Source: Parahoeflea alexandrii
GTDB taxonomy: Bacteria; Pseudomonadota; Alphaproteobacteria; Rhizobiales; Rhizobiaceae
Reading direction: 5' to 3'
DNA length: 64,000 bases
Assembly: GCF_027214025.1 (NCBI RefSeq)
Contig: NZ_JAPWHB010000002.1
Span: forward strand, 310,001 to 374,000
The notes below the pieces were generated by a model, which was given only the letters and a program-made list of their open reading frames with translations, was not told where the DNA came from and did not search any database. Position 1 is the stretch's first letter; each line of letters begins with the position of its first letter. Position numbers and translations under genes: made by a program. Of this stretch, positions 1 through 64,000 are shown piece after piece.

Positions 1-377
1 AGGCCGTCGGTGATCTCGTAGAAATCGCCCTTGTCGGCGCAGAAGATGTGCTTGGTCATTTTCAGCCCCGTCGGCGCATCGAAGCTGCCGGCCAGCACCG
101 AGATGTGGGCATCATCCCGGTGCTTCCAGAACAGCGCCGAGCCGCAGATGGCGCAAAAGCCGCGCCTGGCGACCTCGGAGGCGTGGTACCACGTGATCGC
201 GTCGCCGCCCTCGATCTCGATATGATCGTCGGCCACGTTGGTGGCGGCGTAATAAAGCCCGGTCTGGCGCCGGCACTGCGAGCAATGGCAGGCCACAACC
301 TCGCGCAAGGCCCCCCGCGTGCGAAACCGGACCGCGCCGCAATTGCACCGTCCGGTGCGGATTTGGGTGTCTGACAT
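1..377 (-). CDS. GFA-family (CENP-V/Mss4-like) zinc protein, C-terminus off the window
   Basis: The frame opens with ATG at 377 on the minus strand and runs off the left edge after 125 codons. It has the cysteine pattern of the GFA (glutathione-dependent formaldehyde-activating) family: CNC at residues 11-13, CHCSQC at 30-35 and CAIC at 75-78, which in this fold bind one or two zinc ions. Family members are usually 115-150 residues, so most of the protein is present. Few members have a proven reaction and the formaldehyde link is doubtful for most, so no pathway is assigned. It is read in the same direction as the VWA gene upstream of it, about 190 bp away with a GC-rich hairpin between, so it is probably a separate transcript. 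Confidence 0.85.
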   Translation of the reverse strand, partial: MSDTQIRTGRCNCGAVRFRTRGALREVVACHCSQCRRQTGLYYAATNVADDHIEIEGGDAITWYHASEVARRGFCAICGSALFWKHRDDAHISVLAGSFDAPTGLKMTKHIFCADKGDFYEITDG

Positions 378-518
378 GGCCCCTCCAGAGTCCGTGATTC
401 ACGTCGGAGGCGATGAAAGCACGGAGCTGCCCTGCCATTCTACTGACATTTGCGGCATTTGCCGCCGCGGTTTGAAGCCAAAAGCTCCAAACCGGGAAGC
501 CCACCTGCGGACATCGGG

Positions 519-544
519 CCCGGCCGCCGATCGAAGCGGCCGGG
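519..544 (-). terminator. GC-rich hairpin just downstream of the VWA gene
   Basis: A 9-bp perfect inverted repeat (CCCGGCCGC / GCGGCCGGG) with an 8-nt loop lies 21 nt beyond the stop codon of the VWA gene. There is no U-run after it, so it may act as an RNA 3'-end stabiliser rather than a full intrinsic terminator. Confidence 0.4.
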
Positions 545-565
545 AACAGCCTGTAAGGCGGCGGC

Positions 566-2131
566 CTACTCCGCAGGCGCCAGCGACACGTCGGCAGGGG
601 CACCCGGGGTGACAGTGATGGTGCGGCGCGCGATGACGCGGCGGTCGCCTTTCATGCCCTCGATGACGTAGCGCAGGTCGTAGCTGCCCGGTTCGGCCGG
701 GGCGGTGAGGCTGCCCTCCATGAACGGCGTGCCCGGTTCACCGAGGTAGAAATAGCCGATCTCGCCGCTGAATTCGGAGAACCCGGGCGTTACGATGTCG
801 ACCCAGTGGCGCGAATTCTGCGGGCCGCGGGCGCGGACCGGGAACTCTGTCCCGGGCGCCACCTCGGCAGCGGCCTCGATCTCCGCCCTGCCCTCGATCA
901 CGTTGAGCGGCACCGAAAGTCCGACGGCGCGCGCGTTCTCGCCCTGCACCACGTAGCGCAGCTGGTACTCGCCGGCTGTCACCGGCGCCATCAGCGTTGC
1001 CGGATTACCGTCGCGGGTCCAGGCATAGGAGGGTTCATTCTCGGTGGCGGAGGAGCCCTTTTCCATGATGTCGATATAGTTTTCCTCGCCCTCCGGCCCG
1101 CGCCAGTTGACGCGGAAGCTCTCGCCCACCTGGACGGTCAGCGGCCCGTCGAGAACGAAATCGCCTTCGAGCACCTTGATCGGACGGCTTGCCACCACTG
1201 GCTCGGGGGCATCGGGGGCGATGTAGCGGATCACATAGTCGCCGGGTTCGGGGGGCATCCGCAGCATGACCTTGTCGCTGTCGCCAAGCTCGACCCAGGC
1301 GGACCACTCGAAGGTGGGCGCATCAACGGGTGCGACGTCGATGTAGTCGCGTTCACTACGCGTGGCGGTCCAGGTCACCTCCAGCGCCGAGGTGATGGTC
1401 GCGCTGTCGGCGGCATCGAGCGTGGCTTGCGGCTGAACCGGCGCGGGCGCGGGCGCAGTTGGCGTTTCCGCCGGAGCGGCGGTCTTGATCGCCTGGTCCA
1501 GCGCCTTGCCGAGACCTTCTCGATCGGAGGCGTCGAAATAGGAGCCGCCGGTGTTGCGCGCCAGGCACGACAGCTCCGATCCTTCCTGACGGGTCAGGCC
1601 GAAACCGACGACATGGGCGGTGAACTCGACCCCGGACTGCTCGAGTTCCTTTCCAAGTGCACAGGGATCGGCATTGCATGTCTCGATGCCGTCGGTCACT
1701 AGGACCACGGTAGCCGGATTTTCGGTGTAGCGAAGTTCCTCCGCGGCCAGGCGCACGGCGTCGGACAGCGGCGTCCGCCCCTGGAACCGCATGGTGTTGA
1801 CGGCCTCAGAGATCGCGGCGGCCGTTCCCGCGGCCGGCGGAACCATGATCTCGATGTCGCTGCAGTCGCCGCGCGTCCTGTGCCCATAGGCAATCAGCCC
1901 GATTTCCCGCTCCTGCGGAAGGCCCTTCAGGACTTCCGCCACCGTTTCACGGGCGATCTCGAGCTTCGGAACACCATCGATCTGGCCCCACATCGACCCG
2001 GATCCGTCCATGACGATGATGGTCCTGGTTCCAGCGGATGCATCCTGGGCGAAGGATGTTCCAGTCAATTGATGAGCAACAAGGGAGAGAACGAATGCAA
2101 GACCAAGTCTGCCGGCAATTTTTCCAGACAA
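566..2131 (-). CDS. Secreted von Willebrand factor A (VWA) protein with three C-terminal repeats
   Basis: About 521 residues. The N-terminus has a signal peptide (hydrophobic stretch about residues 8-27). A VWA domain follows at about 35-215, with an intact MIDAS DGSGS at 42-46 and a TDG motif further on. A Pro/Ala-rich linker leads into three related modules of about 80-90 residues, each carrying a [YW]-[IV]-D-[IV] motif and ending in G-x-Y-x-[IL]-R-Y, likely beta-sandwich folds. The product is probably exported and binds a ligand or surface through the metal site. The start is uncertain: the frame extends to a TTG at 2155, but the TTG at 2131 has GAGG 6 nt upstream and a GTG at 2134 is also possible. 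A role is not assigned; neighbours (GFA protein, DAHP synthase) give no clue. Confidence 0.8.
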   Translation of the reverse strand: MSGKIAGRLGLAFVLSLVAHQLTGTSFAQDASAGTRTIIVMDGSGSMWGQIDGVPKLEIARETVAEVLKGLPQEREIGLIAYGHRTRGDCSDIEIMVPPAAGTAAAISEAVNTMRFQGRTPLSDAVRLAAEELRYTENPATVVLVTDGIETCNADPCALGKELEQSGVEFTAHVVGFGLTRQEGSELSCLARNTGGSYFDASDREGLGKALDQAIKTAAPAETPTAPAPAPVQPQATLDAADSATITSALEVTWTATRSERDYIDVAPVDAPTFEWSAWVELGDSDKVMLRMPPEPGDYVIRYIAPDAPEPVVASRPIKVLEGDFVLDGPLTVQVGESFRVNWRGPEGEENYIDIMEKGSSATENEPSYAWTRDGNPATLMAPVTAGEYQLRYVVQGENARAVGLSVPLNVIEGRAEIEAAAEVAPGTEFPVRARGPQNSRHWVDIVTPGFSEFSGEIGYFYLGEPGTPFMEGSLTAPAEPGSYDLRYVIEGMKGDRRVIARRTITVTPGAPADVSLAPAE

Positions 2132-2243
2132 CACACACCTCGAAACAATGAACAAGACAACAAGCGAAAAGCTGTTTTACCGTCCAAGCTGGTGATGTTC
2201 AAACCGATTCTGGTATCAAGCACGCGGCACAACCACAAACGCA

Positions 2244-2269
2244 AGACGCCGGAGCAAGCCCCGGCGTCT
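2244..2269 (-). terminator. Terminator of the DAHP synthase gene
   Basis: A 9-bp perfect stem (AGACGCCGG / CCGGCGTCT) with an 8-nt loop lies 35 nt past the DAHP synthase stop. On the minus strand it is followed by a T-rich stretch, so it fits an intrinsic terminator. Confidence 0.6.
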
Positions 2270-2303
2270 GAAGTCGTGAACCTTTGTGTCTGGCCCGGAA
2301 ACC

Positions 2304-3677
2304 TTACCCGTTGACAACCTGCTTCTGCTCGTCGCGGCCACCCTTCATGCGTTCGGCGACGAGGAAGGCGAGTTCGAGCGCCTGGTCGGCGTTCAGACGC
2401 GGGTCGCAGTGGGTGTGGTAGCGGTCCTGCAGGTCCTCGCCCGACAGCGCCCGCGCCCCGCCGGTGCATTCGGTGACGTTCTTGCCGGTCATCTCGATGT
2501 GGATGCCGCCGGGATGCGTGCCCTCGGCGCGGTGGATCTGGAAGAACGAATCCACCTCCGACAGGATCCGCTCGAACGGACGGGTCTTGTAGTTGTTGAG
2601 CGTGATCGTGTTGCCGTGCATCGGGTCGCACGACCACACCACCTTGCGGCCCTCGCGCTCGACGGCGCGGATGAGCTTCGGGAGATGATCGGCCACCTTG
2701 TCATGACCGAAGCGGGCGATCAGGGTGAGCCGGCCGGCCTGGTTGGCCGGGTTGAGAATGTCGATCAGCGTCAACAGCTCGTCGGGATCGAGCGACGGGC
2801 CGCACTTGAGACCGATCGGGTTCTTGATGCCGCGGGCATATTCGATATGGGCATGGTCAGTCTGACGGGTGCGGTCGCCGATCCAGATCATGTGGCCCGA
2901 CGTGGCGTAGAAATCGCCCGAGGTGGAATCGTTGCGGGTCATGGCTTCTTCATAGCCAAGCAGCAGCGCTTCGTGGCTGGTGAAGAAATCGGTCTCGCGC
3001 AGATTGGCGTGGTTCTCGGCGGTAATGCCGATCGCCTTCATGAAATCCATCGTCTCGGAGATCCGGTCGGCGAGCTTGCGGTAGCGCTCGGCTTGGGGGC
3101 TGTCCTTGACGAAGCCGAGCATCCACTGGTGCACGTTGTCGAGATTGGCGTAGCCGCCCTGGGCAAAAGCGCGCAGCAGGTTGAGCGTCGCCGCCGACTG
3201 CCGGTAGGCCATGATCTGGCGCTCCGGATCGGGAATGCGCGACTTCTCGTTGAACTCGATGCCGTTGATGATGTCGCCGCGGTAGCTCGGCAGCTCGATG
3301 CCGTCCTTGGTCTCGAAATTTGACGAGCGCGGCTTGGCGAACTGGCCGGCAATGCGCCCGATCTTGACCACAGGCTGCTGCGCGCCGAAGGTCAGAACCA
3401 CGGCCATCTGCAGGAACACGCGAAAGAAGTCGCGGATATTGTCGGCCTCGTGCTCGGCGAAGCTCTCGGCGCAATCACCACCCTGAAGCAGAAAGCCCCT
3501 GCCTTCGGCGACCTCGGCAAGGGCCGACGTCAACCGGCGGGCCTCCCCCGCAAAAACAAGTGGCGGAAACTTGGCCAGCCGGGCCTCGGTCACCTTCAGT
3601 GCCTCTGCATCCGGATAATCCGGGACCTGCTGGATCGGTTTGTTGCGCCAGCTTGTTGGGGTCCAGTTCTGTGCCAT
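2304..3677 (-). CDS. aroG: 3-deoxy-7-phosphoheptulonate (DAHP) synthase, class II
   Basis: 457 residues, normal for the class II (plant and mycobacterial type) enzyme, which condenses phosphoenolpyruvate with erythrose 4-phosphate as the first step of the shikimate pathway. Recognisable blocks are [11 protein letters not shown] near residue 80, [14 protein letters not shown] near 130, [16 protein letters not shown] and [15 protein letters not shown] near the C-terminus; the Cys, His, Glu and Asp in these blocks are the metal ligands of the family. Starts at ATG 3677. It is a single gene with its own promoter, a hairpin-rich leader and a terminator. The symbol follows mycobacterial use; other names are applied in rhizobia. 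Confidence 0.95.
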
Positions 3678-3691
3678 GTCCGTTCACCGTG

Positions 3692-3783
3692 TTGGCCGGG
3701 CTCGTGCCCGGGTGCTTTGCGGGCTCATGCCCGCGGGTTGGCCGGGCTCGTGCCCGGATGCTTTGCGGGCTCATGCCCGCCGA
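3692..3783 (-). repeat. Two tandem 46-bp units forming four hairpins in the leader of DAHP synthase
   Basis: The 46-bp unit at 3692-3737 is repeated at 3738-3783 with very few changes. Each unit holds two 6-bp stems with 4-nt loops: CCGGGC-tcgt-GCCCGG and GCGGGC-tcat-GCCCGC. Together they give four consecutive stable hairpins in the transcribed leader of the DAHP synthase gene. Confidence 0.85.
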
Positions 3784-3801
3784 AAGACCGATTTCACCGG
3801 G

Positions 3802-3829
3802 CTTATAGCGATCAATTAACCGGCTGCAA
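3802..3829 (-). promoter_or_regulatory. Candidate sigma-70 promoter of DAHP synthase
   Basis: On the minus strand, TTGCAG (3829-3824) and TATAAG (3807-3802) are separated by 16 bp. Transcription would start near 3795, so the four hairpins would fill most of a leader of about 118 nt. Confidence 0.45.
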
Positions 3830-3844
3830 ACCCGGCATTTCGAA

Positions 3845-4567
3845 TCAGTTGCCGACAGGCGGCGTCCGCCGGCCAAGGGCCAGATCGAACAGCTCGGCTT
3901 CGCCCGGTGAGAGCGGTACCGCGCGCGGATAGAGCGGGCGGTCGCGGTCCTCGTGGATCGGCATGTGAAAGGCGCCGGTCTCGGCCACGAAACGGTGCAG
4001 GCCATCCTCTCCGAACTCGCGGTAAAAGCCCTGCATGACCGCATCGAGATAGGATCTGAGGATCGGCGACGGGCCGAGGGTCTCCGGATGCTCGGTGCGC
4101 GCCTCGTAGACGTGGAGCCTGATGGCCGGATCAAGCCCGGGTGCTGCGGCGGGGTTCTCGCCGAAGATCAGGTCCTCGAGCGCGATGTCACGCCGGTGGT
4201 AGCGGAATTCGCGCGCGTCGACGCCCGGCAGGTTCTCGGCGAGATCGATCACCAGCACGCCGTCGATCGAGGCCCCTTCTGAACGGTGCGCGGTGAGCAA
4301 GGACGGCGTCAGCCCTTCGGGCAGCATCACGCCCGGCGTTGGCCCCATGTCCGGGCGCGGCCGCCAGGTGCGGCCCCAGCCCTTGAGACGTGCGGGAAAC
4401 ACCGCCACGGCTTGCGACAGCAGGGTCGCGCGGTTGACCAGCGATCCGTAGCCGAAATAGCCGACAAGCGAGCCCGGATCGTGGGCCGAGAGCGCATCGG
4501 CGAACGCGTTGCCGCCGCGATCCGGACCTTTCTGCATCACCTCGGGCAATCGTTCAATCTTGGACAT
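3845..4567 (-). CDS. Gamma-glutamylcyclotransferase-like (ChaC/GGCT superfamily) protein
   Basis: 240 residues. The signature YFGYGSLVN near residue 38 is the substrate-binding loop of the gamma-glutamylcyclotransferase fold, which releases 5-oxoproline from gamma-glutamyl compounds such as glutathione. The catalytic glutamate usual in the family may be in the VYEARTEHPETLG region, but this cannot be placed with certainty. It starts at ATG 4567, 68 bp from the divergently read aldehyde dehydrogenase. It could act in glutathione turnover; a glutathione reductase lies 6 kb away but is not linked to it. Confidence 0.75.
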   Translation of the reverse strand: MSKIERLPEVMQKGPDRGGNAFADALSAHDPGSLVGYFGYGSLVNRATLLSQAVAVFPARLKGWGRTWRPRPDMGPTPGVMLPEGLTPSLLTAHRSEGASIDGVLVIDLAENLPGVDAREFRYHRRDIALEDLIFGENPAAAPGLDPAIRLHVYEARTEHPETLGPSPILRSYLDAVMQGFYREFGEDGLHRFVAETGAFHMPIHEDRDRPLYPRAVPLSPGEAELFDLALGRRTPPVGN

Positions 4568-4635
4568 CGTGCTTGCGGCTTCCTACATGTTCAACCAGTA
4601 CAAGGGACTTCGAACCGATCAGACCGGACCATATC

Positions 4636-6006
4636 ATGACCGAGCCAACAGACAGCATCGCCAGCCTTCGCACGAGCTTCGACAGCGGCAAGACCCGGCC
4701 GGAGGAATGGCGGCGCGCCCAACTCGAACGCCTCAAGGCATTGGCCGAGGAGAACGAGGACGCCATCGCCGAGGCGCTGCATGCCGATCTCGGCAAGTCC
4801 CGCTTCGAGGCCCGCATGACCGAGACCGGCACCGTGCTTGCGGAGATTGGCCATACGAAGTCACACCTGAAGGCCTGGATGCAGCCGAAGAAGGTCTCGA
4901 CACCGCTGTCGAACCAGCCGGGCCACAGCCGGATCGTCTATGAGCCGCTCGGCGTGGTGCTGATCATGGCGCCGTGGAACTACCCGGTCAACCTGGTGCT
5001 CACGCCATTGATCGGGGCCATCGCGGCGGGCAATTGCGCGGCGATCAAGCCGTCGGAAGTCTCCCCTCACACCTCGGCGCTGCTGGCACGGCTGATCCCG
5101 GCCTATCTCGATCCGGACGCGTTCAAGGTGTTCGAAGGTGGCGCGGACGTGTCGACCGCTTTGCTCGAGGAACGCTTCGACCACATCTTCTTCACCGGCA
5201 GCGAGCAGATCGGCAGGATCGTCATGACCGCAGCCGCCAAGCACCTGACCCCGGTGACGCTGGAACTCGGCGGCAAGAGCCCCTGCATCGTCCACGGGGA
5301 CTGTGATCTCGCGACCGCCGCCCGGCGGGTGGCCTGGGGCAAGTTTCTCAATGCCGGCCAGACCTGCATCGCGCCCGATTACGTGCTGGTGCACGAGAGC
5401 GTGGCCGACGCTTTCATCGAGAAGCTCGGAACCTCGATCCGGAAATTCTTCGGCAAGGACGCGAAAGGCAGCCCGGATTATCCGCGGATCATCAGCGAGC
5501 GCCATTTCGACCGTGTCGCCGGGCTGATCGAGGGCGGCAAGATCGCCATCGGCGGCGAGAGCGACCGGACGGAGAAATACATTGCACCCACCGTGCTTAC
5601 GGAAGTCGACCCGGAGGCAGCAGTGATGCGCGAGGAAATCTTCGGCCCGGTTCTGCCGGTCATTAGCTACCGCACGATCGACGACGCGATCCGGTTCGTC
5701 ACCTCCCGCCCCAAGCCGCTCGCACTCTATCTGTTTACCAAGTCGGCCGAAATCCAACAGCAAGTGATCGGGCGCACCAGTTCAGGCGGCGCCTGCATCA
5801 ATGACGTGGTGATGCACCTTGCGGTCCCGGAACTGCCTTTCGGTGGCGTAGGCCCGAGCGGCATGGGCGCCTATCACGGCCGTGCCTCCTTCGACACGTT
5901 CAGCCATGCCAGAGCCGTGCTGACCAAGAGCGAGCATCTCGACGTGCCGTTGCGCTATCCGCCATTCTCCGGCTGGAAGCTGAAGGCACTCAAATGGCTG
6001 CAGTAG
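4636..6006 (+). CDS. Aldehyde dehydrogenase, class 3/coniferyl-aldehyde type
   Basis: 456 residues from ATG 4636. An upstream in-frame extension to 4573 lacks a better ribosome site and is not used. The active site is complete: the general-base Glu210 in ELGGKSP and the nucleophile Cys244 in NAGQTCIAPD. The length (about 450, shorter than the 480-500 of classes 1/2) and the NDVVMHL...PFGGVGPSG block place it with ALDH3 and coniferyl aldehyde dehydrogenases, which oxidise medium-chain and aromatic aldehydes with NAD(P)+. The C-terminus is basic and hydrophobic, as in membrane-tethered class 3 enzymes. It shares a 68-bp divergent promoter region with the cyclotransferase-like gene. Confidence 0.9.
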   Translation: MTEPTDSIASLRTSFDSGKTRPEEWRRAQLERLKALAEENEDAIAEALHADLGKSRFEARMTETGTVLAEIGHTKSHLKAWMQPKKVSTPLSNQPGHSRIVYEPLGVVLIMAPWNYPVNLVLTPLIGAIAAGNCAAIKPSEVSPHTSALLARLIPAYLDPDAFKVFEGGADVSTALLEERFDHIFFTGSEQIGRIVMTAAAKHLTPVTLELGGKSPCIVHGDCDLATAARRVAWGKFLNAGQTCIAPDYVLVHESVADAFIEKLGTSIRKFFGKDAKGSPDYPRIISERHFDRVAGLIEGGKIAIGGESDRTEKYIAPTVLTEVDPEAAVMREEIFGPVLPVISYRTIDDAIRFVTSRPKPLALYLFTKSAEIQQQVIGRTSSGGACINDVVMHLAVPELPFGGVGPSGMGAYHGRASFDTFSHARAVLTKSEHLDVPLRYPPFSGWKLKALKWLQ

Positions 6007-6044
6007 CCCCCTCGCCGCCTCGAACCTTTCGGACAGCCTCGGGC

Positions 6045-6085
6045 TTGACGCACGTCAATGCCACCGGGTCTGCCGGCTGTATCTA
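6045..6085 (+). promoter_or_regulatory. FNR/FixK-type site and -10 box ahead of trxC
   Basis: TTGACGCACGTCAA at 6045-6058 is a perfect TTGAC-N4-GTCAA palindrome. A -10-like TATCTA follows at 6080-6085, 21 nt after the site. This is the class II layout, with the activator centred near -41 of a start at about 6092. The gene begins at 6143. Confidence 0.65.
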
Positions 6086-6142
6086 TTGGTCCACGGACAA
6101 ATCCTGCGCACCCGGACGCATCGCGCATAAAATGAGCAAACC

Positions 6143-6583
6143 ATGACAGACCCGATCCATATCTCCTGCCCCGCCTGCCAGGCCAAGAACCGGATCCCGG
6201 CGGCAAAGCTTTCCGCAAGCCCGACTTGCGGCGTCTGCAAGGCGCAGCTGTTGCCCGAAGCGCCATTCGACATCAGCGAGGCGCAACTCAACAAGCACCT
6301 GAAGAACGACGAACTGCCGCTGCTGGTCGATTTCTGGGCGCCCTGGTGCGGGCCGTGCCGGATGATGGCGCCACAGTTCGCCGAAGCCGCCAGGCAGATG
6401 TCACCGAAAGTGCGCTTCGCCAAGCTCGACACCGAGCAGCACCAGGCCGTCGGCAACCGCTTCCAGATCCGCGGCATCCCGCTGATCATCCTGTTTGAAA
6501 ATGGCCGCGAGATCGCCCGCCAGGCCGGCGCCATGGACACGCGCTCCATTGTCGGTTGGGTGAGCCAGCACCTGAAGGGCTAG
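6143..6583 (+). CDS. trxC: Thioredoxin 2 (zinc-binding thioredoxin)
   Basis: 146 residues, the normal length for TrxC. The N-terminus carries two CxxC pairs (Cys9/12 and Cys29/32) that form the zinc ribbon distinguishing thioredoxin 2 from thioredoxin 1. The thioredoxin domain has the redox motif WCGPC at 68-72 and the cis-proline loop RGIPL. It is a cytoplasmic disulfide reductase, usually linked to oxidative stress and reduced by thioredoxin reductase. It stands alone with an FNR/FixK-type site upstream, so oxygen may control it. Confidence 0.95.
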   Translation: MTDPIHISCPACQAKNRIPAAKLSASPTCGVCKAQLLPEAPFDISEAQLNKHLKNDELPLLVDFWAPWCGPCRMMAPQFAEAARQMSPKVRFAKLDTEQHQAVGNRFQIRGIPLIILFENGREIARQAGAMDTRSIVGWVSQHLKG

Positions 6584-6753
6584 TACCGCTTGCCGGTCGC
6601 ATGGTCGCACTGCTGCCCGAACAGGACCGGTGGCGGCATATCGCATGGCGGATGGGGGTGTTTGCCTGCGGGCCTTGATTCAATCTCTCAACGCCATGAA
6701 TCGAATTGCCCGGACCTGTCCACAAGCCACTGAATTGGCGCAACAAACCGGCG

Positions 6754-8103
6754 TCAGTCGCCGGTGGTCAGCGCCTTGTCTCCGGCCCGGCTCTCGAAAT
6801 CCGCCAGTGGCACAGGTCTGCCATAGAGGTAGCCCTGAAACTTGGCGCAGCCGAAACCTGCCATCAGCGCATGTTGCTCGCGTGTCTCGACCCCTTCCGC
6901 GATCACCTCGAGACCGAGATCTTGCGCCATCGCGACGACATTGCCGACGAGCGACGCGCTTGCCTGGCCGCTCGTTGCATCCTGCACGAAACTGCGGTCG
7001 ATCTTGACCATCTGGATCGGCAGCCTGCGGAGGTATGACAGCGAGGAGTAACCGGTCCCGAAATCGTCGAGCGCAATGGTCATTCCCATCTCGTGGAGTT
7101 CCCGCAGCCTTTCGATGACTTGTTCGACTTCGCTGACCAGGATGCTTTCTGTCAGCTCCAGGGTCAGTTTCTGCGGCTTTGCACCGGTTGTGATCAGGGT
7201 TTCGCGCACCTGTTCGACAAAACCCTTGTCCATGAGCTGGTCAGCACTGACATTCACCGACAGCGTGAGATGGCGAAGCCCGGGGATGCTGTCCCATGCC
7301 GCCAAGGTGGAGCAGCCTTTTTCCAGGACCCAGTTGCCGATGGGTATCATCAGACCGAGGGACTCCGCTTCCGGAATGAACTCTGCCGGAGAGACCAGCC
7401 CGCGTTTCGGGCTGTTCCATCGCAGCAACGCTTCCGCACCGATCACCATGCCGTCGCCATCGACCTGCGGCTGGTAGACGAGATGGAATTCGCCGTTCCA
7501 GAGCGCGGCCATCAGTTCGCGACTCGTTCTGTCCTTGCGGTTGAATTCTGCCTGCATCACGTAGATGCAGCCCGCAAGCATGGAGGTGGCGACGAAGGAG
7601 TTGAACCAGGTTCCGCCCAGGCGCAGCCAGTCAGGCATCTCGATAAGGGCATGGGATGAAAGTGAAGCGCTCGACAGCACGATGAATGCCAGCAGACAGA
7701 AGCCGATCAGGGACAACTGAACTCGCGACCCGTCGCGCTGGTAGTTGAGATAGCCGAGCGCGGCAACGACGAGCAGGTAGATGTGGGTGACGCGAGGGCC
7801 ATTGACCGAGGGCGGATCGATCAGCAAAGCCATGATGAGGCAAATCGCGATGATGGCCACCTGCGCCAGGAGCAACCCGAAAGTCAGATGTCCGATGCGG
7901 ATCAACCAATAGATCGAAAGCCCGCAGGCGATGATCGCGAAGTCCAGCGCCACCACCCACCACCAGCCGACAAGAGAGAAGACCACGGCCCACACAGCGC
8001 CGAGAGCGGCCAAGACCAGCGACCCGTAACGATAGGCAAGAATCATCCTATCCGAGTAATGATTGACAAGGGCCGACGAACGCTGCGTAACTGCTTTTGG
8101 CAT
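6754..8103 (-). CDS. Membrane-anchored EAL-domain protein (cyclic-di-GMP phosphodiesterase)
   Basis: 449 residues. The N-terminal half has about six membrane segments (roughly residues 24-185) with no recognised sensor domain. The EAL domain fills about 195-445 and keeps its catalytic motifs: EALLRW, ELTES, DDFGTGYSS, KIDRSFV and the EGVE loop. It should therefore hydrolyse c-di-GMP to pGpG. No GGDEF domain is present. The longer frame opens with TTG at 8148; ATG 8103 is preferred because a purine-rich GAAGG and CCGGAA precede it. It is a monocistronic gene between unrelated neighbours. Confidence 0.9.
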   Translation of the reverse strand: MPKAVTQRSSALVNHYSDRMILAYRYGSLVLAALGAVWAVVFSLVGWWWVVALDFAIIACGLSIYWLIRIGHLTFGLLLAQVAIIAICLIMALLIDPPSVNGPRVTHIYLLVVAALGYLNYQRDGSRVQLSLIGFCLLAFIVLSSASLSSHALIEMPDWLRLGGTWFNSFVATSMLAGCIYVMQAEFNRKDRTSRELMAALWNGEFHLVYQPQVDGDGMVIGAEALLRWNSPKRGLVSPAEFIPEAESLGLMIPIGNWVLEKGCSTLAAWDSIPGLRHLTLSVNVSADQLMDKGFVEQVRETLITTGAKPQKLTLELTESILVSEVEQVIERLRELHEMGMTIALDDFGTGYSSLSYLRRLPIQMVKIDRSFVQDATSGQASASLVGNVVAMAQDLGLEVIAEGVETREQHALMAGFGCAKFQGYLYGRPVPLADFESRAGDKALTTGD

Positions 8104-8330
8104 TGTATTTCCGGTCGCCTTCTCGTCTCTCGGAATTGTAGTATACAAGATTTGTTAAGATCGGATGCTGTGAAAAACCCATAATGTTGCAGTCCACGAC
8201 CGAAAATCCATCGAATAGACTGTCGCGCAAGATCTCCGGCTCATCGAAGGATCTGTTGACATCACGTCATTGCTTCCAGCGATGGCCGGACCGAATCTGC
8301 CTGCCAGAAAATCTGGCATAGAGATATGAT

Positions 8331-9062
8331 CTAAAAAGACACTTCCGGATCGCGATCCGCACCGGCGGGTACCGGCCAGTCGACCGCACTTTCCGGCGGG
8401 CCGAAATCCCGGTCGGCGCCCGCCGCCCGCAAGGCCGCCTCGAAGATCTCGCAATTGCGGGCGATCTCCTCGCCGATCATTTTGGCGTCGCCGTTGACGA
8501 TGTCGCGGGCGGCGGCGTAGTCGAGCGTGTCGCCGGAGCAGAAGTCCGCGAGCTTGCGGGGCCGGAACCAGCCCTCGATCATGCCGGAAAAGGCCACGTG
8601 GGCGGAGACCACCGGATCGAGGATCAGGTCGTAATTATCGCCGAGCCCGACCGACACCCCGAAGCGTCGCCTGAGCCCCTCCTCCGCACCGAGATAGTTG
8701 CGCCGGTGGGTGAGCTGGATGTCGCCGCCGCCGACCGGGTGGCGGCCGGTCTCGTCGGGCAGCCAGTAGGGCTGCTTCACCCATTTGAGCCGGCCGGCGT
8801 CATAGGCCTTCTGCAGCCGCTCGGCCGAGGTCGCCCGGTCCGGCGCAAACGCCTCGAGCACCGGCTCCATCCGCCCGCCGGTCTCGCGAAAGATCTGCCC
8901 CAGCGCCGCCGCAAGGAAGGTCAGCGGATACTCGGCGGCATACCATCTGGCCCAGACGTCGAGCTTGACCGACAGCCCTGCCCGCTGCGCGGCGGTCATC
9001 CCGTCGGGGAACAGGCGCGGATCGGTTTCGGTGAGGTGGGTGAAGAAGGCGGCGCGGTTCAT
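8331..9062 (-). CDS. Lysozyme/chitinase-like (GH19- or endolysin-type) protein
   Basis: 243 residues, no signal peptide. The pattern resembles the lysozyme-like superfamily used by phage endolysins and GH19 chitinases: a glutamate in FRETGGRME near residue 65, the GGGDIQLTHRRNY strand, and a C-terminal DIVNGD motif where endolysins have (x)IVNGG/D. It would cleave peptidoglycan or a chitin-like polymer. No holin, spanin or other phage gene is nearby, so it is probably a domesticated gene or part of a peptidoglycan-related function. The family assignment is moderate. Confidence 0.65.
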   Translation of the reverse strand: MNRAAFFTHLTETDPRLFPDGMTAAQRAGLSVKLDVWARWYAAEYPLTFLAAALGQIFRETGGRMEPVLEAFAPDRATSAERLQKAYDAGRLKWVKQPYWLPDETGRHPVGGGDIQLTHRRNYLGAEEGLRRRFGVSVGLGDNYDLILDPVVSAHVAFSGMIEGWFRPRKLADFCSGDTLDYAAARDIVNGDAKMIGEEIARNCEIFEAALRAAGADRDFGPPESAVDWPVPAGADRDPEVSF

Positions 9063-9198
9063 GGCGCGACGATGAACACTTCGCGGGCAATGCTCAAGGG
9101 GGTGCCTGGGCTCCAGAAGGAACGCTTTGCCGTCCGGCCGAAGCCGGCAGGAAACCGGACCGGTGGAAGACCATCAGCAATGACGTCACAGGTAATTG

Positions 9199-9216
9199 AC
9201 GTAAACGTAAACGTTA
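9199..9216 (+). promoter_or_regulatory. Triple ACGTWA repeat, possible MerR/LiuR-type operator
   Basis: Three hexamers follow one another: ACGTAA (9199), ACGTAA (9205), ACGTTA (9211), overlapping a -35-like TTGACG at 9196. MerR-family regulators of the LiuR type bind ACGTAAACGT-like sequences. The site is 38 bp before the alpha/beta hydrolase start. Confidence 0.35.
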
Positions 9217-9253
9217 GACAGACTGCCGCCTGCGCCACAGGAGGTCTTGCGCC

Positions 9254-10171
9254 ATGCCGTCCCGATCCAGTCCGTCAGCCGCTGCCGTTCAGCCCGCAGC
9301 GGCCATGGAAGCTTCCGCTAGCGTCGAAACCATCCGGTTTACGGCGGAAGACAGTCATCCGCTCGAAGGCACGCTCACGACAGGCACCGGCGACGGGCCA
9401 CTGGCGCTGATCTCGTCCGCCACCGCGGTCAAGCGTGGCTTCTACCAGAAATTCGCCGAAAGCCTTGTTACCGACCACGGCTTCCGCGCGGCGCTGACCT
9501 ATGACTATCGCGGCACCGGAGGCTCGGTGAGCAGAAGCGTCAACCCGCGCCAAATCTCGATGGCCGACTGGGGGATAAAGGATTTCCCCGCGAGCCTCGC
9601 CCGGCTCGAAAGCGTTGCACCGGGTCATCCGGTTGTCGGCGTCGGCCAGTCCTATGGCGGTCAGGCGCTGGGACTGGGCAATGTCTCCGAGCGCTTCGAG
9701 CGTTACCTGATGGTGGCGACGATCTCTGGCTACTGGCGCAACTTGGGCGGCGGGCTGAAACTCTACGCCCTGATGAACTGTGTCGCCAACCCGGTCGCCT
9801 CGGTCGTGGGCCGGGTCCCATCCGGCATGGGGCTCGGCGCCGGCCTGCCCGGCGGCGTCTTCGCCGACTGGACCAGATGGTGCCGCAAACCGGACTACTT
9901 CTTCTCCGAGCCGCGCTTTGACGCCAAATCCCTGTTCGCCTCGGTGAAAACACCGATCCTGGCGGTCGGGGCGACCGACGACCCGTGGGGAACGCCTGAG
10001 GCGCGCGACGCCATCATGCGCCACTTCGTCAACGCGCCGGTGGAAACCAGATGGCTTGACCCGGATACCGCCGGCGGGCCGATCGGTCACCTGGATTTCT
10101 TCCGCTCGCGCTTCCGCGAGACGCTGTGGCCGGAACCGGTCGCCTGGCTGAAGGGCGAGGAGCGGGTCTGA
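9254..10171 (+). CDS. Alpha/beta hydrolase
   Basis: 305 residues. The catalytic triad is visible: Ser133 in the nucleophile elbow GVGQSYGG, Asp242 or 243 in GATDDPWG, and His279 in GPIGHLDFF. The first 40 residues are low-complexity Ser/Ala and are not a convincing signal peptide. An oxyanion-type block DYRGTGGS near 82 is typical of serine aminopeptidase/esterase-like hydrolases. The substrate is unknown; an ester or lipid substrate is plausible. Its upstream ACGTAA repeats could mean control by a MerR-type regulator of fatty- or branched-chain-acid metabolism. Confidence 0.8.
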   Translation: MPSRSSPSAAAVQPAAAMEASASVETIRFTAEDSHPLEGTLTTGTGDGPLALISSATAVKRGFYQKFAESLVTDHGFRAALTYDYRGTGGSVSRSVNPRQISMADWGIKDFPASLARLESVAPGHPVVGVGQSYGGQALGLGNVSERFERYLMVATISGYWRNLGGGLKLYALMNCVANPVASVVGRVPSGMGLGAGLPGGVFADWTRWCRKPDYFFSEPRFDAKSLFASVKTPILAVGATDDPWGTPEARDAIMRHFVNAPVETRWLDPDTAGGPIGHLDFFRSRFRETLWPEPVAWLKGEERV

Positions 10172-10174
10172 CGG

Positions 10175-11563
10175 CTACACCCGTTCGCCGCCCTTCACCC
10201 GGTAGCTCGGCTTGTACATCGTCACCAGTTCCTCCGATGCCGAGGGGTGCAGCGCCATGGTGCGGTCGAAATCGTCCTTCGTGCAGCCGGCCTTCAGCAC
10301 GATGCCGAGGATCTGCGCCATTTCGCCGGCCTCGTGGCCGAGAATGTGGACGCCGAGCACCTTGCGGTCTGCCGCGTTGACGACGATCTTCATGATCATC
10401 TTCTCGGCCCGGCCGGACAGCGTCGCCTTCATCGGCCGGAACTCGGCCCGGTAGATTTCCAGCTCGTCGTATTTTGTGGACGCCTCGTCCTCGGACAGGC
10501 CGACCGTGCCGATCTCGGGCTGCGAGAACACCGCCGTGGCGATCAGTTCGTGGTCCGGCGAGGTCGGACGGTCGTGATAAAGCGTGTCGATCAGGCACAT
10601 CGCCTCGTGGATCGCCACCGGGGTCAGCTGCACCCGGTCGGTGACATCGCCGACCGCATAGATGCATTCGACATTGGTCCGCGAATACTGGTCGACAAGG
10701 ATCTCGCCCTTGTGGCCGGTTTTCACGCCCGCCGCCTCGAGCCCCAGCCCCTCGGTGTTCGGATCACGGCCGAGCGCCAGCATCACCTGGTCGGCGACAA
10801 GCGCCTTGCCGGCCGAGGTATGCGCCAAGAGCCGGCCGTCCGGACCGCGCTCGATCTTCTCGAACACCTCGTGGCAGAGAATGCGGATGCCCTTTTCCTC
10901 CATCGCCGCATGCAGTCCGCGGCGCATGTCCTGGTCGAACCGCGACAGGATCTCCTTGCCACGGTAGATCAGCGTGGTGTCGACGCCGAGCCCATGGAAG
11001 ATATTGGCGAATTCGACGGCAATGTAGCCGCCGCCGGCGATCAGGATCGCCTTGGGCAACTCCTCGAGGTGAAACACCTCGTTGGAACTGATGCACAGCT
11101 CGTGGCCGGGCAGCGCCGCATGCGGATTGGCGCGCCCGCCAACGGCGATGAGAATCCGTTCCGCCGTGACCGTCTGTCCCGTCGCCTTGATCAGCACCGA
11201 GTTGGGACCGGTGAGCTCGGCGCGCGAGGCGATGATCTCGGCGCCCGCGTTTTCCAGCCCGCGCCGGTAGAGCCCTTCAAGCCGGTCGATCTCGCGGTCC
11301 TTGTTGGCGATCAGCGTCTTCCAGTCGAACGAGGTCTCGCCGACGCTCCAGCCGAAGCCGTGGCTGTCCTCGAAATGCTCGGAAAACTGCGAGGCGTAGA
11401 CGAACAGCTTCTTGGGCACGCAGCCGCGGATGACGCAGGTGCCGCCGAAGCGGTATTCCTCGGCAATCGCCACCTTCTTGCCGAGCCCCGCCGCAAGCCG
11501 TGCCGCCCGGACACCGCCAGAACCGCCGCCGATGACAAACAGGTCGAAATCGAAGTCGCTCAT
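10175..11563 (-). CDS. gor: Glutathione-disulfide reductase
   Basis: 462 residues from ATG 11563, which has AAGGAA upstream; a frame extension to 11629 is unsupported. The FAD-binding GGGSGG is at 12-17, and the redox-active disulfide is Cys43/Cys48 in GGTCVIRGCVPKK. An NAD(P)-binding GGGYIA and the C-terminal HPSASEE with the catalytic histidine follow. The enzyme regenerates glutathione with NADPH in the cytoplasm. It lies downstream of rpiA and a DUF2059 gene on the same strand, with a terminator in between, so it is probably transcribed separately. Confidence 0.97.
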   Translation of the reverse strand: MSDFDFDLFVIGGGSGGVRAARLAAGLGKKVAIAEEYRFGGTCVIRGCVPKKLFVYASQFSEHFEDSHGFGWSVGETSFDWKTLIANKDREIDRLEGLYRRGLENAGAEIIASRAELTGPNSVLIKATGQTVTAERILIAVGGRANPHAALPGHELCISSNEVFHLEELPKAILIAGGGYIAVEFANIFHGLGVDTTLIYRGKEILSRFDQDMRRGLHAAMEEKGIRILCHEVFEKIERGPDGRLLAHTSAGKALVADQVMLALGRDPNTEGLGLEAAGVKTGHKGEILVDQYSRTNVECIYAVGDVTDRVQLTPVAIHEAMCLIDTLYHDRPTSPDHELIATAVFSQPEIGTVGLSEDEASTKYDELEIYRAEFRPMKATLSGRAEKMIMKIVVNAADRKVLGVHILGHEAGEMAQILGIVLKAGCTKDDFDRTMALHPSASEELVTMYKPSYRVKGGERV

Positions 11564-11675
11564 GTGCGGAGTTCCTTTTATGTGTTCTGTCTTGAGGCAG
11601 GCGCCCCCCGGGAAACAACGGCGAGGCAATGCCGCCTTGCGTGCTGCCTATTTAGCCAACTGGGGTCAAAATAAA

Positions 11676-11698
11676 AGCCCGGAGGTTCCCCCCGGGCT
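11676..11698 (-). terminator. Terminator of the DUF2059 gene
   Basis: AGCCCGG / CCGGGCT stem; on the minus strand it is followed by TTTTATTTT, a good intrinsic terminator between the DUF2059 gene and gor. Confidence 0.75.
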
Positions 11699-11773
11699 CT
11701 CGTTTGTCCGTATCAACACGACAATGTGATGGCTGGCATCACCGCGAGCGGGCGATGCGACGGCCGCAAATTC

Positions 11774-12307
11774 TCAGTTGCCGCCGTCGAGCTTCGGGCG
11801 CTCGCCCACCTTCGCCTCGATCGCCTTGTTGACGTTGTCGGCCAGATCGCGGGCAACGCCGGAAGACCAGATATCGGCCGACTTGATCAGCTCGCGCGTC
11901 ACCAGCGGACCGGTTTCGATCAGCTTCTTGCCTGGCTCGGAAGAGTAGAATTCGGCGATCGCGACAAGCTCTTCCTTGCTGAAGGCCTTGGCGTAGATCT
12001 GGGCGGCTTCCTTTTCGAGATCCGCACGGCGCGGCACGATCTTCAGCGCCTCCTCGTCGACGGTTTCGCTGATGACCTGCTGAAGATCGGCATTGGCCCG
12101 AATCAGGTTGATCTTGAGCTGCTCGGCAGCACCCGGAATGATGCCGTCGAACTGGTCGGTGGAGCCGAGGGCTGAAATCGCTGTACGCGCGGCGGCAAGG
12201 TGATCCTCGCCGACTTCCTGCGCAACGGCCGAATGACCCGCAACGGCGAGGCTCGAGATCACAATGATGCCTGCGCCGAAACGCTTGAGACCGGTGAGGA
12301 TAGTCAT
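11774..12307 (-). CDS. Exported DUF2059 protein
   Basis: 177 residues. A signal peptide spans about residues 1-30 and ends at a likely AVAQ cleavage site. The rest is helical and matches the DUF2059 family: a block FSKEELVAIAEFYSSEPGKKLIE is characteristic. Function unknown; the protein is probably periplasmic. ATG 12307 is chosen, with AGGAG 10 nt upstream; a GTG at 12319 overlaps that ribosome site. It follows rpiA by 18 nt and ends at its own terminator, so the two form an operon. The rpiA/DUF2059/gor order is common in Rhizobiales. Confidence 0.85.
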   Translation of the reverse strand: MTILTGLKRFGAGIIVISSLAVAGHSAVAQEVGEDHLAAARTAISALGSTDQFDGIIPGAAEQLKINLIRANADLQQVISETVDEEALKIVPRRADLEKEAAQIYAKAFSKEELVAIAEFYSSEPGKKLIETGPLVTRELIKSADIWSSGVARDLADNVNKAIEAKVGERPKLDGGN

Positions 12308-12325
12308 GTTCGGTTTCACTCCTGT

Positions 12326-13024
12326 TTAATCCTTCGCGAACAACGTCCGCGCCCCGCTTTGCGAAGCGATGATCGCGGCATCCGCCATATTGAGAAACAA
12401 TCCGTGCTCGACCACGCCGGGGATGGCAACGAGCCCGTTTGCGAGCGCTTCTGCATCCGGAATGCGGCCAAAAGATGCATCAAGGATGAAATGGCCGCCA
12501 TCGGTGAGATATGGGCCGTCCTTGTCGGGCCGCTGGACGATCTCGCCGGTCAGGCCGAGCCGGGATGCGAGCCGCTCGACCGCAATACGGGTCGCCGTCA
12601 TGCCGAAGGGCGCGATCTCGACCGGCAGCGGAAACCGCCCGAGCGTGTCGACCAGCTTGGTCTCGTCGGCAATGACGATCATCCTGGCCGAGGCAGAGGC
12701 GACGATCTTCTCGCGCAGCAGCGCTCCGCCGCCGCCCTTGATCAGACCGAGCGAGCCATCGACCTCGTCGGCGCCGTCGATGGTCAGGTCGAGTTCCGGC
12801 AGGTCGTCGAGAGAAAAGAGCGGTACCCCGAGCTCGACGCAGAGCCGTGCGGTGCGTTCGGATGTCGGAACCCCCTGCACACTAAAGCCTTCAGCGACTT
12901 TTTCGGCCAGCAGGCGGACAAATTCGTCCGCGGTCGAACCGGTTCCGATACCGAGCCGCATTCCGTCCTCGACATGTTCGAGTGCTGCCTGCGCTGCTGC
13001 GATCTTGAGTTGCCGGGCGTCCAT
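12326..13024 (-). CDS. rpiA: Ribose-5-phosphate isomerase A
   Basis: 232 residues, standard for RpiA. Substrate-binding GTGST is at 27-31, followed by DGADEVD and LIKGGGG with the catalytic aspartate and lysine region. It interconverts ribose 5-phosphate and ribulose 5-phosphate in the pentose phosphate pathway. It is cotranscribed with the DUF2059 gene downstream and is divergent from gph, 250 bp away. Confidence 0.97.
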
Positions 13025-13274
13025 GCCAGTCTGCCATTGTTGTTGATGCTGGACCGCCTGTTAGCATGGAAGCCCGGCAAGGCAAAGCCCGTGATGCCTG
13101 CTCAGGCCGGTGGCCCGGCGGCCAGGGCCGCAATCTGCGGAGAAAGCCCCGTTTTCCGGAAAAATTGGCGATCCTGGCGCGGCAAGCCGCCGATTGCGCC
13201 GTTGCTGCTTGACTGTTAAGTCAGCGTCGCGCCGCCCGTCCGGCGCCACCCGTCCCCTTCCTCCCGGAGCACCC

Positions 13275-13964
13275 ATGACATCCTCCCTGGTTATCTTCGA
13301 CCTTGACGGCACGCTGATCCACACCGCGCCCGACCTGATGGCGAGTCTCAACCACGTGCTGGGTCTCAACGGCCTCGCTCCTGTCACATTCGACGACATG
13401 ACCTGGCTTGTCGGCCAGGGCGCCAAGGCGATGATCGAAAAGGCCTGGGCACATCATGGCCACCCCTCCTCGCCCGAGCAGCTGGAAAACGCCTTCGATG
13501 CGTTCCTGGTCCATTACGCCGCCGAGATGCCCGGCAAGTCGGAACCCTATCCCGGCCTGATCGACGCGCTTGACCGGCTCGAGGCGGACGGCATGAAGCT
13601 TGCCGTCTGCACCAACAAGACCGAAGCGCTGGCCCGCCGCCTGCTCGACAGCCTCGGCCTTACCGCACGCTTCGCCGCCATCACCGGCGGAGACACGTTC
13701 CCCGTGAAGAAGCCGCATGGCGATCATATTCTCGGCACCATCGACATGGCCGGCGCGAAGGCGGACAATGCGGTGATGATCGGCGACAGCGTCAATGACA
13801 TCCTGGCGGCGCAGAATGCCTCGGTGCCGGCAATCGCCGTTCCCTTCGGCTATTCCGACAAGCCGGTCGCAAGCTTCAACCCTGATATCATCATCGGGCA
13901 TTTCGACGAGCTCGATGCGAAGATGGTGCGTGAGCTGATCGCGCAGCGCGGCAGGACTGGCTGA
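13275..13964 (+). CDS. gph: Phosphoglycolate phosphatase (HAD family)
   Basis: 229 residues from ATG 13275, preceded by CGGAG. HAD motif I FDLDGTL begins near residue 8, the T/N motif CTNK is in the middle, and motif IV is IGDSVND. It dephosphorylates 2-phosphoglycolate, which arises from DNA repair or oxygenase side reactions. The divergent pairing with rpiA supports the assignment, as does the length. Other HAD subfamily I phosphatases cannot be excluded by sequence inspection alone. Confidence 0.88.
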   Translation: MTSSLVIFDLDGTLIHTAPDLMASLNHVLGLNGLAPVTFDDMTWLVGQGAKAMIEKAWAHHGHPSSPEQLENAFDAFLVHYAAEMPGKSEPYPGLIDALDRLEADGMKLAVCTNKTEALARRLLDSLGLTARFAAITGGDTFPVKKPHGDHILGTIDMAGAKADNAVMIGDSVNDILAAQNASVPAIAVPFGYSDKPVASFNPDIIIGHFDELDAKMVRELIAQRGRTG

Positions 13965-14086
13965 GCCAGCCCGCCGGAGCTTGGCAAAAAAGCCGCCCCG
14001 CCCGCCGATCTCCCGCTTGACCTTTGCCGGGCGGACCGCTTATACCGCCGCTCAACCGATCGCACCGCAGCTTGCGGGCCGGCGAC

Positions 14087-14161
14087 GGGCGCGTAGCTCA
14101 GCGGGAGAGCACTGCATTCACACTGCAGGGGTCACAGGTTCAATCCCTGTCGCGCCCACCA
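14087..14161 (+). tRNA. tRNA-Val, anticodon CAC
   Basis: A full cloverleaf can be drawn: acceptor GGGCGCG/CGCGCCC, D arm GCTC...GAGC, anticodon stem CTGCA/TGCAG with loop TTCACAC giving anticodon CAC, and T arm ACAGG-TTCAATC-CCTGT. CCA is encoded. It reads GUG valine codons. Confidence 0.97.
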
Positions 14162-14503
14162 TTTTCCAACAACGACACCAACGACCCGCCTGTCGCCTCA
14201 TGCCGGGATCGTATCCTTCGGCCAGCGCCGCCCTGCCTCCTCGTGGCGCGGCGAACCGGTTCTGACGGTACGTCTTCCAACCGGTTTTCCACCGCTTGCG
14301 CTGAACTTGAGCCGGCTAACGTGTTGTCTATTGCGGAAAGCCCCAAAATGCGATTGGATTGCCGTCGGGGGCATGTCGGATCGCGACTGTCATCCTACCG
14401 TCATCGACGGTGCTTAGGTGCTGACGTCCCGGTGACAAATCACCCGAGGCCGCCTCGTGCGGATAATAATCAATCCGCTTCGGCGGAAACAGGAGCGTTC
14501 GAA
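14162..14503. other. 342-bp gap between tRNA-Val and the ABC importer operon
   Basis: No credible gene is seen. The last 120 bp holds the PHO-box-like sequence and the ribosome site (AGGAG) of the substrate-binding protein gene. No integrase or attachment-site repeat was seen next to the tRNA. Confidence 0.6.
14387..14404 (+). promoter_or_regulatory. PHO-box-like sequence upstream of the ABC importer operon
   Basis: CTGTCATCCTACCGTCAT is two direct 7-mers (CTGTCAT and CCGTCAT, 6 of 7 identical) separated by 4 nt, the 11-bp periodicity used by PhoB. It lies 100 bp before the start of the operon. Confidence 0.55.
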
Positions 14504-15616
14504 ATGTCGAGACTTCAAAAGCTTGGCGTGGTGCTTGCCACCACCACGGCCTTCACAATGAATTTTGCTGGCGCGGCCTTCAGCCAGAACATGGACGAGC
14601 TCGTCGCAGCCGCCAAGGCCGAAGGCATGCTCACCACCATCGCGCTGCCGCACAGCTGGTGCGGCTACGGCGACGTCATCGCCGGTTTCAAGGCGAAGTA
14701 CCCCGAAATCACGGTCAATGAACTCAACCCCGACGCCGGCTCCGCCGACGAACTCGAAGCGATCCGCGCCAACAAGGACAACACCGGTCCGCAGGCGCCG
14801 GATGTCATCGACGTCGGTCTCGCCTACGGTCCGGCTTCGAAGTCCGAAGGCCTGGTCCAGCCTTACAAGGTCTCGACCTGGGATTCGATTCCCGATGGCG
14901 CAAAGGATGCCGAAGGCTACTGGTACGGCGACTATTACGGCGTGATGTCCTTCCTCGTGAACAAGGATCTTGTCGCCAATACGCCGATGGACTGGGCCGA
15001 CCTTCTGAAGCCGGAATATGCCGGACAGGTTGCGCTCGCCGGTGATCCGCGCGCATCCAACCAGGCGATCCTGGCCACTCTCGCCGCTGGTCTGGCAAAC
15101 GGCGGCGCCGCAGGCAAGGAAGCCGGCGAAAAGGGCCTCGAGTTCTTCGCCGAACTCAACAAGGCCGGCAACTTCGTCCCCGTGATCGGCAAGGCCGGTA
15201 CGCTGGCACAGGGTGCAACCCCGATCGTCGCCATGTGGGACTACAATGCACTCGCCGCCAAGGACACTCTCGCCGGCAACCCGCCGGTCGAGGTCGTGGT
15301 TCCGGCTTCGGGCGTTCTCGCCGGTGTGTACGTGCAGGCGATCAGCGCCTACGCACCGCACCCGAACGCCGCCAAGCTGTGGATGGAATACCTCTATTCC
15401 GACGAAGGTCAGCTCGGTTGGCTCAAGGGCTATTGCCACCCGATCCGCTTCAACGACATGGTTGCCCGCGGCGTTGTCCCGCAGGATCTGCTCGATGCCC
15501 TGCCGCCGGCTGAAGGCTATGCAAAGGCCTACTTCCCGACGCTTGACGAAGTCAACGCCAACAAGGAAGCCGTTGTTGCCGGATGGGATGCCGTCGTCGG
15601 CGCCAACGTTCAGTAA
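14504..15616 (+). CDS. ABC importer substrate-binding protein, family 1
   Basis: 370 residues with a signal peptide (about 1-26). ATG 14504 has AGGAG 8 nt upstream; the frame stays open much further but without a start that fits. The body is a periplasmic binding protein of the iron/polyamine/aminoethylphosphonate group, with the hinge-region blocks YYGVMSFLVNKD and WMEYLYSDEGQ. The four-gene order is binding protein, permease, permease, PotA-like ATPase. The substrate is not certain: PotD-like polyamine, iron(III) and 2-aminoethylphosphonate (PhnSTUV-like) transporters all share this layout. A PHO-box-like sequence upstream favours a phosphorus compound. Confidence 0.85.
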   Translation: MSRLQKLGVVLATTTAFTMNFAGAAFSQNMDELVAAAKAEGMLTTIALPHSWCGYGDVIAGFKAKYPEITVNELNPDAGSADELEAIRANKDNTGPQAPDVIDVGLAYGPASKSEGLVQPYKVSTWDSIPDGAKDAEGYWYGDYYGVMSFLVNKDLVANTPMDWADLLKPEYAGQVALAGDPRASNQAILATLAAGLANGGAAGKEAGEKGLEFFAELNKAGNFVPVIGKAGTLAQGATPIVAMWDYNALAAKDTLAGNPPVEVVVPASGVLAGVYVQAISAYAPHPNAAKLWMEYLYSDEGQLGWLKGYCHPIRFNDMVARGVVPQDLLDALPPAEGYAKAYFPTLDEVNANKEAVVAGWDAVVGANVQ

Positions 15617-15633
15617 CCTGACCACCTGAACAA

Positions 15634-15659
15634 CCGCCCCGCGGCAGCCCGCGGGGCGG
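15634..15659 (+). terminator. 11-bp hairpin between binding-protein and permease genes
   Basis: CCGCCCCGCGG and CCGCGGGGCGG form an 11-bp perfect stem with a 4-nt loop, 17 nt after the binding-protein stop. There is no long U-run. Such hairpins protect the upstream message from 3' decay and let the binding protein be made in excess. Confidence 0.55.
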
Positions 15660-15690
15660 ATCCTGTTTCCGCTTTACCGAACATGGCCTG

Positions 15691-16590
15691 ATGACCGCGC
15701 AGCCCTCCCCCGACATCAAAACGCACAGGCCGGTTCCCTTGAGCGGCAGACTGCCGCTCCACTGGCTGGGACTTGTTCCCTTCGCCCTGTTTGTGGTGCT
15801 GTTCCTGCTGGCTCCGACCATGTACATCGTAGTGGGCGCGTTCCGCACCATCGATGGCGCCTTCACATTCGACAACGTGATCGGCCTCAACACCGCATCG
15901 ATCCGCTCCGCCTACTGGATTTCGATCAAGATCTCACTGGCCTCGGCCTCGCTTGGCTGCCTTATCGGCTTCTGCATGGCCGCCGCGATGACGCTCGGCG
16001 GCCTGCCCAAGGTCATCCGCGGCCCGCTGCTGACCTTTTCCGGCGTCGCTTCCAATTTCGCCGGCGTACCCCTGGCCTTCGCCTTTCTCGCTACGCTGGG
16101 GCCCATCGGCCTGGTGACGGTGTTTCTCAAGACACAACTCGGCATCGACCTGCGTCTGCTCGGGTTCAACATCCTGAGCTTCTGGGGCCTGACGATCACC
16201 TATCTGTTCTTCCAGATCCCGCTGATGATCCTGATCATCACCCCGGCGCTTGACGGGTTGAAGCGGGAATGGCGCGAAGCCGCCGAGATCCTCGGCGCCA
16301 GCGGCCCGCAATACTGGCGCATGGTCGCCTTCCCGATCCTGTTTCCGGCGATCCTCGGCACCATGGCGCTGCTGTTTGCCAACTCCTTCGGCGCCGTCGC
16401 AACCGCCATCGCTCTCACCGGCTCGTCGCTCAACATCGTCCCGATCCTGCTGTTTGCGCAGATCCGCGGCGACGTGCTGGGCGATCCGCATCTGGGCTAT
16501 GCACTGGCCTTCGGCATGATCGTCGTCACCGGCATCGCCAACACCATCTACATCGTGCTCAGGGCCCGCTCCGAGAGGTGGCAGAAATGA
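15691..16590 (+). CDS. ABC importer permease 1
   Basis: 299 residues with about six membrane segments. The EAA loop of binding-protein-dependent permeases is present as EWREAAEILGASGPQYWRM near 190. It is typical of the PotB/PhnU-type permease of this importer class. The stop overlaps the next gene (ATGA), so the two permeases are translationally coupled. Confidence 0.88.
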   Translation: MTAQPSPDIKTHRPVPLSGRLPLHWLGLVPFALFVVLFLLAPTMYIVVGAFRTIDGAFTFDNVIGLNTASIRSAYWISIKISLASASLGCLIGFCMAAAMTLGGLPKVIRGPLLTFSGVASNFAGVPLAFAFLATLGPIGLVTVFLKTQLGIDLRLLGFNILSFWGLTITYLFFQIPLMILIITPALDGLKREWREAAEILGASGPQYWRMVAFPILFPAILGTMALLFANSFGAVATAIALTGSSLNIVPILLFAQIRGDVLGDPHLGYALAFGMIVVTGIANTIYIVLRARSERWQK

Positions 16591-17375
16591 AGCGCATAGC
16601 CGCCTGGGCCGCACTCGCGTTCGGCACGCTCTACTTCCTGCTGCCGCTGATGGGTATGACCGAGTTCTCGCTGAAAATGCGGCGCGGCGTCTATTCGCTC
16701 GACGCCTATGCGCGGGTGCTGGCCGATCCGAAATTCCAGGAGACCTTCAGCTACTCGGTGATCATGGCAGTGTTCACCATCCTGTTCGGCATTCTCCTGG
16801 TGGTGCCGACCGCCTACTGGGTGCGGCTAAAGCTGCCGCGCGCGCGGCCTTATGTCGAGTTCGTCACCCTGCTGCCGCTGGTCATCCCCGCGATCGTCGT
16901 GGTGTTCGGCTATATCAGGCTCTACAACACCTCGAGCTGGCTGCCGCTGACCGGCACTGTGACGGGCACCAACATTCTTCTGATGTTCGGCTACGCCACC
17001 CTGTCGCTGCCCTACATGTACCGCGCCGTCGACACCGGACTTCGCACCATCGACGTGACCACCCTGACCGAAGCGGCGCAATCGCTCGGCGCCGGCTGGG
17101 TGACGATCCTGGGCCGGCTGATCCTGCCCAATGTGCTTGTGGCGGTTCTGTCGGGCGCCTTCGTCACGCTCGCCATCGTCATTGGCGAGTTTACCATGGC
17201 GGCGCTGCTCAACCGTCCCGCCTTCGGACCTTACATGCAGCTGCTCGGCGCCAACCGGGCCTACGAGCCGGCCGCACTCGCGGTGATCGCCTTCGGCATC
17301 ACCTGGGGCTGCATGGGACTGATCCAGCTTGTCGCGCGGCTCGCGCCCAAACCAGCAATACCGGTGAAAGACTGA
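16587..17375 (+). CDS. ABC importer permease 2
   Basis: 262 residues from ATG 16587, which overlaps the previous stop by 4 nt. It has about six membrane segments and the EAA loop TEAAQSLGAGWVTILGRLILP. This is the second half of the heterodimeric membrane channel (PotC/PhnV-like). It overlaps the ATPase gene by 1 nt (TGATG). Confidence 0.88.
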   Translation: MKRIAAWAALAFGTLYFLLPLMGMTEFSLKMRRGVYSLDAYARVLADPKFQETFSYSVIMAVFTILFGILLVVPTAYWVRLKLPRARPYVEFVTLLPLVIPAIVVVFGYIRLYNTSSWLPLTGTVTGTNILLMFGYATLSLPYMYRAVDTGLRTIDVTTLTEAAQSLGAGWVTILGRLILPNVLVAVLSGAFVTLAIVIGEFTMAALLNRPAFGPYMQLLGANRAYEPAALAVIAFGITWGCMGLIQLVARLAPKPAIPVKD

Positions 17376-18442
17376 TGACCGAAGCCCCCTATCTCTCCAT
17401 CAACGGCATCTCCAAGTCGTTCGGCCCCATGCAGGTGGTGCGCAATGCCGACATCGAGGTCGGACGCGGCGAATTTGTCTCGTTTCTCGGGCCCTCGGGC
17501 TGCGGCAAGACCACGATCCTCAGGATGGTTGCGGGCTTCGAGACGCCGAGCACCGGCTCGATCAGCATCGATGGCCGCGACATCACCTATCTCAAGCCGA
17601 GCCAGCGCAATATCGGCATGGTGTTCCAGTCCTACGCGCTGTTCCCGAACCTGACGGTGGCCGGCAACATCGGCTTCGGCCTCAGGGTTGCGGGCGTGAA
17701 CCGGGCCGACATCGACCAGCGGGTCAAAGAAATGCTGGCGCTGATCGGGCTGCCGCAACTGGCTGACCGTTTCCCCTGGCAGCTGTCGGGCGGACAGCAG
17801 CAGCGCGTGGCGCTGGCCCGGGCGATCGCGCCCCGTCCCTCGGTGCTGCTTCTCGACGAACCGCTGTCGGCGCTCGACGCCAAGATCCGCGTCTCGTTGC
17901 GCGAGGAAATCCGCGCCATCCAGCAGGAACTCGGCATCACCACGATCTTCGTCACCCATGACCAGGAAGAGGCGCTGTCGATGTCGGACCGGGTGATGGT
18001 CATGTACCAGGGCCGGATCGAGCAGATCGGCACCCCCGCCGAGATTTACAATCAACCGAGGACGTCCTTCGTCGCAGCCTTCGTCGGCACCTTGAGCCAG
18101 CTCGACGCGACCGTGACCGATTTGGGCCGCGGCGAAGCGAAAGTCGGATCCGCCGCGATCTCCGGCCTGACGCTGCCCGACTCGGTCAAGCCGGGAGACG
18201 CCATCCGCCTGGCGATCCGGCCCGAATCGATCCGGCGCGAACACCGCGACGGCGACCAGACGCTGGAAGCCCGCATCGAATCGGTCAATTTCCTCGGCGC
18301 CGTCATCCGCATCAAGCTCACGATCGGCGACGTTGCGCTGTCACTCGACACGTTCAACGACCCGACCCGGCCGTCGCCGGTCAACGGCCAGACGATCAAG
18401 GTCCATTTCGCGCCGGAAGCCGTTCTCGCGCTCACCGATTGA
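17375..18442 (+). CDS. ABC importer ATP-binding protein, PotA-like
   Basis: 355 residues. Walker A GPSGCGKTT, signature LSGGQQQRVALARA, Walker B LLLDEPLSALD and the switch histidine in TIFVTHD are all present. The C-terminal 120 residues form a TOBE-type regulatory domain, as in PotA, FbpC and PhnT. It powers the importer encoded by the three upstream genes, to which it is coupled by a 1-nt overlap. Confidence 0.92.
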   Translation: MTEAPYLSINGISKSFGPMQVVRNADIEVGRGEFVSFLGPSGCGKTTILRMVAGFETPSTGSISIDGRDITYLKPSQRNIGMVFQSYALFPNLTVAGNIGFGLRVAGVNRADIDQRVKEMLALIGLPQLADRFPWQLSGGQQQRVALARAIAPRPSVLLLDEPLSALDAKIRVSLREEIRAIQQELGITTIFVTHDQEEALSMSDRVMVMYQGRIEQIGTPAEIYNQPRTSFVAAFVGTLSQLDATVTDLGRGEAKVGSAAISGLTLPDSVKPGDAIRLAIRPESIRREHRDGDQTLEARIESVNFLGAVIRIKLTIGDVALSLDTFNDPTRPSPVNGQTIKVHFAPEAVLALTD

Positions 18443-18519
18443 GATCGTTCGCCGCGCGGCGATCTGAGCATCAGCCCTGACCATCGCGTCGCCAGCCGCA
18501 CGCAGAGCGGACACGCGGC

Positions 18520-18562
18520 TTGATCAAGCTCAATGCGCTCCCGCACCGGGCGGTGCTAGAAA
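18520..18562 (+). promoter_or_regulatory. FNR/FixK-type site and -10 box ahead of the CbpA-like gene
   Basis: TTGATCAAGCTCAA at 18520-18533 fits TTGA-N6-TCAA. TAGAAA at 18557-18562 lies 23 nt further on, placing the site near -41 of a start at about 18568. The gene begins at 18683. Confidence 0.55.
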
Positions 18563-18682
18563 AGCCTTGAATCCACATTAAATAATGCTGGTCATGCTGA
18601 CTTGGAGCCCTGAACACATCAGGTGTCGAAAAACGGCATGAGTGCGGCGAAATGACGGATGGCCAATGCTGGAGCGAACCGA

Positions 18683-19621
18683 ATGAAGAACCCATACGAG
18701 GCCCTCGGGCTGAAACAAGGCGCAAGCGATCAGGAGATCAAGCTTGCCTTCAAGAAGCTCGCCAAGAAATACCACCCCGACCTGCATCCCGACGACAAGC
18801 AGGCCGAGGCGAAGTTCAAGGACATTTCAGCCGCGCATGAATTTCTCAAGGACAAGGACCGCAAGCGGCGCTTCGACGCCGGCGAGATCGATGCGTCGGG
18901 CGCCGAGACGTACCAGCAGCAATACTATCGCGACCACGCCGGCCCGCAGTCCTCGGGCTTCCACGCCGGCCAGGACGGTTTTGCCAGCAATGAGGATCTC
19001 GAGGAGTTCCTCGCCCGCGCCTTTGGCGGCATGGGCGGGGGCATGGGAAGCGGCCGCGGCCGCGGTCAGGCCGGAATGAAAGCGCCCGGCCAGGACGTGA
19101 GCTACACCTTGCGCGTTTCCTTCCTCGACGCCGCCAGGGGCGGCGTGAACACTTTGCAGCTGCCTGACGGCAAAACCCTGAAGGTGACGATCCCCGAGGG
19201 CGCCGAGGACCGCCAGACGCTGCGGCTCAAGGGCCAGGGGATGCCCGGCTATGGCGGCGGCCCCGCCGGCGATGCCTATATCGAACTGCACATCGAGCCG
19301 GACGCGCATTTCTCCCGCAAGGACGACAACATCCATCTTGAGGTCCCGGTGACGCTGAAGGAGGCAGTGCTCGGCGCAAAAATCGAGGTGCCGACGCTGA
19401 CCGGCCATGTCAGCCTCACGGTGCCCAAGGGCTCCAACACCGGCACCAAGCTCAGGCTCAAGGACCGCGGCATCAAGAACCGCAAGACCGGGGTGAGAGG
19501 CCATCTCTACATCAGCCTCAAGGTGGTGCTGCCCGAGGGCGACGAGCCGGAGTTGACGGCGTTCCTTGAAGGCTGGACGCCCAGGCAAGCCCAAAATCCC
19601 CGCAAGGAGATGCTGTCATGA
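18683..19621 (+). CDS. cbpA: CbpA-like DnaJ co-chaperone
   Basis: 312 residues from ATG 18683 (GGAGC upstream); an ATG at 18659 is possible. The J domain occupies about 1-65 with the HPD motif at 31-33. A Gly-rich linker ([14 protein letters not shown]) follows, then the DnaJ C-terminal substrate-binding domains (about 130-290). There is no zinc-finger region, which separates CbpA from DnaJ. It would stimulate DnaK and, in gamma-proteobacteria, binds DNA in stationary phase. The coupled CbpM-like gene downstream supports the call, as does an FNR-type site upstream suggesting low-oxygen induction. Confidence 0.88.
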
Positions 19622-19956
19622 AAAACCTGGAAGAGGTGATTGCGCTCATCCCCGAACTCCATCGCGACGAACTTGACCGGTGGATGCGCGATGCTCTGGT
19701 CGAAGCCGCCGAGGAGGCGGGAACCGCGATCTTCAGCGAAACCCAGGTCGCCCGGGTCCGGCTGATCTGCACCCTGCGCTACGACATGGACGTCGAGGAA
19801 GAGACCCTGCCGGTGGTTCTCGACCTGCTCGACCAGCTGCACGACACAAGGCAGCGGCTGCACACGCTGAGCCAGGCGGTGCTGGCGCAGGACGAAGAGG
19901 TCAGGGCAGCCGTTCTCGAGGTGCTGGCGCAAGCCCGGCGGCCGGGCGGCAGATAA
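19618..19956 (+). CDS. cbpM: CbpM-like chaperone modulator
   Basis: 112 residues, helical and acidic, overlapping the CbpA stop as ATGA. The core [27 protein letters not shown] is like CbpM, a MerR-HTH-related small protein that binds the J domain of CbpA and blocks its co-chaperone and DNA-binding activity. The coupled order cbpA-cbpM supports this. The gene closes a two-gene unit. Confidence 0.8.
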
Positions 19957-20013
19957 TCGCAAATGGAGACGCCGCCGATCCGGCCGGAGCGGCGAAACGC
20001 CCAAGGGAATGGG

Positions 20014-21306
20014 TCAGATCTTCTCCAGCCCGCACCAGCTGGCGATGAACAGCGCGGTCGCCTGCGTCACCCGGCGAACAGATTCGAGATCGACCCGCTC
20101 GTTGAAGCCATGGATGGCTTCGGCCTTCGGGCCGTAGACCAGCGCCGGAATGCCGGCATAGAGCCCGAAAAACCGCGCGTCGGTGGTCGCGGTAATCGCG
20201 AGCTTGTCGAGGCTCGCGCCTGTGACCGTATGGTGTGCCGCTTCGAGCGCAGAGATCGCCCGGGAGGCATCCTCGGAGCCGTCCTCCGACAGCGCGTAAC
20301 CTTCGGCATGGAAGCCGTGATAGACGATTTCCGGCGCGTTCTTGGCGAGGAACGGGTGGGATTTGGCGGCTTCCGCCAGCACCGCCTCGATCTCGCGCTT
20401 GGCCTCGTCGAGCTTCTGGCCCGGAAACAGCCCCATGCGCACGTCGAAAACGCACCAGGCCGGCACCGAACTGGTCCAGTCGCCACCCTGGATCTTGCCG
20501 ATGTTGAGATTGAGCGCGTGGTTGTGCCCGGCATAGGCGCCGTGACGGCGGCCGGGCTCGTTCCAGCGGTGCTCCATTTCGTGCAGCGCCTGTATCAGCG
20601 GGATCGCCGCCTCGATGGCGTTCGAGCCACTGCCGGCATAGGCGACATGCACCGGGATGCCCTTGAGATGCACCTGGAACCACAAGACGCCGAGCTGCGC
20701 GGTGACCAGCTTCTCCTCGAACGGCTCGGGGATCAGCGCCGCATCGGCCTTGTAGCCACGCTGCAGACAGGCGAGCGCGCCGTTGCCGGTGCACTCCTCC
20801 TCGACCACCGACTGGATGAACACGTCACCCGCCGGCGCGAAGCCCAAGTGCCTGAGCGCGTCGAGCGCGAACAGGTTCGACGCCAGCCCCGCCTTCATGT
20901 CGCCGGCGCCGCGGCCATACATCCAGCCGCCCTCGACGCGTGGTTCGTAGGGTGGCGTCTCCCACATGTCGAGCGGGCCTTCCGGCACCACGTCAATGTG
21001 GCCGTTGAGGATCAGGCTCTTGCCGTTGCCGCCGCGGGTCCGGTGGGTGCCGACGACGTTGACCGCATACTGGTAATTGCCGATCACCGGCGAAAATCCC
21101 GGCAGATGGGAAATGTCGGCGACATCTATGGTCCAGCGGTCGACCTCGTAGCCGCGTTCGCCGAGTTCGCGCGCCATGAAATCCTGCGCCGACTGCTCAT
21201 TGCCGCGGGTCGACGGGTGTGAGGTCAGTTCAGCGAGAAACTCGATCTCGCGGTCGAACACGGCATCGACGGCCTTGAGGATCTCTGTCTCGTTGTCGGG
21301 AGTCAT
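20014..21306 (-). CDS. M20-family deacylase (ArgE/DapE type)
   Basis: 430 residues. The two-metal site is complete: His103 and Asp105 in GHIDVVP, Asp136 in GAGDMK, the catalytic Glu pair at 169-171 in EEECTG, and a further His near the C-terminus in AIHGFNE. A dimerisation (lid) domain lies in the middle. Family members remove an acyl group from an N-acylated amino acid. It is the last gene of the catabolic operon, 11 nt after the CoA-transferase, so it probably deacylates the imported compound or an intermediate, rather than serving arginine or lysine synthesis. Confidence 0.85.
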   Translation of the reverse strand: MTPDNETEILKAVDAVFDREIEFLAELTSHPSTRGNEQSAQDFMARELGERGYEVDRWTIDVADISHLPGFSPVIGNYQYAVNVVGTHRTRGGNGKSLILNGHIDVVPEGPLDMWETPPYEPRVEGGWMYGRGAGDMKAGLASNLFALDALRHLGFAPAGDVFIQSVVEEECTGNGALACLQRGYKADAALIPEPFEEKLVTAQLGVLWFQVHLKGIPVHVAYAGSGSNAIEAAIPLIQALHEMEHRWNEPGRRHGAYAGHNHALNLNIGKIQGGDWTSSVPAWCVFDVRMGLFPGQKLDEAKREIEAVLAEAAKSHPFLAKNAPEIVYHGFHAEGYALSEDGSEDASRAISALEAAHHTVTGASLDKLAITATTDARFFGLYAGIPALVYGPKAEAIHGFNERVDLESVRRVTQATALFIASWCGLEKI

Positions 21307-21317
21307 GTGTCTCGCTC

Positions 21318-21968
21318 CTAGAATGTCGGCATCGGTCCGTCGGCGACCACGAGCGGTGCACCGGTGGCCTCGCGCACCTCGGCGAGGGTTATACCCTCGG
21401 CCAGTTCGACAAGATGCAACCCGTCGGGATGCACGTCGCAGACCGCCATGTCGGTGTAGATGCGGTGAACGCAGCCGACGGCGGTCAGCGGCAGGGTGCA
21501 GCGCTCGAGGATCTTCGGATTGCCGTGCTTGTCGGTGTGGGTGGTCAGAACCCCGACCCGGCGCGCCTTCTGCGCCAGTTCGATGGCGCCGCCAACGCCT
21601 GCCGCGAACTTGCCCGGAATGATCCAGTTGGCAAGATCGCCATTGGCCGCCACTTCGAAGGCGCCGAGCAGGGTGAGATCGAGCCGCCCTCCCCTGACAA
21701 GCGCGAATGACACCGCGCTGTCGAAGAACGATCCGCCGGGCGCACAGGTGATGTAGCCGCCGCCGGCATCAATCAGGTTGCGGTTGGCGTGGCCGGGCGC
21801 TGCCAGCCCGCCGACCCCGGCGATCCCGTTTTCCGAATGCAGGCACACCGGGCAATCGGCGGGGACGAAATTCATCACCTGCGTCGGCAGGCCGATGCCG
21901 AGATTGACGGTCATACCGGGCGTGATGTCGCGCGCCGCGCGGGCGAGCATTCTATCTTTTGACGACAC
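21318..21968 (-). CDS. 3-oxoacid CoA-transferase, subunit B
   Basis: 216 residues from GTG 21968, chosen because GGAGG lies 7 nt upstream. An ATG at 21950 would be a poorer start. The subunit B signature NLGIGLPTQV is at about 25, and the catalytic glutamate is in SENGIAGVGG. With subunit A it moves CoA from succinyl- or acetyl-CoA to a 3-oxo acid. It overlaps the end of subunit A by 17 nt. In this operon the substrate would be the keto product of the aminotransferase. Confidence 0.9.
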   Translation of the reverse strand: MSSKDRMLARAARDITPGMTVNLGIGLPTQVMNFVPADCPVCLHSENGIAGVGGLAAPGHANRNLIDAGGGYITCAPGGSFFDSAVSFALVRGGRLDLTLLGAFEVAANGDLANWIIPGKFAAGVGGAIELAQKARRVGVLTTHTDKHGNPKILERCTLPLTAVGCVHRIYTDMAVCDVHPDGLHLVELAEGITLAEVREATGAPLVVADGPMPTF

Positions 21969-22644
21969 CGTAGACCTCCGGAAGTTCGGCAAGCGCCACC
22001 AGGTGATCGACAAACGGCGCCGGCGTGTGCACCGCATCCGGACCGATGTCGCCGATGGGCAGGACGGTCTCGGCCTCGGCGATGGTGCATTCCGCCGCCA
22101 TCGCCATCAGCGGATTGAAATTGCGCGCGGTCGCCTCGTAGACGAGATTGCCGCCCGCATCGGCGCGGGCGGCATGCACCAGCGCGAAATCGGCCTCGAT
22201 CGCCGGTTCGAAAAGGTAGGTCGCCCCGTCGATCTCGAGCCTCTGCTTGCCTTCGGCCAGCAGGGTGCCCATGCCGATGTCGGAGACAAAGCCTTTCAGG
22301 CCGGCACCGGCAATGCGGATGCGCTCGGCGAGAATGCCCTGGGCGACGAATTCCACCTCGATCTCGCCGGCGTTCATCATCCTGATGGCGTTGCCGTTCA
22401 GTCCAACATGGCTGGTGATCAGCCGCTTGACCATGCCGGCGCTCAGCAGCCAGTCGACCCCCATTCCCGGCTCGTTGGCATCGTTCTTGATGATGGTGAG
22501 GTTCTTGGGCCCGCGCCGGACCAGCTCCTCGATCAGGCAGAACGGGGTGCCCGGCACGCCGAAGCCGCCGATCATGACGCGGGCGCCGTCGCCGATCAGG
22601 GCGATGGCTTCCGTCAGCCCCGCGGATTTGTCGAGTGCGGGCAT
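21952..22644 (-). CDS. 3-oxoacid CoA-transferase, subunit A
   Basis: 230 residues from ATG 22644, which shares a base with the aminotransferase stop (TAATG). The motif VMIGGFGVPGTP near 23 is the CoA-binding signature of subunit A. Order and coupling to subunit B are as in AtoDA/ScoAB/PcaIJ pairs. Which 3-oxo acid is used cannot be told from the sequence. Confidence 0.9.
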   Translation of the reverse strand: MPALDKSAGLTEAIALIGDGARVMIGGFGVPGTPFCLIEELVRRGPKNLTIIKNDANEPGMGVDWLLSAGMVKRLITSHVGLNGNAIRMMNAGEIEVEFVAQGILAERIRIAGAGLKGFVSDIGMGTLLAEGKQRLEIDGATYLFEPAIEADFALVHAARADAGGNLVYEATARNFNPLMAMAAECTIAEAETVLPIGDIGPDAVHTPAPFVDHLVALAELPEVYGVVKR

Positions 22645-24002
22645 TACAAGTTCACCGGCAGGTTCATCTCGCCGGCCATCGCATCGAGGCACTCGATCAG
22701 CGTGGCGATGATCTCGCCGACCTGCGCGGCAGTGATGATCAGCGGCGGGCAGACGAGGAAATGGTCGCCCTCGTGCCCGCCGCGGGTCCGCCGCGAATAG
22801 ATGATCAGGCCGCGCTCGTAGGCGAGATCGACCAGACGGTTGTAGGCGTTGAGGCCTTTGGGCAGCGGCGTCATCGTCTCCCGGTCGGAGACAAGCTCGA
22901 AGGCCAAGAGCAGCCCCTTGCCGCGTACGTCGCCGATGAAGGGATAGCGGTCCATCAGCTTGGTCAATTCCGCCTTCAAGAGGTCGCCCATGTCGCGGGC
23001 GTTGTCGACCAGTTTCAGCCGGTCCATTTCTTCCAGAACCGCGCAACCGGCGGCGCAGGCAAGCGGATTGCCGGCATAGGTGAAGCCGTGCATGAAGCCG
23101 CCGGCGTCGAGCACATGATCGACGATCTCGTTCTGCGCCACCATGGCGCCGAGCGGGGCGTAGCCCGCCGCAAAGCCCTTCGACAGCGCCACGATATCGG
23201 GGATCACGCCCCAGTGCTCGGAGGCCACGAATCTGCCGGTGCGGCCTGCCCCGGTCATCACCTCGTCGTAGATCAACAGGATGCCGAACTCGTCGCAGAT
23301 CTCGCGGATGCGGCCGTAATAGCTGTCGGGCGCCACCAACGCGCCGGTGGAGGCGCCGCCGACCGGCTCCATGATGAAGGCGAGAACGGTTTCAGGCCCC
23401 TGGGCGATGATCTCGTCGCGCAGCATGTCGGCGTACTTCAGGCCACGATCGTGGTCGGAGAGATTGTCACGGTCGAGATAGCACAGCGGTGCGGCGATCT
23501 TGGGCATCGGCCTGAGCATCGGCTCGAACGGCTTGGTCAGCGGGTCGTAGCCGGTGAGCGCCACGGCGCCGAGCGTGCCGCCGTGATAGGAAGGAAACCG
23601 CGAGATCACCTTCCAGCGGCTGTCCTGCCCGATCGCCAGCGCATACTGCCGCGCAAGCTTGATGGTGCTTTCCACCGCCTCCGAGCCACCGGAAACGAAG
23701 AACACCCGGTCGAGCCCCTCGGGCATCCGCTCGGCGGTCATCCGCGCCAGCTTCTCCGCCGCCTCGTTCTGGAAATGCAGCCGGTAGCCGAAGGTGGCCT
23801 TGTCCATCTGCTTTTTCATCGCCGCAAGCACATTGGGGTTGGAATGGCCGATATTGGACACCATCGCGCCGCTCGATCCGTCGAGGTAGCGCTTTCCCGT
23901 GGTGTCATAGAGATAGATGCCCTCCGACCGGTCGAGCATCGGCCGGGTGAGACGGGACTGGTAGAAGAGGTTCGACTTCAGATCGGCGCCGCTGGTCTTC
24001 AC
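22644..24002 (-). CDS. Class III PLP-dependent aminotransferase
   Basis: About 452 residues. The PLP lysine is in ALSKGFAAGY and the phosphate-binding and cofactor Asp regions are FVSGGSEAVES and LIYDEVMTG. Class III enzymes act on omega- or beta-amino groups (beta-alanine, GABA, taurine and relatives). The start is a choice: GTG 24002 has AAGGA 10 nt upstream and sits 1 nt past the ATPase stop, whereas ATG 24053 has no good ribosome site and overlaps the ATPase gene by 50 nt. Together with the CoA-transferase it suggests conversion of a beta-amino acid to a 3-oxo acid, then to a CoA ester. Confidence 0.88.
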   Translation of the reverse strand: MKTSGADLKSNLFYQSRLTRPMLDRSEGIYLYDTTGKRYLDGSSGAMVSNIGHSNPNVLAAMKKQMDKATFGYRLHFQNEAAEKLARMTAERMPEGLDRVFFVSGGSEAVESTIKLARQYALAIGQDSRWKVISRFPSYHGGTLGAVALTGYDPLTKPFEPMLRPMPKIAAPLCYLDRDNLSDHDRGLKYADMLRDEIIAQGPETVLAFIMEPVGGASTGALVAPDSYYGRIREICDEFGILLIYDEVMTGAGRTGRFVASEHWGVIPDIVALSKGFAAGYAPLGAMVAQNEIVDHVLDAGGFMHGFTYAGNPLACAAGCAVLEEMDRLKLVDNARDMGDLLKAELTKLMDRYPFIGDVRGKGLLLAFELVSDRETMTPLPKGLNAYNRLVDLAYERGLIIYSRRTRGGHEGDHFLVCPPLIITAAQVGEIIATLIECLDAMAGEMNLPVNL

Positions 24003-24003
24003 G

Positions 24004-24771
24004 TTAATGCTGTCCTTTGAGGTGTTTGCGGAGGAAATTCTTGGTTCGTTCATTGGAGGGATTCCGGAAGATCACCTCCGGCGGGCCTTCCTCGACGACC
24101 ACGCCCTGGTCCATGAACAGAACCCGGTCGCAGACGTCCTGGGCAAAGCCCATCTCGTGGGTGACGATGATCATGGTCATGTGCTCTTCGGCGAGCTGCT
24201 TCATCACCAGGTTGACCTCCTCGACCAGTTCCGGGTCGAGCGCGGATGTGGCCTCGTCGAAAAGCATCACCTTGGGCTTCATGGCGAGAGCCCGGGCGAT
24301 CGCCACGCGCTGCTTCTGCCCGCCCGAAAGCTGCGACGGGTAGTAGTCGATCCGGTCGAGAAGCCCGACCTTGTTCAACTGCTCGACGGCCAGCTGGTCG
24401 GCTTCGGCCTTGGAAATGCCCTTGAGCATCTTCGGCGCCAGAGTGATGTTGTCGCGAACCGTCAGGTGCGGAAACAGGTTGAAGTGCTGGAACACCATGC
24501 CGATGTTCTGCCGCACCGAATTGATATGCGTCTCGTACTGGCGCGGCGGCAGGGCCTTGTTGACCTGGATGTCGTCGAGCCAGACCTCGCCCGAGCTCAG
24601 CGGATCGAGATCGTTGATGGCGCGCAGAAGCGTCGACTTGCCCGAGCCGCTCGGCCCGATGATGGCGACGATCCGGCCCTTCTGCACCTGAAGGCTGATG
24701 TCTTTCAGCACTTCCAGCGGGCCGTAACTCTTGGCCGCGTGGCGGATGTCGATGATCGGTCTGTCGCTCAT
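24004..24771 (-). CDS. Amino-acid-type ABC importer ATP-binding protein
   Basis: 255 residues, GlnQ/HisP-like. Walker [10 protein letters not shown], signature [14 protein letters not shown], Walker [13 protein letters not shown] and the switch His in IIVTHE are intact. Length and the [12 protein letters not shown]-loop are typical of polar amino-acid importers. It follows the two permease genes at short spacing and precedes the aminotransferase. Confidence 0.93.
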
Positions 24772-24790
24772 GCGTGTCTCCCTTCAGGCC

Positions 24791-25447
24791 CTAGCGGGCA
24801 AGCTGGATGCGGCGCTCGATGCGACGCAATCCGGCCTCGAGGCCAAGGTTGATGACGTAGTAGCAGGCAGCCGCCGCCACGTAGAATTCGAACGGCCGGA
24901 AGGTGCGCGAAATCGCCATTTGCGACGAGAGCGTCAGCTCGGCCACGCCGATCACGGAGACCAGCGCGGAATCCTTCAGAAGCGCGATCATGTTGTTGCC
25001 GATCGGCGGCACCACAGAGCGCACCGCCTGCGGCACGACCACCTTTCGAAGCGTCTGGATCCGGCTCAGCCCCAGCGTGCGCGCGCCCTCGTACTGGCCC
25101 TTGTCCACCGCCAGGATGCCGGCCTGGATGATGTCGGAATTGTAGACCGCGAAATGTAAGCCCAGCCCGATGACGCCGGCAACGAAGGCCGGCAGGTCGA
25201 TGCCGATCTGGATCAGGCCGAAATAGATCAGGAACAGCTGCAAAAGCAGCGGCGTGCCCATGAACAGCCAGGCAAACAGCCGGAATGGGTAGCGGATCAC
25301 CAGCGGCGCATAGAGCGCGATGACGGCAAACACGATGCCGCCGAAGAAACTCAGCACGGCCGCGCTCAGTGTGATCGCGATGGTCCAGAGCGCCCCCGAA
25401 AACAGCGCCCCGGCAAAGGCCGGCACGACCGAAAAATCAAGACCCAT
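24791..25447 (-). CDS. Amino-acid-type ABC importer permease 1
   Basis: 218 residues, about five membrane segments, with the permease signature GARTLGLSRIQTLRKVVVPQ near 145 (HisMQ type). It pairs with the second permease gene to form the channel. Confidence 0.9.
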   Translation of the reverse strand: MGLDFSVVPAFAGALFSGALWTIAITLSAAVLSFFGGIVFAVIALYAPLVIRYPFRLFAWLFMGTPLLLQLFLIYFGLIQIGIDLPAFVAGVIGLGLHFAVYNSDIIQAGILAVDKGQYEGARTLGLSRIQTLRKVVVPQAVRSVVPPIGNNMIALLKDSALVSVIGVAELTLSSQMAISRTFRPFEFYVAAAACYYVINLGLEAGLRRIERRIQLAR

Positions 25448-25477
25448 GACGGCCTCCGGATGTCTGCGGGAGCGCCG

Positions 25478-26125
25478 TCATTTGAGCGCCACCCGCCGGT
25501 CGAGCCAGGACACGCCCAGGCCTGTCACATAGATGATCACCATGTAGATCGAGCCGGCCAGCAGGAACATCTCGAACGGCTTGTAGGTCGAGCCGATGTA
25601 GCGCTGCGCGGTGTAGGTCAGCTCCACCACCGAGATCGCGGCGACCAGCGCCGTGCCCTTGATCAGCGCGTTGATGTTGACGCCGAGCGGCCGGATCATC
25701 AGCCTGAGCGCCTGCGGCAGGATCACCGAGCGGAAGGTCTCGAACCGGCTCAGCCCCAGCGTCCGCGCCGCCTCGTTCTGCCCCCGGTCGACCGAGATGA
25801 TCGCGCCGCGCATGGTTTCGGTCATGTAGGCGCCGATGTTGAAGCCGAGCGCCAGCACACCTGCTTCGAACGCCTCGAGCTGGATGCCGATCTGCGGGCC
25901 GCCGAAATAGAGGATGAACACCTGGATCAGCGCCGGCGTGCCGCGGATGACGCTGACATAGGTTGCCCCGGTGAACCGCAGCGCCGGCGAGCGCGACAGC
26001 CGCGCTGCCGCTCCCAGGGCGCCGCAGACCAGGCCCATGGCGCAGGACAGCACCGACAGCTGGATGGTGACCCAGGCCGCCTGCAGGAAGAACGGGAAGA
26101 CGCGAAGCATCAGGTCAGTGTCCAC
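25478..26125 (-). CDS. Amino-acid-type ABC importer permease 2
   Basis: 215 residues starting at GTG 26125, supported by a GGGGG stretch 7-8 nt upstream; ATG 26110 is the alternative. The EAA-type motif EAARTLGLSRFETFRSVILP is conserved. About five membrane segments. Its position between the creatininase-family gene and the second permease shows the operon is interrupted by an enzyme gene ahead of the channel genes. Confidence 0.9.
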   Translation of the reverse strand: MDTDLMLRVFPFFLQAAWVTIQLSVLSCAMGLVCGALGAAARLSRSPALRFTGATYVSVIRGTPALIQVFILYFGGPQIGIQLEAFEAGVLALGFNIGAYMTETMRGAIISVDRGQNEAARTLGLSRFETFRSVILPQALRLMIRPLGVNINALIKGTALVAAISVVELTYTAQRYIGSTYKPFEMFLLAGSIYMVIIYVTGLGVSWLDRRVALK

Positions 26126-26171
26126 GGCGTCCCCCTTCCCCTTTCAAGTGCTGGTCGTCAGTTGCGAGTGA

Positions 26172-26963
26172 TCAGTGATGGTCTTTGCGCGGCAGCAGCG
26201 GCAGCGCGCGGATTTCCTTGACCAGTTCGACGGTGGCGTTGACCGCCGCTTCGAGGAACTTCTTGCCGTTCTCCGCCGTTGCCACAGTCGGGTCACCCAT
26301 CGTGCCGTCTTCGGAGACAGAGGACCACCAGCGCATCAGCATCGCCTTGCCGCCGCCCCCGGCGAGATCGAGATTGAAGAACTTGCTGCCGGGATTGTGG
26401 GCGATCTGCTTGGTCGCCTTGCTCAGGTCCACCAGATCGGGATGCAGGTACATGTACATCGCCGCCTCGAACTCTCCGGCATGCGCGATCCCGCCGATCT
26501 CCGACTTGCGGATGGCGTTGATCTCCTTGGCGCACAGGTTCCAGTAGGAGGCCGAGACGCAAAGCACCTCGGACTGGATCACCGTCTTGCGCGCGGCGAG
26601 ATCGAGAACCGGATGGTTCGAGCCATGCGAATTCAGAAGCAGGATGCGGCGGAAGCCATGATGGGCGAGCGACTTGGTGATGTCGGTGATGAACGAGATC
26701 AGCGTTTCGGGCTCGATCCAGATGACGCCCGGGAAATCCTTGTGGTGCTCGTTGAAGCCGTAGGGAATGGGCGGCATCACCAGGATGTCTTCCGGCGCCA
26801 GTTTCGCGGCCCCTTCGGCCACCGCCATGCCGAGCACCGTGTCGGTGTCGAGCGGCATGTGCGAGCCGTGGTCCTCGGTGGCCGAGACCGAGAGGATGAC
26901 CACCCGGTCCTTGTCCGCCTCGCGGACTTCATCGATGGTGAGCTGACCGTAGCTGGTCTTCAT
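26172..26963 (-). CDS. Creatininase-family amidohydrolase
   Basis: 263 residues. Metal-binding blocks of the creatininase fold are present: ATEDHGSHMPLDTDT near 28-42, NSHGSNH near 110 and HAGEFEA near 160. Members hydrolyse creatinine and other cyclic or aryl amides, deformylate pyrimidines, or open 3-dehydro-scyllo-inosose; the substrate here is unknown. It sits between the binding protein and the permeases of an amino-acid-type importer, so it probably opens or deamidates the imported compound. A lactam or cyclic amide is a reasonable guess. Confidence 0.85.
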   Translation of the reverse strand: MKTSYGQLTIDEVREADKDRVVILSVSATEDHGSHMPLDTDTVLGMAVAEGAAKLAPEDILVMPPIPYGFNEHHKDFPGVIWIEPETLISFITDITKSLAHHGFRRILLLNSHGSNHPVLDLAARKTVIQSEVLCVSASYWNLCAKEINAIRKSEIGGIAHAGEFEAAMYMYLHPDLVDLSKATKQIAHNPGSKFFNLDLAGGGGKAMLMRWWSSVSEDGTMGDPTVATAENGKKFLEAAVNATVELVKEIRALPLLPRKDHH

Positions 26964-27044
26964 GGCAATTCGTTCCTGATTGGATCCCGCGGGCGGTTGT
27001 GTACCCCGCGCCCAGGCAATCCGGGCGCGGGAACATGGTAGAGC

Positions 27045-27821
27045 TTAGCGAATGTCGCCGCCAACCCACTTGTTGGCGATTTCGACATAGGTCCCGTCGG
27101 CCTGGATGGCATCGAGCGCCTTCTGCATCTCGGCCTTGAGTTCCGGGTTGCCCTGGCGGATGGCGATGCCGGCGCCGACGGAATCTGTCTCGAGATCGTC
27201 GATTGCGACCAGGTCGCGCCCGCTTTCCTTGGCGGCAAGGATCACTGCGACGGAATCGGCGATGATGGCGTCAACGCGACCGTTTTCGAGTTCCAGCAGC
27301 AGCTCCGGCAGACCCTTGTAGGTCTTGACGGTGTAGCCCTGTTCCCGCGCCCACTGCTCATGGGTCTCGCCGAGCGTCACGCCGACGGTGACATCGCCCA
27401 GCTGCTTGACGCTGGTGATCGGCGAACCGGCCTTGGTGAAGATCGCCCGCTTGGTCGTGTAGTAGGGACCGACGAAATCGACCACCTTCGAGCGCTCCTC
27501 GGTGATCGACATCGAGCCAACGATGGCATCGTACTTGTTGGCCAGAAGCCCGCCGATGATGCCGTCCCAGGCGGTGGTGACGATTTCGGCTTCAAGCCCC
27601 ATGCGCTTGGCGATCTCCGTGCCGATGGCAGCGTCGAAGCCCACCACTTCGTTCTGCTCGTTGACGAAGTTGAAGGGAGGATAGGCGCCGCTCATGGCAA
27701 TGCGCATGACACCCTTTTCCTTGAGTGTCGCAAGCTCGTCCGCGGCAACCGTGCCGGCAGACATGAAGGCAATGGTTCCCGCAGTGAGCACGGTCCCTAT
27801 GATCTTGGCAAAAGCGTTCAT
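27045..27821 (-). CDS. Amino-acid-type periplasmic binding protein
   Basis: 258 residues with a signal peptide (about 1-27). The solute-binding family 3 hallmark GAYPPFNFVNE is at about 45, and GFDAAIGTEIAKRMG follows. It is the likely first gene of the operon and would bind a polar amino acid or related compound. The promoter must lie in the 150-bp AT-rich region shared with the divergent LysR gene. Confidence 0.92.
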   Translation of the reverse strand: MNAFAKIIGTVLTAGTIAFMSAGTVAADELATLKEKGVMRIAMSGAYPPFNFVNEQNEVVGFDAAIGTEIAKRMGLEAEIVTTAWDGIIGGLLANKYDAIVGSMSITEERSKVVDFVGPYYTTKRAIFTKAGSPITSVKQLGDVTVGVTLGETHEQWAREQGYTVKTYKGLPELLLELENGRVDAIIADSVAVILAAKESGRDLVAIDDLETDSVGAGIAIRQGNPELKAEMQKALDAIQADGTYVEIANKWVGGDIR

Positions 27822-27927
27822 ATCGCTCCCCTGTTGGTCGATGAATTGCCGGACTGCCCTGCTGCGCGCCCGAAAACCGCGTGTGCTGCATCAGCCCTGA
27901 ACAATTTTCTCGCATGGCGATTTACTA

Positions 27928-27953
27928 TGGATCAAACAAATAATATCTATCCA
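27928..27953. promoter_or_regulatory. Candidate LysR-regulator site in the divergent promoter region
   Basis: TGGAT and ATCCA form an inverted repeat with a 16-nt centre, in the AT-rich stretch between the LysR gene and the binding-protein gene. The spacing is compatible with LysR-type operators but the match is modest. Confidence 0.3.
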
Positions 27954-27970
27954 GACTATAAACAGGATTT

Positions 27971-28927
27971 ATGATGCAGCCTTACGAACAACGCTTCCCC
28001 TGGAATCTCGACTGGAACCTGCTCAGGACCTTCATGATCGTGGTCGATCAGAAGGGCCTGACCCGCGCAGCGGACTATCTTGGTGTGACACAGCCGACGA
28101 TCTCGAGCGCGCTCAAGCGCCTGGAAACAACAGTCGGGGTCTCGCTCGTGGACCGGCGCCCGGGCAATTTCGCGCTCACCGAATCCGGCCAGCTGCTCTA
28201 TCAGGAATGCAACGCCATGTTCAGCGTGGTGTCCCAGATCCCGGGACTGCTCAACAAGGCCAAGCAGCATGTCAGCGGCCACATCAACATCGTCATGACC
28301 AGCCACGTGGTCTCGACGCATCTCGACGCCTTGCTGCACCGCTTCAATACGGAAAACCCGGACGTGACCTATTCGATCTCGATTGCCGAGAGCTCGGAAG
28401 TGCTCAACCGGCTGCGCCAGAACCGGGCGACCTTCGGCGTCTGCCTGATGCGCGATCCCGACCCTCAGCTCACAGCCAGGCCGCTCTACCGGGAACGGTT
28501 CGCGCTTTACTGCGGTCCGCGCCACCGGCTGTTCGGCAAGACCCAGATCAAGCTTGCCGAACTCAAGGGCGAGAACTCTGTCTCGTTTCAGACCGAGGTC
28601 GAAAGCGGCCCGCTGTTCCTGCTCGCCCAGCTGCGCGAGCGCGCCTTGCTCAATCCCGTGGTCAAGGGCATCTCCGCAAATCTTCCCGAGGTGCGGCGCA
28701 TGATCGTTGCCGGGATCGGCGTGGGGGCGCTGCCGGTCCATGTCGCCAATCGCGATGTCGATGCGGGCCTGCTGTGGCCGCTGCCGCCCTATTCGGGCCT
28801 GCCGGTCGCCGACATCCATTTTGTCACCAATCCGCGCCGCAGCCTGAATCCGGCCGAGCGGGTTCTTGTCGGCGCGATCGAGAACCTGATCGAGACAACG
28901 CCGATCACCGAGCGAACCTATCCGTAG
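27971..28927 (+). CDS. LysR-family transcriptional regulator
   Basis: 318 residues. The N-terminal winged helix-turn-helix is at about 16-75 (AADYLGVTQPTISSALKRLE). The rest is the effector-binding domain. It is read away from the ABC/catabolic operon, the usual layout for a regulator of an adjacent catabolic operon, so it probably controls that operon in response to the imported compound. A 6-bp GC hairpin (28947-28962) follows the stop. An ATG at 27974 is equally possible. Confidence 0.9.
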   Translation: MMQPYEQRFPWNLDWNLLRTFMIVVDQKGLTRAADYLGVTQPTISSALKRLETTVGVSLVDRRPGNFALTESGQLLYQECNAMFSVVSQIPGLLNKAKQHVSGHINIVMTSHVVSTHLDALLHRFNTENPDVTYSISIAESSEVLNRLRQNRATFGVCLMRDPDPQLTARPLYRERFALYCGPRHRLFGKTQIKLAELKGENSVSFQTEVESGPLFLLAQLRERALLNPVVKGISANLPEVRRMIVAGIGVGALPVHVANRDVDAGLLWPLPPYSGLPVADIHFVTNPRRSLNPAERVLVGAIENLIETTPITERTYP

Positions 28928-29262
28928 CCCCGACGAAGCCAGCAGTGCGGGCCTCGGCCCGCCGGTGTTGCAATCGAAACCATGAAAAGGTGAAACTCAC
29001 GACCGGAGCAAAAATGAGCAATAGAGATTGTATTGGTTGGAAAGCCATGGCCGCCTGATCGTCATCGAGCCGCACAGTTCGAGTAATATATGCTAAATTT
29101 CGAGTGCCAATTGTTTGAAGTCGAACTTGTCCACGCGCCGCAAGACTACCCGTCCCTGTATTGTCGATCTTTGATGTTTGCTCCATACAATTTTAGGGTT
29201 ACGGTGTCGAAATAAATGGTCTGATTCAGGTCATTCCAGGCTATCTGACACCGGGTTATCTA
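28928..29262. other. 335-bp gap before luxR, AT-rich in its second half
   Basis: The first 25 bp hold a GC hairpin after the LysR gene. A 14-codon frame with a good ribosome site (GGAG, 5 nt before the ATG) lies at 29014-29058. From about 29075 the sequence is much more AT-rich than the flanks and contains two copies of TTCGAGT (29078 and 29099) 21 bp apart. No convincing lux-box palindrome was found. This stretch probably carries the luxR promoter. Confidence 0.5.
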
Positions 29263-30018
29263 ATGGGCACGCAGGAAAAAGCGGTATTCGAATTCATCGA
29301 GCGGGTCGACAATCACATCACGATTGACGCCCTTCTTGACGACCTCTTGCAAGTCATCGGCGACTACGGCATCGAGCATATGATCTACACCGGCCTGCCG
29401 GTCGGCGACAGCTCGATCGATCCGCTGGTCAAGACCAACCGGTTTCCGCAGTCCTGGTGGAACCGCTACGTCGAGCGGGACTACGCCAGGAAGGATGCCG
29501 TTTGCCAGCAGGTCTATTCAACCATGTCGCCGTTTGCCTGGCACGAGGTCGAACCGCGCTTTTCCTCCCGGGACGGCGCCTTTCAGATCGCCGGCGAAGC
29601 CAGCGAACATGGCCTGGCGGACGGCTATATCGTGCCGGTTTTTTCACGGGACGAATGGCTTTCGGCGCTGTCGTTCGGCGCCCCGAACAAGCTCAAGCTG
29701 AGCCAGAAGGAGCGCGGCGCGCTCAACCTGATGGCGATCTATACCTCTTCCGCCATTGAACGGCGCCAGCAGCGGCGTCCGGTGCGCGGCAGGCTGAGCG
29801 CGCGCGAGCGCGAGGTGCTGCTGTGGACCTCGGCCGGCAAGTCCTGCTGGGATGTCTCGGTCATCCTCGGCATCAGCGAGAAGACCGTGCGCTTCCATAC
29901 CGCGCAGATTCGTGCCAAGCTCAACGCCACCAACACGACCCATGCCGTGGCGCGGGCACTTCAACAAGGCGAGATCTCCCTTGGTCAACTGGCGGAATCG
30001 CTAGGCGACATGCACTAG
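29263..30018 (+). CDS. LuxR-family acyl-homoserine-lactone regulator
   Basis: 251 residues. The N-terminal half is an autoinducer-binding domain with Trp65/66, Tyr69, Asp78 and Trp93 in the positions of the conserved signal-binding residues. The conserved Asp-Pro pair is Asp78-Ala79 here. The C-terminal GerE-type helix-turn-helix is at about 179-225, with LSAREREVLLW and the recognition helix EKTVRFHTAQIRAKL. The luxI gene starts 41 nt downstream, so the two form a pair. It should bind the signal made by its neighbour and control transcription. Confidence 0.92.
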   Translation: MGTQEKAVFEFIERVDNHITIDALLDDLLQVIGDYGIEHMIYTGLPVGDSSIDPLVKTNRFPQSWWNRYVERDYARKDAVCQQVYSTMSPFAWHEVEPRFSSRDGAFQIAGEASEHGLADGYIVPVFSRDEWLSALSFGAPNKLKLSQKERGALNLMAIYTSSAIERRQQRRPVRGRLSAREREVLLWTSAGKSCWDVSVILGISEKTVRFHTAQIRAKLNATNTTHAVARALQQGEISLGQLAESLGDMH

Positions 30019-30032
30019 CGGGCACATCTATC

Positions 30033-30054
30033 TTCCCCTTAAAACCAAGGGGAA
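30033..30054 (+). promoter_or_regulatory. Hairpin that sequesters the luxI ribosome-binding site
   Basis: TTCCCCTT (30033-30040) and AAGGGGAA (30047-30054) are a perfect 8-bp inverted repeat with a 6-nt loop. The 3' arm contains AGGGGA, the Shine-Dalgarno sequence of luxI, whose ATG is at 30060. In the transcript the ribosome site would be paired. Confidence 0.75.
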
Positions 30055-30059
30055 AAGCG

Positions 30060-30722
30060 ATGATCCAAGCCCATGTTGTCAATGCCCAGAACAAGCATCT
30101 CTATGAACGCGAGTTCGAAGAGTTTCTCAGACGCCGCCACGATTACTACGCCGTAGCCAATCGCTGGGTGCCGATCAGTGATGACGGCCTGGAACTGGAT
30201 CCCTTCGACACGCCGGAAGCCACCTACCTGCTCGGAATGCTCGGAGATCGGGTGGTCACCTCGGCACGCCTGATGCCGACGACCATTCCGAACCTCGTCT
30301 CCGAGGAGTTCCCGCACATGTGCGAGAACATCGGCATTCCCTGCAGCCCCGAATGGGCCGACTGGACCCGGACCTACGTGCTGCCCGAGTACCGCGGCGT
30401 CGGCGCCACCGGAATTCTCGGCCAGATGTTCTGCGCCGTGATGGAATACTGCCTCGACGAGGGGATCACCCACACCGGCGGCGTGCTGCAGCAATTCCTG
30501 CTCAAGCGCTGGCTCGACCTTGGCTGGAAAGTGATCCCCGCCGGGATGCCGCGCATCCTGTCGGGCGACTGGTGCCTGGTGGCCTATGTCGAAGTCAACG
30601 AAGCCGCCCTGCATTCAGGCCGGGTGCACGCGTCCGTCGATCGCCCACTGCTGATCCGCAAGGGGACGCAGCTGCCCTTCATCAAGCCATCCCTGACCCC
30701 GGAGATCGGGGCTGCTTCATGA
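30060..30722 (+). CDS. LuxI-family acyl-homoserine-lactone synthase
   Basis: 220 residues from ATG 30060, with AAGGGGA upstream. Residues typical of AHL synthases are present: an Arg cluster at 24-26, Trp36, Asp47 and Asp50, and Arg70 in SARLMP. The usual WExTRF block is replaced by DWTRTYVLPEYRG (100-113), with Asp in place of Glu, so it belongs to a divergent branch. The synthase makes an acyl-homoserine lactone from S-adenosylmethionine and an acyl donor; the acyl group cannot be told from the sequence. Its end overlaps the next gene (ATGA). Confidence 0.9.
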   Translation: MIQAHVVNAQNKHLYEREFEEFLRRRHDYYAVANRWVPISDDGLELDPFDTPEATYLLGMLGDRVVTSARLMPTTIPNLVSEEFPHMCENIGIPCSPEWADWTRTYVLPEYRGVGATGILGQMFCAVMEYCLDEGITHTGGVLQQFLLKRWLDLGWKVIPAGMPRILSGDWCLVAYVEVNEAALHSGRVHASVDRPLLIRKGTQLPFIKPSLTPEIGAAS

Positions 30723-30952
30723 GCGACAATCCGGCAAGCATCGAGGAGACCATCACCCTGTTGAAGATCCAGGCCCTTCTGGCCGGCGCCTACGAGCTCT
30801 CGCGTCAGGCCGACAAGGTAGCGCTGCGTTCGGACACAAAGTTCCTGTCCTACCTGATCAAGATGGCCCGGATGGAAGTCGGGGCCTGTTTCGAGACGGT
30901 CAAAACGGAGCGTCGCAGCTCCGAAAACCGCGACAATCTCGATCGCATGTGA
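30719..30952 (+). CDS. Small helical protein coupled to luxI, unknown function
   Basis: 77 residues, start ATG 30719 overlapping the luxI stop by 4 nt, so it is translationally coupled. It is predicted to be almost entirely helical and amphipathic (for example TITLLKIQALLAGAYELSRQ), rich in Ala/Leu and basic residues, with one cysteine, no signal peptide and no membrane segment. I do not recognise the family. Its position suggests it modulates the synthase or regulator. A 10-bp hairpin follows, closing the cassette. Confidence 0.7.
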   Translation: MSDNPASIEETITLLKIQALLAGAYELSRQADKVALRSDTKFLSYLIKMARMEVGACFETVKTERRSSENRDNLDRM

Positions 30953-30959
30953 CCTGAAT

Positions 30960-30991
30960 CGCGCCGCGCGACCTGTCCTGAGCGCGGCGCG
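30960..30991 (+). terminator. Strong hairpin downstream of the quorum-sensing cassette
   Basis: CGCGCCGCGC / GCGCGGCGCG, 10 bp, 12-nt loop, 7 nt past the last stop codon. No U-run, but the stem is very stable and probably ends or protects the transcript. Confidence 0.5.
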
Positions 30992-31251
30992 GCCACCCGG
31001 TTGCCCAGGGGATTGCAGGCCCAAGGGTTTTCACCTTTCTTTAAGTACGTGCTGCTAGCTTGAAGGTGCGAGACCCCTCTCCGGGGAGGCATGACGCACT
31101 CTCGCCCGCCAGTTCGATCGCACATGATCCAGGCATGTTGGACTACCGGTTCAGACCGCGCTTGCATGTCGCCGCCTGCCCTTGACGGGGCGCGCCCATC
31201 CCTGCGCCGGTCTACACAAACAATTGCTTGTTATCGCGTTAGGAGTTCGTC

Positions 31252-31806
31252 GTGGCTGCCCAGAAATCAGACAATACCAAGACCCAGAGCAATAAAGGCG
31301 GCATGATGGGCATGGTTTCGAAAGCTCTCGGCGTCGCGGCGATTACGCTTGGCGCCCTGTTCTTCGCAGCGATGTTCGATGTCGGTCATGCCGGCCTGCT
31401 GCACACGCTTGCCGGTTCCTCCATCGTCCTGGTCCCGTTGTTCGCGCTGTTTTCGATTGCCGCGATGTTCCTGTCACCAAAGTCCGGCGCCGACCTTGAC
31501 GAGCTTTCCGCCCAGGTCGCAGCACTCACGGAATTCAAGTCGAAGATCACCTCGCAGGTTCTCGCGCTCCAGAACAAGCTGGACTCGATGAGCGGCCAGG
31601 ATGTTGAATCGCTCAGGACCCGGAACGAGGAACTGCAGGCACAGCTTGACGCCTACCAGCAGGCCGAACGCGAGAAGATGGATGTTGAAGTGGACTCGCT
31701 GCGCAAACGCAACGAGGAGCTCGAGGCCCAGATCAAGCAGTGGGCACTGGATACCATCTCCAAGAGCGTCTCCGGCGAGGCTCCCAAGGCGGCAAAAGCC
31801 GCCTGA
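31252..31806 (+). CDS. Membrane protein with a C-terminal coiled coil, unknown function
   Basis: 184 residues starting at GTG 31252 (TTAGGAG upstream). A polar N-terminus is followed by two membrane segments (about 25-45 and 52-75) and then a coiled coil (about 80-165). The coil holds a duplicated element: ESLRTRNEELQAQLDAYQ is followed about 30 residues later by DSLRKRNEELEAQIKQWA. The tail is Ala/Lys-rich. No family is recognised. It has its own ribosome site and a terminator directly downstream, so it is monocistronic. Confidence 0.75.
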   Translation: MAAQKSDNTKTQSNKGGMMGMVSKALGVAAITLGALFFAAMFDVGHAGLLHTLAGSSIVLVPLFALFSIAAMFLSPKSGADLDELSAQVAALTEFKSKITSQVLALQNKLDSMSGQDVESLRTRNEELQAQLDAYQQAEREKMDVEVDSLRKRNEELEAQIKQWALDTISKSVSGEAPKAAKAA

Positions 31807-31860
31807 TCCAACAGGCCAATCGGCAAACAGTTCAGCTCTAGGGTGTTATCAGCACCTTCC

Positions 31861-31894
31861 GCCTCCGGCCGCTCTGTCTGCCGGAGGCGTTTTT
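31861..31894 (+). terminator. Intrinsic terminator after the coiled-coil membrane protein
   Basis: GCCTCCGG and CCGGAGGC form an 8-bp stem with a 12-nt loop, followed by GTTTTT. Confidence 0.85.
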
Positions 31895-31908
31895 GCATTC
31901 AGTCTGCA

Positions 31909-32898
31909 TTACCCCAGATCGACCGGCACGCCTGTGGCCAGCGATTTTGCCGCCGCATCAGCTATCAGCTGCGCCGCAAGGCCATCGCGGATGCCCGGTG
32001 ACGGCGCGGTTCCCTCGGTCAGGCAGTCGATGAAGTGCTTCATCTCGGCAAGATAGGCTCCGGCATAGCGCTCGAGGAAGAAATGCTGTGCCGGCGCCGA
32101 GCGGAAACCGGCGCCGCTGGCGATCTCGACATTGTTTTCAGCCACATTGTTGGCCTTGATCAGGCCAAGCGAGCCATGCACCTCGGCCCTCTGGTCATAG
32201 CCGTAGGTGGCGCGGCGCGAGTTGGAGATCTGGCAGATCCTGCCCGAGGCGGTGGTCAGCACGGCAACAGCGGTGTCTACGTCGCCGGCCTCGCCGATCG
32301 CCGGATCGACCAGTGCCGAACCGGTGGCGAAGACCCGCACGATCTCTTCGCCGAGCAGGAAGCGGGCCATGTCGAAATCATGGATCATCATGTCGCGGAA
32401 CAGGCCGCCCGAGCTCTTGATGTAGCTGACCGGCGGCGGCGAAGGATCGCGCGACAGGATGGTGACGAGTTCGACATCGCCGATCTCGCCGGCCTCGATC
32501 CGCGCCTTCATCGAGGCAAAGCCGGGGTCGAAACGGCGGTTGAAGCCGGTCAGGAACGGCACGCCGGCGGCTTCCACCACGCCGATCAGCTCCCTGATCC
32601 GGTCGGCCGACATGTCGACCGGCTTTTCGCAGAAGATTGCCTTGCCGGCCTTCGCACTCTTCTCGATCAGGTCGAAATGCGTGTCCGTCGGCGTGCCGAT
32701 CACCACCGCGTCGATATCCGGGCTGGCGATGATCTCGTCGACCGGTATCGCCGCCGCGCCGGTCCTGGCAGCCAGTGCGTTTGCCGCCTCGGGGAAAGCG
32801 TCGGCGACGGCCGCGATCCGGGCATTGTCGATGCGTTGCAGGCTGCCGGCATGAACCTGGCCGATGCGGCCGCAGCCTAAGAGTCCGATGTTGAGCAT
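31909..32898 (-). CDS. iolG: Inositol 2-dehydrogenase
   Basis: 329 residues, Gfo/Idh/MocA family. The NAD-binding GCGRIG is at 8-13, and the family EKP motif (CEKPVDM) with its catalytic lysine and the HDFDMARF block are present. It oxidises myo-inositol to 2-keto-myo-inositol (inosose) with NAD+. It is the last gene of the minus-strand iol operon, 24 nt after the aldolase. Being closest to canonical IolG among the three family members here, it is the best candidate for the first step. Confidence 0.9.
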   Translation of the reverse strand: MLNIGLLGCGRIGQVHAGSLQRIDNARIAAVADAFPEAANALAARTGAAAIPVDEIIASPDIDAVVIGTPTDTHFDLIEKSAKAGKAIFCEKPVDMSADRIRELIGVVEAAGVPFLTGFNRRFDPGFASMKARIEAGEIGDVELVTILSRDPSPPPVSYIKSSGGLFRDMMIHDFDMARFLLGEEIVRVFATGSALVDPAIGEAGDVDTAVAVLTTASGRICQISNSRRATYGYDQRAEVHGSLGLIKANNVAENNVEIASGAGFRSAPAQHFFLERYAGAYLAEMKHFIDCLTEGTAPSPGIRDGLAAQLIADAAAKSLATGVPVDLG

Positions 32899-32922
32899 AT
32901 GCGTCTGTTCCTGTTGCGACAG

Positions 32923-33759
32923 TTATGGTTGGCCCGGGCCGAATGCGCGGATCACCTCGCGGGCCGCCGCCATCACCGGGTCATGGGTTTCCTTGAGAAT
33001 TGTCACCCGGTCGAAGCGGTCCGGGTCGCGGTTCACCGCCTCCCGCAGAGCGTCGCCGAAGGCCATGCGGAGTTCGGTGCCGATGTTGAACTTGCAGATC
33101 CGCGAGCCGCGAGCCAGCGCCGTGCGCTGCGCCACCGGAACGCCCGATCCGCCATGGATAACCAGCGGCACTTCGGTCAGCGCCTCGATGGCGCGGATGC
33201 GCGGCTCGTCAAGCCCGCCTTCCCTGTCCTGCTGCAGATGCACGTTGCCGACCGAGATCGCCATCGCGTCAACGCGCGTTTCGCGGGCGAAACGGGCGGC
33301 TTCCTCCGGATCGGTGCCAGCGGACGTCTCGCCGCCGGAATAGCCGACGAAGCCGATTTCACCCTCGCAGGAAATGCCGGCCGTGTGCGCCATCTCGGTG
33401 ATCCGCGCTGTCTCCTCGATATTCCGCTCGAGCGGCTTGCGCGATCCGTCGAACATCAGCGAGGTGAAGCCGCTGTCGAGCGCTTCCCTGCATTCCTCGA
33501 AGGTGTAGCCGTGATCGAGATGGGCGACGACCGGAACGGACGCGTTTTCGGCGAGATGGCGGAACATCTTGCCAAGGATCGGCAGCGGCGTGTGCGCCCG
33601 GCAGGAGGGGCCGGCCTGCAGGATCACCGGCAGGCCCTCGGTTTCGGCGGCGGCCACATAGGCGCGCATGTCCTCCCAGCCGAGCGTCACCAGCCCGGCC
33701 ACCGCATAGCCGCCCCTGAGTGCCGGCTGCAGGACTTCGGCGAGTGTTGCAATGCTCAT
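32923..33759 (-). CDS. iolJ: Class II aldolase, IolJ-type (5-dehydro-2-deoxygluconate-6-phosphate aldolase)
   Basis: 278 residues from ATG 33759, overlapping the iolB stop as ATGA. The class II FBA zinc ligands are in AHLDHGYT and GNVH, with CEGEIG, HGGSG and NIGTELR in order. In inositol operons this enzyme splits 2-deoxy-5-keto-gluconate 6-phosphate into dihydroxyacetone phosphate and malonate semialdehyde. General fructose-bisphosphate aldolase cannot be excluded from sequence, but the position between iolB and iolG fixes the likely role. Confidence 0.85.
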   Translation of the reverse strand: MSIATLAEVLQPALRGGYAVAGLVTLGWEDMRAYVAAAETEGLPVILQAGPSCRAHTPLPILGKMFRHLAENASVPVVAHLDHGYTFEECREALDSGFTSLMFDGSRKPLERNIEETARITEMAHTAGISCEGEIGFVGYSGGETSAGTDPEEAARFARETRVDAMAISVGNVHLQQDREGGLDEPRIRAIEALTEVPLVIHGGSGVPVAQRTALARGSRICKFNIGTELRMAFGDALREAVNRDPDRFDRVTILKETHDPVMAAAREVIRAFGPGQP

Positions 33760-34598
33760 TTGAACTTCGCGACCATGTCCTTGATGCCCGGGATCGTCTC
33801 GATCTGGTAGGCATGGGTGGGCTGGAAATACTGGATCAGCGAGCGCTGGCTGAGCCCGCCGAGGATGGTGAAATAATACATCTCGTAGCCCGGCAGCACG
33901 CAGCACGGGTGGTAGCCCTTGTCGAGGCAGATCGTCGAGCCGTCGACGATGTGGTAGGCGTCGCCCGGCTTGTTGTCCTCGCGCTGCAGCATCTGCACGC
34001 CGGAACCGTGATTGGGCCGGAAGCGGAAATTGTAGGTCTCGTCGTGCCGGGTCTCATCAGGCAGACGATCGGTGTCGTGCTTGTGGCTCGGAAAGCCCGA
34101 CCAGCCACCCTGCCCGACGGTGAACAATTCGCTGACCAGAAGCCGTCCGACCTTGCCATGCTGCTTCTGGCCGAGAATGTGCTTGATCTTGCGGTGGGTC
34201 TTGGTGTCGTCGGAGCCGTACTGCACAAGATCGAGCCCGTCGGCGCGCACGTCGAAAGGCTCAAGCACCTTGTCGTATTTTGCCCCGGCGATAAAGGTCT
34301 CGGTCCGGTCGGACACGCAGACGATGGTCACCTTCGCGCCGACCGGCACATAGACGCCTTCCGGCTCGCCGTCCCAGACATCGACGCCGCGATTGCCGAG
34401 CTTGGCGAAGGACACGCCCTCGACACTGACATCGACGCTGCCGGTGGCGGGAACGATGCAGGTCTCGTAGCCGGGCACCTGATACTCGAACGCCTCGCCC
34501 TTCTTCAGCTTGACGATGTTGAAGTAGTTGAGCGGCACGCAGGCATTCTCGGCGTCCACGATCGGCTTGTTCTGGTTGTCATAGGGCGCGATATGCAT
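33756..34598 (-). CDS. iolB: 5-deoxy-glucuronate isomerase
   Basis: 280 residues, the usual length. The cupin-like metal site is visible around GGWSGFPSHKHD (His pair) and YNFRFRP, with CCVLPGYEMYYF near the C-terminus. It converts 5-deoxyglucuronate to 2-deoxy-5-keto-gluconate in inositol breakdown. It lies between iolC (29-nt gap) and the aldolase (4-nt overlap). Confidence 0.95.
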   Translation of the reverse strand: MHIAPYDNQNKPIVDAENACVPLNYFNIVKLKKGEAFEYQVPGYETCIVPATGSVDVSVEGVSFAKLGNRGVDVWDGEPEGVYVPVGAKVTIVCVSDRTETFIAGAKYDKVLEPFDVRADGLDLVQYGSDDTKTHRKIKHILGQKQHGKVGRLLVSELFTVGQGGWSGFPSHKHDTDRLPDETRHDETYNFRFRPNHGSGVQMLQREDNKPGDAYHIVDGSTICLDKGYHPCCVLPGYEMYYFTILGGLSQRSLIQYFQPTHAYQIETIPGIKDMVAKFK

Positions 34599-34627
34599 GG
34601 GTGTGGTCCTTTCAGACGATATGGGGC

Positions 34628-35608
34628 TCAGACTGTGGTCGGGCCGGGATGGGTTGCGAGGAAGGCCTCGAGTTCCTGGGTATCGGGCATGGCAGGAGCG
34701 CAGCCGGGCCGTGAGACGACGATGGACGCACAGGCCGAACCGCGCAGCACCACGTCGCGGATATCGCGGCCTTCCGACAGCGAGGCCAGCAGCCCCGCCA
34801 TGAAACTGTCGCCCGCCCCGGTGGGCTTGAGCGCTTCGACCGGATAGATGCCGGTGCGAATTTCATCGCCGTTCGCAAACGTCACCGCGCCGTCCGGGCC
34901 CATCTTGTAGACCACGATCGCGGCACTCGAGCGCGCCAGCTCACGCGCCTTGTCGAGACCCTTGTCGATGCCGCCGGCCATGAAGCCGAATTCCTCGTCA
35001 TTGCCGACAATGACATCCGCCATCGCGCCCGCGCGCGACAAGACCTCCTCCGCGACCTGCGGGGACGGCCATGAGTAGGGCCGGTAGTCGACGTCGAAGA
35101 TGATCGGCAGACCGGCTGCCCGGGCAAGTTCGAACGCCCGGAACGCGGCCGAGCGCGAGGGCTCGGCGGCAAACACCGTGCCGGCGGTGATCAACGCACC
35201 AAACCGCGCATAATCCACCGCTTCGACATCGGCGAGGTCCATCTGGAAGTCCGCTGCATTGTTGCGGTAGATGACGCTCTGATGCTCCTCGATCCGGCTC
35301 TCGTAGACCGCGAGCGAGGTACGGTATTCACCGGTGATCCTCTTCACATGGCTGCGGTCGACGCCGTAATGATCGAGCTGGTTCAGGCAGTACCAACCGA
35401 CAGCGTCGTCCGACACCCTGGTCACCAGCGCCGCCTTGCAGCCGAACTTGACCAGGCCGGCGGCGATATTGGCGCTCGAGCCACCCATGCCCACCGTCAT
35501 CGAAGCGGCATCACGGGTGCGGGTTCCCGCAGGCTCTGGCGACAGATCCATGCCGACCCGGCCGATGACGAGGAAGTTTCGCGCTCTGATGCCCTCGAAT
35601 ACATTCAT
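34628..35608 (-). CDS. iolC: 5-dehydro-2-deoxygluconokinase
   Basis: 326 residues from ATG 35608, overlapping the stop of the dioxygenase gene as ATGA. It has the PfkB fold: an N-terminal GGSSANIAAGLVKFG substrate block and the C-terminal GAGDSFMAGLL ATP/anion-hole motif with the catalytic aspartate. It phosphorylates 2-deoxy-5-keto-gluconate. Some IolC proteins are fused to a DUF2090 domain; this one is not. Confidence 0.93.
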   Translation of the reverse strand: MNVFEGIRARNFLVIGRVGMDLSPEPAGTRTRDAASMTVGMGGSSANIAAGLVKFGCKAALVTRVSDDAVGWYCLNQLDHYGVDRSHVKRITGEYRTSLAVYESRIEEHQSVIYRNNAADFQMDLADVEAVDYARFGALITAGTVFAAEPSRSAAFRAFELARAAGLPIIFDVDYRPYSWPSPQVAEEVLSRAGAMADVIVGNDEEFGFMAGGIDKGLDKARELARSSAAIVVYKMGPDGAVTFANGDEIRTGIYPVEALKPTGAGDSFMAGLLASLSEGRDIRDVVLRGSACASIVVSRPGCAPAMPDTQELEAFLATHPGPTTV

Positions 35609-36444
35609 GCCCGGCCTTCCGCATTGCCGGCGCGCGCCGCATCGAGCACTTCCGGATAGGGATAATTGAGCCCCAGAAGCTGGCGCATGTCGGGACTCGC
35701 CGCATTGAGGAAGGATTGCGGCAAGGCCGCGGGCATGTCCTCCATCGGCTTGACCCATTTGGGCAGGTACTGGATCAGGATGGCGCTACGGTCATGGTCG
35801 GACCGGTTCGGCATGGCGCAATGCCAGGTCACACCGTAAAACAGCGCTACGTCGCCGGGCTCGCCCAGCATCCGCTCGCAGCGTTCATGGAAGCCGTCCT
35901 CCGCTGTCGGGTAGCGCAGCTGTTTCTGGCTTCCGGGCACGTAAGCCGTGGCGCCGCTTTCTTCGGTGAACGGATCGAGGATCACCGAGACCTGGGCATT
36001 CATCGGAAACGAGCCGTTGAAGCCCATCGGATGGGTCTCGGGCTTGTGGAAATCCCAATAAGGATAATCCACATGCGGCTCCTGCCCCGGCCCGCCCGGA
36101 AGGATCCGGTTGGCGGCGATCGAGCCCATGATGAATTCGGTGCCAAGGAACTTGCGCAGGATATCCATCAGCACGGGATGCGCCGCCATGCGCGAAAACA
36201 CCTCGCCCTTGGCCAGCAGGTTCCAGACCCGGCGCTGCAGGTTGATCTTGCCCTCCTGTTCCGCCGCGCCCTGGAAATGGGTGACCTTCTCCGTCTCGTT
36301 CTCCGAATGCGCCATGACAATGGCGCGGGCCTCGGCAATATCCTCGGGCGTGAACAGGCCGGAAATGGCGACCGCACCGCCGCCATTGAGCAGCTCTTCG
36401 ATGATGATCTGTGGATCGGCCGATTGCGCGGTGAAGCGTTTCAT
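35605..36444 (-). CDS. Phytanoyl-CoA-dioxygenase-like (PhyH) Fe(II)/2-oxoglutarate oxygenase inside the iol operon
   Basis: 279 residues from ATG 36444, 1 nt after the iolD stop, and overlapping iolC by 4 nt. Iron ligands are His124 and Asp126 in PHVDYPYW and His208 in WHCAMPNRS; Arg219 is the expected 2-oxoglutarate anchor, so the enzyme should be active. It lacks any peroxisomal feature. PhyH proteins hydroxylate lipids, N-methyl or O-methyl groups, or phosphonates. Its tight coupling on both sides means it is made with IolD and IolC. A role in trimming a substituted inositol, for example an O-methyl group, is plausible but unproven. Confidence 0.85.
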   Translation of the reverse strand: MKRFTAQSADPQIIIEELLNGGGAVAISGLFTPEDIAEARAIVMAHSENETEKVTHFQGAAEQEGKINLQRRVWNLLAKGEVFSRMAAHPVLMDILRKFLGTEFIMGSIAANRILPGGPGQEPHVDYPYWDFHKPETHPMGFNGSFPMNAQVSVILDPFTEESGATAYVPGSQKQLRYPTAEDGFHERCERMLGEPGDVALFYGVTWHCAMPNRSDHDRSAILIQYLPKWVKPMEDMPAALPQSFLNAASPDMRQLLGLNYPYPEVLDAARAGNAEGRA

Positions 36445-36445
36445 C

Positions 36446-38311
36446 TCAGACACCCTTGCGTTGTTTGGAGCGGGTGGACTCCTGCTCTTCGTGCGCAGCC
36501 CTGACCTTGGCGTTGCCGGTGACATGCGGCGTGCCGACTTCCCACCACGCATGGCCTTCGGTGGTCCAGCCGTCATAGGGATCGACCTTCATGACGATGA
36601 CATGGGTCTTCGGGCTCGCCTTGGCGCGCTTGAACGCTTCGCCCAGCTCCGCCGGGTTGGAGACGGTTTCGGCATTCGCCCCCATCGCCGCCGCGTGCGC
36701 CTCGAAATCGACCGCGAAGGGCTCGGCGACGGTGGGGCAATCGGCGATCAGGTTGTTGAAACTCTCGTTGCCGGTGTTGTTCTGCAGCTTGTTGATGACG
36801 GCAAAGCCGCCATTGTCGAGCACCAGGATTATCAGCTTCCGGTCGCTCAGCACCGAGGAATAGATATCGGAGTTCATCAGCAGGTAGGAGCCATCGCCGA
36901 CAAAGACGATGGTGTCCTTGTCCGGTTCGCGCTCGAACTGGGCGATGCGCGCACCCCATCCGCCGGAAATCTCGTAGCCCATGCAGGAAAAGCCGAACTC
37001 GACGTCGACCGTGCCGATATCGAGCGTGCGCCAGTTGGCGGTCACTTCCGCCGGCAGCCCGCCCGCGGCGGTGACAACCCGGTCGCGCGGATCGCACAGC
37101 GCGTTGACCACGCCGATCGCCTGCGCATAGGAATTGGGCCGGTTGCCATGCGCGACATTGCCCTCGACGTAAGTGTCCCAGGCCTTGCGCTCGGCCTGTG
37201 CAAACGAGGTCCAGTCCCCAGGCACCGCGTAGCTGCCCAGCGCCGCATCGAGCGCCTCGATCGCAAGTTTCGCATCCCCCACCACCGGCAGCGACAGGTG
37301 CTTGGAGGCATCGTGCCGGGCGGCATTGAGGGAAACCAGTTTCGCCGCCTTGTCGAATGCCGTCCACGACCCGGTGGTGAAATCCTGCAGCCTTGTGCCG
37401 ATGGCGATGATCACGTCCGCCTTTTCGGCAACCGCATTGGCGCTGTCCGAACCGGTAACGCCGACGGGACCGATATTGAGCAGGTGCTCGTTCAGGAGGT
37501 TCGCCCTCCCTGCGATGGTTTCGATCACCGGGATCTGCCGGGCCTCGGCGAAGGCGGTCAGTTCCTTGACCGCGCGCGAATACTGCACGCCGCCGCCGGC
37601 GATGATCACCGGCCGTTTCGCAGAGGAGATCGCCGCCGCGGCGTCAGCGATTTCATGTGCATCCGGCGCCTGCCGGCGGATGCGGTGCACCTTCTTCGCA
37701 AACAGCTCGACCGGGTAGTCATAGGCCCAACCCTGCACATCCTGCGGCAGACCGAGGAATGCCGGGCCGCAATCGGCCGGATCGAGCATGGTGGCGATCG
37801 CCGCGGGCAGCGACTGGATGATCTGCGCCGGATGGGTGATGCGGTCCCAATAACGGCTGACCGCCTTGAAGGCATCATTCAAGCCCATGGCCGGATTGCC
37901 GAAATGCTCGAGCTGCTGAAGCACTGGATCGGGCAGCCGGGTGAGAAAAATGTCGCCACACAGCATCAGCATCGGCAGCCGGTTGGCATGCGCCAGCGCT
38001 GCTGATGTCAACAGATTGGCCGTCCCCGGCCCCGCCGATGCCGTGCAGAACATGAAACGCTGCCTGAGCCACTGCTTGGCGTAGCCGGCGGCGGCAAAGC
38101 CCATGCTTTGTTCGTTCTGGCCGCGATAGAGCGGCAGCTCCGCGCGATGATCATACAGCGCCTCGCCCAGGCAGGTGACGTTGCCATGGCCGAAAATGCC
38201 GAAACCGCCGCCGCACAGGCGCATCTCCTCGCCGTCGATCTCGATATACTGGTTGGCCAGGTACCTGATGATGGCCTGCGCCGTCGTCAGCCGAACGGTC
38301 CCGTCATTCAT
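36446..38311 (-). CDS. iolD: 3D-(3,5/4)-trihydroxycyclohexane-1,2-dione acylhydrolase (decyclizing)
   Basis: 621 residues, standard for IolD. It has the thiamine-diphosphate enzyme architecture: an N-terminal Pyr domain with the glutamate in RGQNEQSMGFAA, a middle domain, and a C-terminal PP domain with the motif VGDGSYLLMNSDIYSSV. It opens the ring of the inosose-derived dione. The frame stays open upstream through the next region, but ATG 38311 is the start that fits the family N-terminus. It is the first gene of the minus-strand operon, opposite the LacI-type operator. Confidence 0.95.
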   Translation of the reverse strand: MNDGTVRLTTAQAIIRYLANQYIEIDGEEMRLCGGGFGIFGHGNVTCLGEALYDHRAELPLYRGQNEQSMGFAAAGYAKQWLRQRFMFCTASAGPGTANLLTSAALAHANRLPMLMLCGDIFLTRLPDPVLQQLEHFGNPAMGLNDAFKAVSRYWDRITHPAQIIQSLPAAIATMLDPADCGPAFLGLPQDVQGWAYDYPVELFAKKVHRIRRQAPDAHEIADAAAAISSAKRPVIIAGGGVQYSRAVKELTAFAEARQIPVIETIAGRANLLNEHLLNIGPVGVTGSDSANAVAEKADVIIAIGTRLQDFTTGSWTAFDKAAKLVSLNAARHDASKHLSLPVVGDAKLAIEALDAALGSYAVPGDWTSFAQAERKAWDTYVEGNVAHGNRPNSYAQAIGVVNALCDPRDRVVTAAGGLPAEVTANWRTLDIGTVDVEFGFSCMGYEISGGWGARIAQFEREPDKDTIVFVGDGSYLLMNSDIYSSVLSDRKLIILVLDNGGFAVINKLQNNTGNESFNNLIADCPTVAEPFAVDFEAHAAAMGANAETVSNPAELGEAFKRAKASPKTHVIVMKVDPYDGWTTEGHAWWEVGTPHVTGNAKVRAAHEEQESTRSKQRKGV

Positions 38312-38377
38312 GAGCGCTGCAACCTCCCGATGGCAGCGGCAGATTCTCCGGATTGTTTCCGGTTGCCAAAATGCCGC

Positions 38378-38406
38378 TTGCGAAACTCCGATTCCGAGGA
38401 TACTTA
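38378..38406 (+). promoter_or_regulatory. Promoter of the plus-strand MocA/IolE-like operon
   Basis: TTGCGA (38378-38383), 17-bp spacer, TACTTA (38401-38406). The LacI-type palindrome starts 2 nt later and would cover the transcription start, a classic repression layout. Confidence 0.5.
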
Positions 38407-38407
38407 T

Positions 38408-38425
38408 TTTGCAACCGGTTGCAAA
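38408..38425. promoter_or_regulatory. LacI-family operator between the divergent iol operons
   Basis: TTTGCAACCGGTTGCAAA is a perfect 18-bp palindrome with the central CG typical of LacI/GalR operators. It lies 24 bp before the plus-strand dehydrogenase gene and 97 bp before iolD. An identical core lies upstream of the LacI gene at 47019-47050. Confidence 0.85.
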
Positions 38426-38449
38426 CTGAATTTCAAAACAGAGGCTGAT

Positions 38450-39553
38450 ATGGGAGAGATCGGCATCGGGATCGTCGGCGGAGGCTACATGGGCAAGGCC
38501 CATGCGGTGGCGATGACGACTGTCGGCGCGGTGTTCGACACCGGCCTGCGGCCACGGCTCGAAATGGTCTCCGCAGGCTCGCCGGACTCGGCCGAACGCT
38601 ACCGCAGAGCCTACGGATTCCGGCGCGCCGCGCGCGACTGGCGGGAACTGGTCGCCGACCCGCAGGTCGAGGCCGTCATCATCGCCTCGCCGCAATCCAC
38701 CCACCGCGCCATCGCCGAGGCCGCCTTCGCGCTCGGCAAGCCGGTACTGTGTGAAAAACCCATGGGCGCAAGCCTGGACGACAGCCGCGCCATGGTCGAG
38801 GCGGCGGAAAAAAGCGGCGCGGCCAACATGGTCGGCTTCAACTATATCCGCACACCCGCAAGCCAGTTCGCGCGGCAATTGATCGCCCAGGGCGCGATCG
38901 GCGACATCACCTGGTTCAGAGGCGAACACACCGAGGATTTTCTGGCCGACCCCGAAACGCCTGCTAACTGGCGAACAGATGGCCAGGCCAACGGCACCAT
39001 GGGCGATCTCGCCCCGCACATGATCAACGCAGCACTGGCGCTGATCGGCCCGATCCGCTCTCTGATCGCCGAGATCGAGACCGTTCATACCGACCGTCCC
39101 GGCGGAACGGTCTCGAATGACGACCACGCCCAGATGATGTGCCGGTTCGAAAACGGCGCGATGGGACAGATGCATTTCAGCCGCATCGCCACCGGCCGCA
39201 AGATGGGCTACGCCTACGAGATCACCGGCACCAGGGGCGCGATCCGCTTCGACCAGGAAGACCAGAACGCGCTCTGGCTCTACCGGATGGACGAGCCGGA
39301 AGCCGTGCGCGGTTTCCGCAAGATCCTGACCGGTCCGGCGCACCCCGATTACCTGCCGTTCTGCCAGGGCCCCGGCCACGGCACCGGCTACCAGGACCAG
39401 ATCACCATCGAGGCACGGGATTTCCTCCAAGCGATCGAGACCGGCACGCCGGTCTGGCCGACCTTCCGCGACGGGCTCGCGGTCAACGAAATCGTGGCGG
39501 CGGCCTTCGCCTCCTCACGGACAAGAACCTGGCAAACCATCCAAACGCTCTGA
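38450..39553 (+). CDS. Gfo/Idh/MocA-family dehydrogenase 1
   Basis: 367 residues from ATG 38450 (AGAGG upstream). NAD-binding GIVGGGYMGKAH near 8, the family lysine in CEKPMG at about 106-111 and a distal block TMGDLAPHMINAA with the catalytic aspartate/histidine. The substrate is a polyol or sugar derivative, and inositol isomers or amino-inositols are likely because of the surrounding genes. It starts the plus-strand operon directly behind the LacI-type operator and is followed 12 nt later by the IolE/MocC-like gene. Confidence 0.88.
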   Translation: MGEIGIGIVGGGYMGKAHAVAMTTVGAVFDTGLRPRLEMVSAGSPDSAERYRRAYGFRRAARDWRELVADPQVEAVIIASPQSTHRAIAEAAFALGKPVLCEKPMGASLDDSRAMVEAAEKSGAANMVGFNYIRTPASQFARQLIAQGAIGDITWFRGEHTEDFLADPETPANWRTDGQANGTMGDLAPHMINAALALIGPIRSLIAEIETVHTDRPGGTVSNDDHAQMMCRFENGAMGQMHFSRIATGRKMGYAYEITGTRGAIRFDQEDQNALWLYRMDEPEAVRGFRKILTGPAHPDYLPFCQGPGHGTGYQDQITIEARDFLQAIETGTPVWPTFRDGLAVNEIVAAAFASSRTRTWQTIQTL

Positions 39554-39565
39554 GGGCTCTAGGAC

Positions 39566-40456
39566 ATGACCATCCAAATCGGCAATGCGCCCTGCTCCTG
39601 GGGCGTGGAGTTTCCAAATGATCCGCGCAATCCGGCCTGGCGCACGGTGCTGAGCCAATGCGCGCAAGCCGGCTACACCGGCATCGAGCTTGGCCCGGTG
39701 GGCTACATGCCCGAGGATCCGGCAATTCTTGCCGAGGCGCTTGAAGAGAATGGACTGGAGCTGATCGGCGGCGTGGTGTTCCGCGCCTTCCACGATCCGG
39801 CGCAATGGGACGACGTGATGGATGGTGCGGTCCGCACCTGCAAGGCGCTTCATGCCCATGGCGCACAACATCTGGTGCTGATCGATTCGATCTCGCCCCG
39901 CCGCGCGCCGACCGCCGGCCGCGCCAGCGAGGCCGAGCAGATGGATCAGGCCGAATGGACCGCCTTCCGCGACCGCATCGCCACCGTGGCCAAGCTCGGG
40001 GCGGAGGAGTATGGCTTGACGGTGGGGATCCATGCCCACGCCGCAGGCTTCATCGATTTCGAACCCGAACTCGAGCGCCTGCTCGACGAGGTCGACGAGA
40101 AGATCCTGAAGATCTGCTTCGACACCGGCCATCATTCCTATGCGGGTTTCGATCCGGTCAGCTTCATGAAACGCCATATGAAGCGCATTTCCTACATGCA
40201 TTTCAAGGACATAGACCCGGATGTCAAAGCGAAGGCGATTGCCAACCGCACCGGCTTCTACGATGCCTGCGGGCAAGGAATCTTCTGCAATCTCGGCCAA
40301 GGCGACGTCGATTTCCCCGCCGTGCGGCAGATCCTGCTCGATCACGGTTTCGATGGCTGGTGCACGGTGGAACAGGATTGCGATCCCCTGCTCGACCCCG
40401 ACACGCTGGGCGACGCCACAGCCAACCGCGCCTATCTCAAATCCATCGGCTTCTGA
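39566..40456 (+). CDS. IolE/MocC-like TIM-barrel protein (inosose dehydratase or epimerase)
   Basis: 296 residues, xylose-isomerase-like TIM barrel. The C-terminal half resembles IolE (YMHFKDIDPDV, GQGDVDFPAVRQIL, GWCTVEQDCDP). The N-terminus (GNAPCSWGVEF) differs from the IolE proteins I know and is closer to MocC-type proteins of rhizopine operons. No other iolE is in the window, so this gene may supply inosose dehydratase, or it may epimerise a related keto-inositol. It sits between the two MocA-like dehydrogenases in a tight operon. Confidence 0.75.
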   Translation: MTIQIGNAPCSWGVEFPNDPRNPAWRTVLSQCAQAGYTGIELGPVGYMPEDPAILAEALEENGLELIGGVVFRAFHDPAQWDDVMDGAVRTCKALHAHGAQHLVLIDSISPRRAPTAGRASEAEQMDQAEWTAFRDRIATVAKLGAEEYGLTVGIHAHAAGFIDFEPELERLLDEVDEKILKICFDTGHHSYAGFDPVSFMKRHMKRISYMHFKDIDPDVKAKAIANRTGFYDACGQGIFCNLGQGDVDFPAVRQILLDHGFDGWCTVEQDCDPLLDPDTLGDATANRAYLKSIGF

Positions 40457-40471
40457 GCGGGGAACCTGACC

Positions 40472-41629
40472 ATGACAAAGCTCAAATGGGGCATGATCGG
40501 CGGCGGCGAAGGCAGCCAGATCGGCCCGGCGCATAGGCTCGGCGCCGGCCTTGACGGCGAGTTCGAGTTTTCAGCCGGCGCCCTCGATCTCCGGCCCGAT
40601 GCCGGCCGCGATTATGGTAGGCGGCTGGGCCTTGCAACCGACCGCGCCTATGGCGACTGGCGCGAGATGCTTGAGGGCGAGAAAAACCGCGAAGACCGCA
40701 TCGATCTCGTCACCGTCGCCACCCCGAACGCCACCCATTACGAGATCACCAAGGCCTTTCTCGAGGCGGGCTTTCATGTACTCTGCGAAAAGCCGATGAC
40801 CATGACGATTGAACAGGGCGAGGACATCGTCCGCACCGCCCGCGCCACGGGCAAGATCTGTGCCGTCAACTACGGCTACACCGGCTATTCGCTGGTGCGC
40901 CACATGAAGGCGATGGTTGCGCGCGGTGATCTCGGCAGGATCCGGCTGGTCAAGGCCGAGTTTGCCCATGGCCACCATGCGGATGCCGCCGACGCCGACA
41001 ATCCTCGGGTCCGCTGGCGCTATGATCCGGCCAAGGCCGGCGTGTCAGCCCAGTTCGCCGATTGCGGCATTCACGCGCTGCACATGGCGAGTTTCGTCAC
41101 CGGCCAGGAAGTCGAAAAACTCTCCGCCGACACCGTGTCCTGCATTTCGAGCCGAGAGCTCGAGGACGACGCCATGGTCAATTTCCGCATGGACGGTGGA
41201 GTGGTGGGGCGACTCTGGACCTCGTCCATCGCCATCGGCCGCCAGCACGGGCTGACGCTGCAGGTCTTCGGCGAAAACGGCGGATTGCGCTGGGCCCAGG
41301 AACAGCCCAACCAGCTCTACTGGATGCCGCTTGGCGGCCGCCTCCAGACCATCGAGCGCGGCGAGGCAAACCTCTCGCCCGAGGCAGACCGCACCACCCG
41401 CGTCACCATCGGCCACGCCGAAGGGATGCCGCTGGCATTTGCCAATATCTACAAGGATCTCGCCGAAGCCATCCGCGCCGAGAAGCAAGGCCGGAGCATG
41501 GACCCCGCCGCCAATCTCTACCCCCGCGCCGAGGACGGCCTGCGCTCGATGGCCGCCGTCTTCGCGGTGGCGGAATCAGGCAAACGGGACGGGATCTGGG
41601 TCGACGCCCGGCCGCCGATGTTCCGCTAG
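40472..41629 (+). CDS. Gfo/Idh/MocA-family dehydrogenase 2
   Basis: 385 residues. NAD-binding GMIGGGEGSQIG near 7, lysine in CEKPMT at about 105-110, and the second catalytic block FADCGIHALHMA. It is a distinct subfamily member with an extended substrate domain (longer than IolG). Such enzymes act on scyllo-inositol, chiro-inositol or amino-inositol derivatives in rhizobia. The stop codon TAG lies inside a rhizobial intergenic repeat that begins 3 nt earlier. Confidence 0.88.
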   Translation: MTKLKWGMIGGGEGSQIGPAHRLGAGLDGEFEFSAGALDLRPDAGRDYGRRLGLATDRAYGDWREMLEGEKNREDRIDLVTVATPNATHYEITKAFLEAGFHVLCEKPMTMTIEQGEDIVRTARATGKICAVNYGYTGYSLVRHMKAMVARGDLGRIRLVKAEFAHGHHADAADADNPRVRWRYDPAKAGVSAQFADCGIHALHMASFVTGQEVEKLSADTVSCISSRELEDDAMVNFRMDGGVVGRLWTSSIAIGRQHGLTLQVFGENGGLRWAQEQPNQLYWMPLGGRLQTIERGEANLSPEADRTTRVTIGHAEGMPLAFANIYKDLAEAIRAEKQGRSMDPAANLYPRAEDGLRSMAAVFAVAESGKRDGIWVDARPPMFR

Positions 41630-41732
41630 AGCAATTCCAGCGAAAGTGGAAACCGGTTTCGCGTCCGGAATTGCGTGAAAACAATAAACTGGAGCATTTC
41701 CGGTGATTTCGTTTTCACCGAAAATGCTCTAG
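41626..41732. repeat. Rhizobial-type intergenic palindromic repeat
   Basis: The 107-bp element starts CTAGAGCA and ends TGCTCTAG, so its ends are inverted. Inside are shorter imperfect inverted repeats (AACCGGTTTCGCG, CCGGTGATTTCG...TTTTCACCG). It resembles the dispersed RIME-like repeats scattered in rhizobial genomes. Only one copy was seen in this window. Confidence 0.7.
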
Positions 41733-41802
41733 CGGCAATCTGCCCCGCAGACCACGCCGCGACTTCGATTGCAAATCCGGCCCATCCGGTCGAAGATGGA
41801 CC

Positions 41803-42279
41803 ATGGCCCTTGAGATCGAACGCAAATTCCTGGTCGACAGCGACGCCTGGCGCGATGCCGTCGAGAGCTCGCAAACCATCGTCCAGGCCTATGTCGCCGT
41901 CGACGGCGACACCTCGATGCGGGTGCGCATCTATGACGAGACAAGGGCCGAACTGACGGTGAAGGTCGGCGTCTCGGCGATGACCCGGCACGAATTCGAA
42001 TACGCCATCCCCGTTGCCGATGCCCGCGCGATGACCGAGGCCAGCCGAGGGCGGGTGATCGAGAAGACCCGCCACATCCTCACCATCGGGGGCTTCGTCT
42101 GGGAGGTCGATGCCTATGAAGGCCGGCTCGCGGGCCTCGTCACCGCCGAGGTCGAGATGGGCTCGGAGAGCGACGATCCGGCGCTGCCTTCCTGGCTCGG
42201 ACGCGAGGTCACCGGTGAAGCCGCCTGGTCCAACGCCACGCTGGCGATCAACGGCTGGCCCGAGGCTGCGCACCGATGA
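41803..42279 (+). CDS. CYTH-domain protein (inorganic triphosphatase-like)
   Basis: 158 residues from ATG 41803. The diagnostic EIERKF motif (ExExK) at residues 4-9 begins the CYTH tunnel-fold domain, whose acidic and basic residues bind metal and a triphosphate. The neighbouring CHAD gene overlaps by 4 nt (ATGA), the usual pairing, sometimes fused into one protein (YgiF-type). The likely substrate is inorganic triphosphate; polyphosphate binding is possible. Confidence 0.88.
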   Translation: MALEIERKFLVDSDAWRDAVESSQTIVQAYVAVDGDTSMRVRIYDETRAELTVKVGVSAMTRHEFEYAIPVADARAMTEASRGRVIEKTRHILTIGGFVWEVDAYEGRLAGLVTAEVEMGSESDDPALPSWLGREVTGEAAWSNATLAINGWPEAAHR

Positions 42280-43184
42280 GTTACAGCATCCGCCCCGGCA
42301 GGCCGCTGACCGGCGAGGTCACGCGCGTCGCCGAAATCCAGTACAGGCGCGCCATCGAGAGCCTGCGCAACAGGCCCGACGGTCCGCACGAAGCCATTCA
42401 CGAGGCGCGCAAGCGTTTCAAGCGGCTGCGCGGCCTGTTCCGGCTGGTCCGTGCCGCAGCACCCGAATTCTGCGCCCGCGAGAACGCCCGGGTGCGCGAC
42501 ATTGCATCCACGCTGTCGGCGGTGCGTGACGCCACTGCACTGGTCGAGGCGATGGACCATCTGCTGGCCTCAGGCGCCGCGAGCAGCCATCTCCCCGAGC
42601 TTGCCGCCATCCGCGACCGTCTGGCCTGCCGCCGTGACCGCATCGCTTCGGCGGAAACCGACCTCGAAGCCAAAATCGCCGCGGCGATTGCCGACTGCCA
42701 GGACGGCATCGCGGCGCTTGCCGGGCTCAAGCTGCCGAAGAGCAAGGCCAGGGCCGTCGAACTGCTGGCCCGGGGCGTCGCCCGGAACTACGGCCGTGCA
42801 GTCCGGGCGCTCGAAGCAGCGACCGCCAGCGGCCTCGCCGAGGACTGGCACGATCTGCGCAAGCGCATCAAGTATCACCGCATGCACGTGCAGCTGATGA
42901 GCCCCGTCTGGCCCGGCGACATGGCAATGCGCGCTGAAATCTCCGATCTCGCCGGCGAGGCGCTCGGCGACGACCACGATCTCGCCAACCTCGAGGCCCT
43001 GATCGCCTCCGACCCGGACACGATCGGCGACCCGGCCGAGATCGCCACCCTGCGCACGGTGATGGCGGCCCGCTCGGCGGAACTGCACGAGAAGGTCCGC
43101 GGTATCGTGAAGAACCTGCTCAAGGACGACAAAAAGCTGGTGCGGAGCAGGATCGCTGCGCTGTGGCGGGATGCGGCAGGGTGA
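42276..43184 (+). CDS. CHAD-domain protein
   Basis: 302 residues, helical, with the conserved basic residues of the CHAD (conserved histidine alpha-helical) domain: HEARKRFKRLRG near 45, DWHDLRKRIKYHRMH near 195, and GDDHDLANLE. CHAD domains bind polyphosphate. Coupled to the CYTH gene, it probably forms a phosphate-polymer-related complex. Confidence 0.85.
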   Translation: MSYSIRPGRPLTGEVTRVAEIQYRRAIESLRNRPDGPHEAIHEARKRFKRLRGLFRLVRAAAPEFCARENARVRDIASTLSAVRDATALVEAMDHLLASGAASSHLPELAAIRDRLACRRDRIASAETDLEAKIAAAIADCQDGIAALAGLKLPKSKARAVELLARGVARNYGRAVRALEAATASGLAEDWHDLRKRIKYHRMHVQLMSPVWPGDMAMRAEISDLAGEALGDDHDLANLEALIASDPDTIGDPAEIATLRTVMAARSAELHEKVRGIVKNLLKDDKKLVRSRIAALWRDAAG

Positions 43185-43354
43185 AGGCCGGCGCAGTGCA
43201 GCCGGTTGCGGAAATCAGACGACAGCCTTCACAGACTCACCGGCTGCAATGGCAACCCGTCTTTCAGCACCGAAGTCCGTACCTGGCCGCACGGCAGGCA
43301 GTAACCCTCGCACGCCCGGTTGATCACCAGGTTCGTTTGGTTGGGCCGGAAGAC

Positions 43355-43762
43355 CTATCGGACCACGTGCACCGCACAGGGCGCATGCCGAACCACCCTG
43401 CCCGCGGTCGAACCGAGGAAATAGTCCTGCAGGCCGGGACGGTGAGACGCGATCACGATGCAATCGACGTCGTGCTCGGTGGCGTATTCGACAATCGTTG
43501 TGCCGGGATGTCCGCTGACCACGACGGGCTTGACATCGGCAACGCCCCCAAGCTTGGCTTTCAGCATCGTTTCAGCGTCCGCATGCCGGCTCCTGAAGTG
43601 CTCCTGAGGAAGATATGGCACCACGTAAGAAGGCATCTCCTCCAGCACATTCAGAGCGATGACAGACGCGCCTTCATCAGCAAGCGACCGGGCAGCGGCA
43701 AAGGCGCCGGCAACATCATGTGTGTGATCAAGGGCCACCGCCACGAGGATGTTCTTGTACAT
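43355..43762 (-). CDS. Universal stress protein (UspA family)
   Basis: 135 residues, a single Usp domain. The nucleotide-binding signature SHRPG...GSTAGRVVRHAPCAVHVVR is intact near the C-terminus, so it should bind ATP. Starts at ATG 43762 with GGAGG upstream. An FNR/FixK-type site and -10 box precede it, in keeping with low-oxygen induction of such genes. It is transcribed alone. Confidence 0.93.
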   Translation of the reverse strand: MYKNILVAVALDHTHDVAGAFAAARSLADEGASVIALNVLEEMPSYVVPYLPQEHFRSRHADAETMLKAKLGGVADVKPVVVSGHPGTTIVEYATEHDVDCIVIASHRPGLQDYFLGSTAGRVVRHAPCAVHVVR

Positions 43763-43784
43763 ATCAGGGTCCTCCTTTGCTGTG

Positions 43785-43826
43785 TTTATCGCACGGATCA
43801 GGAGCGCATTTATTGATTTGCCTCAA
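43785..43826 (-). promoter_or_regulatory. FNR/FixK-type site and -10 box ahead of the universal stress gene
   Basis: On the minus strand the site reads TTGAGGCAAATCAA (43826-43813), the best match to the rhizobial FixK consensus of the four found. GATAAA (43790-43785) follows 22 nt later. Confidence 0.65.
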
Positions 43827-43968
43827 TCATCGGGCTTCTCGTCCCCTGATCTGGCCATTCGAACGGGGTACGCAGTGGCACGGTCAGCACCGAGGTGGCA
43901 ATTTCAGCCAGCATATCCAGACGTGCCGTGCTTTGCTTACAGTGCCGCCCCGGAGACGACCCACGCCC

Positions 43969-44874
43969 TCACCCGATCATCTTCGCGCCAACGCAGGCGT
44001 GTTTCGCACATTCGAGCTCCAGCGTCGTGTGGTCGAGGTCGAACTGCTGCTTGAGCCGCGCCTTGACCGCCTGCTTGATCGCATCGGCGTCGCCCCAGCG
44101 TCCGGTGTCGATGACGAGATGCGCGTCGAGCGCCGCTTCGTGTTCCTGCATCTGCCACAGATGCAGGTGGTGCACGCTCTGGACGCCGTCGATGGCTTCG
44201 ATGGTTTCGATCACCTGTGACGCGCTCGGCTCCGGCGGGGCGCCGAGCATCAGGATGCGGATCACATTGCCGATCTCGCCGAACGACAGCCACAGGATGT
44301 ATCCGGCGATCGCCAGCGTGACGATCGGATCGATGATCTGCCAGTCGTAGAGGATGATCAGGGTTCCGGCGAAGATCACCGCCAGGGAGCCCAGCGCATC
44401 GGCGACGTTGTGCACGAAGGCTGCGCGGATATTGACGCTCTCCTTCGACAGCGAAAATGTCAGCAGCGCCGTCACCACATCGACGGCGAGCGCCACGCCG
44501 GCGATGATCACCACCAGCCATCCGTCGACGCCGGAAGGCTCGATGAAGCGCATGATCGCCTCGTAGACCAGATAGAAGCCGATCACGATCAGCGTCGTGT
44601 AGTTGATCAGCGCCGCCACCACCTCGGCGCGGCCATAGCCGAAGGTCATTTTTCCGTCGGCCGGGCGCCGGGCGATCTTGCGGGCAAAGAAGGCGATGAT
44701 CAGCGACATCGCGTCGGAGAAATTGTGGATCGCGTCGGCGATCATGGCGAGACTGCCCGAGACGATGCCGCCGATAATCTGCGCCACCGTCAGCGCCAGG
44801 TTGACGACAACCGCCCAGGCAACGCGTGAATCGCCCTTCCCGGCGTCGATGTGGTGGTGATGGTGGCCTGCCAT
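43969..44874 (-). CDS. Cation diffusion facilitator (zinc/cobalt efflux) protein
   Basis: 301 residues from ATG 44874; a frame extension upstream lacks a ribosome site. The N-terminus is histidine-rich (five His at 4-8), as in ZitB/CzcD metal-binding tails. About six membrane segments, with the HN/D zinc-site motifs HNFSDAMS in segment 2 and HNVADALGSLAV in segment 5, then a cytoplasmic C-terminal ferredoxin-like domain. It exports zinc or another divalent cation in exchange for protons. Confidence 0.93.
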   Translation of the reverse strand: MAGHHHHHIDAGKGDSRVAWAVVVNLALTVAQIIGGIVSGSLAMIADAIHNFSDAMSLIIAFFARKIARRPADGKMTFGYGRAEVVAALINYTTLIVIGFYLVYEAIMRFIEPSGVDGWLVVIIAGVALAVDVVTALLTFSLSKESVNIRAAFVHNVADALGSLAVIFAGTLIILYDWQIIDPIVTLAIAGYILWLSFGEIGNVIRILMLGAPPEPSASQVIETIEAIDGVQSVHHLHLWQMQEHEAALDAHLVIDTGRWGDADAIKQAVKARLKQQFDLDHTTLELECAKHACVGAKMIG

Positions 44875-45158
44875 TAGGAGGGTCCTGCCTTTGCGCTGGA
44901 ATCGTCTGGCCACAGCTTTACCCCTGAAGCCGGCCAAGGCCACAGCTAATCCGCCAATGCGACCTCTTGCCCGCGTTGATCGGGCAGCCGGACAACTGCC
45001 CAGGCGCCACCGCGTGGGCCGCCTGCCGAGGCTGATTGTATTGCCGCTCGCCTTTTCCTAAATAGGCGGGCAAACAGCAATGCAAATCCCGGGCGAGGAC
45101 CTGGCACGGGGCCTGACGAGAGCGCAAGCGCGCGACAGGCCGGCAAAGGACACGACGC

Positions 45159-45914
45159 GTGAAACAATTCACCTACCCCAACTTCCCGACCCGGCACGGC
45201 TACATGACGGAGAAGACGCAGCGGGACTACATCACCGCCGCCATCGAAAAGAAGCTGCTTCCCGACAACGCCCACCGGATGGCGCAGATCATCTCGCTCG
45301 AGGCATCCAACGACCTGTCGAAGCCGATCCAGTTCTGGCAGCTTTTCTCGGTGCTCGGGCCGGAACGGATCGTCCGCATCGTCGAGAATTTCTACACCCG
45401 GGTGTTTGCCGACGAGGACTGGTTCGTTTCAGTCTTTGCCCGCGTCGGCGGCGTCAACCACCACATCAACACGCAAGCCTCGATGTGGGCCGACGTGATG
45501 GGCGGCGGTCCGTATTATCACGGCGCCGATTTCAGGCTGAGCTTCCACCACACCCACAACGCCATGCAGCTGATGAACGACCGCGGCGCCGAGCGCTGGA
45601 CCAGGCTGATGGTCGAAACGCTCGATGCCTGCCAGGCCGACATGACCGATGATCCGCGGGTCAGGCCGGCGCTCAACACCTTCCTCGACCATTTCATGGG
45701 CAAATATGCCCGGGAATTCGCGTTTGCGAACACCAGCGTGTTCGGCGAGCTCAATCCGCCGGTCAAGCGCAAGCTCAATTTCATGGCGATGACGGCGGAG
45801 GCGATCGAGGCGCTGAGCGAGGAAGAACTGCGCGACGCACTCCACGATCGCGGCATCGACACCTCGGCCTATCCGGAAAAGCGGGACCTGGTCGAAAAGG
45901 CGCAGATGCTGTGA
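45159..45914 (+). CDS. Truncated-hemoglobin-like globin with a C-terminal SAP-like extension
   Basis: 251 residues. The globin part (about 55-188) resembles group II-type 2/2 hemoglobins: NFYTRVF has the B10 Tyr79, and the MWADVMGGGPYYHG / HHTHNAM block gives candidate proximal histidines at 130-133. It has about 50 extra residues at the N-terminus. The C-terminal 217-249 segment (LSEEELRDALHDRGIDTS...EKRDLVEK) resembles a SAP-type nucleic-acid-binding motif. It could bind heme and O2 or NO and act in oxygen or nitrosative stress, perhaps on nucleic acid. It stands alone on the plus strand. Confidence 0.75.
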   Translation: MKQFTYPNFPTRHGYMTEKTQRDYITAAIEKKLLPDNAHRMAQIISLEASNDLSKPIQFWQLFSVLGPERIVRIVENFYTRVFADEDWFVSVFARVGGVNHHINTQASMWADVMGGGPYYHGADFRLSFHHTHNAMQLMNDRGAERWTRLMVETLDACQADMTDDPRVRPALNTFLDHFMGKYAREFAFANTSVFGELNPPVKRKLNFMAMTAEAIEALSEEELRDALHDRGIDTSAYPEKRDLVEKAQML

Positions 45915-45941
45915 TCCGGCCGATGCCGCTGACGGCCGATA

Positions 45942-46940
45942 TCAGTCTACCGGTCTGAGGGTACCGCGCTCGATCACCTTGCACGGAAACAGCCGGGCTT
46001 CGGGGTAGCGGTCGGGGTTTTCCAGCATCGAGACGATCAGTTCGATCGAGGACGCAATGATCTGGCTGATCGGCTGGCGGATGGTGGTGAGATTGATGTT
46101 TTCCCAGCCCGCCATCTCCATGTCGTTGAGCCCGATGATGCCGATGTCGCCCGGCACCTTCAGGCCGCTGTCGGCAATGGCGCTGAGCGCGCCGATCGAC
46201 AGCACGTCGTCACCGCAGAAATAGGCCTCGGCCGGCTTGTGCTTCAGCAGCGCCAGCATTTCCTTGCGCCCCGCGTTGAACGAATAGGCCTCGGCGAATG
46301 AGTGCCGCACCGAGATCTCCGGATGCTGCGCCAGCTCCTCCATGAAGCCGCGAAAGCGGTCCTGTGTCGAGGTTGCGGATTCCGGCCCGCCGAGAAAGGC
46401 CACATCACGATAGCCGCGGCGGATAAGCTCGCGCGCCGCCATCCGGCCGCATTCGGCGTTGTCGATGCCGACCACGTGCACTTCCGGCGAACTGGCGTAG
46501 CGGCCGAAGCTGTGCACCACCGGCACACCGGCATCGCGGAACGCCTTGGCGAAGCCCGGCGGCAGCGTCGAGGACGCGACCACCACGCCGTCGACCGAAT
46601 ATTGCCGGAGCATGCGGATCGAGTTGGCGGGATCGGTTTCATCCGACAGGTTGACCAGGAGCGGCCGCAAGCCCCGTTCCTGCAGCCCGCGGGTGAACAG
46701 GTCGAACACTTCGAGAAAGATCGGGTTGTGGAAATTGTTCGAGACCAGGCCGATCAGCTTGGTCCGCCCGGTGGTCAGGCTCGAGGCGAGCGCATTGGGA
46801 CTGTAACCGAGTTCAGTCGCGGCCTTCTCGACTTTCCTGCGCATTTTCAGCGACACCGACGCGCCGTCGGTGAAGGTGCGCGAGACCGCCGCGCGCGACA
46901 CCCCTGCCCTTTCGGCGACATCCTTCAGCGTTGGCGGCAT
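45942..46940 (-). CDS. LacI-family transcriptional repressor of inositol genes
   Basis: 332 residues. The helix-turn-helix is at 4-24 (TLKDVAERAGVSRAAVSRTF). The rest is a periplasmic-binding-protein-like effector domain. It is divergent from the sugar importer, with a 32-bp palindrome between them. The same operator lies between the two iol operons 8.6 kb away, so it most likely represses uptake and catabolism and is released by an inositol compound. The effector is not known. Confidence 0.9.
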   Translation of the reverse strand: MPPTLKDVAERAGVSRAAVSRTFTDGASVSLKMRRKVEKAATELGYSPNALASSLTTGRTKLIGLVSNNFHNPIFLEVFDLFTRGLQERGLRPLLVNLSDETDPANSIRMLRQYSVDGVVVASSTLPPGFAKAFRDAGVPVVHSFGRYASSPEVHVVGIDNAECGRMAARELIRRGYRDVAFLGGPESATSTQDRFRGFMEELAQHPEISVRHSFAEAYSFNAGRKEMLALLKHKPAEAYFCGDDVLSIGALSAIADSGLKVPGDIGIIGLNDMEMAGWENINLTTIRQPISQIIASSIELIVSMLENPDRYPEARLFPCKVIERGTLRPVD

Positions 46941-47018
46941 TGATCAGCGTCTCCTGTCGCTCAGTCCGGAACCACCTTCATTACTGCCCAGAAAAACCAG
47001 TGAAAGCAAGAATTTCGA

Positions 47019-47050
47019 ATTCCATTTTGCAACCGGTTGCAAAATGGAAT
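47019..47050. promoter_or_regulatory. 32-bp perfect palindrome: LacI-family operator upstream of the importer
   Basis: The core TTTGCAACCGGTTGCAAA (47026-47043) matches the site in the iol region, and symmetry extends without a mismatch over 47019-47050. It is 79 bp from the LacI start and 81 bp from the binding-protein start, so it can control both. Confidence 0.9.
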
Positions 47051-47130
47051 GATTCGTGGTTTCCTGACCATCGAGAGACGGCGGGAGGCCGGCCTTTCCA
47101 TTCATTCGACAAATACTCTGGGAGGAGATC

Positions 47131-48081
47131 ATGATGTCATTGACCAAGAAGCTCGCTCTGGCGGTTGCGGTGTTCGCAGCGCCGGTGCTGAGCGCTACCA
47201 CGGCATCCGCCGAAGGCGAACGCTACGTGCTCGTCAGCCATGCGCCTGACAGCGACAGCTGGTGGAACACCATCAAGAACGGCATTGCGCTGGCCGGCAA
47301 GCAGATGGGTGTGGAAGTCGAATACCGCAATCCGCCCACCGGCGATCTCGCCGACATGGCCCGCATCATCGAGCAGGCCGCCGCCTCCGGCCCCAACGGC
47401 ATCATCACCACGCTGGCCGATTACGACGTGCTCTCAGGCCCGATCAGGGCCGCCGTCGATTCAGGCGTCGACGTCATCATCATGAACTCCGGCACCCCGG
47501 ACCAGGCCCGCGAGGTCGGCGCGCTGATGTATGTCGGCCAGCCCGAATATGACGCCGGCTATGCGGCAGGCCTGCGCGCCAAGGGCGATGGCGTCGGCTC
47601 GTTCCTCTGCGTCAATCACTACATCTCCTCGCCGTCGTCGACCGAACGCTGCCAGGGCTTTGCCGACGGGCTCGGCGTCGATCTCGGCAACCAGATGATC
47701 GATTCCGGCCAGGATCCGGCCGAAATCAAGAACCGCGTTCTGGCCTACCTCAACTCCAACCCGGACACCGATGCGGTGCTGACGCTCGGCCCCACCAGTG
47801 CCGACCCGACGATCCTGGCGCTGCAGGAAAACGGCATGGCCGGTGAAATCTACTTCGGCACCTTCGACCTCGGCGCCAACATCGTCGAGGCTATCAAGGC
47901 AGGCACCATCAAGTGGGGCATCGACCAGCAGCCCTTCCTTCAGGCCTATCTGCCGGTGGTGGTGCTGACCAACTACCATCGCTACGGCGTGCTGCCGGGC
48001 AACAACATCAATTCCGGCCCCGGCTTCGTGACTGCCGATGGCCTGACGATGGTTGAAAAATACGCGGGCGAATACCGCTAG
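47131..48081 (+). CDS. Sugar/inositol ABC importer binding protein
   Basis: 316 residues with a signal peptide (about 1-27) and the type I periplasmic binding fold of the ribose/inositol family: VLVSHAPDSDSWWNTIKNG near 33 and a PNGIITTLADYD block. ATG 47131 (GGAGGAG upstream). It is the first gene of the importer operon and, with the shared LacI operator, probably binds myo-inositol or a related cyclitol. A hairpin follows the gene. Confidence 0.88.
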   Translation: MMSLTKKLALAVAVFAAPVLSATTASAEGERYVLVSHAPDSDSWWNTIKNGIALAGKQMGVEVEYRNPPTGDLADMARIIEQAAASGPNGIITTLADYDVLSGPIRAAVDSGVDVIIMNSGTPDQAREVGALMYVGQPEYDAGYAAGLRAKGDGVGSFLCVNHYISSPSSTERCQGFADGLGVDLGNQMIDSGQDPAEIKNRVLAYLNSNPDTDAVLTLGPTSADPTILALQENGMAGEIYFGTFDLGANIVEAIKAGTIKWGIDQQPFLQAYLPVVVLTNYHRYGVLPGNNINSGPGFVTADGLTMVEKYAGEYR

Positions 48082-48095
48082 GGCTTCCTCCCCCT

Positions 48096-48132
48096 CGGGC
48101 AGCGGCGCTTCGGCGATGCTGCCCGTTTTTTT
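48096..48132 (+). terminator. Hairpin with U-run between binding-protein and permease genes
   Basis: CGGGCAGC / GCTGCCCG with a 14-nt loop and a 7-T run at 48126-48132. It lies inside the importer operon and would reduce permease and ATPase message relative to the binding protein. Confidence 0.8.
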
Positions 48133-48161
48133 CCAGGAATCTCAAACGTCTGTGAGGTCTC

Positions 48162-49283
48162 ATGTCCGACATGGCTGACGCACCTGCAAGCGACGAGCGC
48201 ATCAAGCAGACATCCGCCCTGCGCAAGGCGCTGATCCGCCCAGAATTGGGTGGAATCTGCGGAACCGTGATCGTGTTCGTGCTGTTTGCGATTTTTGCCG
48301 GCGACAGCGGGATGTTCAATTCGCAAGGCATTCTCAACTGGTCCATCGTCTCGGCGCAGTTCATGATCATCGCGGTCGGCGCCTGCCTCTTGATGATCGC
48401 CGGTGAATTTGACCTCTCGGTCGGCTCGATGATCGGTTTCGCCGGAATGATGATTGCGATCTTCTCGATCACCCTGGGCTGGCCGGTCTGGCAGGCGATC
48501 CTCGTGACCTTCGCGCTGTGTGTCGCCATCGGCGCGCTCAATGGCATTATCGTGGTGCGCACCGGCCTGCCGAGCTTCATCGTCACGCTGGCCTTCCTCT
48601 TCATCCTGCGCGGCTTCACCATCTATTTGCCGCAGTTGATCGAGCGCAAGACCATCATCGGCGGTATCGACAAGGCGGCCGAGGGCGACTGGCTGGCGGC
48701 CCTCTTCGGCGGCAAGATCCTCAAGGGGCTGTTCGCCTGGCTCGGCGACGCCGGCATCATCGCTGTGTTCGAGCGTGGAAATCGCGCCGGGCAGCCGGTG
48801 GTCGACGGCATCCCGATGCTGATCGTCTGGGCGCTCATGCTGGTGGCGTTCGGCCATTTCGTGCTGACCCGCACCAAATTCGGCAACTGGATCTTCGCCT
48901 CCGGCGGCGACGCCCAGGCCGCGCGCTATGTCGGCGTGCCGGTCAACCGGGTGAAGATCCTGATGTTCATGTTCACCGCCTTCTGCGCGACCGTCTTCGC
49001 CACCTGCCAGGTAATGGAGTTTGGCTCGGCCGGCGCCGACCGCGGCCTGCTCAAGGAATTCGAGGCGATCATCGCCGTCGTCATCGGCGGCGCGCTGCTG
49101 ACCGGTGGCTACGGCTCGGTGATCGGCGCGGCACTTGGCGCGCTGATCTTCGGTGTGGTCCAGCAGGGCCTGTTCTTCGCCAATGTCGAAAGCTCGCTGT
49201 TCCGCGTGTTCCTGGGCGTCATCCTGTTGTTCGCCGTGGTGCTCAACACCTATATAAGACGCATGATCACGGGGGAGAGATGA
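48162..49283 (+). CDS. Sugar ABC importer permease
   Basis: 373 residues, about ten membrane segments with the RbsC/FrcC-type block [21 protein letters not shown]. The region around 170-215 is a long hydrophilic insertion compared with RbsC. It forms the channel for the binding protein upstream; start ATG 48162. Confidence 0.9.
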
Positions 49284-49284
49284 G

Positions 49285-50073
49285 ATGAATCCCGAACACG
49301 CTCCCCTGATTGAAATGAAGAACATCGAGAAGCATTTCGGCTCGGTGATTGCACTCAACGGCGTCTCGCTGGAGATCTATCCGGGCGAATGCCATTGCCT
49401 CTTGGGCGACAACGGCGCCGGCAAGTCCACCTTCATCAAGACAATGTCGGGCGTGCACAAGCCGACCCGCGGCGAGATTCTGTTCGAAGGCAAGCCGATG
49501 CATTTCGAGGATCCGCGCGACGCCATCACGGCCGGAATCGCCACCGTCTACCAGGATCTCGCCATGATCCCGCTGATGTCGGTGAGCCGCAACTTCTTCA
49601 TGGGCAACGAGCCCGAGAAGAAATTCGGGCCGTTCAAGCTGTTCGACCATGCCTATGCCAACGAGATCACCATGCAGGAAATGCGCAAGATGGGCATCAA
49701 CCTGCGCGGCCCCGACCAGGCGGTGGGCACGCTCTCGGGCGGCGAACGGCAGACCGTCGCGATTGCAAGGGCAGTGCATTTCGGCGCCAAGGTGCTGATC
49801 CTCGACGAGCCGACCTCGGCGCTCGGCGTGCGTCAGACGGCCAATGTGCTCGCCACCATCGACAAGGTGCGCAAGGACGGCATTGCCGTGGTCTTCATCA
49901 CCCACAATGTCCGCCATGCGCTGGCGGTCGGCGACCGCTTCACCGTGCTCAACCGCGGCAAGACGCTGGGGACGGCGCAGCGCGGCCAGATCACGCCGGA
50001 CGAGTTGCAGGACCTGATGGCCGGCGGCCAGGAAATGGTGGCGCTGGAGAGCTCGCTCGGCGGCACCGTCTGA
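49285..50073 (+). CDS. Sugar ABC importer ATP-binding protein (FrcA-type)
   Basis: 262 residues with one ATPase domain; this is the FrcA-type short form, unlike the double-domain RbsA. Walker [10 protein letters not shown], signature [14 protein letters not shown] and Walker [13 protein letters not shown] are present. It starts 1 nt after the permease stop region (ATGAGATG). Confidence 0.92.
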
Positions 50074-50107
50074 CGCAACACCGCGTCTTTCTAAAGCAAC
50101 CGGATGG

Positions 50108-50130
50108 CGCGACTTCGGTCGCGTCTTTTC
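50108..50130 (+). terminator. Terminator of the sugar importer operon
   Basis: CGCGAC-ttcg-GTCGCG stem, UUCG tetraloop, followed by TCTTTTC. Confidence 0.8.
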
Positions 50131-50326
50131 GTTACAGGTCCGTTTTTGTTTCGTTATTTTCGAATTGCCGCCTCAGAACTGGCATGCTTGAGCTCCGGTC
50201 TGGGCAGTTCGCCCCCATTCTCTCCTGTTAATTCAAACAGATGACCTGTCATAATCGCTTGCCATTTCGCCGCTGACCCAGAATAGTCAGCGCGGGAGAA
50301 ACGAAATGCCAATTGGGAGGAAGATC

Positions 50327-51304
50327 ATGACCTTGAAATCACTGCTTTTGAGCACCATCGCCGGTGTGGCCCTGACAATCGCTGCGCCGCTGGCCGCATC
50401 CGCCGCCGATTGCGAGCGCGGCACGCTGGATGAACGCTATTGCGACGTCGACGGCGACATGATCGCCGACATTCCGACCGATGCGGCCGAGCTCATCGAT
50501 CCGGACACGCTTATCTTCGCCTACACACCGGTGGAAGACCCCGCCGTCTACAAGGAAGCCTGGTCCGACTTCCTGACCCACTTGGACAAGATCACCGGCA
50601 AGAAGTCGGTGTTCTTCCCGGTCCAGTCCAATGCCGCCCAGATCGAAGCCATGCGTTCGGGCCGTCTCCATATCGCCGGCTTCAACACCGGCTCCAACCC
50701 GCTCGCCGTCAACTGCGCCGGCTTCCGTCCCTTCACCATCATGGCATCGGAAGATGGCGGCTTCGGCTACGAGATGGAAATCATCACCTATCCCGGTTCG
50801 GGCGTCGAAAAAGTCGAGGACATCAAGGGCAAGACCATGGCCTTCACCTCGGAGACCTCGAACTCCGGCTTCAAGGCACCCTCGGCACTGCTCAAGGCCG
50901 AATACGGCATGGTCGCCGGCACCGATTTCGAGCCTGCCTTCTCCGGCAAGCATGACAACTCGATACTCGGCGTCGCCAACAAGGATTACCCCGCCGCAGC
51001 CATCGCCAATTCGGTGATGCACCGGATGATCGAGCGCGAGGTGATCAAGGCGGATCAGGTCAAGTCGATCTACAAGTCGCAGACCTTCCCGACCACGGGC
51101 TTCGGCGTCGTCTATAACCTGAAGCCCGAGCTTCAGGAAAAGATCAAGGAAGCCTTCTTCACCTTCCCCTGGGAAGGCTCGTCGCTGAAGAAGGAATTCG
51201 AGAAGTCCAACGAAGGCCAGTTCCTGGAAATGAACTACAAGGATTTCTGGGAAGTCGTGCGCAAGATCGACACGGCCAACGGTGTTCAGTACACCTGCGG
51301 CTAA
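50327..51304 (+). CDS. phnD: PhnD-like phosphonate/phosphorus-compound binding protein
   Basis: 325 residues from ATG 50327, with GGAGG 8 nt upstream (an earlier ATG at 50306 lacks this). A signal peptide covers about 1-27. The family block KKSVFFPVQSNAAQIEAMRSGRLHIAGFNTG is PhnD-like. In PhnD the phosphonate is held by serine/threonine and basic residues in TSETSNSGFKAP. It is the first gene of an operon with PhnC and two PhnE permeases. The substrate might be phosphonate, phosphite, or a phosphate ester. Confidence 0.88.
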   Translation: MTLKSLLLSTIAGVALTIAAPLAASAADCERGTLDERYCDVDGDMIADIPTDAAELIDPDTLIFAYTPVEDPAVYKEAWSDFLTHLDKITGKKSVFFPVQSNAAQIEAMRSGRLHIAGFNTGSNPLAVNCAGFRPFTIMASEDGGFGYEMEIITYPGSGVEKVEDIKGKTMAFTSETSNSGFKAPSALLKAEYGMVAGTDFEPAFSGKHDNSILGVANKDYPAAAIANSVMHRMIEREVIKADQVKSIYKSQTFPTTGFGVVYNLKPELQEKIKEAFFTFPWEGSSLKKEFEKSNEGQFLEMNYKDFWEVVRKIDTANGVQYTCG

Positions 51305-51366
51305 TCCCCTTCCCTCTGGCGCCGGGCGTTTTGGCGCGGCGCCTTCTTGCTTCATGACGGGGCCCC

Positions 51367-52167
51367 ATGCTCGAACTCAAGAACCTGTCCAAGACCTATC
51401 GCACCGGCGACAAGGCACTCCAGAACGTCACGCTGACGGTCCCCAAGGGCCAGGTCATGGCCCTGATCGGGCCGTCCGGCGCGGGCAAGTCGACGCTGAT
51501 CCGCTGCATCAACCGCCTGGTCGAGCCGACACAGGGCAGCGTCATCCTCGACGGCACCGACGTGACCGCGCTCAGCTCCGGCGCGCTGCGCAAGATGCGC
51601 CGCAAGATGGGCATGATCTTTCAGCAATATGCGCTGGTCGAACGCCTGACCGTCATGGAGAATGTGCTCTCCGGGCGCCTCGGCTATGTTGGCTTCTGGC
51701 GCTCCTATTTCCGCAAATATCCGCAAGCCGACATCGATGAGGCCTTTCGCCTGCTCGACCGGGTCGGCCTGCTTTCCATGGCCGACAAGCGCGCTGACGA
51801 ACTGTCGGGCGGCCAGCGCCAGCGCGTCGGTATCGCCCGTGCCCTGATCCAGGATCCACGCCTGCTGCTGGTCGATGAACCGACCGCCTCGCTTGATCCA
51901 AAAACCTCGCGCCAGATCATGCGCCTGATCTGCGAATTGTGCGCCGAGCGCGGCCTCGCCGCCGTCATCAACATCCACGACGTGGCGCTGGCCCAGATGT
52001 TCGTCGAGCGTATAGTCGGGCTCAAGGCGGGCGAACTGGCCTTCGACGGCAAGCCGGTCGAGATGACCGAGGACGTGCTGACCAACATCTACGGTGAAGA
52101 GGACTGGCACGCGACCATCCGCGAAGTCGACGATGAGGACGCGGACGCCGGGGAAGCGGTAGCATGA
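51367..52167 (+). CDS. phnC: Phosphonate importer ATP-binding protein
   Basis: 266 residues. Walker [10 protein letters not shown], signature [14 protein letters not shown], Walker [13 protein letters not shown], and the PhnC-type block [15 protein letters not shown]. The acidic C-terminal tail is a family variant. It overlaps the permease gene by 4 nt. Confidence 0.93.
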
Positions 52168-52979
52168 CCGCCGTCACGCTTGAAGAGAGGCTCGGCACCG
52201 CCTGGAAGAAACCTCCGCTGATCGCCAACCCGGCGCTGCGCTGGGGCCTGTTCCTCGCCGCCGCGATTTATCTGGTGCTGGCGGTTGCCTCGATCGATGT
52301 CAACTGGGCCCGCGTCGCCGAAGGCCTGAGCCGCGGCTGGGCTTTCATCACCTCGTTCTTCAATCCCGATTTCGTCTCGCGCGGGTCCGATATCCGCGAC
52401 GGCATTCTCGAAAGCGTGATCATCACCGTGGCCTCCACCGTGGTCGGCATCCTGATCTCGATTCCCATCGGCCTGGGGGCTGCGCGCAACATTGCGCCCT
52501 TGCCGGTCTATCTGGTCTGCCGTGCCATCGTCGCCTTGTCGCGCGCGCTCAACGAGATCATCGTCGCCATCCTGCTGGTGGCGATCTTCGGTTTCGGGCC
52601 GCTGGCGGGTTTCCTCACCCTGTCGTTTGCCACCATCGGCTTTCTCGCCAAGCTACTGGCCGAGGACATCGAAGAGATGGACAAGGTGCAGGCGGAAGCC
52701 ATCCGCGCCACAGGTTCGACCTGGATGCAATGGATCAACTACGGCGTGCAGCCGCAGGTCATGCCGCGGCTGATCGGCCTGTCGATGTACCGCCTCGACA
52801 TCAACTTTCGTGAATCCGCGGTTCTCGGGCTGGTCGGCGCCGGCGGCATCGGCGCCACGCTCAACACAGCCTTCGACCGCTATGAATTCGACACGGCGGC
52901 GGCGATCCTGCTGATCATCATCGTCACAGTGATGGCGCTCGAATATCTGTCCGGCATCATCAGGGCAAAGGTGCAGTAA
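52164..52979 (+). CDS. phnE: Phosphonate importer permease 1
   Basis: 271 residues, about six membrane segments, with the PhnE-type block [23 protein letters not shown] and [21 protein letters not shown]. Overlaps phnC (ATGA) and the second permease (TAATG). Confidence 0.92.
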
Positions 52980-53797
52980 TGCCGGTTTCACAAAACGCGA
53001 GCGGCACGAAAATCTGGCAGTTGCGCAACCGCAACCAGACGCTTGTGCGGTGGGCTGCCTACCTGGCGGGCGTCGCCGTCTTCATGTGGTGCTGGCAGCG
53101 CATTTCCGAGGCCACCACCTGGTTCTTCGTCTGGGATGCGCCGCGAATTGCCGCCGACATCGGCGGCCGCGCCTGGCCGCCGCGCTGGTCGTACATGGAC
53201 AAGCTCTGGGGGCCGCTCTGGGACACGCTCAACATGGCGACACTCGGCACCCTGCTCGCCCTTGTTATGGCGGTTCCTGTGGCCTTTCTGGCTGCGCGCA
53301 ACACCACGCCGAGCGCCGTGTTCATCCGGCCGGTGGCGCTGTTCATCATCGTCGCCACCCGCTCGATCAACTCGCTGATCTGGGCCCTGCTGCTGGTCGC
53401 CATCGTCGGCCCCGGTGTCTTTGCCGGGCTGATGGCGATCGCGCTGCGCTCGATCGGTTTCTGTGCCAAACTGCTCTACGAGGCGATCGAGGAGATCGAC
53501 CCTACCCAGGTCGAGGCGATCACAGCCACCGGTGCCAGCCGCTGGCAGGTGATGGCCTATGGCATAGTCCCGCAGATCATGCCTGCCTTCGCCGGCATCA
53601 GCGTCTTCCGCTGGGACATCAACATCCGTGAATCCACCGTTCTCGGCCTGGTCGGCGCCGGCGGCATCGGCCTGCAGCTGCAATCCTCGCTCAACACTCT
53701 TGCCTGGCCGCAGGTGACGCTGATCCTGATTGTCATCCTGGCTGCCGTCGTGATAGGCGAATGGGTCTCGGCCAAGGTGCGTGGAGCCATCATTTGA
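52979..53797 (+). CDS. phnE: Phosphonate importer permease 2
   Basis: 272 residues, PhnE family with INSLIWALLLVAIVGPGVFAG and EAITATGASRWQVMAYGIVPQ. With the first permease it makes a heterodimeric channel. It ends with a 4-nt TTGA overlap with the HAD gene. Confidence 0.92.
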   Translation: MPVSQNASGTKIWQLRNRNQTLVRWAAYLAGVAVFMWCWQRISEATTWFFVWDAPRIAADIGGRAWPPRWSYMDKLWGPLWDTLNMATLGTLLALVMAVPVAFLAARNTTPSAVFIRPVALFIIVATRSINSLIWALLLVAIVGPGVFAGLMAIALRSIGFCAKLLYEAIEEIDPTQVEAITATGASRWQVMAYGIVPQIMPAFAGISVFRWDINIRESTVLGLVGAGGIGLQLQSSLNTLAWPQVTLILIVILAAVVIGEWVSAKVRGAII

Positions 53798-54717
53798 GTA
53801 CAGGATCAGAGGTCATCAAGGACCAGGGCGCCGAGTGGGCCTTCCGGGAATATGAATCTGTGCGCCACCGCCTGCCCGCATTGCGCCGGCAGGCCGAGTT
53901 CGTCCGGGCCGAAAACCTCGATGCGATCGCCGACCGGTTCGACGTGTTCCTGCTCGACGCCTTCGGCGTGCTCAACATCGGCGAGACCGCCATTCCCGGC
54001 GTCGTCGACCGCGTCAACGGACTGCGTGCGCGCGGCAAGCAGGTGATGGTCGTCACCAATGCGGCCGGCTACCCCTCCTCCGTGCTTCATGCCCGCTACC
54101 AGCGCCTGGGCTACAGCTTTGGTACGGACGACGTGGTTTCAAGCCGCATGGCCCTGCTCCGGGGGCTCGAAACCCGCCCGGAGCTGAAATGGGGCATGGC
54201 GGCCCAACCGAAATTCGGCCGCGAGGAACTGCCCGACGGCGCGCATTTTCTCGAGGACGACGCGTCCGCCTATGCTCAGGCCGAAGGGGTGCTGATGTTC
54301 GGCGCATCGGCCTGGAGCGAAGCACGCCAGGCGCTGCTCGAACAGGCAATGAAGGACAACCCGCGCCAGGTGCTGGTCGGCAATCCGGATCTGGTCGCGC
54401 CGGTGGAGAGCGGACTGTCGCGCGAGCCGGGCCATTATGCCCATCGCCTCGCCAATGCCACCGGCATCGAGCCGGTGTTCTTCGGCAAGCCGTTCCCGGC
54501 GATCTTCGACATGGCCCGCGAGCGCATCCGCCCCGGCGTCCCCGACGAGCGGGTGCTGATGGTGGGCGACACGCTGCACACCGACATTCTCGGCGGCAAC
54601 GCCGCGGGCTTCCGCACCGCCCTGATCGCGGGCTACGGCTTCTTCGACGGCGAGGATCCAGCAAACGCCATCGGCGAATCCGGCATCGTTCCCGACTTCA
54701 TTCTCGACCGGCCCTAG
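53794..54717 (+). CDS. HAD-family protein lacking the second motif-I aspartate, coupled to the phosphonate importer
   Basis: 307 residues starting at TTG 53794, which overlaps the permease stop (TTGA) and has GGAG 6 nt upstream. HAD motif I is VFLLDAFGVLN: the nucleophile Asp55 is present, but the D+2 position, normally a second Asp, is Phe57. The T motif (VTNAAGYP), a lysine in FFGKPFPA and motif IV MVGDTLHTDILGG are intact. It is a class IIA (NagD-like, C2 cap) member. Without the D+2 acid/base it may work slowly or differently, as phosphonatase does, and its coupling to a phosphonate importer is notable. Confidence 0.83.
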   Translation: MSTGSEVIKDQGAEWAFREYESVRHRLPALRRQAEFVRAENLDAIADRFDVFLLDAFGVLNIGETAIPGVVDRVNGLRARGKQVMVVTNAAGYPSSVLHARYQRLGYSFGTDDVVSSRMALLRGLETRPELKWGMAAQPKFGREELPDGAHFLEDDASAYAQAEGVLMFGASAWSEARQALLEQAMKDNPRQVLVGNPDLVAPVESGLSREPGHYAHRLANATGIEPVFFGKPFPAIFDMARERIRPGVPDERVLMVGDTLHTDILGGNAAGFRTALIAGYGFFDGEDPANAIGESGIVPDFILDRP

Positions 54718-55047
54718 CCGGGCGCTCGACAACTGAGTGTCTTGCTGACGGTCGTCCCTCATCGGCAGGGATTGATTTTTGCACGAAACCGGACACAGGC
54801 TTATCCCACCTCTGCAAGTTGCTGATGCGTCTTTTCATATTCTCTTAAACATATTTCCGCACATTCACGAGATGTAACGGCAAGCCCGCTACAGGACCCG
54901 AGACAGGAAATGCGGCAAGCATGATGCGCGCCGTCGAGACAGCCATGTCCCCAGTTTTCAGTATTGCATCAGCTTATTGCAGAACGGCGGATGCGCCCCC
55001 GCCCCACCCGCCAGCAGTTAAAGATTTCCTCCCGATCGGACCGGACC
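54718..55047. other. 330-bp gap before the chemoreceptor
   Basis: No gene is convincing. An AT-richer stretch (about 54770-54870) probably holds the chemoreceptor promoter. I see no clear regulator site. Confidence 0.5.
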
Positions 55048-56994
55048 ATGAAAAAGAACATCACCATTCGCATCAAACTCATTGCCATAGCCGTTGCCGC
55101 CGCCGTCGGATTCGGCAGCCTGGTCGCCATCGGCTGGATTGAAGGCTCCCGGACCCAACGCTCGGTTCTCGTCGCCGATGCCATGAACCAGGAAATCGCT
55201 ACCGTGAATGCCATGCGATTGGCCAATATCGAGATGACCCTGGCCGCGATGGATTCCATCATCGATCGCGACGAGGGCGTCGTACTCCCCGAGCGCGTCG
55301 AGACCATTGCCAGTTCCCTCGCCGTCATTCGCCAGGGGGCCAATTCCGCAACTATGGTGGCCCGACAAATCGGCAGGCCCGAATTGATGGAGACTTTTTC
55401 CGCCGACCTGGCCGAGGTTGCGGACGCCATTCAGATTCAGTTGCCGAAGCTGATCGAAAGCAATGCCTCGCAGGAAGAGTTTGCGGCTCTCGATGACGCC
55501 ATCGATGGTGGCGGCGAACGGCTGAACGTCAATCTGAGTACGCTGGCCGAGATCGGCAATCAGCATGTCCGCTCGCAACTGACTGCGGTCGGCACCGCAG
55601 CCCAGCAGACGAAAACCGTCCAGTCAATGTCAGCGCTTCTGTTCCTGTTGCTGGTGGTCGGAATGTCGGCGTTCATAGGCCGCGGCATCATCCGCTCCCT
55701 CGCCGGGCTTCGCGACGACATGCAGCGTGTGGCCGCAGGCGATCTGGACCGCGACATCCAGGGTGCGGACCGGACCGATGAAATCGGCCTCATGGCCCAG
55801 ACCCTGCTGGCATTCCGCGAAGCCGCACTCGACAAGCTTCGCGTCGACAGGGAGGCCGCCCAGGCGCGCAGTGACAAGGAGCAGCTTGATGCCTCGACGG
55901 CAGCCGGCCGTGCCCGCGACGAGGCGGATCGCAGCCGCGTCATCGAAGCCCTGACCGAGGGGCTGGAGCGGCTGTCATCGGGAGACCTGAGCTACCGCAT
56001 CAACGAAGCCTTCGCGCCCGAGTACGAGAAGCTGCGTTCGGAGTTCAATTCGTCGATCAGCGCCTTGAGCGCCACCATGGAAGAGATTTCGGCGGGCACG
56101 AAATCCGTGCATCTGTCCGCCACAGAGATCGGTTCGGCCTCCGACGACCTGTCCCGCCGTACCGAACAGCAGGCAGCCTCACTTGAAGAAACCGCAGCCG
56201 CGCTCGACGAGATCACTTCGACGGTGAAGAACTCGTCACAACGCGCCGACGAGGCCAGCGTCATGGCATCCAATGCCAAGAAGGGCGCAGAAAAATCCGG
56301 AACGGTCGTGCGCAATGCCATCAGCGCCATGGAAAGGATCGAAGAGTCCTCGCACAAGATCAGCCAGATCATCTCGGTGATCGACGACATTGCTTTCCAG
56401 ACCAACCTGCTGGCGCTCAATGCCGGGGTCGAGGCGGCCCGCGCAGGCGAAGCAGGACGCGGGTTTGCCGTGGTCGCCCAGGAAGTGCGCGAACTGGCGG
56501 GGCGCTCGGCCAACGCCGCCAAGGAGATCAAGACGCTGATCGAGACCTCATCGAGCCAGGTCGGCAACGGCGTGGCGCTGGTCAACGAAACCGGCACGTC
56601 GCTGGGCGAGATCGAGGTCGAGATTACAAAGATCAACGACCACATCCAGTCCATCGTCACCGCATCGACCGAGCAGTCCAATGCGCTCGCCGAGATCAAC
56701 TCGGCGGTCAACCAGATGGATCAGATGACCCAGCAGAATGCGGCGATGGTGGAACAGACCAATGCTGCGACCCAGGGTCTGTCCGGCGAAGCGATCAAGC
56801 TCGAGGGCCTGGTCAGCCGCTTCAAGCTCTCGGGCGGCGGTTCCGTCGCTGCGGCAAGACCCGCACCGGCGCCTGCAAGCAAGGCTTCGCCTCCCACCCC
56901 CTCGCCCGCCCGGGCGCTGGGCCGGAAGATCGCCAATGCCTTCGGAGCGGGTCAGGCAGCCGCGGTCAAAGAGGAAGCCTGGGACGAATTCTGA
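55048..56994 (+). CDS. Methyl-accepting chemotaxis protein with C-terminal CheR/CheB docking motif
   Basis: 648 residues from ATG 55048. Membrane segments at about 8-28 and 190-212 bracket a periplasmic sensor of about 160 residues, predicted helical. A HAMP domain (about 213-265) and a second helical linker precede the signalling domain, whose tip is the conserved IDDIAFQTNLLALNAGVEAA region. The C-terminus ends in EEAWDEF, an xWxxF-type pentapeptide that tethers CheR and CheB. The sensed ligand is unknown. A 13-bp hairpin follows. Confidence 0.93.
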   Translation: MKKNITIRIKLIAIAVAAAVGFGSLVAIGWIEGSRTQRSVLVADAMNQEIATVNAMRLANIEMTLAAMDSIIDRDEGVVLPERVETIASSLAVIRQGANSATMVARQIGRPELMETFSADLAEVADAIQIQLPKLIESNASQEEFAALDDAIDGGGERLNVNLSTLAEIGNQHVRSQLTAVGTAAQQTKTVQSMSALLFLLLVVGMSAFIGRGIIRSLAGLRDDMQRVAAGDLDRDIQGADRTDEIGLMAQTLLAFREAALDKLRVDREAAQARSDKEQLDASTAAGRARDEADRSRVIEALTEGLERLSSGDLSYRINEAFAPEYEKLRSEFNSSISALSATMEEISAGTKSVHLSATEIGSASDDLSRRTEQQAASLEETAAALDEITSTVKNSSQRADEASVMASNAKKGAEKSGTVVRNAISAMERIEESSHKISQIISVIDDIAFQTNLLALNAGVEAARAGEAGRGFAVVAQEVRELAGRSANAAKEIKTLIETSSSQVGNGVALVNETGTSLGEIEVEITKINDHIQSIVTASTEQSNALAEINSAVNQMDQMTQQNAAMVEQTNAATQGLSGEAIKLEGLVSRFKLSGGGSVAAARPAPAPASKASPPTPSPARALGRKIANAFGAGQAAAVKEEAWDEF

Positions 56995-57024
56995 TTCCCG
57001 CCCCATAACCATGGTTCAACACTC

Positions 57025-57055
57025 AAGGGCCGCCGGATCATCTCCGGCGGCCCTT
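57025..57055 (+). terminator. 13-bp hairpin after the chemoreceptor
   Basis: AAGGGCCGCCGGA / TCCGGCGGCCCTT with a 5-nt loop, 30 nt past the stop. No U-run. Confidence 0.55.
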
Positions 57056-57127
57056 GCCGCATTCCGAACCTGCTGATGGACGGTTGCCATCCGCCTCGAT
57101 CCGATTTCAATCGTTTTGCATCCGGCC

Positions 57128-57168
57128 TTGACGCACATCAAGGCAACCCGGATTCCCGCTTCTATAGT
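57128..57168 (+). promoter_or_regulatory. FNR/FixK-type site and -10 box ahead of ppsA
   Basis: TTGACGCACATCAA at 57128-57141 differs from the trxC site by a single base. TATAGT at 57163-57168 follows 21 nt later, again class II spacing. The gene begins at 57213. Confidence 0.65.
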
Positions 57169-57212
57169 TGCCTCTCGTTCTGACTGTTTCAATCAGCCTC
57201 CGGGAGAGCCGC

Positions 57213-59603
57213 ATGTCCGCAGCCAACAAGAATGTCATCTGGTTTGAAGATCTGTCGCGCGGCGACGTCGGCTTGGTGGGCGGAAAGAATTCGTCGCTGG
57301 GCGAAATGGTGCAGCAGTTGGGCAGCAAGGGCATCGACGTGCCGCCCGGCTTCGCCACCACGTCAGACGCCTTCCGCGCCTTCATCAAGGCCAACAATCT
57401 CAACCAGGTCATCGCCGACGCGATGGACATGCTCGAAAGCGGCAAGCGCACGCTGGCCGAAACCGGCACGGCGGTCCGCGCCGCAATCGTGGCGGGCGAC
57501 TGGCCCGAAGACATCCGCGAGGCGATCCTGTCGGCTTACCGCGAACTGTCCGAACGCACCGGCAACAAGGAGCTCTCCGTCGCCGTCCGCTCCTCCGCCA
57601 CCGCCGAAGACCTGCCCGACGCCAGCTTCGCCGGCCAGCAGGAAACCTTTCTCAACGTCCGCGGCGAAGCCGCGCTGCTGTCGACCTGCCGCCGCTGCTA
57701 CGCCTCGCTGTTTACCGACCGGGCGATCACCTACCGCAAGATCCAGGGTTTTGATCACAACCAGGTGGCGCTGTCGATCGGCGTGCAGCTGATGGTCCGC
57801 TCTGACATTGGCGGCTCCGGCGTGATGTTCTCCATCGACACCGAGTCCGGCTTCGACAAGGTGGTGCTGATCAACGCCGCCTGGGGCCTGGGCGAGAACG
57901 TCGTCCAGGGCGCAGTCACTCCCGATGAATACGAGGTCTTCAAGCCGCTGCTCGACAAACCCGGCCTCAAGCCGATTGTCGAGAAGACCTGCGGCGCCAA
58001 GGAGATCAAGATGATCTACGCCGGCGCCGAAGGCGGCGAGACGAAGAACGTGCCGACCTCGAAGGCCGAGCGTCAGGCCTATGTGCTGTCCGACGAGGAA
58101 ATCCTCAACCTCGCCCGCCAGGCGGCGACCATCGAGAAGCATTACGGCCAAGCCATGGACATGGAATGGGCCAAGGACGGCGAGACCGGCAGGCTCTACA
58201 TCGTCCAGGCCCGGCCCGAGACGGTGCAGTCGCGCATCGATGTAACGGCGCTCAAATCCTACACCATCAAGAAGACCGGCAAGACCCTGCTCACCGGTCT
58301 TTCCGTCGGCGCCGCTGTCCGCGCCGGACGCGTCTGCCTGATCGAGAGCGTCAAGGACATCGACAAGTTTGTCGACGGCTCGATCCTGGTGACGTCGACC
58401 ACCGACCCCGACTGGGTGCCGATCATGAAGCGCGCCACCGCGATTGTCACCGACCACGGCGGCCGCACCTCGCACGCGGCAATCGTCAGCCGCGAACTCG
58501 GTCTTCCGGCAATCGTCGGCACCGGCAACGCCACCCACATCCTGCACGACCAGCAGGAGGTCACCATCTCCTGCGCCGGCGGCGAGGAGGGCGCGGTTTA
58601 CGAGGGCATCGCCGAATACGAGGTCACCGACGTCCGTCTCGACCATGTGCCGCAGACGAAGACGAAGATCATGCTCAACCTCGCCGATCCGTCGGCGGCG
58701 TTCCGCTGGTGGCGTCTGCCCGCCGACGGCGTCGGACTTGCGCGCATGGAATTCGTCGTCAATTCCGCCGTCAAGGTGCACCCGATGGCGCTGGTCAATT
58801 TCGATACGCTCAAGGACGAAGCCGCCAAGGCCGAGATCGCCGAGCTGACCCGCCGTTATGACAACAAGGGCGACTATTTCGTCGAGACGCTGGCGCGCGG
58901 CCTTTCGCGCATCGCCGCCGTCGCTTACCCGAAGCCGGTGATCGTGCGGATGAGCGATTTCAAGACCAATGAATATGCCGAGCTGCTCGGCGGCCGCGCC
59001 TTCGAGCCGAAGGAAGAAAACCCGATGATCGGCTTCCGCGGCGCCTCGCGCTATTACTCCGACGCCTACCGCGACGGCTTCGCGCTCGAATGCAGGGCGA
59101 TCAAGATGCTGCGCGAGGAAATGGGCTTCGACAATGTCGTGGTCATGATCCCGTTCTGCCGCTCGCCCGACGAGGCCGACAAGGTGCTGGCCGTGATGGC
59201 CGACAACGGCCTCAAGCGCGGCGAGAACGGGCTTCAGGTCTACGTCATGGGCGAGATCCCGTCCAACGTCATCCGCGCCGCCGAGTTTGCCACCCGCTTC
59301 GACGGCTTCTCCATCGGCTCGAACGACCTCACCCAGCTCACCCTCGGCGTCGACCGGGATTCGGGCGAGCTGGCAAACCTGTTCAGCGAGGCCGATCCGG
59401 CGGTGATCTGGATGATCGAGACGCTTGTCTCTCGCGCCCACGAGGCGGGTGCGAAAGTCGGGCTGTGCGGCCAGGCACCGTCCAACAACCCGGCATTCGC
59501 CAAGATCCTGGTCAAGGCAGGGATCGACACCATCTCGGTGACGCCCGACAGTTTCGTCGCGGTCAAGACCAACGTCGCGGAGGCGGAAAAAGCCGGACAA
59601 TAA
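57213..59603 (+). CDS. ppsA: Phosphoenolpyruvate synthase
   Basis: 796 residues from ATG 57213 (GGGAGA upstream), the length of PEP synthase. The N-terminal ATP-binding domain has VIWFEDLSRGDVGLVGGKNSS. The phosphorylated histidine is His421 in TDHGGRTSHAAIVSRELG. The C-terminal PEP-binding barrel ends with GLCGQAPSN. It makes PEP from pyruvate, ATP and water, the gluconeogenic step. It is distinguished from pyruvate phosphate dikinase by length and the N-terminal block. An FNR/FixK-type site is upstream. The PfkB-like gene begins 60 nt after it. Confidence 0.93.
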   Translation: MSAANKNVIWFEDLSRGDVGLVGGKNSSLGEMVQQLGSKGIDVPPGFATTSDAFRAFIKANNLNQVIADAMDMLESGKRTLAETGTAVRAAIVAGDWPEDIREAILSAYRELSERTGNKELSVAVRSSATAEDLPDASFAGQQETFLNVRGEAALLSTCRRCYASLFTDRAITYRKIQGFDHNQVALSIGVQLMVRSDIGGSGVMFSIDTESGFDKVVLINAAWGLGENVVQGAVTPDEYEVFKPLLDKPGLKPIVEKTCGAKEIKMIYAGAEGGETKNVPTSKAERQAYVLSDEEILNLARQAATIEKHYGQAMDMEWAKDGETGRLYIVQARPETVQSRIDVTALKSYTIKKTGKTLLTGLSVGAAVRAGRVCLIESVKDIDKFVDGSILVTSTTDPDWVPIMKRATAIVTDHGGRTSHAAIVSRELGLPAIVGTGNATHILHDQQEVTISCAGGEEGAVYEGIAEYEVTDVRLDHVPQTKTKIMLNLADPSAAFRWWRLPADGVGLARMEFVVNSAVKVHPMALVNFDTLKDEAAKAEIAELTRRYDNKGDYFVETLARGLSRIAAVAYPKPVIVRMSDFKTNEYAELLGGRAFEPKEENPMIGFRGASRYYSDAYRDGFALECRAIKMLREEMGFDNVVVMIPFCRSPDEADKVLAVMADNGLKRGENGLQVYVMGEIPSNVIRAAEFATRFDGFSIGSNDLTQLTLGVDRDSGELANLFSEADPAVIWMIETLVSRAHEAGAKVGLCGQAPSNNPAFAKILVKAGIDTISVTPDSFVAVKTNVAEAEKAGQ

Positions 59604-59665
59604 TCCGGCCATTCCGCCCTGCCATGGATTGAAACCCCCTGCCCGCCTGTGTGATGGTCCGCTCC

Positions 59666-60613
59666 ATGTCCGACATTCTGACCATCACGCTCAACCCTGC
59701 CCTTGACGTGGCAACGTCCGTCGACGCGGTTGTGCCCGGCCCGAAGCTGCGCTGCGCCGAACCGCGCTACGACCCGGGCGGCGGCGGCGTCAATGTCTCC
59801 CGGGCGCTGCTGCGGCTTGAGGGAAGCTCACAGGCCTTTGTCGCCTTCGGCGGCGAAACCGGCAGCATGGCGCTGTCGATGCTCAAGGCGGAAGGCATCG
59901 ACGTCGCCCACTTCCCCACCGCCGGCAACACCCGGCAGTCCTTTGCCATTCTCGATGAAAGCACCGGCAAGCAGTTCCGGTTTCAACTGCCCGGTCCGGT
60001 CTGGCAGCCGGACCAGACCGAGCGGATGCGGGCAGCGCTCGAACCACATCTCGCCAAAGGCCGCATCGCCGTGATGTCGGGCAGCCTGCCGCCGGGCGTG
60101 CCGGCCGGTATCGCCTCGACCGTCAACCAGATGGTGATCGACAAGGGCGCGCAGCTGTTCCTCGACACCTCCGGCGAGGCGCTGGAGGCAGCTGCCGCCA
60201 ATCCAGGCCCGCCGTTTGCGCTGCTCCGGATGGACGGCGCGGAGGCGACCGAGGTGTCGGGCAAAAACTTCGCCTCCCCCGCCGAACTCGCCGATTATGG
60301 CCGCGAGCTGATACGCTCGGGCGCAGCGGAACGGCTGGTCATGTCGATCGGCGCCCAAGGCACCGTCGGGGTGACGGTGGACGACCGTTTCTTCTGCTGC
60401 CCGCCGAAGATCGAGACACTGAGCGCGGTCGGCGCCGGCGACAGCATGGTCGCTGCCATCGCGCTCGAACTGTCACGCGGCGGCAGCTTCCGCGATGCCG
60501 TCCGCCACGGCGTCGCCGCCGCCGGATCAGCTGTCATGACGCCCGCCACGCAGTTGTGCTCGAAGGCAACGGCGGACGAGATTCTGGAGAAGGTGGTGAC
60601 TGAGGAGATTTGA
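59666..60613 (+). CDS. PfkB-family sugar kinase (phosphofructokinase-like)
   Basis: 315 residues from ATG 59666 (starts at 59651/59654 are possible). PfkB signatures: GGGVNVSRAL near 35, and GAGDSMVAAIA with the catalytic Asp near the C-terminus. The N-terminus DILTITLNPALD and the family block FRFQLPGP match PfkB-type 6-phosphofructokinases or 1-phosphofructokinases. It may be cotranscribed with ppsA. The two catalyse opposing sides of glycolysis and gluconeogenesis. Confidence 0.83.
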   Translation: MSDILTITLNPALDVATSVDAVVPGPKLRCAEPRYDPGGGGVNVSRALLRLEGSSQAFVAFGGETGSMALSMLKAEGIDVAHFPTAGNTRQSFAILDESTGKQFRFQLPGPVWQPDQTERMRAALEPHLAKGRIAVMSGSLPPGVPAGIASTVNQMVIDKGAQLFLDTSGEALEAAAANPGPPFALLRMDGAEATEVSGKNFASPAELADYGRELIRSGAAERLVMSIGAQGTVGVTVDDRFFCCPPKIETLSAVGAGDSMVAAIALELSRGGSFRDAVRHGVAAAGSAVMTPATQLCSKATADEILEKVVTEEI

Positions 60614-60629
60614 GGGGCGGATCGCCGCC

Positions 60630-61652
<1,023 letters not shown>

Positions 61653-61775
61653 TCAAATCGACCGCGCCGCAAGCCACCCTGCCCCGGATCGCCGGAGGCA
61701 GCGCGGCGCTACACCCCGCACAGCCAGCCAGAATGCAGATGCCCGCGGGTCACAGCCTCGCGCGGTGGCGCGAGG

Positions 61776-63644
61776 TCAGGAGCTTCGGGCAGCCTCGGTG
61801 GCGTCAATCGCCTTGCGCAGATAGTTGTCGCGGCCATAGACATCGGCGAAATATTCAACCGTCCCGGCATCATCCGGCCACGCGGTGAAATAGGCCACAT
61901 GCACCGGGATCTTCGTCGAAAGCTGCACCTGCTTGTTCTGCCCGCCGGCAATGTGGCTGCCGATATCGGCGACAGATGTGCCGAGTACCTTGGCAGCCAT
62001 GGCGCGCGGATCGTGCAGCCGGATGCAGCCGTGGCTCAAGGCGCGGGTGTCGCGCTGAAACAGGGATTTTGACGGCGTGTCGTGCATGTAGATCGCGTGG
62101 CTGTTGGGGAACAGGATCTTCAATTCGCCCAGCGCGTTGCCGTCGCTTGGCGGCTGGCGCACGCCGATGCCGCTGCCCTTGCCGACGGCATTCCAGTTGA
62201 CCGAACTCGACGAGACCGCGCGGCCGCCCGAGGTGACCTCATAGCCGAGCCGGTCGAGATAGGACGGGTCGGCCCTCAGCTTCGGCAGCATCTCGTTGAT
62301 GATGATCGACTGCGGCACGCCCCAGTAGGGATTGAACTCGACGAGTTCGATGGTGTCGTCGAAGAAATAGGTCTGGTTGGACTTGGAGCCGACAACGACC
62401 CGCATCGACAGATCCGACTTGCCGCCTTCGAAATAGGTTGCGGTATAGGCCGGCTGGTTGATGAACACCCGCCGCGAGGCCAGCACGCCCGGTAGCCAGC
62501 GCGCCCGCTCCATCGCCAGTTTCACCTTCTCGATCTTGTCCGCATTGGTGATGCCGACCATGGCACGGCGGGTCGCCGGGCCGACGACGCCGTCGGGTTT
62601 GAGGCCGGCTTCCTTCTGGAACGCCTTGACCAGCGAGACCAGCTCCTCGTCATATTCGGGTTTGCCGGCATAGCTCGCAAACAAGAGCGCATGGTCGGTC
62701 TTCAGCGCATCGCTGCCCTTCATTTCGATCGCAGCAATCACATTGGCAAGCTCGGGATTTGATTGCCCCGGCTTGAGCAGCAGATCCGCGGCGATTTCGA
62801 TGCGCGCGCCGTCATCGAGATCCTTGAGCCGCTTGAGTTCCGCTTTCAACGCCTCGAAATGCGCGCCTTGCGGGTTTTGCGCAACAAGCGCCTCGGCCGG
62901 ATCGGCAGCCTTCGACAGCGCTTCGAGCTGCCTGGCCAGATCCGGGGTCTTGCGCTTGAAATCGTGATAGCCGGAGATCCGGTTGGGATCGACCCGGCCG
63001 CGCGTGGCGTCGAGCATGTAGTTGGCGACCGCGACCGACAGCTTCATCTCGAAGGCCATCAGCTCCTTCTGGCGTTCGGTGCCCTGCGTGACATCAAATG
63101 CGTCGGCGGGTGCGTCGACCCTGTAGTCTGCTGCCGACAGGCCAACTTCATCGGCAGCATTGAGCACGTCGATCACCGCCCGGGCGCGATCCGTGATCGA
63201 TGTTCCCGCCACCCAGATGTAGCCCGGATGGATGGAGTAATATTCGACCACCGCCTCGGCTGCCTCCGGCAACGCCTTGAGCGACAGATCCGCCAGAGCC
63301 GGTCGTCCTTCGGCGAACGGATCGATGCCGAGCGGCGACAGTGCCATGTCGTCGATCCCACCGGTCACCACGGGATCGGCGATCTTGCCGAAATCGACCT
63401 TGACCAGGGTATCGGGCTTGTAGGCCCGGTAGCTTGGTCCGCTGATCCGGGTGACGGGCTTTGGCGCAACGGCCTGCTGCTGAGCCTGTTCGCGCGCCAT
63501 CTGCTCGCGCTTCCGCTGGGCCGGGCTCTTGAAGAGGGCGTCGAGCAGGCCCTGGGCCTGAACCGGCGGCGTTGCTGCCACCACGCCGGTAAAAGTGACC
63601 GCGATGGCGATCAACGCCACGCCTGCACGCATCTTGATACTCAT
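61776..63644 (-). CDS. L,D-transpeptidase (YkuD family) with peptidoglycan-binding domain
   Basis: 622 residues from ATG 63644 (a TTG at 63650 is a poor start). A signal peptide covers about 1-30. The N-terminal third is an uncharacterised extension, followed by a peptidoglycan-binding domain at about 350 (FQKEAGLKPDGVVGPATRRAM). The YkuD domain ends in the catalytic SHGCIRLHDP. It would make 3-3 cross-links or anchor proteins in peptidoglycan. At 622 residues it matches the long YcbB/LdtD-like class. Confidence 0.92.
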   Translation of the reverse strand: MSIKMRAGVALIAIAVTFTGVVAATPPVQAQGLLDALFKSPAQRKREQMAREQAQQQAVAPKPVTRISGPSYRAYKPDTLVKVDFGKIADPVVTGGIDDMALSPLGIDPFAEGRPALADLSLKALPEAAEAVVEYYSIHPGYIWVAGTSITDRARAVIDVLNAADEVGLSAADYRVDAPADAFDVTQGTERQKELMAFEMKLSVAVANYMLDATRGRVDPNRISGYHDFKRKTPDLARQLEALSKAADPAEALVAQNPQGAHFEALKAELKRLKDLDDGARIEIAADLLLKPGQSNPELANVIAAIEMKGSDALKTDHALLFASYAGKPEYDEELVSLVKAFQKEAGLKPDGVVGPATRRAMVGITNADKIEKVKLAMERARWLPGVLASRRVFINQPAYTATYFEGGKSDLSMRVVVGSKSNQTYFFDDTIELVEFNPYWGVPQSIIINEMLPKLRADPSYLDRLGYEVTSGGRAVSSSSVNWNAVGKGSGIGVRQPPSDGNALGELKILFPNSHAIYMHDTPSKSLFQRDTRALSHGCIRLHDPRAMAAKVLGTSVADIGSHIAGGQNKQVQLSTKIPVHVAYFTAWPDDAGTVEYFADVYGRDNYLRKAIDATEAARSS

Positions 63645-63898
63645 GCCCAACCCAGATTGTTATGCAAGGCCCGAGGGCCCCGCGCGTTCCGACAATATTG
63701 CCAAGTTCGCCCGAACACTAACAAATCAACACGGCAATGGAAAGAATGACTGATGGTTTCAATCCGCAGAATTGTCACCCTTTCGTGAGCAGGCCGGACA
63801 ACCGGACTGTCGCGAAAACGCCTCCGGCTCATGATACAGCACATTTCGTCGATACCAGAAAACCGTGCCGTCCGTGGTCCGCCAGGGTGGCGGAAGCA

Positions 63899-64000
63899 TC
63901 AATCCGGCGTGTCTGCCGCACCGCGCCGGGCAAGGGCCGGCGCCATCTCGTACCAGCCCTTCGACCGGTTGACGATAAACACCAGGGACAACATGACGGG
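63899..64000 (-). CDS. C-terminus of a membrane-like protein, fragment
   Basis: The last 33 codons and stop of a minus-strand gene enter from the right edge. The segment starts with a hydrophobic stretch (PVMLSLVFIV) followed by NRSKGWYEMAPALA, which suggests the end of an integral membrane protein. Too little is present to name a family. It is read in the same direction as the L,D-transpeptidase gene and lies upstream of it. Confidence 0.5.
   Translation of the reverse strand, partial: PVMLSLVFIVNRSKGWYEMAPALARRGAADTPD

Follow-up and report, generated by a model that had tools for sequence, protein, structure and literature searches.

Gene content of the inositol cluster

The window, by which we mean the whole 64,000-nucleotide stretch of Parahoeflea alexandrii DNA that was analysed, carries a cluster of inositol breakdown genes with an oxygenase gene set between iolD and iolC. 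The minus-strand operon runs in the order iolD, oxygenase, iolC, iolB-like gene, class II aldolase gene and iolG. GfoA, an iolE-like gene and GfoB are divergent from it, with the gene for a LacI regulator and those for an ABC transporter lying beyond. The features and the evidence for each are as follows.

31909..32898, minus strand: iolG, inositol 2-dehydrogenase (TIGR04380, 435.9 bits, cut-off 355)
32923..33759, minus strand: class II aldolase, putative IolJ-like role (PF01116)
33756..34598, minus strand: iolB-like 5-deoxyglucuronate isomerase (PF04962; TIGR04378 at 147.7 bits, under the cut-off of 205)
34628..35608, minus strand: iolC, 5-dehydro-2-deoxygluconokinase (TIGR04382, 329.7 bits, cut-off 300)
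35605..36444, minus strand: PhyH-family Fe(II)/2-oxoglutarate oxygenase, 279 aa (PF05721, motif and AlphaFold2 fold)
36446..38311, minus strand: iolD, THcHDO hydrolase (TIGR04377, 794.7 bits, cut-off 715)
38409..38424, no strand: palindrome TTGCAACCGGTTGCAA, predicted LacI-family operator, between iolD and GfoA (sequence)
38450..39553, plus strand: GfoA, Gfo/Idh/MocA dehydrogenase of the scyllo-inositol/L-glucose dehydrogenase type (match to 5ya8, E 1e-93)
39566..40456, plus strand: iolE-like dehydratase (PF01261; TIGR04379 at 179.3 bits, under the cut-off of 290)
40472..41629, plus strand: GfoB, second divergent Gfo/Idh/MocA dehydrogenase (family matches)
45942..46940, minus strand: LacI-family regulator (family match)
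47027..47042, no strand: second copy of the palindrome TTGCAACCGGTTGCAA, between lacI and the ABC transporter genes (sequence)
47131..48081, plus strand: sugar-type ABC substrate-binding protein, putative inositol uptake (family match)
48162..49283, plus strand: ABC permease of the same transporter (family match)
49285..50073, plus strand: ABC ATPase of the same transporter (family match)

Three Gfo/Idh-family dehydrogenases are thus encoded in the cluster, and its iolD is the only one over cut-off in the genome, with the next match at 212 bits. An IolJ-like aldolase has been recognised from fitness data in Phaeobacter inhibens (retrieved portion of PMC9007349). The original prediction had the oxygenase gene 1 nt from iolD and overlapping iolC by 4 nt, and both distances are borne out by the ORF coordinates: the oxygenase ORF runs from ATG to TGA, a single base separates its start from the iolD stop, and its last 4 bases, ATGA, overlap the iolC start. 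These are separate ORFs, adjacent and overlapping, so that the term "fused" used in that prediction does not apply. The oxygenase and its iolD and iolC neighbours are probably translationally coupled.

Family and fold of the oxygenase

The oxygenase matched the PF05721 PhyH model over residues 23-221 (87.4 bits, E 2.2e-24, cut-off 22), and no NCBIfam model scored over its cut-off. H124, D126, H208 and R219 were identical throughout an alignment of 52 sequences; by the PhyH HxD...H...R motif we take the first three to be the iron ligands and R219 to be the 2-oxoglutarate arginine, all of which had earlier been described as intact. Further polar residues were invariant in the same 52 sequences (H56, Q58, Q70, R71, R72, N75, D131, H133, N149, Q151, K229 and K232), and so many of them would be in keeping with a polyhydroxylated substrate.

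The AlphaFold2 model (mean pLDDT 85.7, pTM 0.87) was used for a Foldseek search, in which all 50 of the matches listed were Fe/2OG oxygenase entries, largely from natural-product pathways. DhiD (8zyb), PrhA, SptF, TlxI/J and FtmOx1 were the closest solved relatives (Foldseek TM about 0.7-0.8, approximately 20% identity), but differ in that their entry titles show no link to cyclitols. There was no close relative among solved structures, the best being DhiD at 3.2e-10 with a profile. On family match, motif and modelled fold, the protein is a PhyH-family Fe(II)/2-oxoglutarate oxygenase and is predicted to be soluble.

Orthologues occur in three genomic settings

Orthologues were taken as 80 of 100 related loci of species genomes, with 61-92% identity to the oxygenase, and it is because of these that a chance ORF could be excluded. 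The three best-matching named loci were from Hoeflea. The oxygenase was linked to iolC in 51 of the 80 loci, which by title were alphaproteobacteria plus one gammaproteobacterial bin (L081), and its start was no more than a few bases away from the end of iolD in 48 of the 50 loci measured. Mean identity to the window's proteins across linked loci was 81.5% for the oxygenase (51 loci), 72.1% for iolC (51), 74.7% for GfoA (47), 79.6% for iolD (47) and 82.3% for iolB (49), the oxygenase being conserved better than iolC and GfoA and similarly to iolD and iolB.

A second setting comprised 10 of the 80 loci, those of Luteibacter and Inquilinus, one of the latter bearing the label Mycobacterium. There GfoA adjoined the oxygenase in all ten and a LacI gene was close by in nine, the tenth locus (L079) being only 4.4 kb long, and no iolB, C, D or E matches were found near the oxygenase. 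In the remaining 19 loci, all from Burkholderiales, the oxygenase stood alone: no iol match of more than 100 bits was found near it, and no neighbour was common to more than 7 of the 19 in a comparison of four reference loci, several of the contigs being short. Many oxygenase carriers belong to genera that we take to be marine.

In a set of 50 loci, no unassigned neighbour family was seen at more than 6, and therefore no formaldehyde-handling gene travels with the oxygenase among these. A FAD/GcvT-type protein, read without a family scan, was present at 6 loci and was rejected as a part of the system, its other copies being 33-34% alike and placed differently. Relatives of the oxygenase on plasmids were below 60% identity in 93 of 95 records and at 60-80% in the other two. 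Of two plasmid contexts inspected among the matches listed, which did not include the 60-80% pair, one carried no annotation and the other no inositol gene.

Partner dehydrogenase and predicted operator

The best solved relative of GfoA was 5ya8, a scyllo-inositol dehydrogenase with L-glucose activity (E 1e-93 over 355 residues). Eight substrate residues of that enzyme are named in the retrieved portion of PMC5969746, and seven of them are kept in GfoA of both Hoeflea and Luteibacter (K106, Y135, E165, R178, D191, H195 and H318), with position Y163 being His in both. This enzyme, Pl-scyllo-IDH (LgdA) of Paracoccus laeviglucosivorans, accordingly resembles the partner, not the oxygenase, and differs at that same position. 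The pairing of oxygenase and GfoA outside the operon is conserved in two genera, Inquilinus and Luteibacter. GfoA was absent at E 1e-40 from 10 of 10 Burkholderiales oxygenase genomes, and therefore the oxygenase must work without GfoA there.

Of the 47 loci in which the region separating iolD from GfoA could be examined, 45 have the perfect palindrome TTGCAACCGGTTGCAA there, either whole or as its central 14 bases; L046 and L076 lack it. All 10 loci of Inquilinus and Luteibacter have TTGCAAGCGCTTGCAA in the gap from GfoA to the oxygenase. Across whole genomes, exact copies numbered two in P. alexandrii, both within the cluster, two each in the genomes G001 and G072, three in G057 and a single one in each of four genomes of Inquilinus and Luteibacter. 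In these two genera GfoA and the oxygenase are thus the only genes marked by the exact palindrome. When up to 3 mismatches were allowed, the window held only the two palindromes against 0.26 expected, a count of two being reached by 2 of 100 shuffles. The palindrome is probably a LacI operator, common to both linked settings, and the LacI protein would be expected to bind it.

Co-occurrence with iolD

An iolD over cut-off was present in all 12 oxygenase genomes examined, unlinked carriers included. Across 61 genomes (the strain's own and 60 relatives), iolD was over cut-off in 29 and the orthologue was present in 9, each of them iolD-positive with an iolD of 779.8-800.8 bits; where an iolD scored 779.8-817.5 bits (15 genomes) the oxygenase was present in 9, and where every iolD scored higher (14 genomes) it was present in none. 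Two wider samples were taken, the genus and family names of our numbered genomes being deduced from named loci. Within the family of Ruegeria conchae (G072; 248 genomes, oxygenase threshold E <= 1e-60), iolD was present in 125 genomes and the oxygenase in 8, all 8 being iolD-positive with the two genes adjacent, an overlap with a chance of approximately 0.004 when calculated by hand with kinship ignored. Within the genus of Paraburkholderia xenovorans (G069; 144 genomes) the overlap was 16 of 16, which is uninformative because iolD is present in 138 of the 144.

Operons without the oxygenase

The operon is otherwise the same but lacks the oxygenase in four genomes of the same genus, Hoeflea (G001, G013, G014 and G015). 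Their iolD-iolC junctions hold short in-frame ORFs of 14, 20, 15 and 19 codons, each beginning near the position of the oxygenase start and closing with a TGA, so placed that there is a 4-base overlap with the iolC ATG. One of these begins MKSFQTQS (MKRFTAQS in the oxygenase) and another ends GNAEGRA, identical to the end of the oxygenase, with the remaining two ending AGRA or AGRT. The operon of Ruegeria sp. TM1040 likewise lacks the oxygenase and has a 34-codon ORF (MKRF...NTEGQQ) at the junction. We read the short ORFs of Hoeflea and TM1040 as probable in-frame deletion relics, which suggests selection for iolD-iolC coupling after gene loss.

In a tree of iolD and iolC the four oxygenase-less Hoeflea genomes fell at three separate points, including one beside the window's strain, with supports of 0.984, 0.855 and 0.976 for the three placements and weak deeper nodes (0.099-0.564). 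The tree had 19 rather than 21 distinct entries, because the pairs L005/L021 and L006/L022, at zero branch length, each look like a single genome entered twice. These three placements therefore imply at least three losses of the oxygenase within Hoeflea.

The Ruegeria-family sample held 70 oxygenase-less junctions (iolD 749-832 bits, with the partial iolD of G208 left out), of which 45 had iolC next. With iolC starts set by script to the nearest start codon, iolD and iolC overlapped or lay no more than 3 bases apart, with no relic, in 39 of the 45, and outside Hoeflea and TM1040 gain by some lineages is therefore as possible as loss. The other six junctions had spacers of 26-127 nt. Five of these (28-127 nt) held a bridging ORF with a 4-nt iolC overlap and the sixth (26 nt) held none; the five mini-ORFs had no recognisable PhyH residues and were rejected as oxygenase relics.

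As a test of whether the gene is core to the pathway, the oxygenase was missing from the four Hoeflea operons, TM1040, Rhizobium sp. WL3 and 45 Ruegeria-family junctions, against 8 iolD-oxygenase pairs. On the assumption that the oxygenase-less operons work, we infer that the oxygenase is accessory, and not core to myo-inositol breakdown, because relatives keep the same operon without it. This agrees with the earlier remark that no role is known for a PhyH oxygenase in standard inositol catabolism, the four Hoeflea relatives and TM1040 all keeping the operon in its absence.

Relation to known systems

The closest known systems are the Roseobacter-type iol clusters on the Ruegeria sp. TM1040 megaplasmid and the Rhizobium sp. 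WL3 plasmid, which have the same genes and layout (iolD, iolC, 5-deoxy-glucuronate isomerase and class II aldolase, then a divergent Gfo/Idh, a TIM-barrel protein and a further Gfo/Idh, followed by LacI and an ABC transporter, with iolG in TM1040). Both differ in lacking the oxygenase, TM1040 having the 34-codon relic in its place and WL3 having iolD and iolC one base apart. Going by its locus numbers, the Phaeobacter inhibens cluster presumably also lacks it.

The rhizobial MocDEF rhizopine oxygenase likewise acts on a methylated inositol derivative before the inositol pathway, converting 3-O-MSI to SI (retrieved portion of PMC2593844). However, MocD is part of a ferredoxin oxygenase complex (portions of PMC2593844 and PMC5132102) and is grouped among desaturase-like proteins in the former source, whereas the oxygenase studied here matched PhyH only. 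The moc system is controlled by MocR (portion of PMC10107442), whereas the Parahoeflea cluster has a LacI-type regulator and a scan of 18 proteins of the cluster and its transporter found no MocR-type regulator. The rhizopine version of the original prediction is weakened because of these two differences, and rhizopine is a less likely substrate than had been proposed.

No link between PhyH and an iol operon, and no paper naming a soluble bacterial enzyme that unmasks methyl-inositols, was found among the matches listed in the open-licence literature. The retrieved portion of a large survey of iol clusters (PMC9430895) contains neither "dioxygenase" nor "PhyH", and in that of PMC7950203 the PhyH and iol terms belong to different entries of a table of proteins. 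The PhyH family and the iol pathway are each known; no description of their combination was found in the open-licence literature.

Possible functions of the oxygenase

The oxygenase gene is real, conserved and accessory. Being linked to iol genes in one setting, paired with GfoA and LacI in another, alone in iol-positive Burkholderiales in the third, and droppable from the operon, it fits a one-step accessory entry enzyme, and this context points to an inositol-like substrate. That it is an entry enzyme acting on an inositol-type cyclitol is in our judgement likely, and the earlier idea of an entry enzyme for a modified inositol sits well with the oxygenase staying with GfoA and LacI outside the operon in Inquilinus and Luteibacter. 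That the reaction is an O-demethylation is a more tentative suggestion, with somewhat less than an even chance. We rank O-demethylation ahead of the other chemistries on the ground that, in nature, inositol is most often masked by methylation; no result singles it out. To the best explanation as a whole, an accessory entry oxygenase that O-demethylates methyl-inositol for the iol pathway, we give a probability of roughly 0.42.

Under this explanation, a LacI-type repressor on TTGCAACCGGTTGCAA would be released by an inositol-like inducer, so that transporter, dehydrogenases, iol enzymes and oxygenase would be produced together. A modified inositol, imported along with inositol, would be hydroxylated by the oxygenase using O2 and 2-oxoglutarate, most likely at the methyl carbon of an O-methyl-inositol, and the resulting hemiacetal would give formaldehyde and free inositol. 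The latter would be converted to inosose by the Gfo/Idh dehydrogenases and would then pass to IolE, IolD, IolB, IolC and the aldolase. Counting against a demethylase, the nearest solved relatives are natural-product oxygenases and not cyclitol enzymes, the Burkholderiales copies have neither fixed neighbours nor GfoA, no gene for handling formaldehyde recurs beside the oxygenase in the 50 loci compared, and other chemistries on inositol derivatives suit the same context.

One such chemistry is the hydroxylation of a deoxy-inositol, in which the missing hydroxyl would be added to cyclitols of the quercitol or cyclohexanetetrol type, which are algal and plant osmolytes, giving inositol directly. 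Hydroxylation of an unactivated C-H bond is the commonest reaction of such oxygenases, the accessory position and the cyclitol-type partner genes are equally fitting, and many carriers are from the genera mentioned above as marine; however, the proposal is drawn from context, and its substrates are probably less common in soil and on plants, where other carriers of the gene live (Luteibacter, Inquilinus and Burkholderiales), and we consider it unlikely. An isomer might instead be converted or oxidised, scyllo-, chiro- or muco-inositol or an L-sugar accepted by GfoA being turned into inosose or myo-inositol. GfoA is of the scyllo-inositol/L-glucose dehydrogenase type and stereo-inversion by Fe/2OG enzymes occurs in other families, but Gfo/Idh enzymes, three of which are in the cluster, carry out such oxidations without the cost of 2-oxoglutarate and O2, and this reading appears slightly less probable again.

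An oxidative deaminase for inosamines, hydroxylating at the amine carbon to release ammonia and an inosose that would go to IolE or be reduced by GfoA, would resemble KanJ, the kanamycin B dioxygenase, itself an Fe/2OG oxygenase of the PhyH type whose substrate contains an aminocyclitol. The succession of an oxygenase and a sugar-type dehydrogenase is reminiscent of the pairing of KanJ with KanK, and the Gfo/Idh partner is kept in Inquilinus and Luteibacter. KanJ differs in being biosynthetic, and is a weak relative at an E value of only 0.007, with 35 other distinct solved sequences matching better; moreover, no aminotransferase or MocR-type protein was present among the 18 proteins scanned, and the oxygenase occurs without GfoA in the ten Burkholderiales genomes, all of which leaves the deaminase improbable. 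We judge equally improbable that the gene is a passenger acting on an unrelated substrate, such as a phosphonate entering by the Phn-type transporter encoded approximately 14 kb away. This Phn-type ABC transporter and a HAD gene are in the window, and follow the inositol transporter in five genomes of the same genus, and the orphan Burkholderiales copies have no inositol neighbours. Against this, the transporter-HAD set is kept in G001 and G013, both without the oxygenase, it is not beside the inositol transporter in the oxygenase carriers G072 and G057, and oxygenase, GfoA and palindrome form a separate unit in Inquilinus and Luteibacter. PhnY-type phosphonate hydroxylases travel with their partner PhnZ and a phosphonate transporter.

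Returning to the preferred reading, it is possible, at rather less than even odds, that the group represents a so far unrecognised O-demethylase, dependent on O2, through which methylated inositols enter the pathway, and that its gene can be cleanly dropped, an in-frame mini-gene keeping iolD and iolC coupled. As such deletions would leave a coupled mini-gene in frame, related strains may serve as natural knock-outs, and strain pairs with and without the oxygenase make the question of its substrate directly testable. Methyl-inositols are major plant solutes, and if the proposal is true, one small enzyme would explain how bacteria feed them into the textbook inositol pathway.

Relics of the oxygenase gene at iolD-iolC junctions

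At the iolD-iolC junctions of the four same-genus operons that lack the oxygenase (L141 to L144), relics of the oxygenase gene were found in frame, with the 4-nt overlap with iolC preserved, and the same arrangement was seen in the relic of Ruegeria TM1040 (L169, near 6824-6925). Five further junctions from the Ruegeria-family sample (L236, L240, L243, L245 and L250) carry bridging mini-ORFs with an equal 4-nt iolC overlap, whose residues show no PhyH ancestry and which were not counted as relics.

The genome of the window encodes a second PhyH-family protein:

G000 C10:152186-152851 (locus L002), PhyH-family gene

This gene was ruled out as an orthologue of the oxygenase, because the oxygenase query gave only one match in the genome. 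The palindrome predicted to be a LacI-family operator occurs exactly three times in an oxygenase-carrying relative (G057), and the third of these copies lies outside the inositol cluster (C2:102187-102202).

Genes in and around the inositol cluster

Four further features were noted in the window:

29263-30722, +, LuxR-type regulator and LuxI-like synthase, beyond the iol operon
33756-34598, iolB-like gene
39566-40456, iolE-like gene
50324-54717, +, Phn-type ABC transporter (PhnD, C, E, E) and HAD-family hydrolase, after the inositol transporter

The LuxR-type and LuxI-like genes were both assigned by eye, and the LuxI-like gene was found at the same place in L022, L142 and L143. The Phn-type transporter and HAD gene also follow the inositol transporter in all five other same-genus genomes examined, and in Ruegeria conchae (L024) the last PhnE and the HAD protein have relatives (89% and 54%, respectively) on the opposite side of the iol cluster. 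The transporter and the hydrolase may form an importer of an inositol phosphate ester with its phosphatase.

The iolB- and iolE-like proteins scored well under their NCBIfam cut-offs, and iolD, iolC and iolG scored over theirs. The two proteins would represent a divergent sub-type of iol enzymes that is common to Hoeflea and roseobacters.
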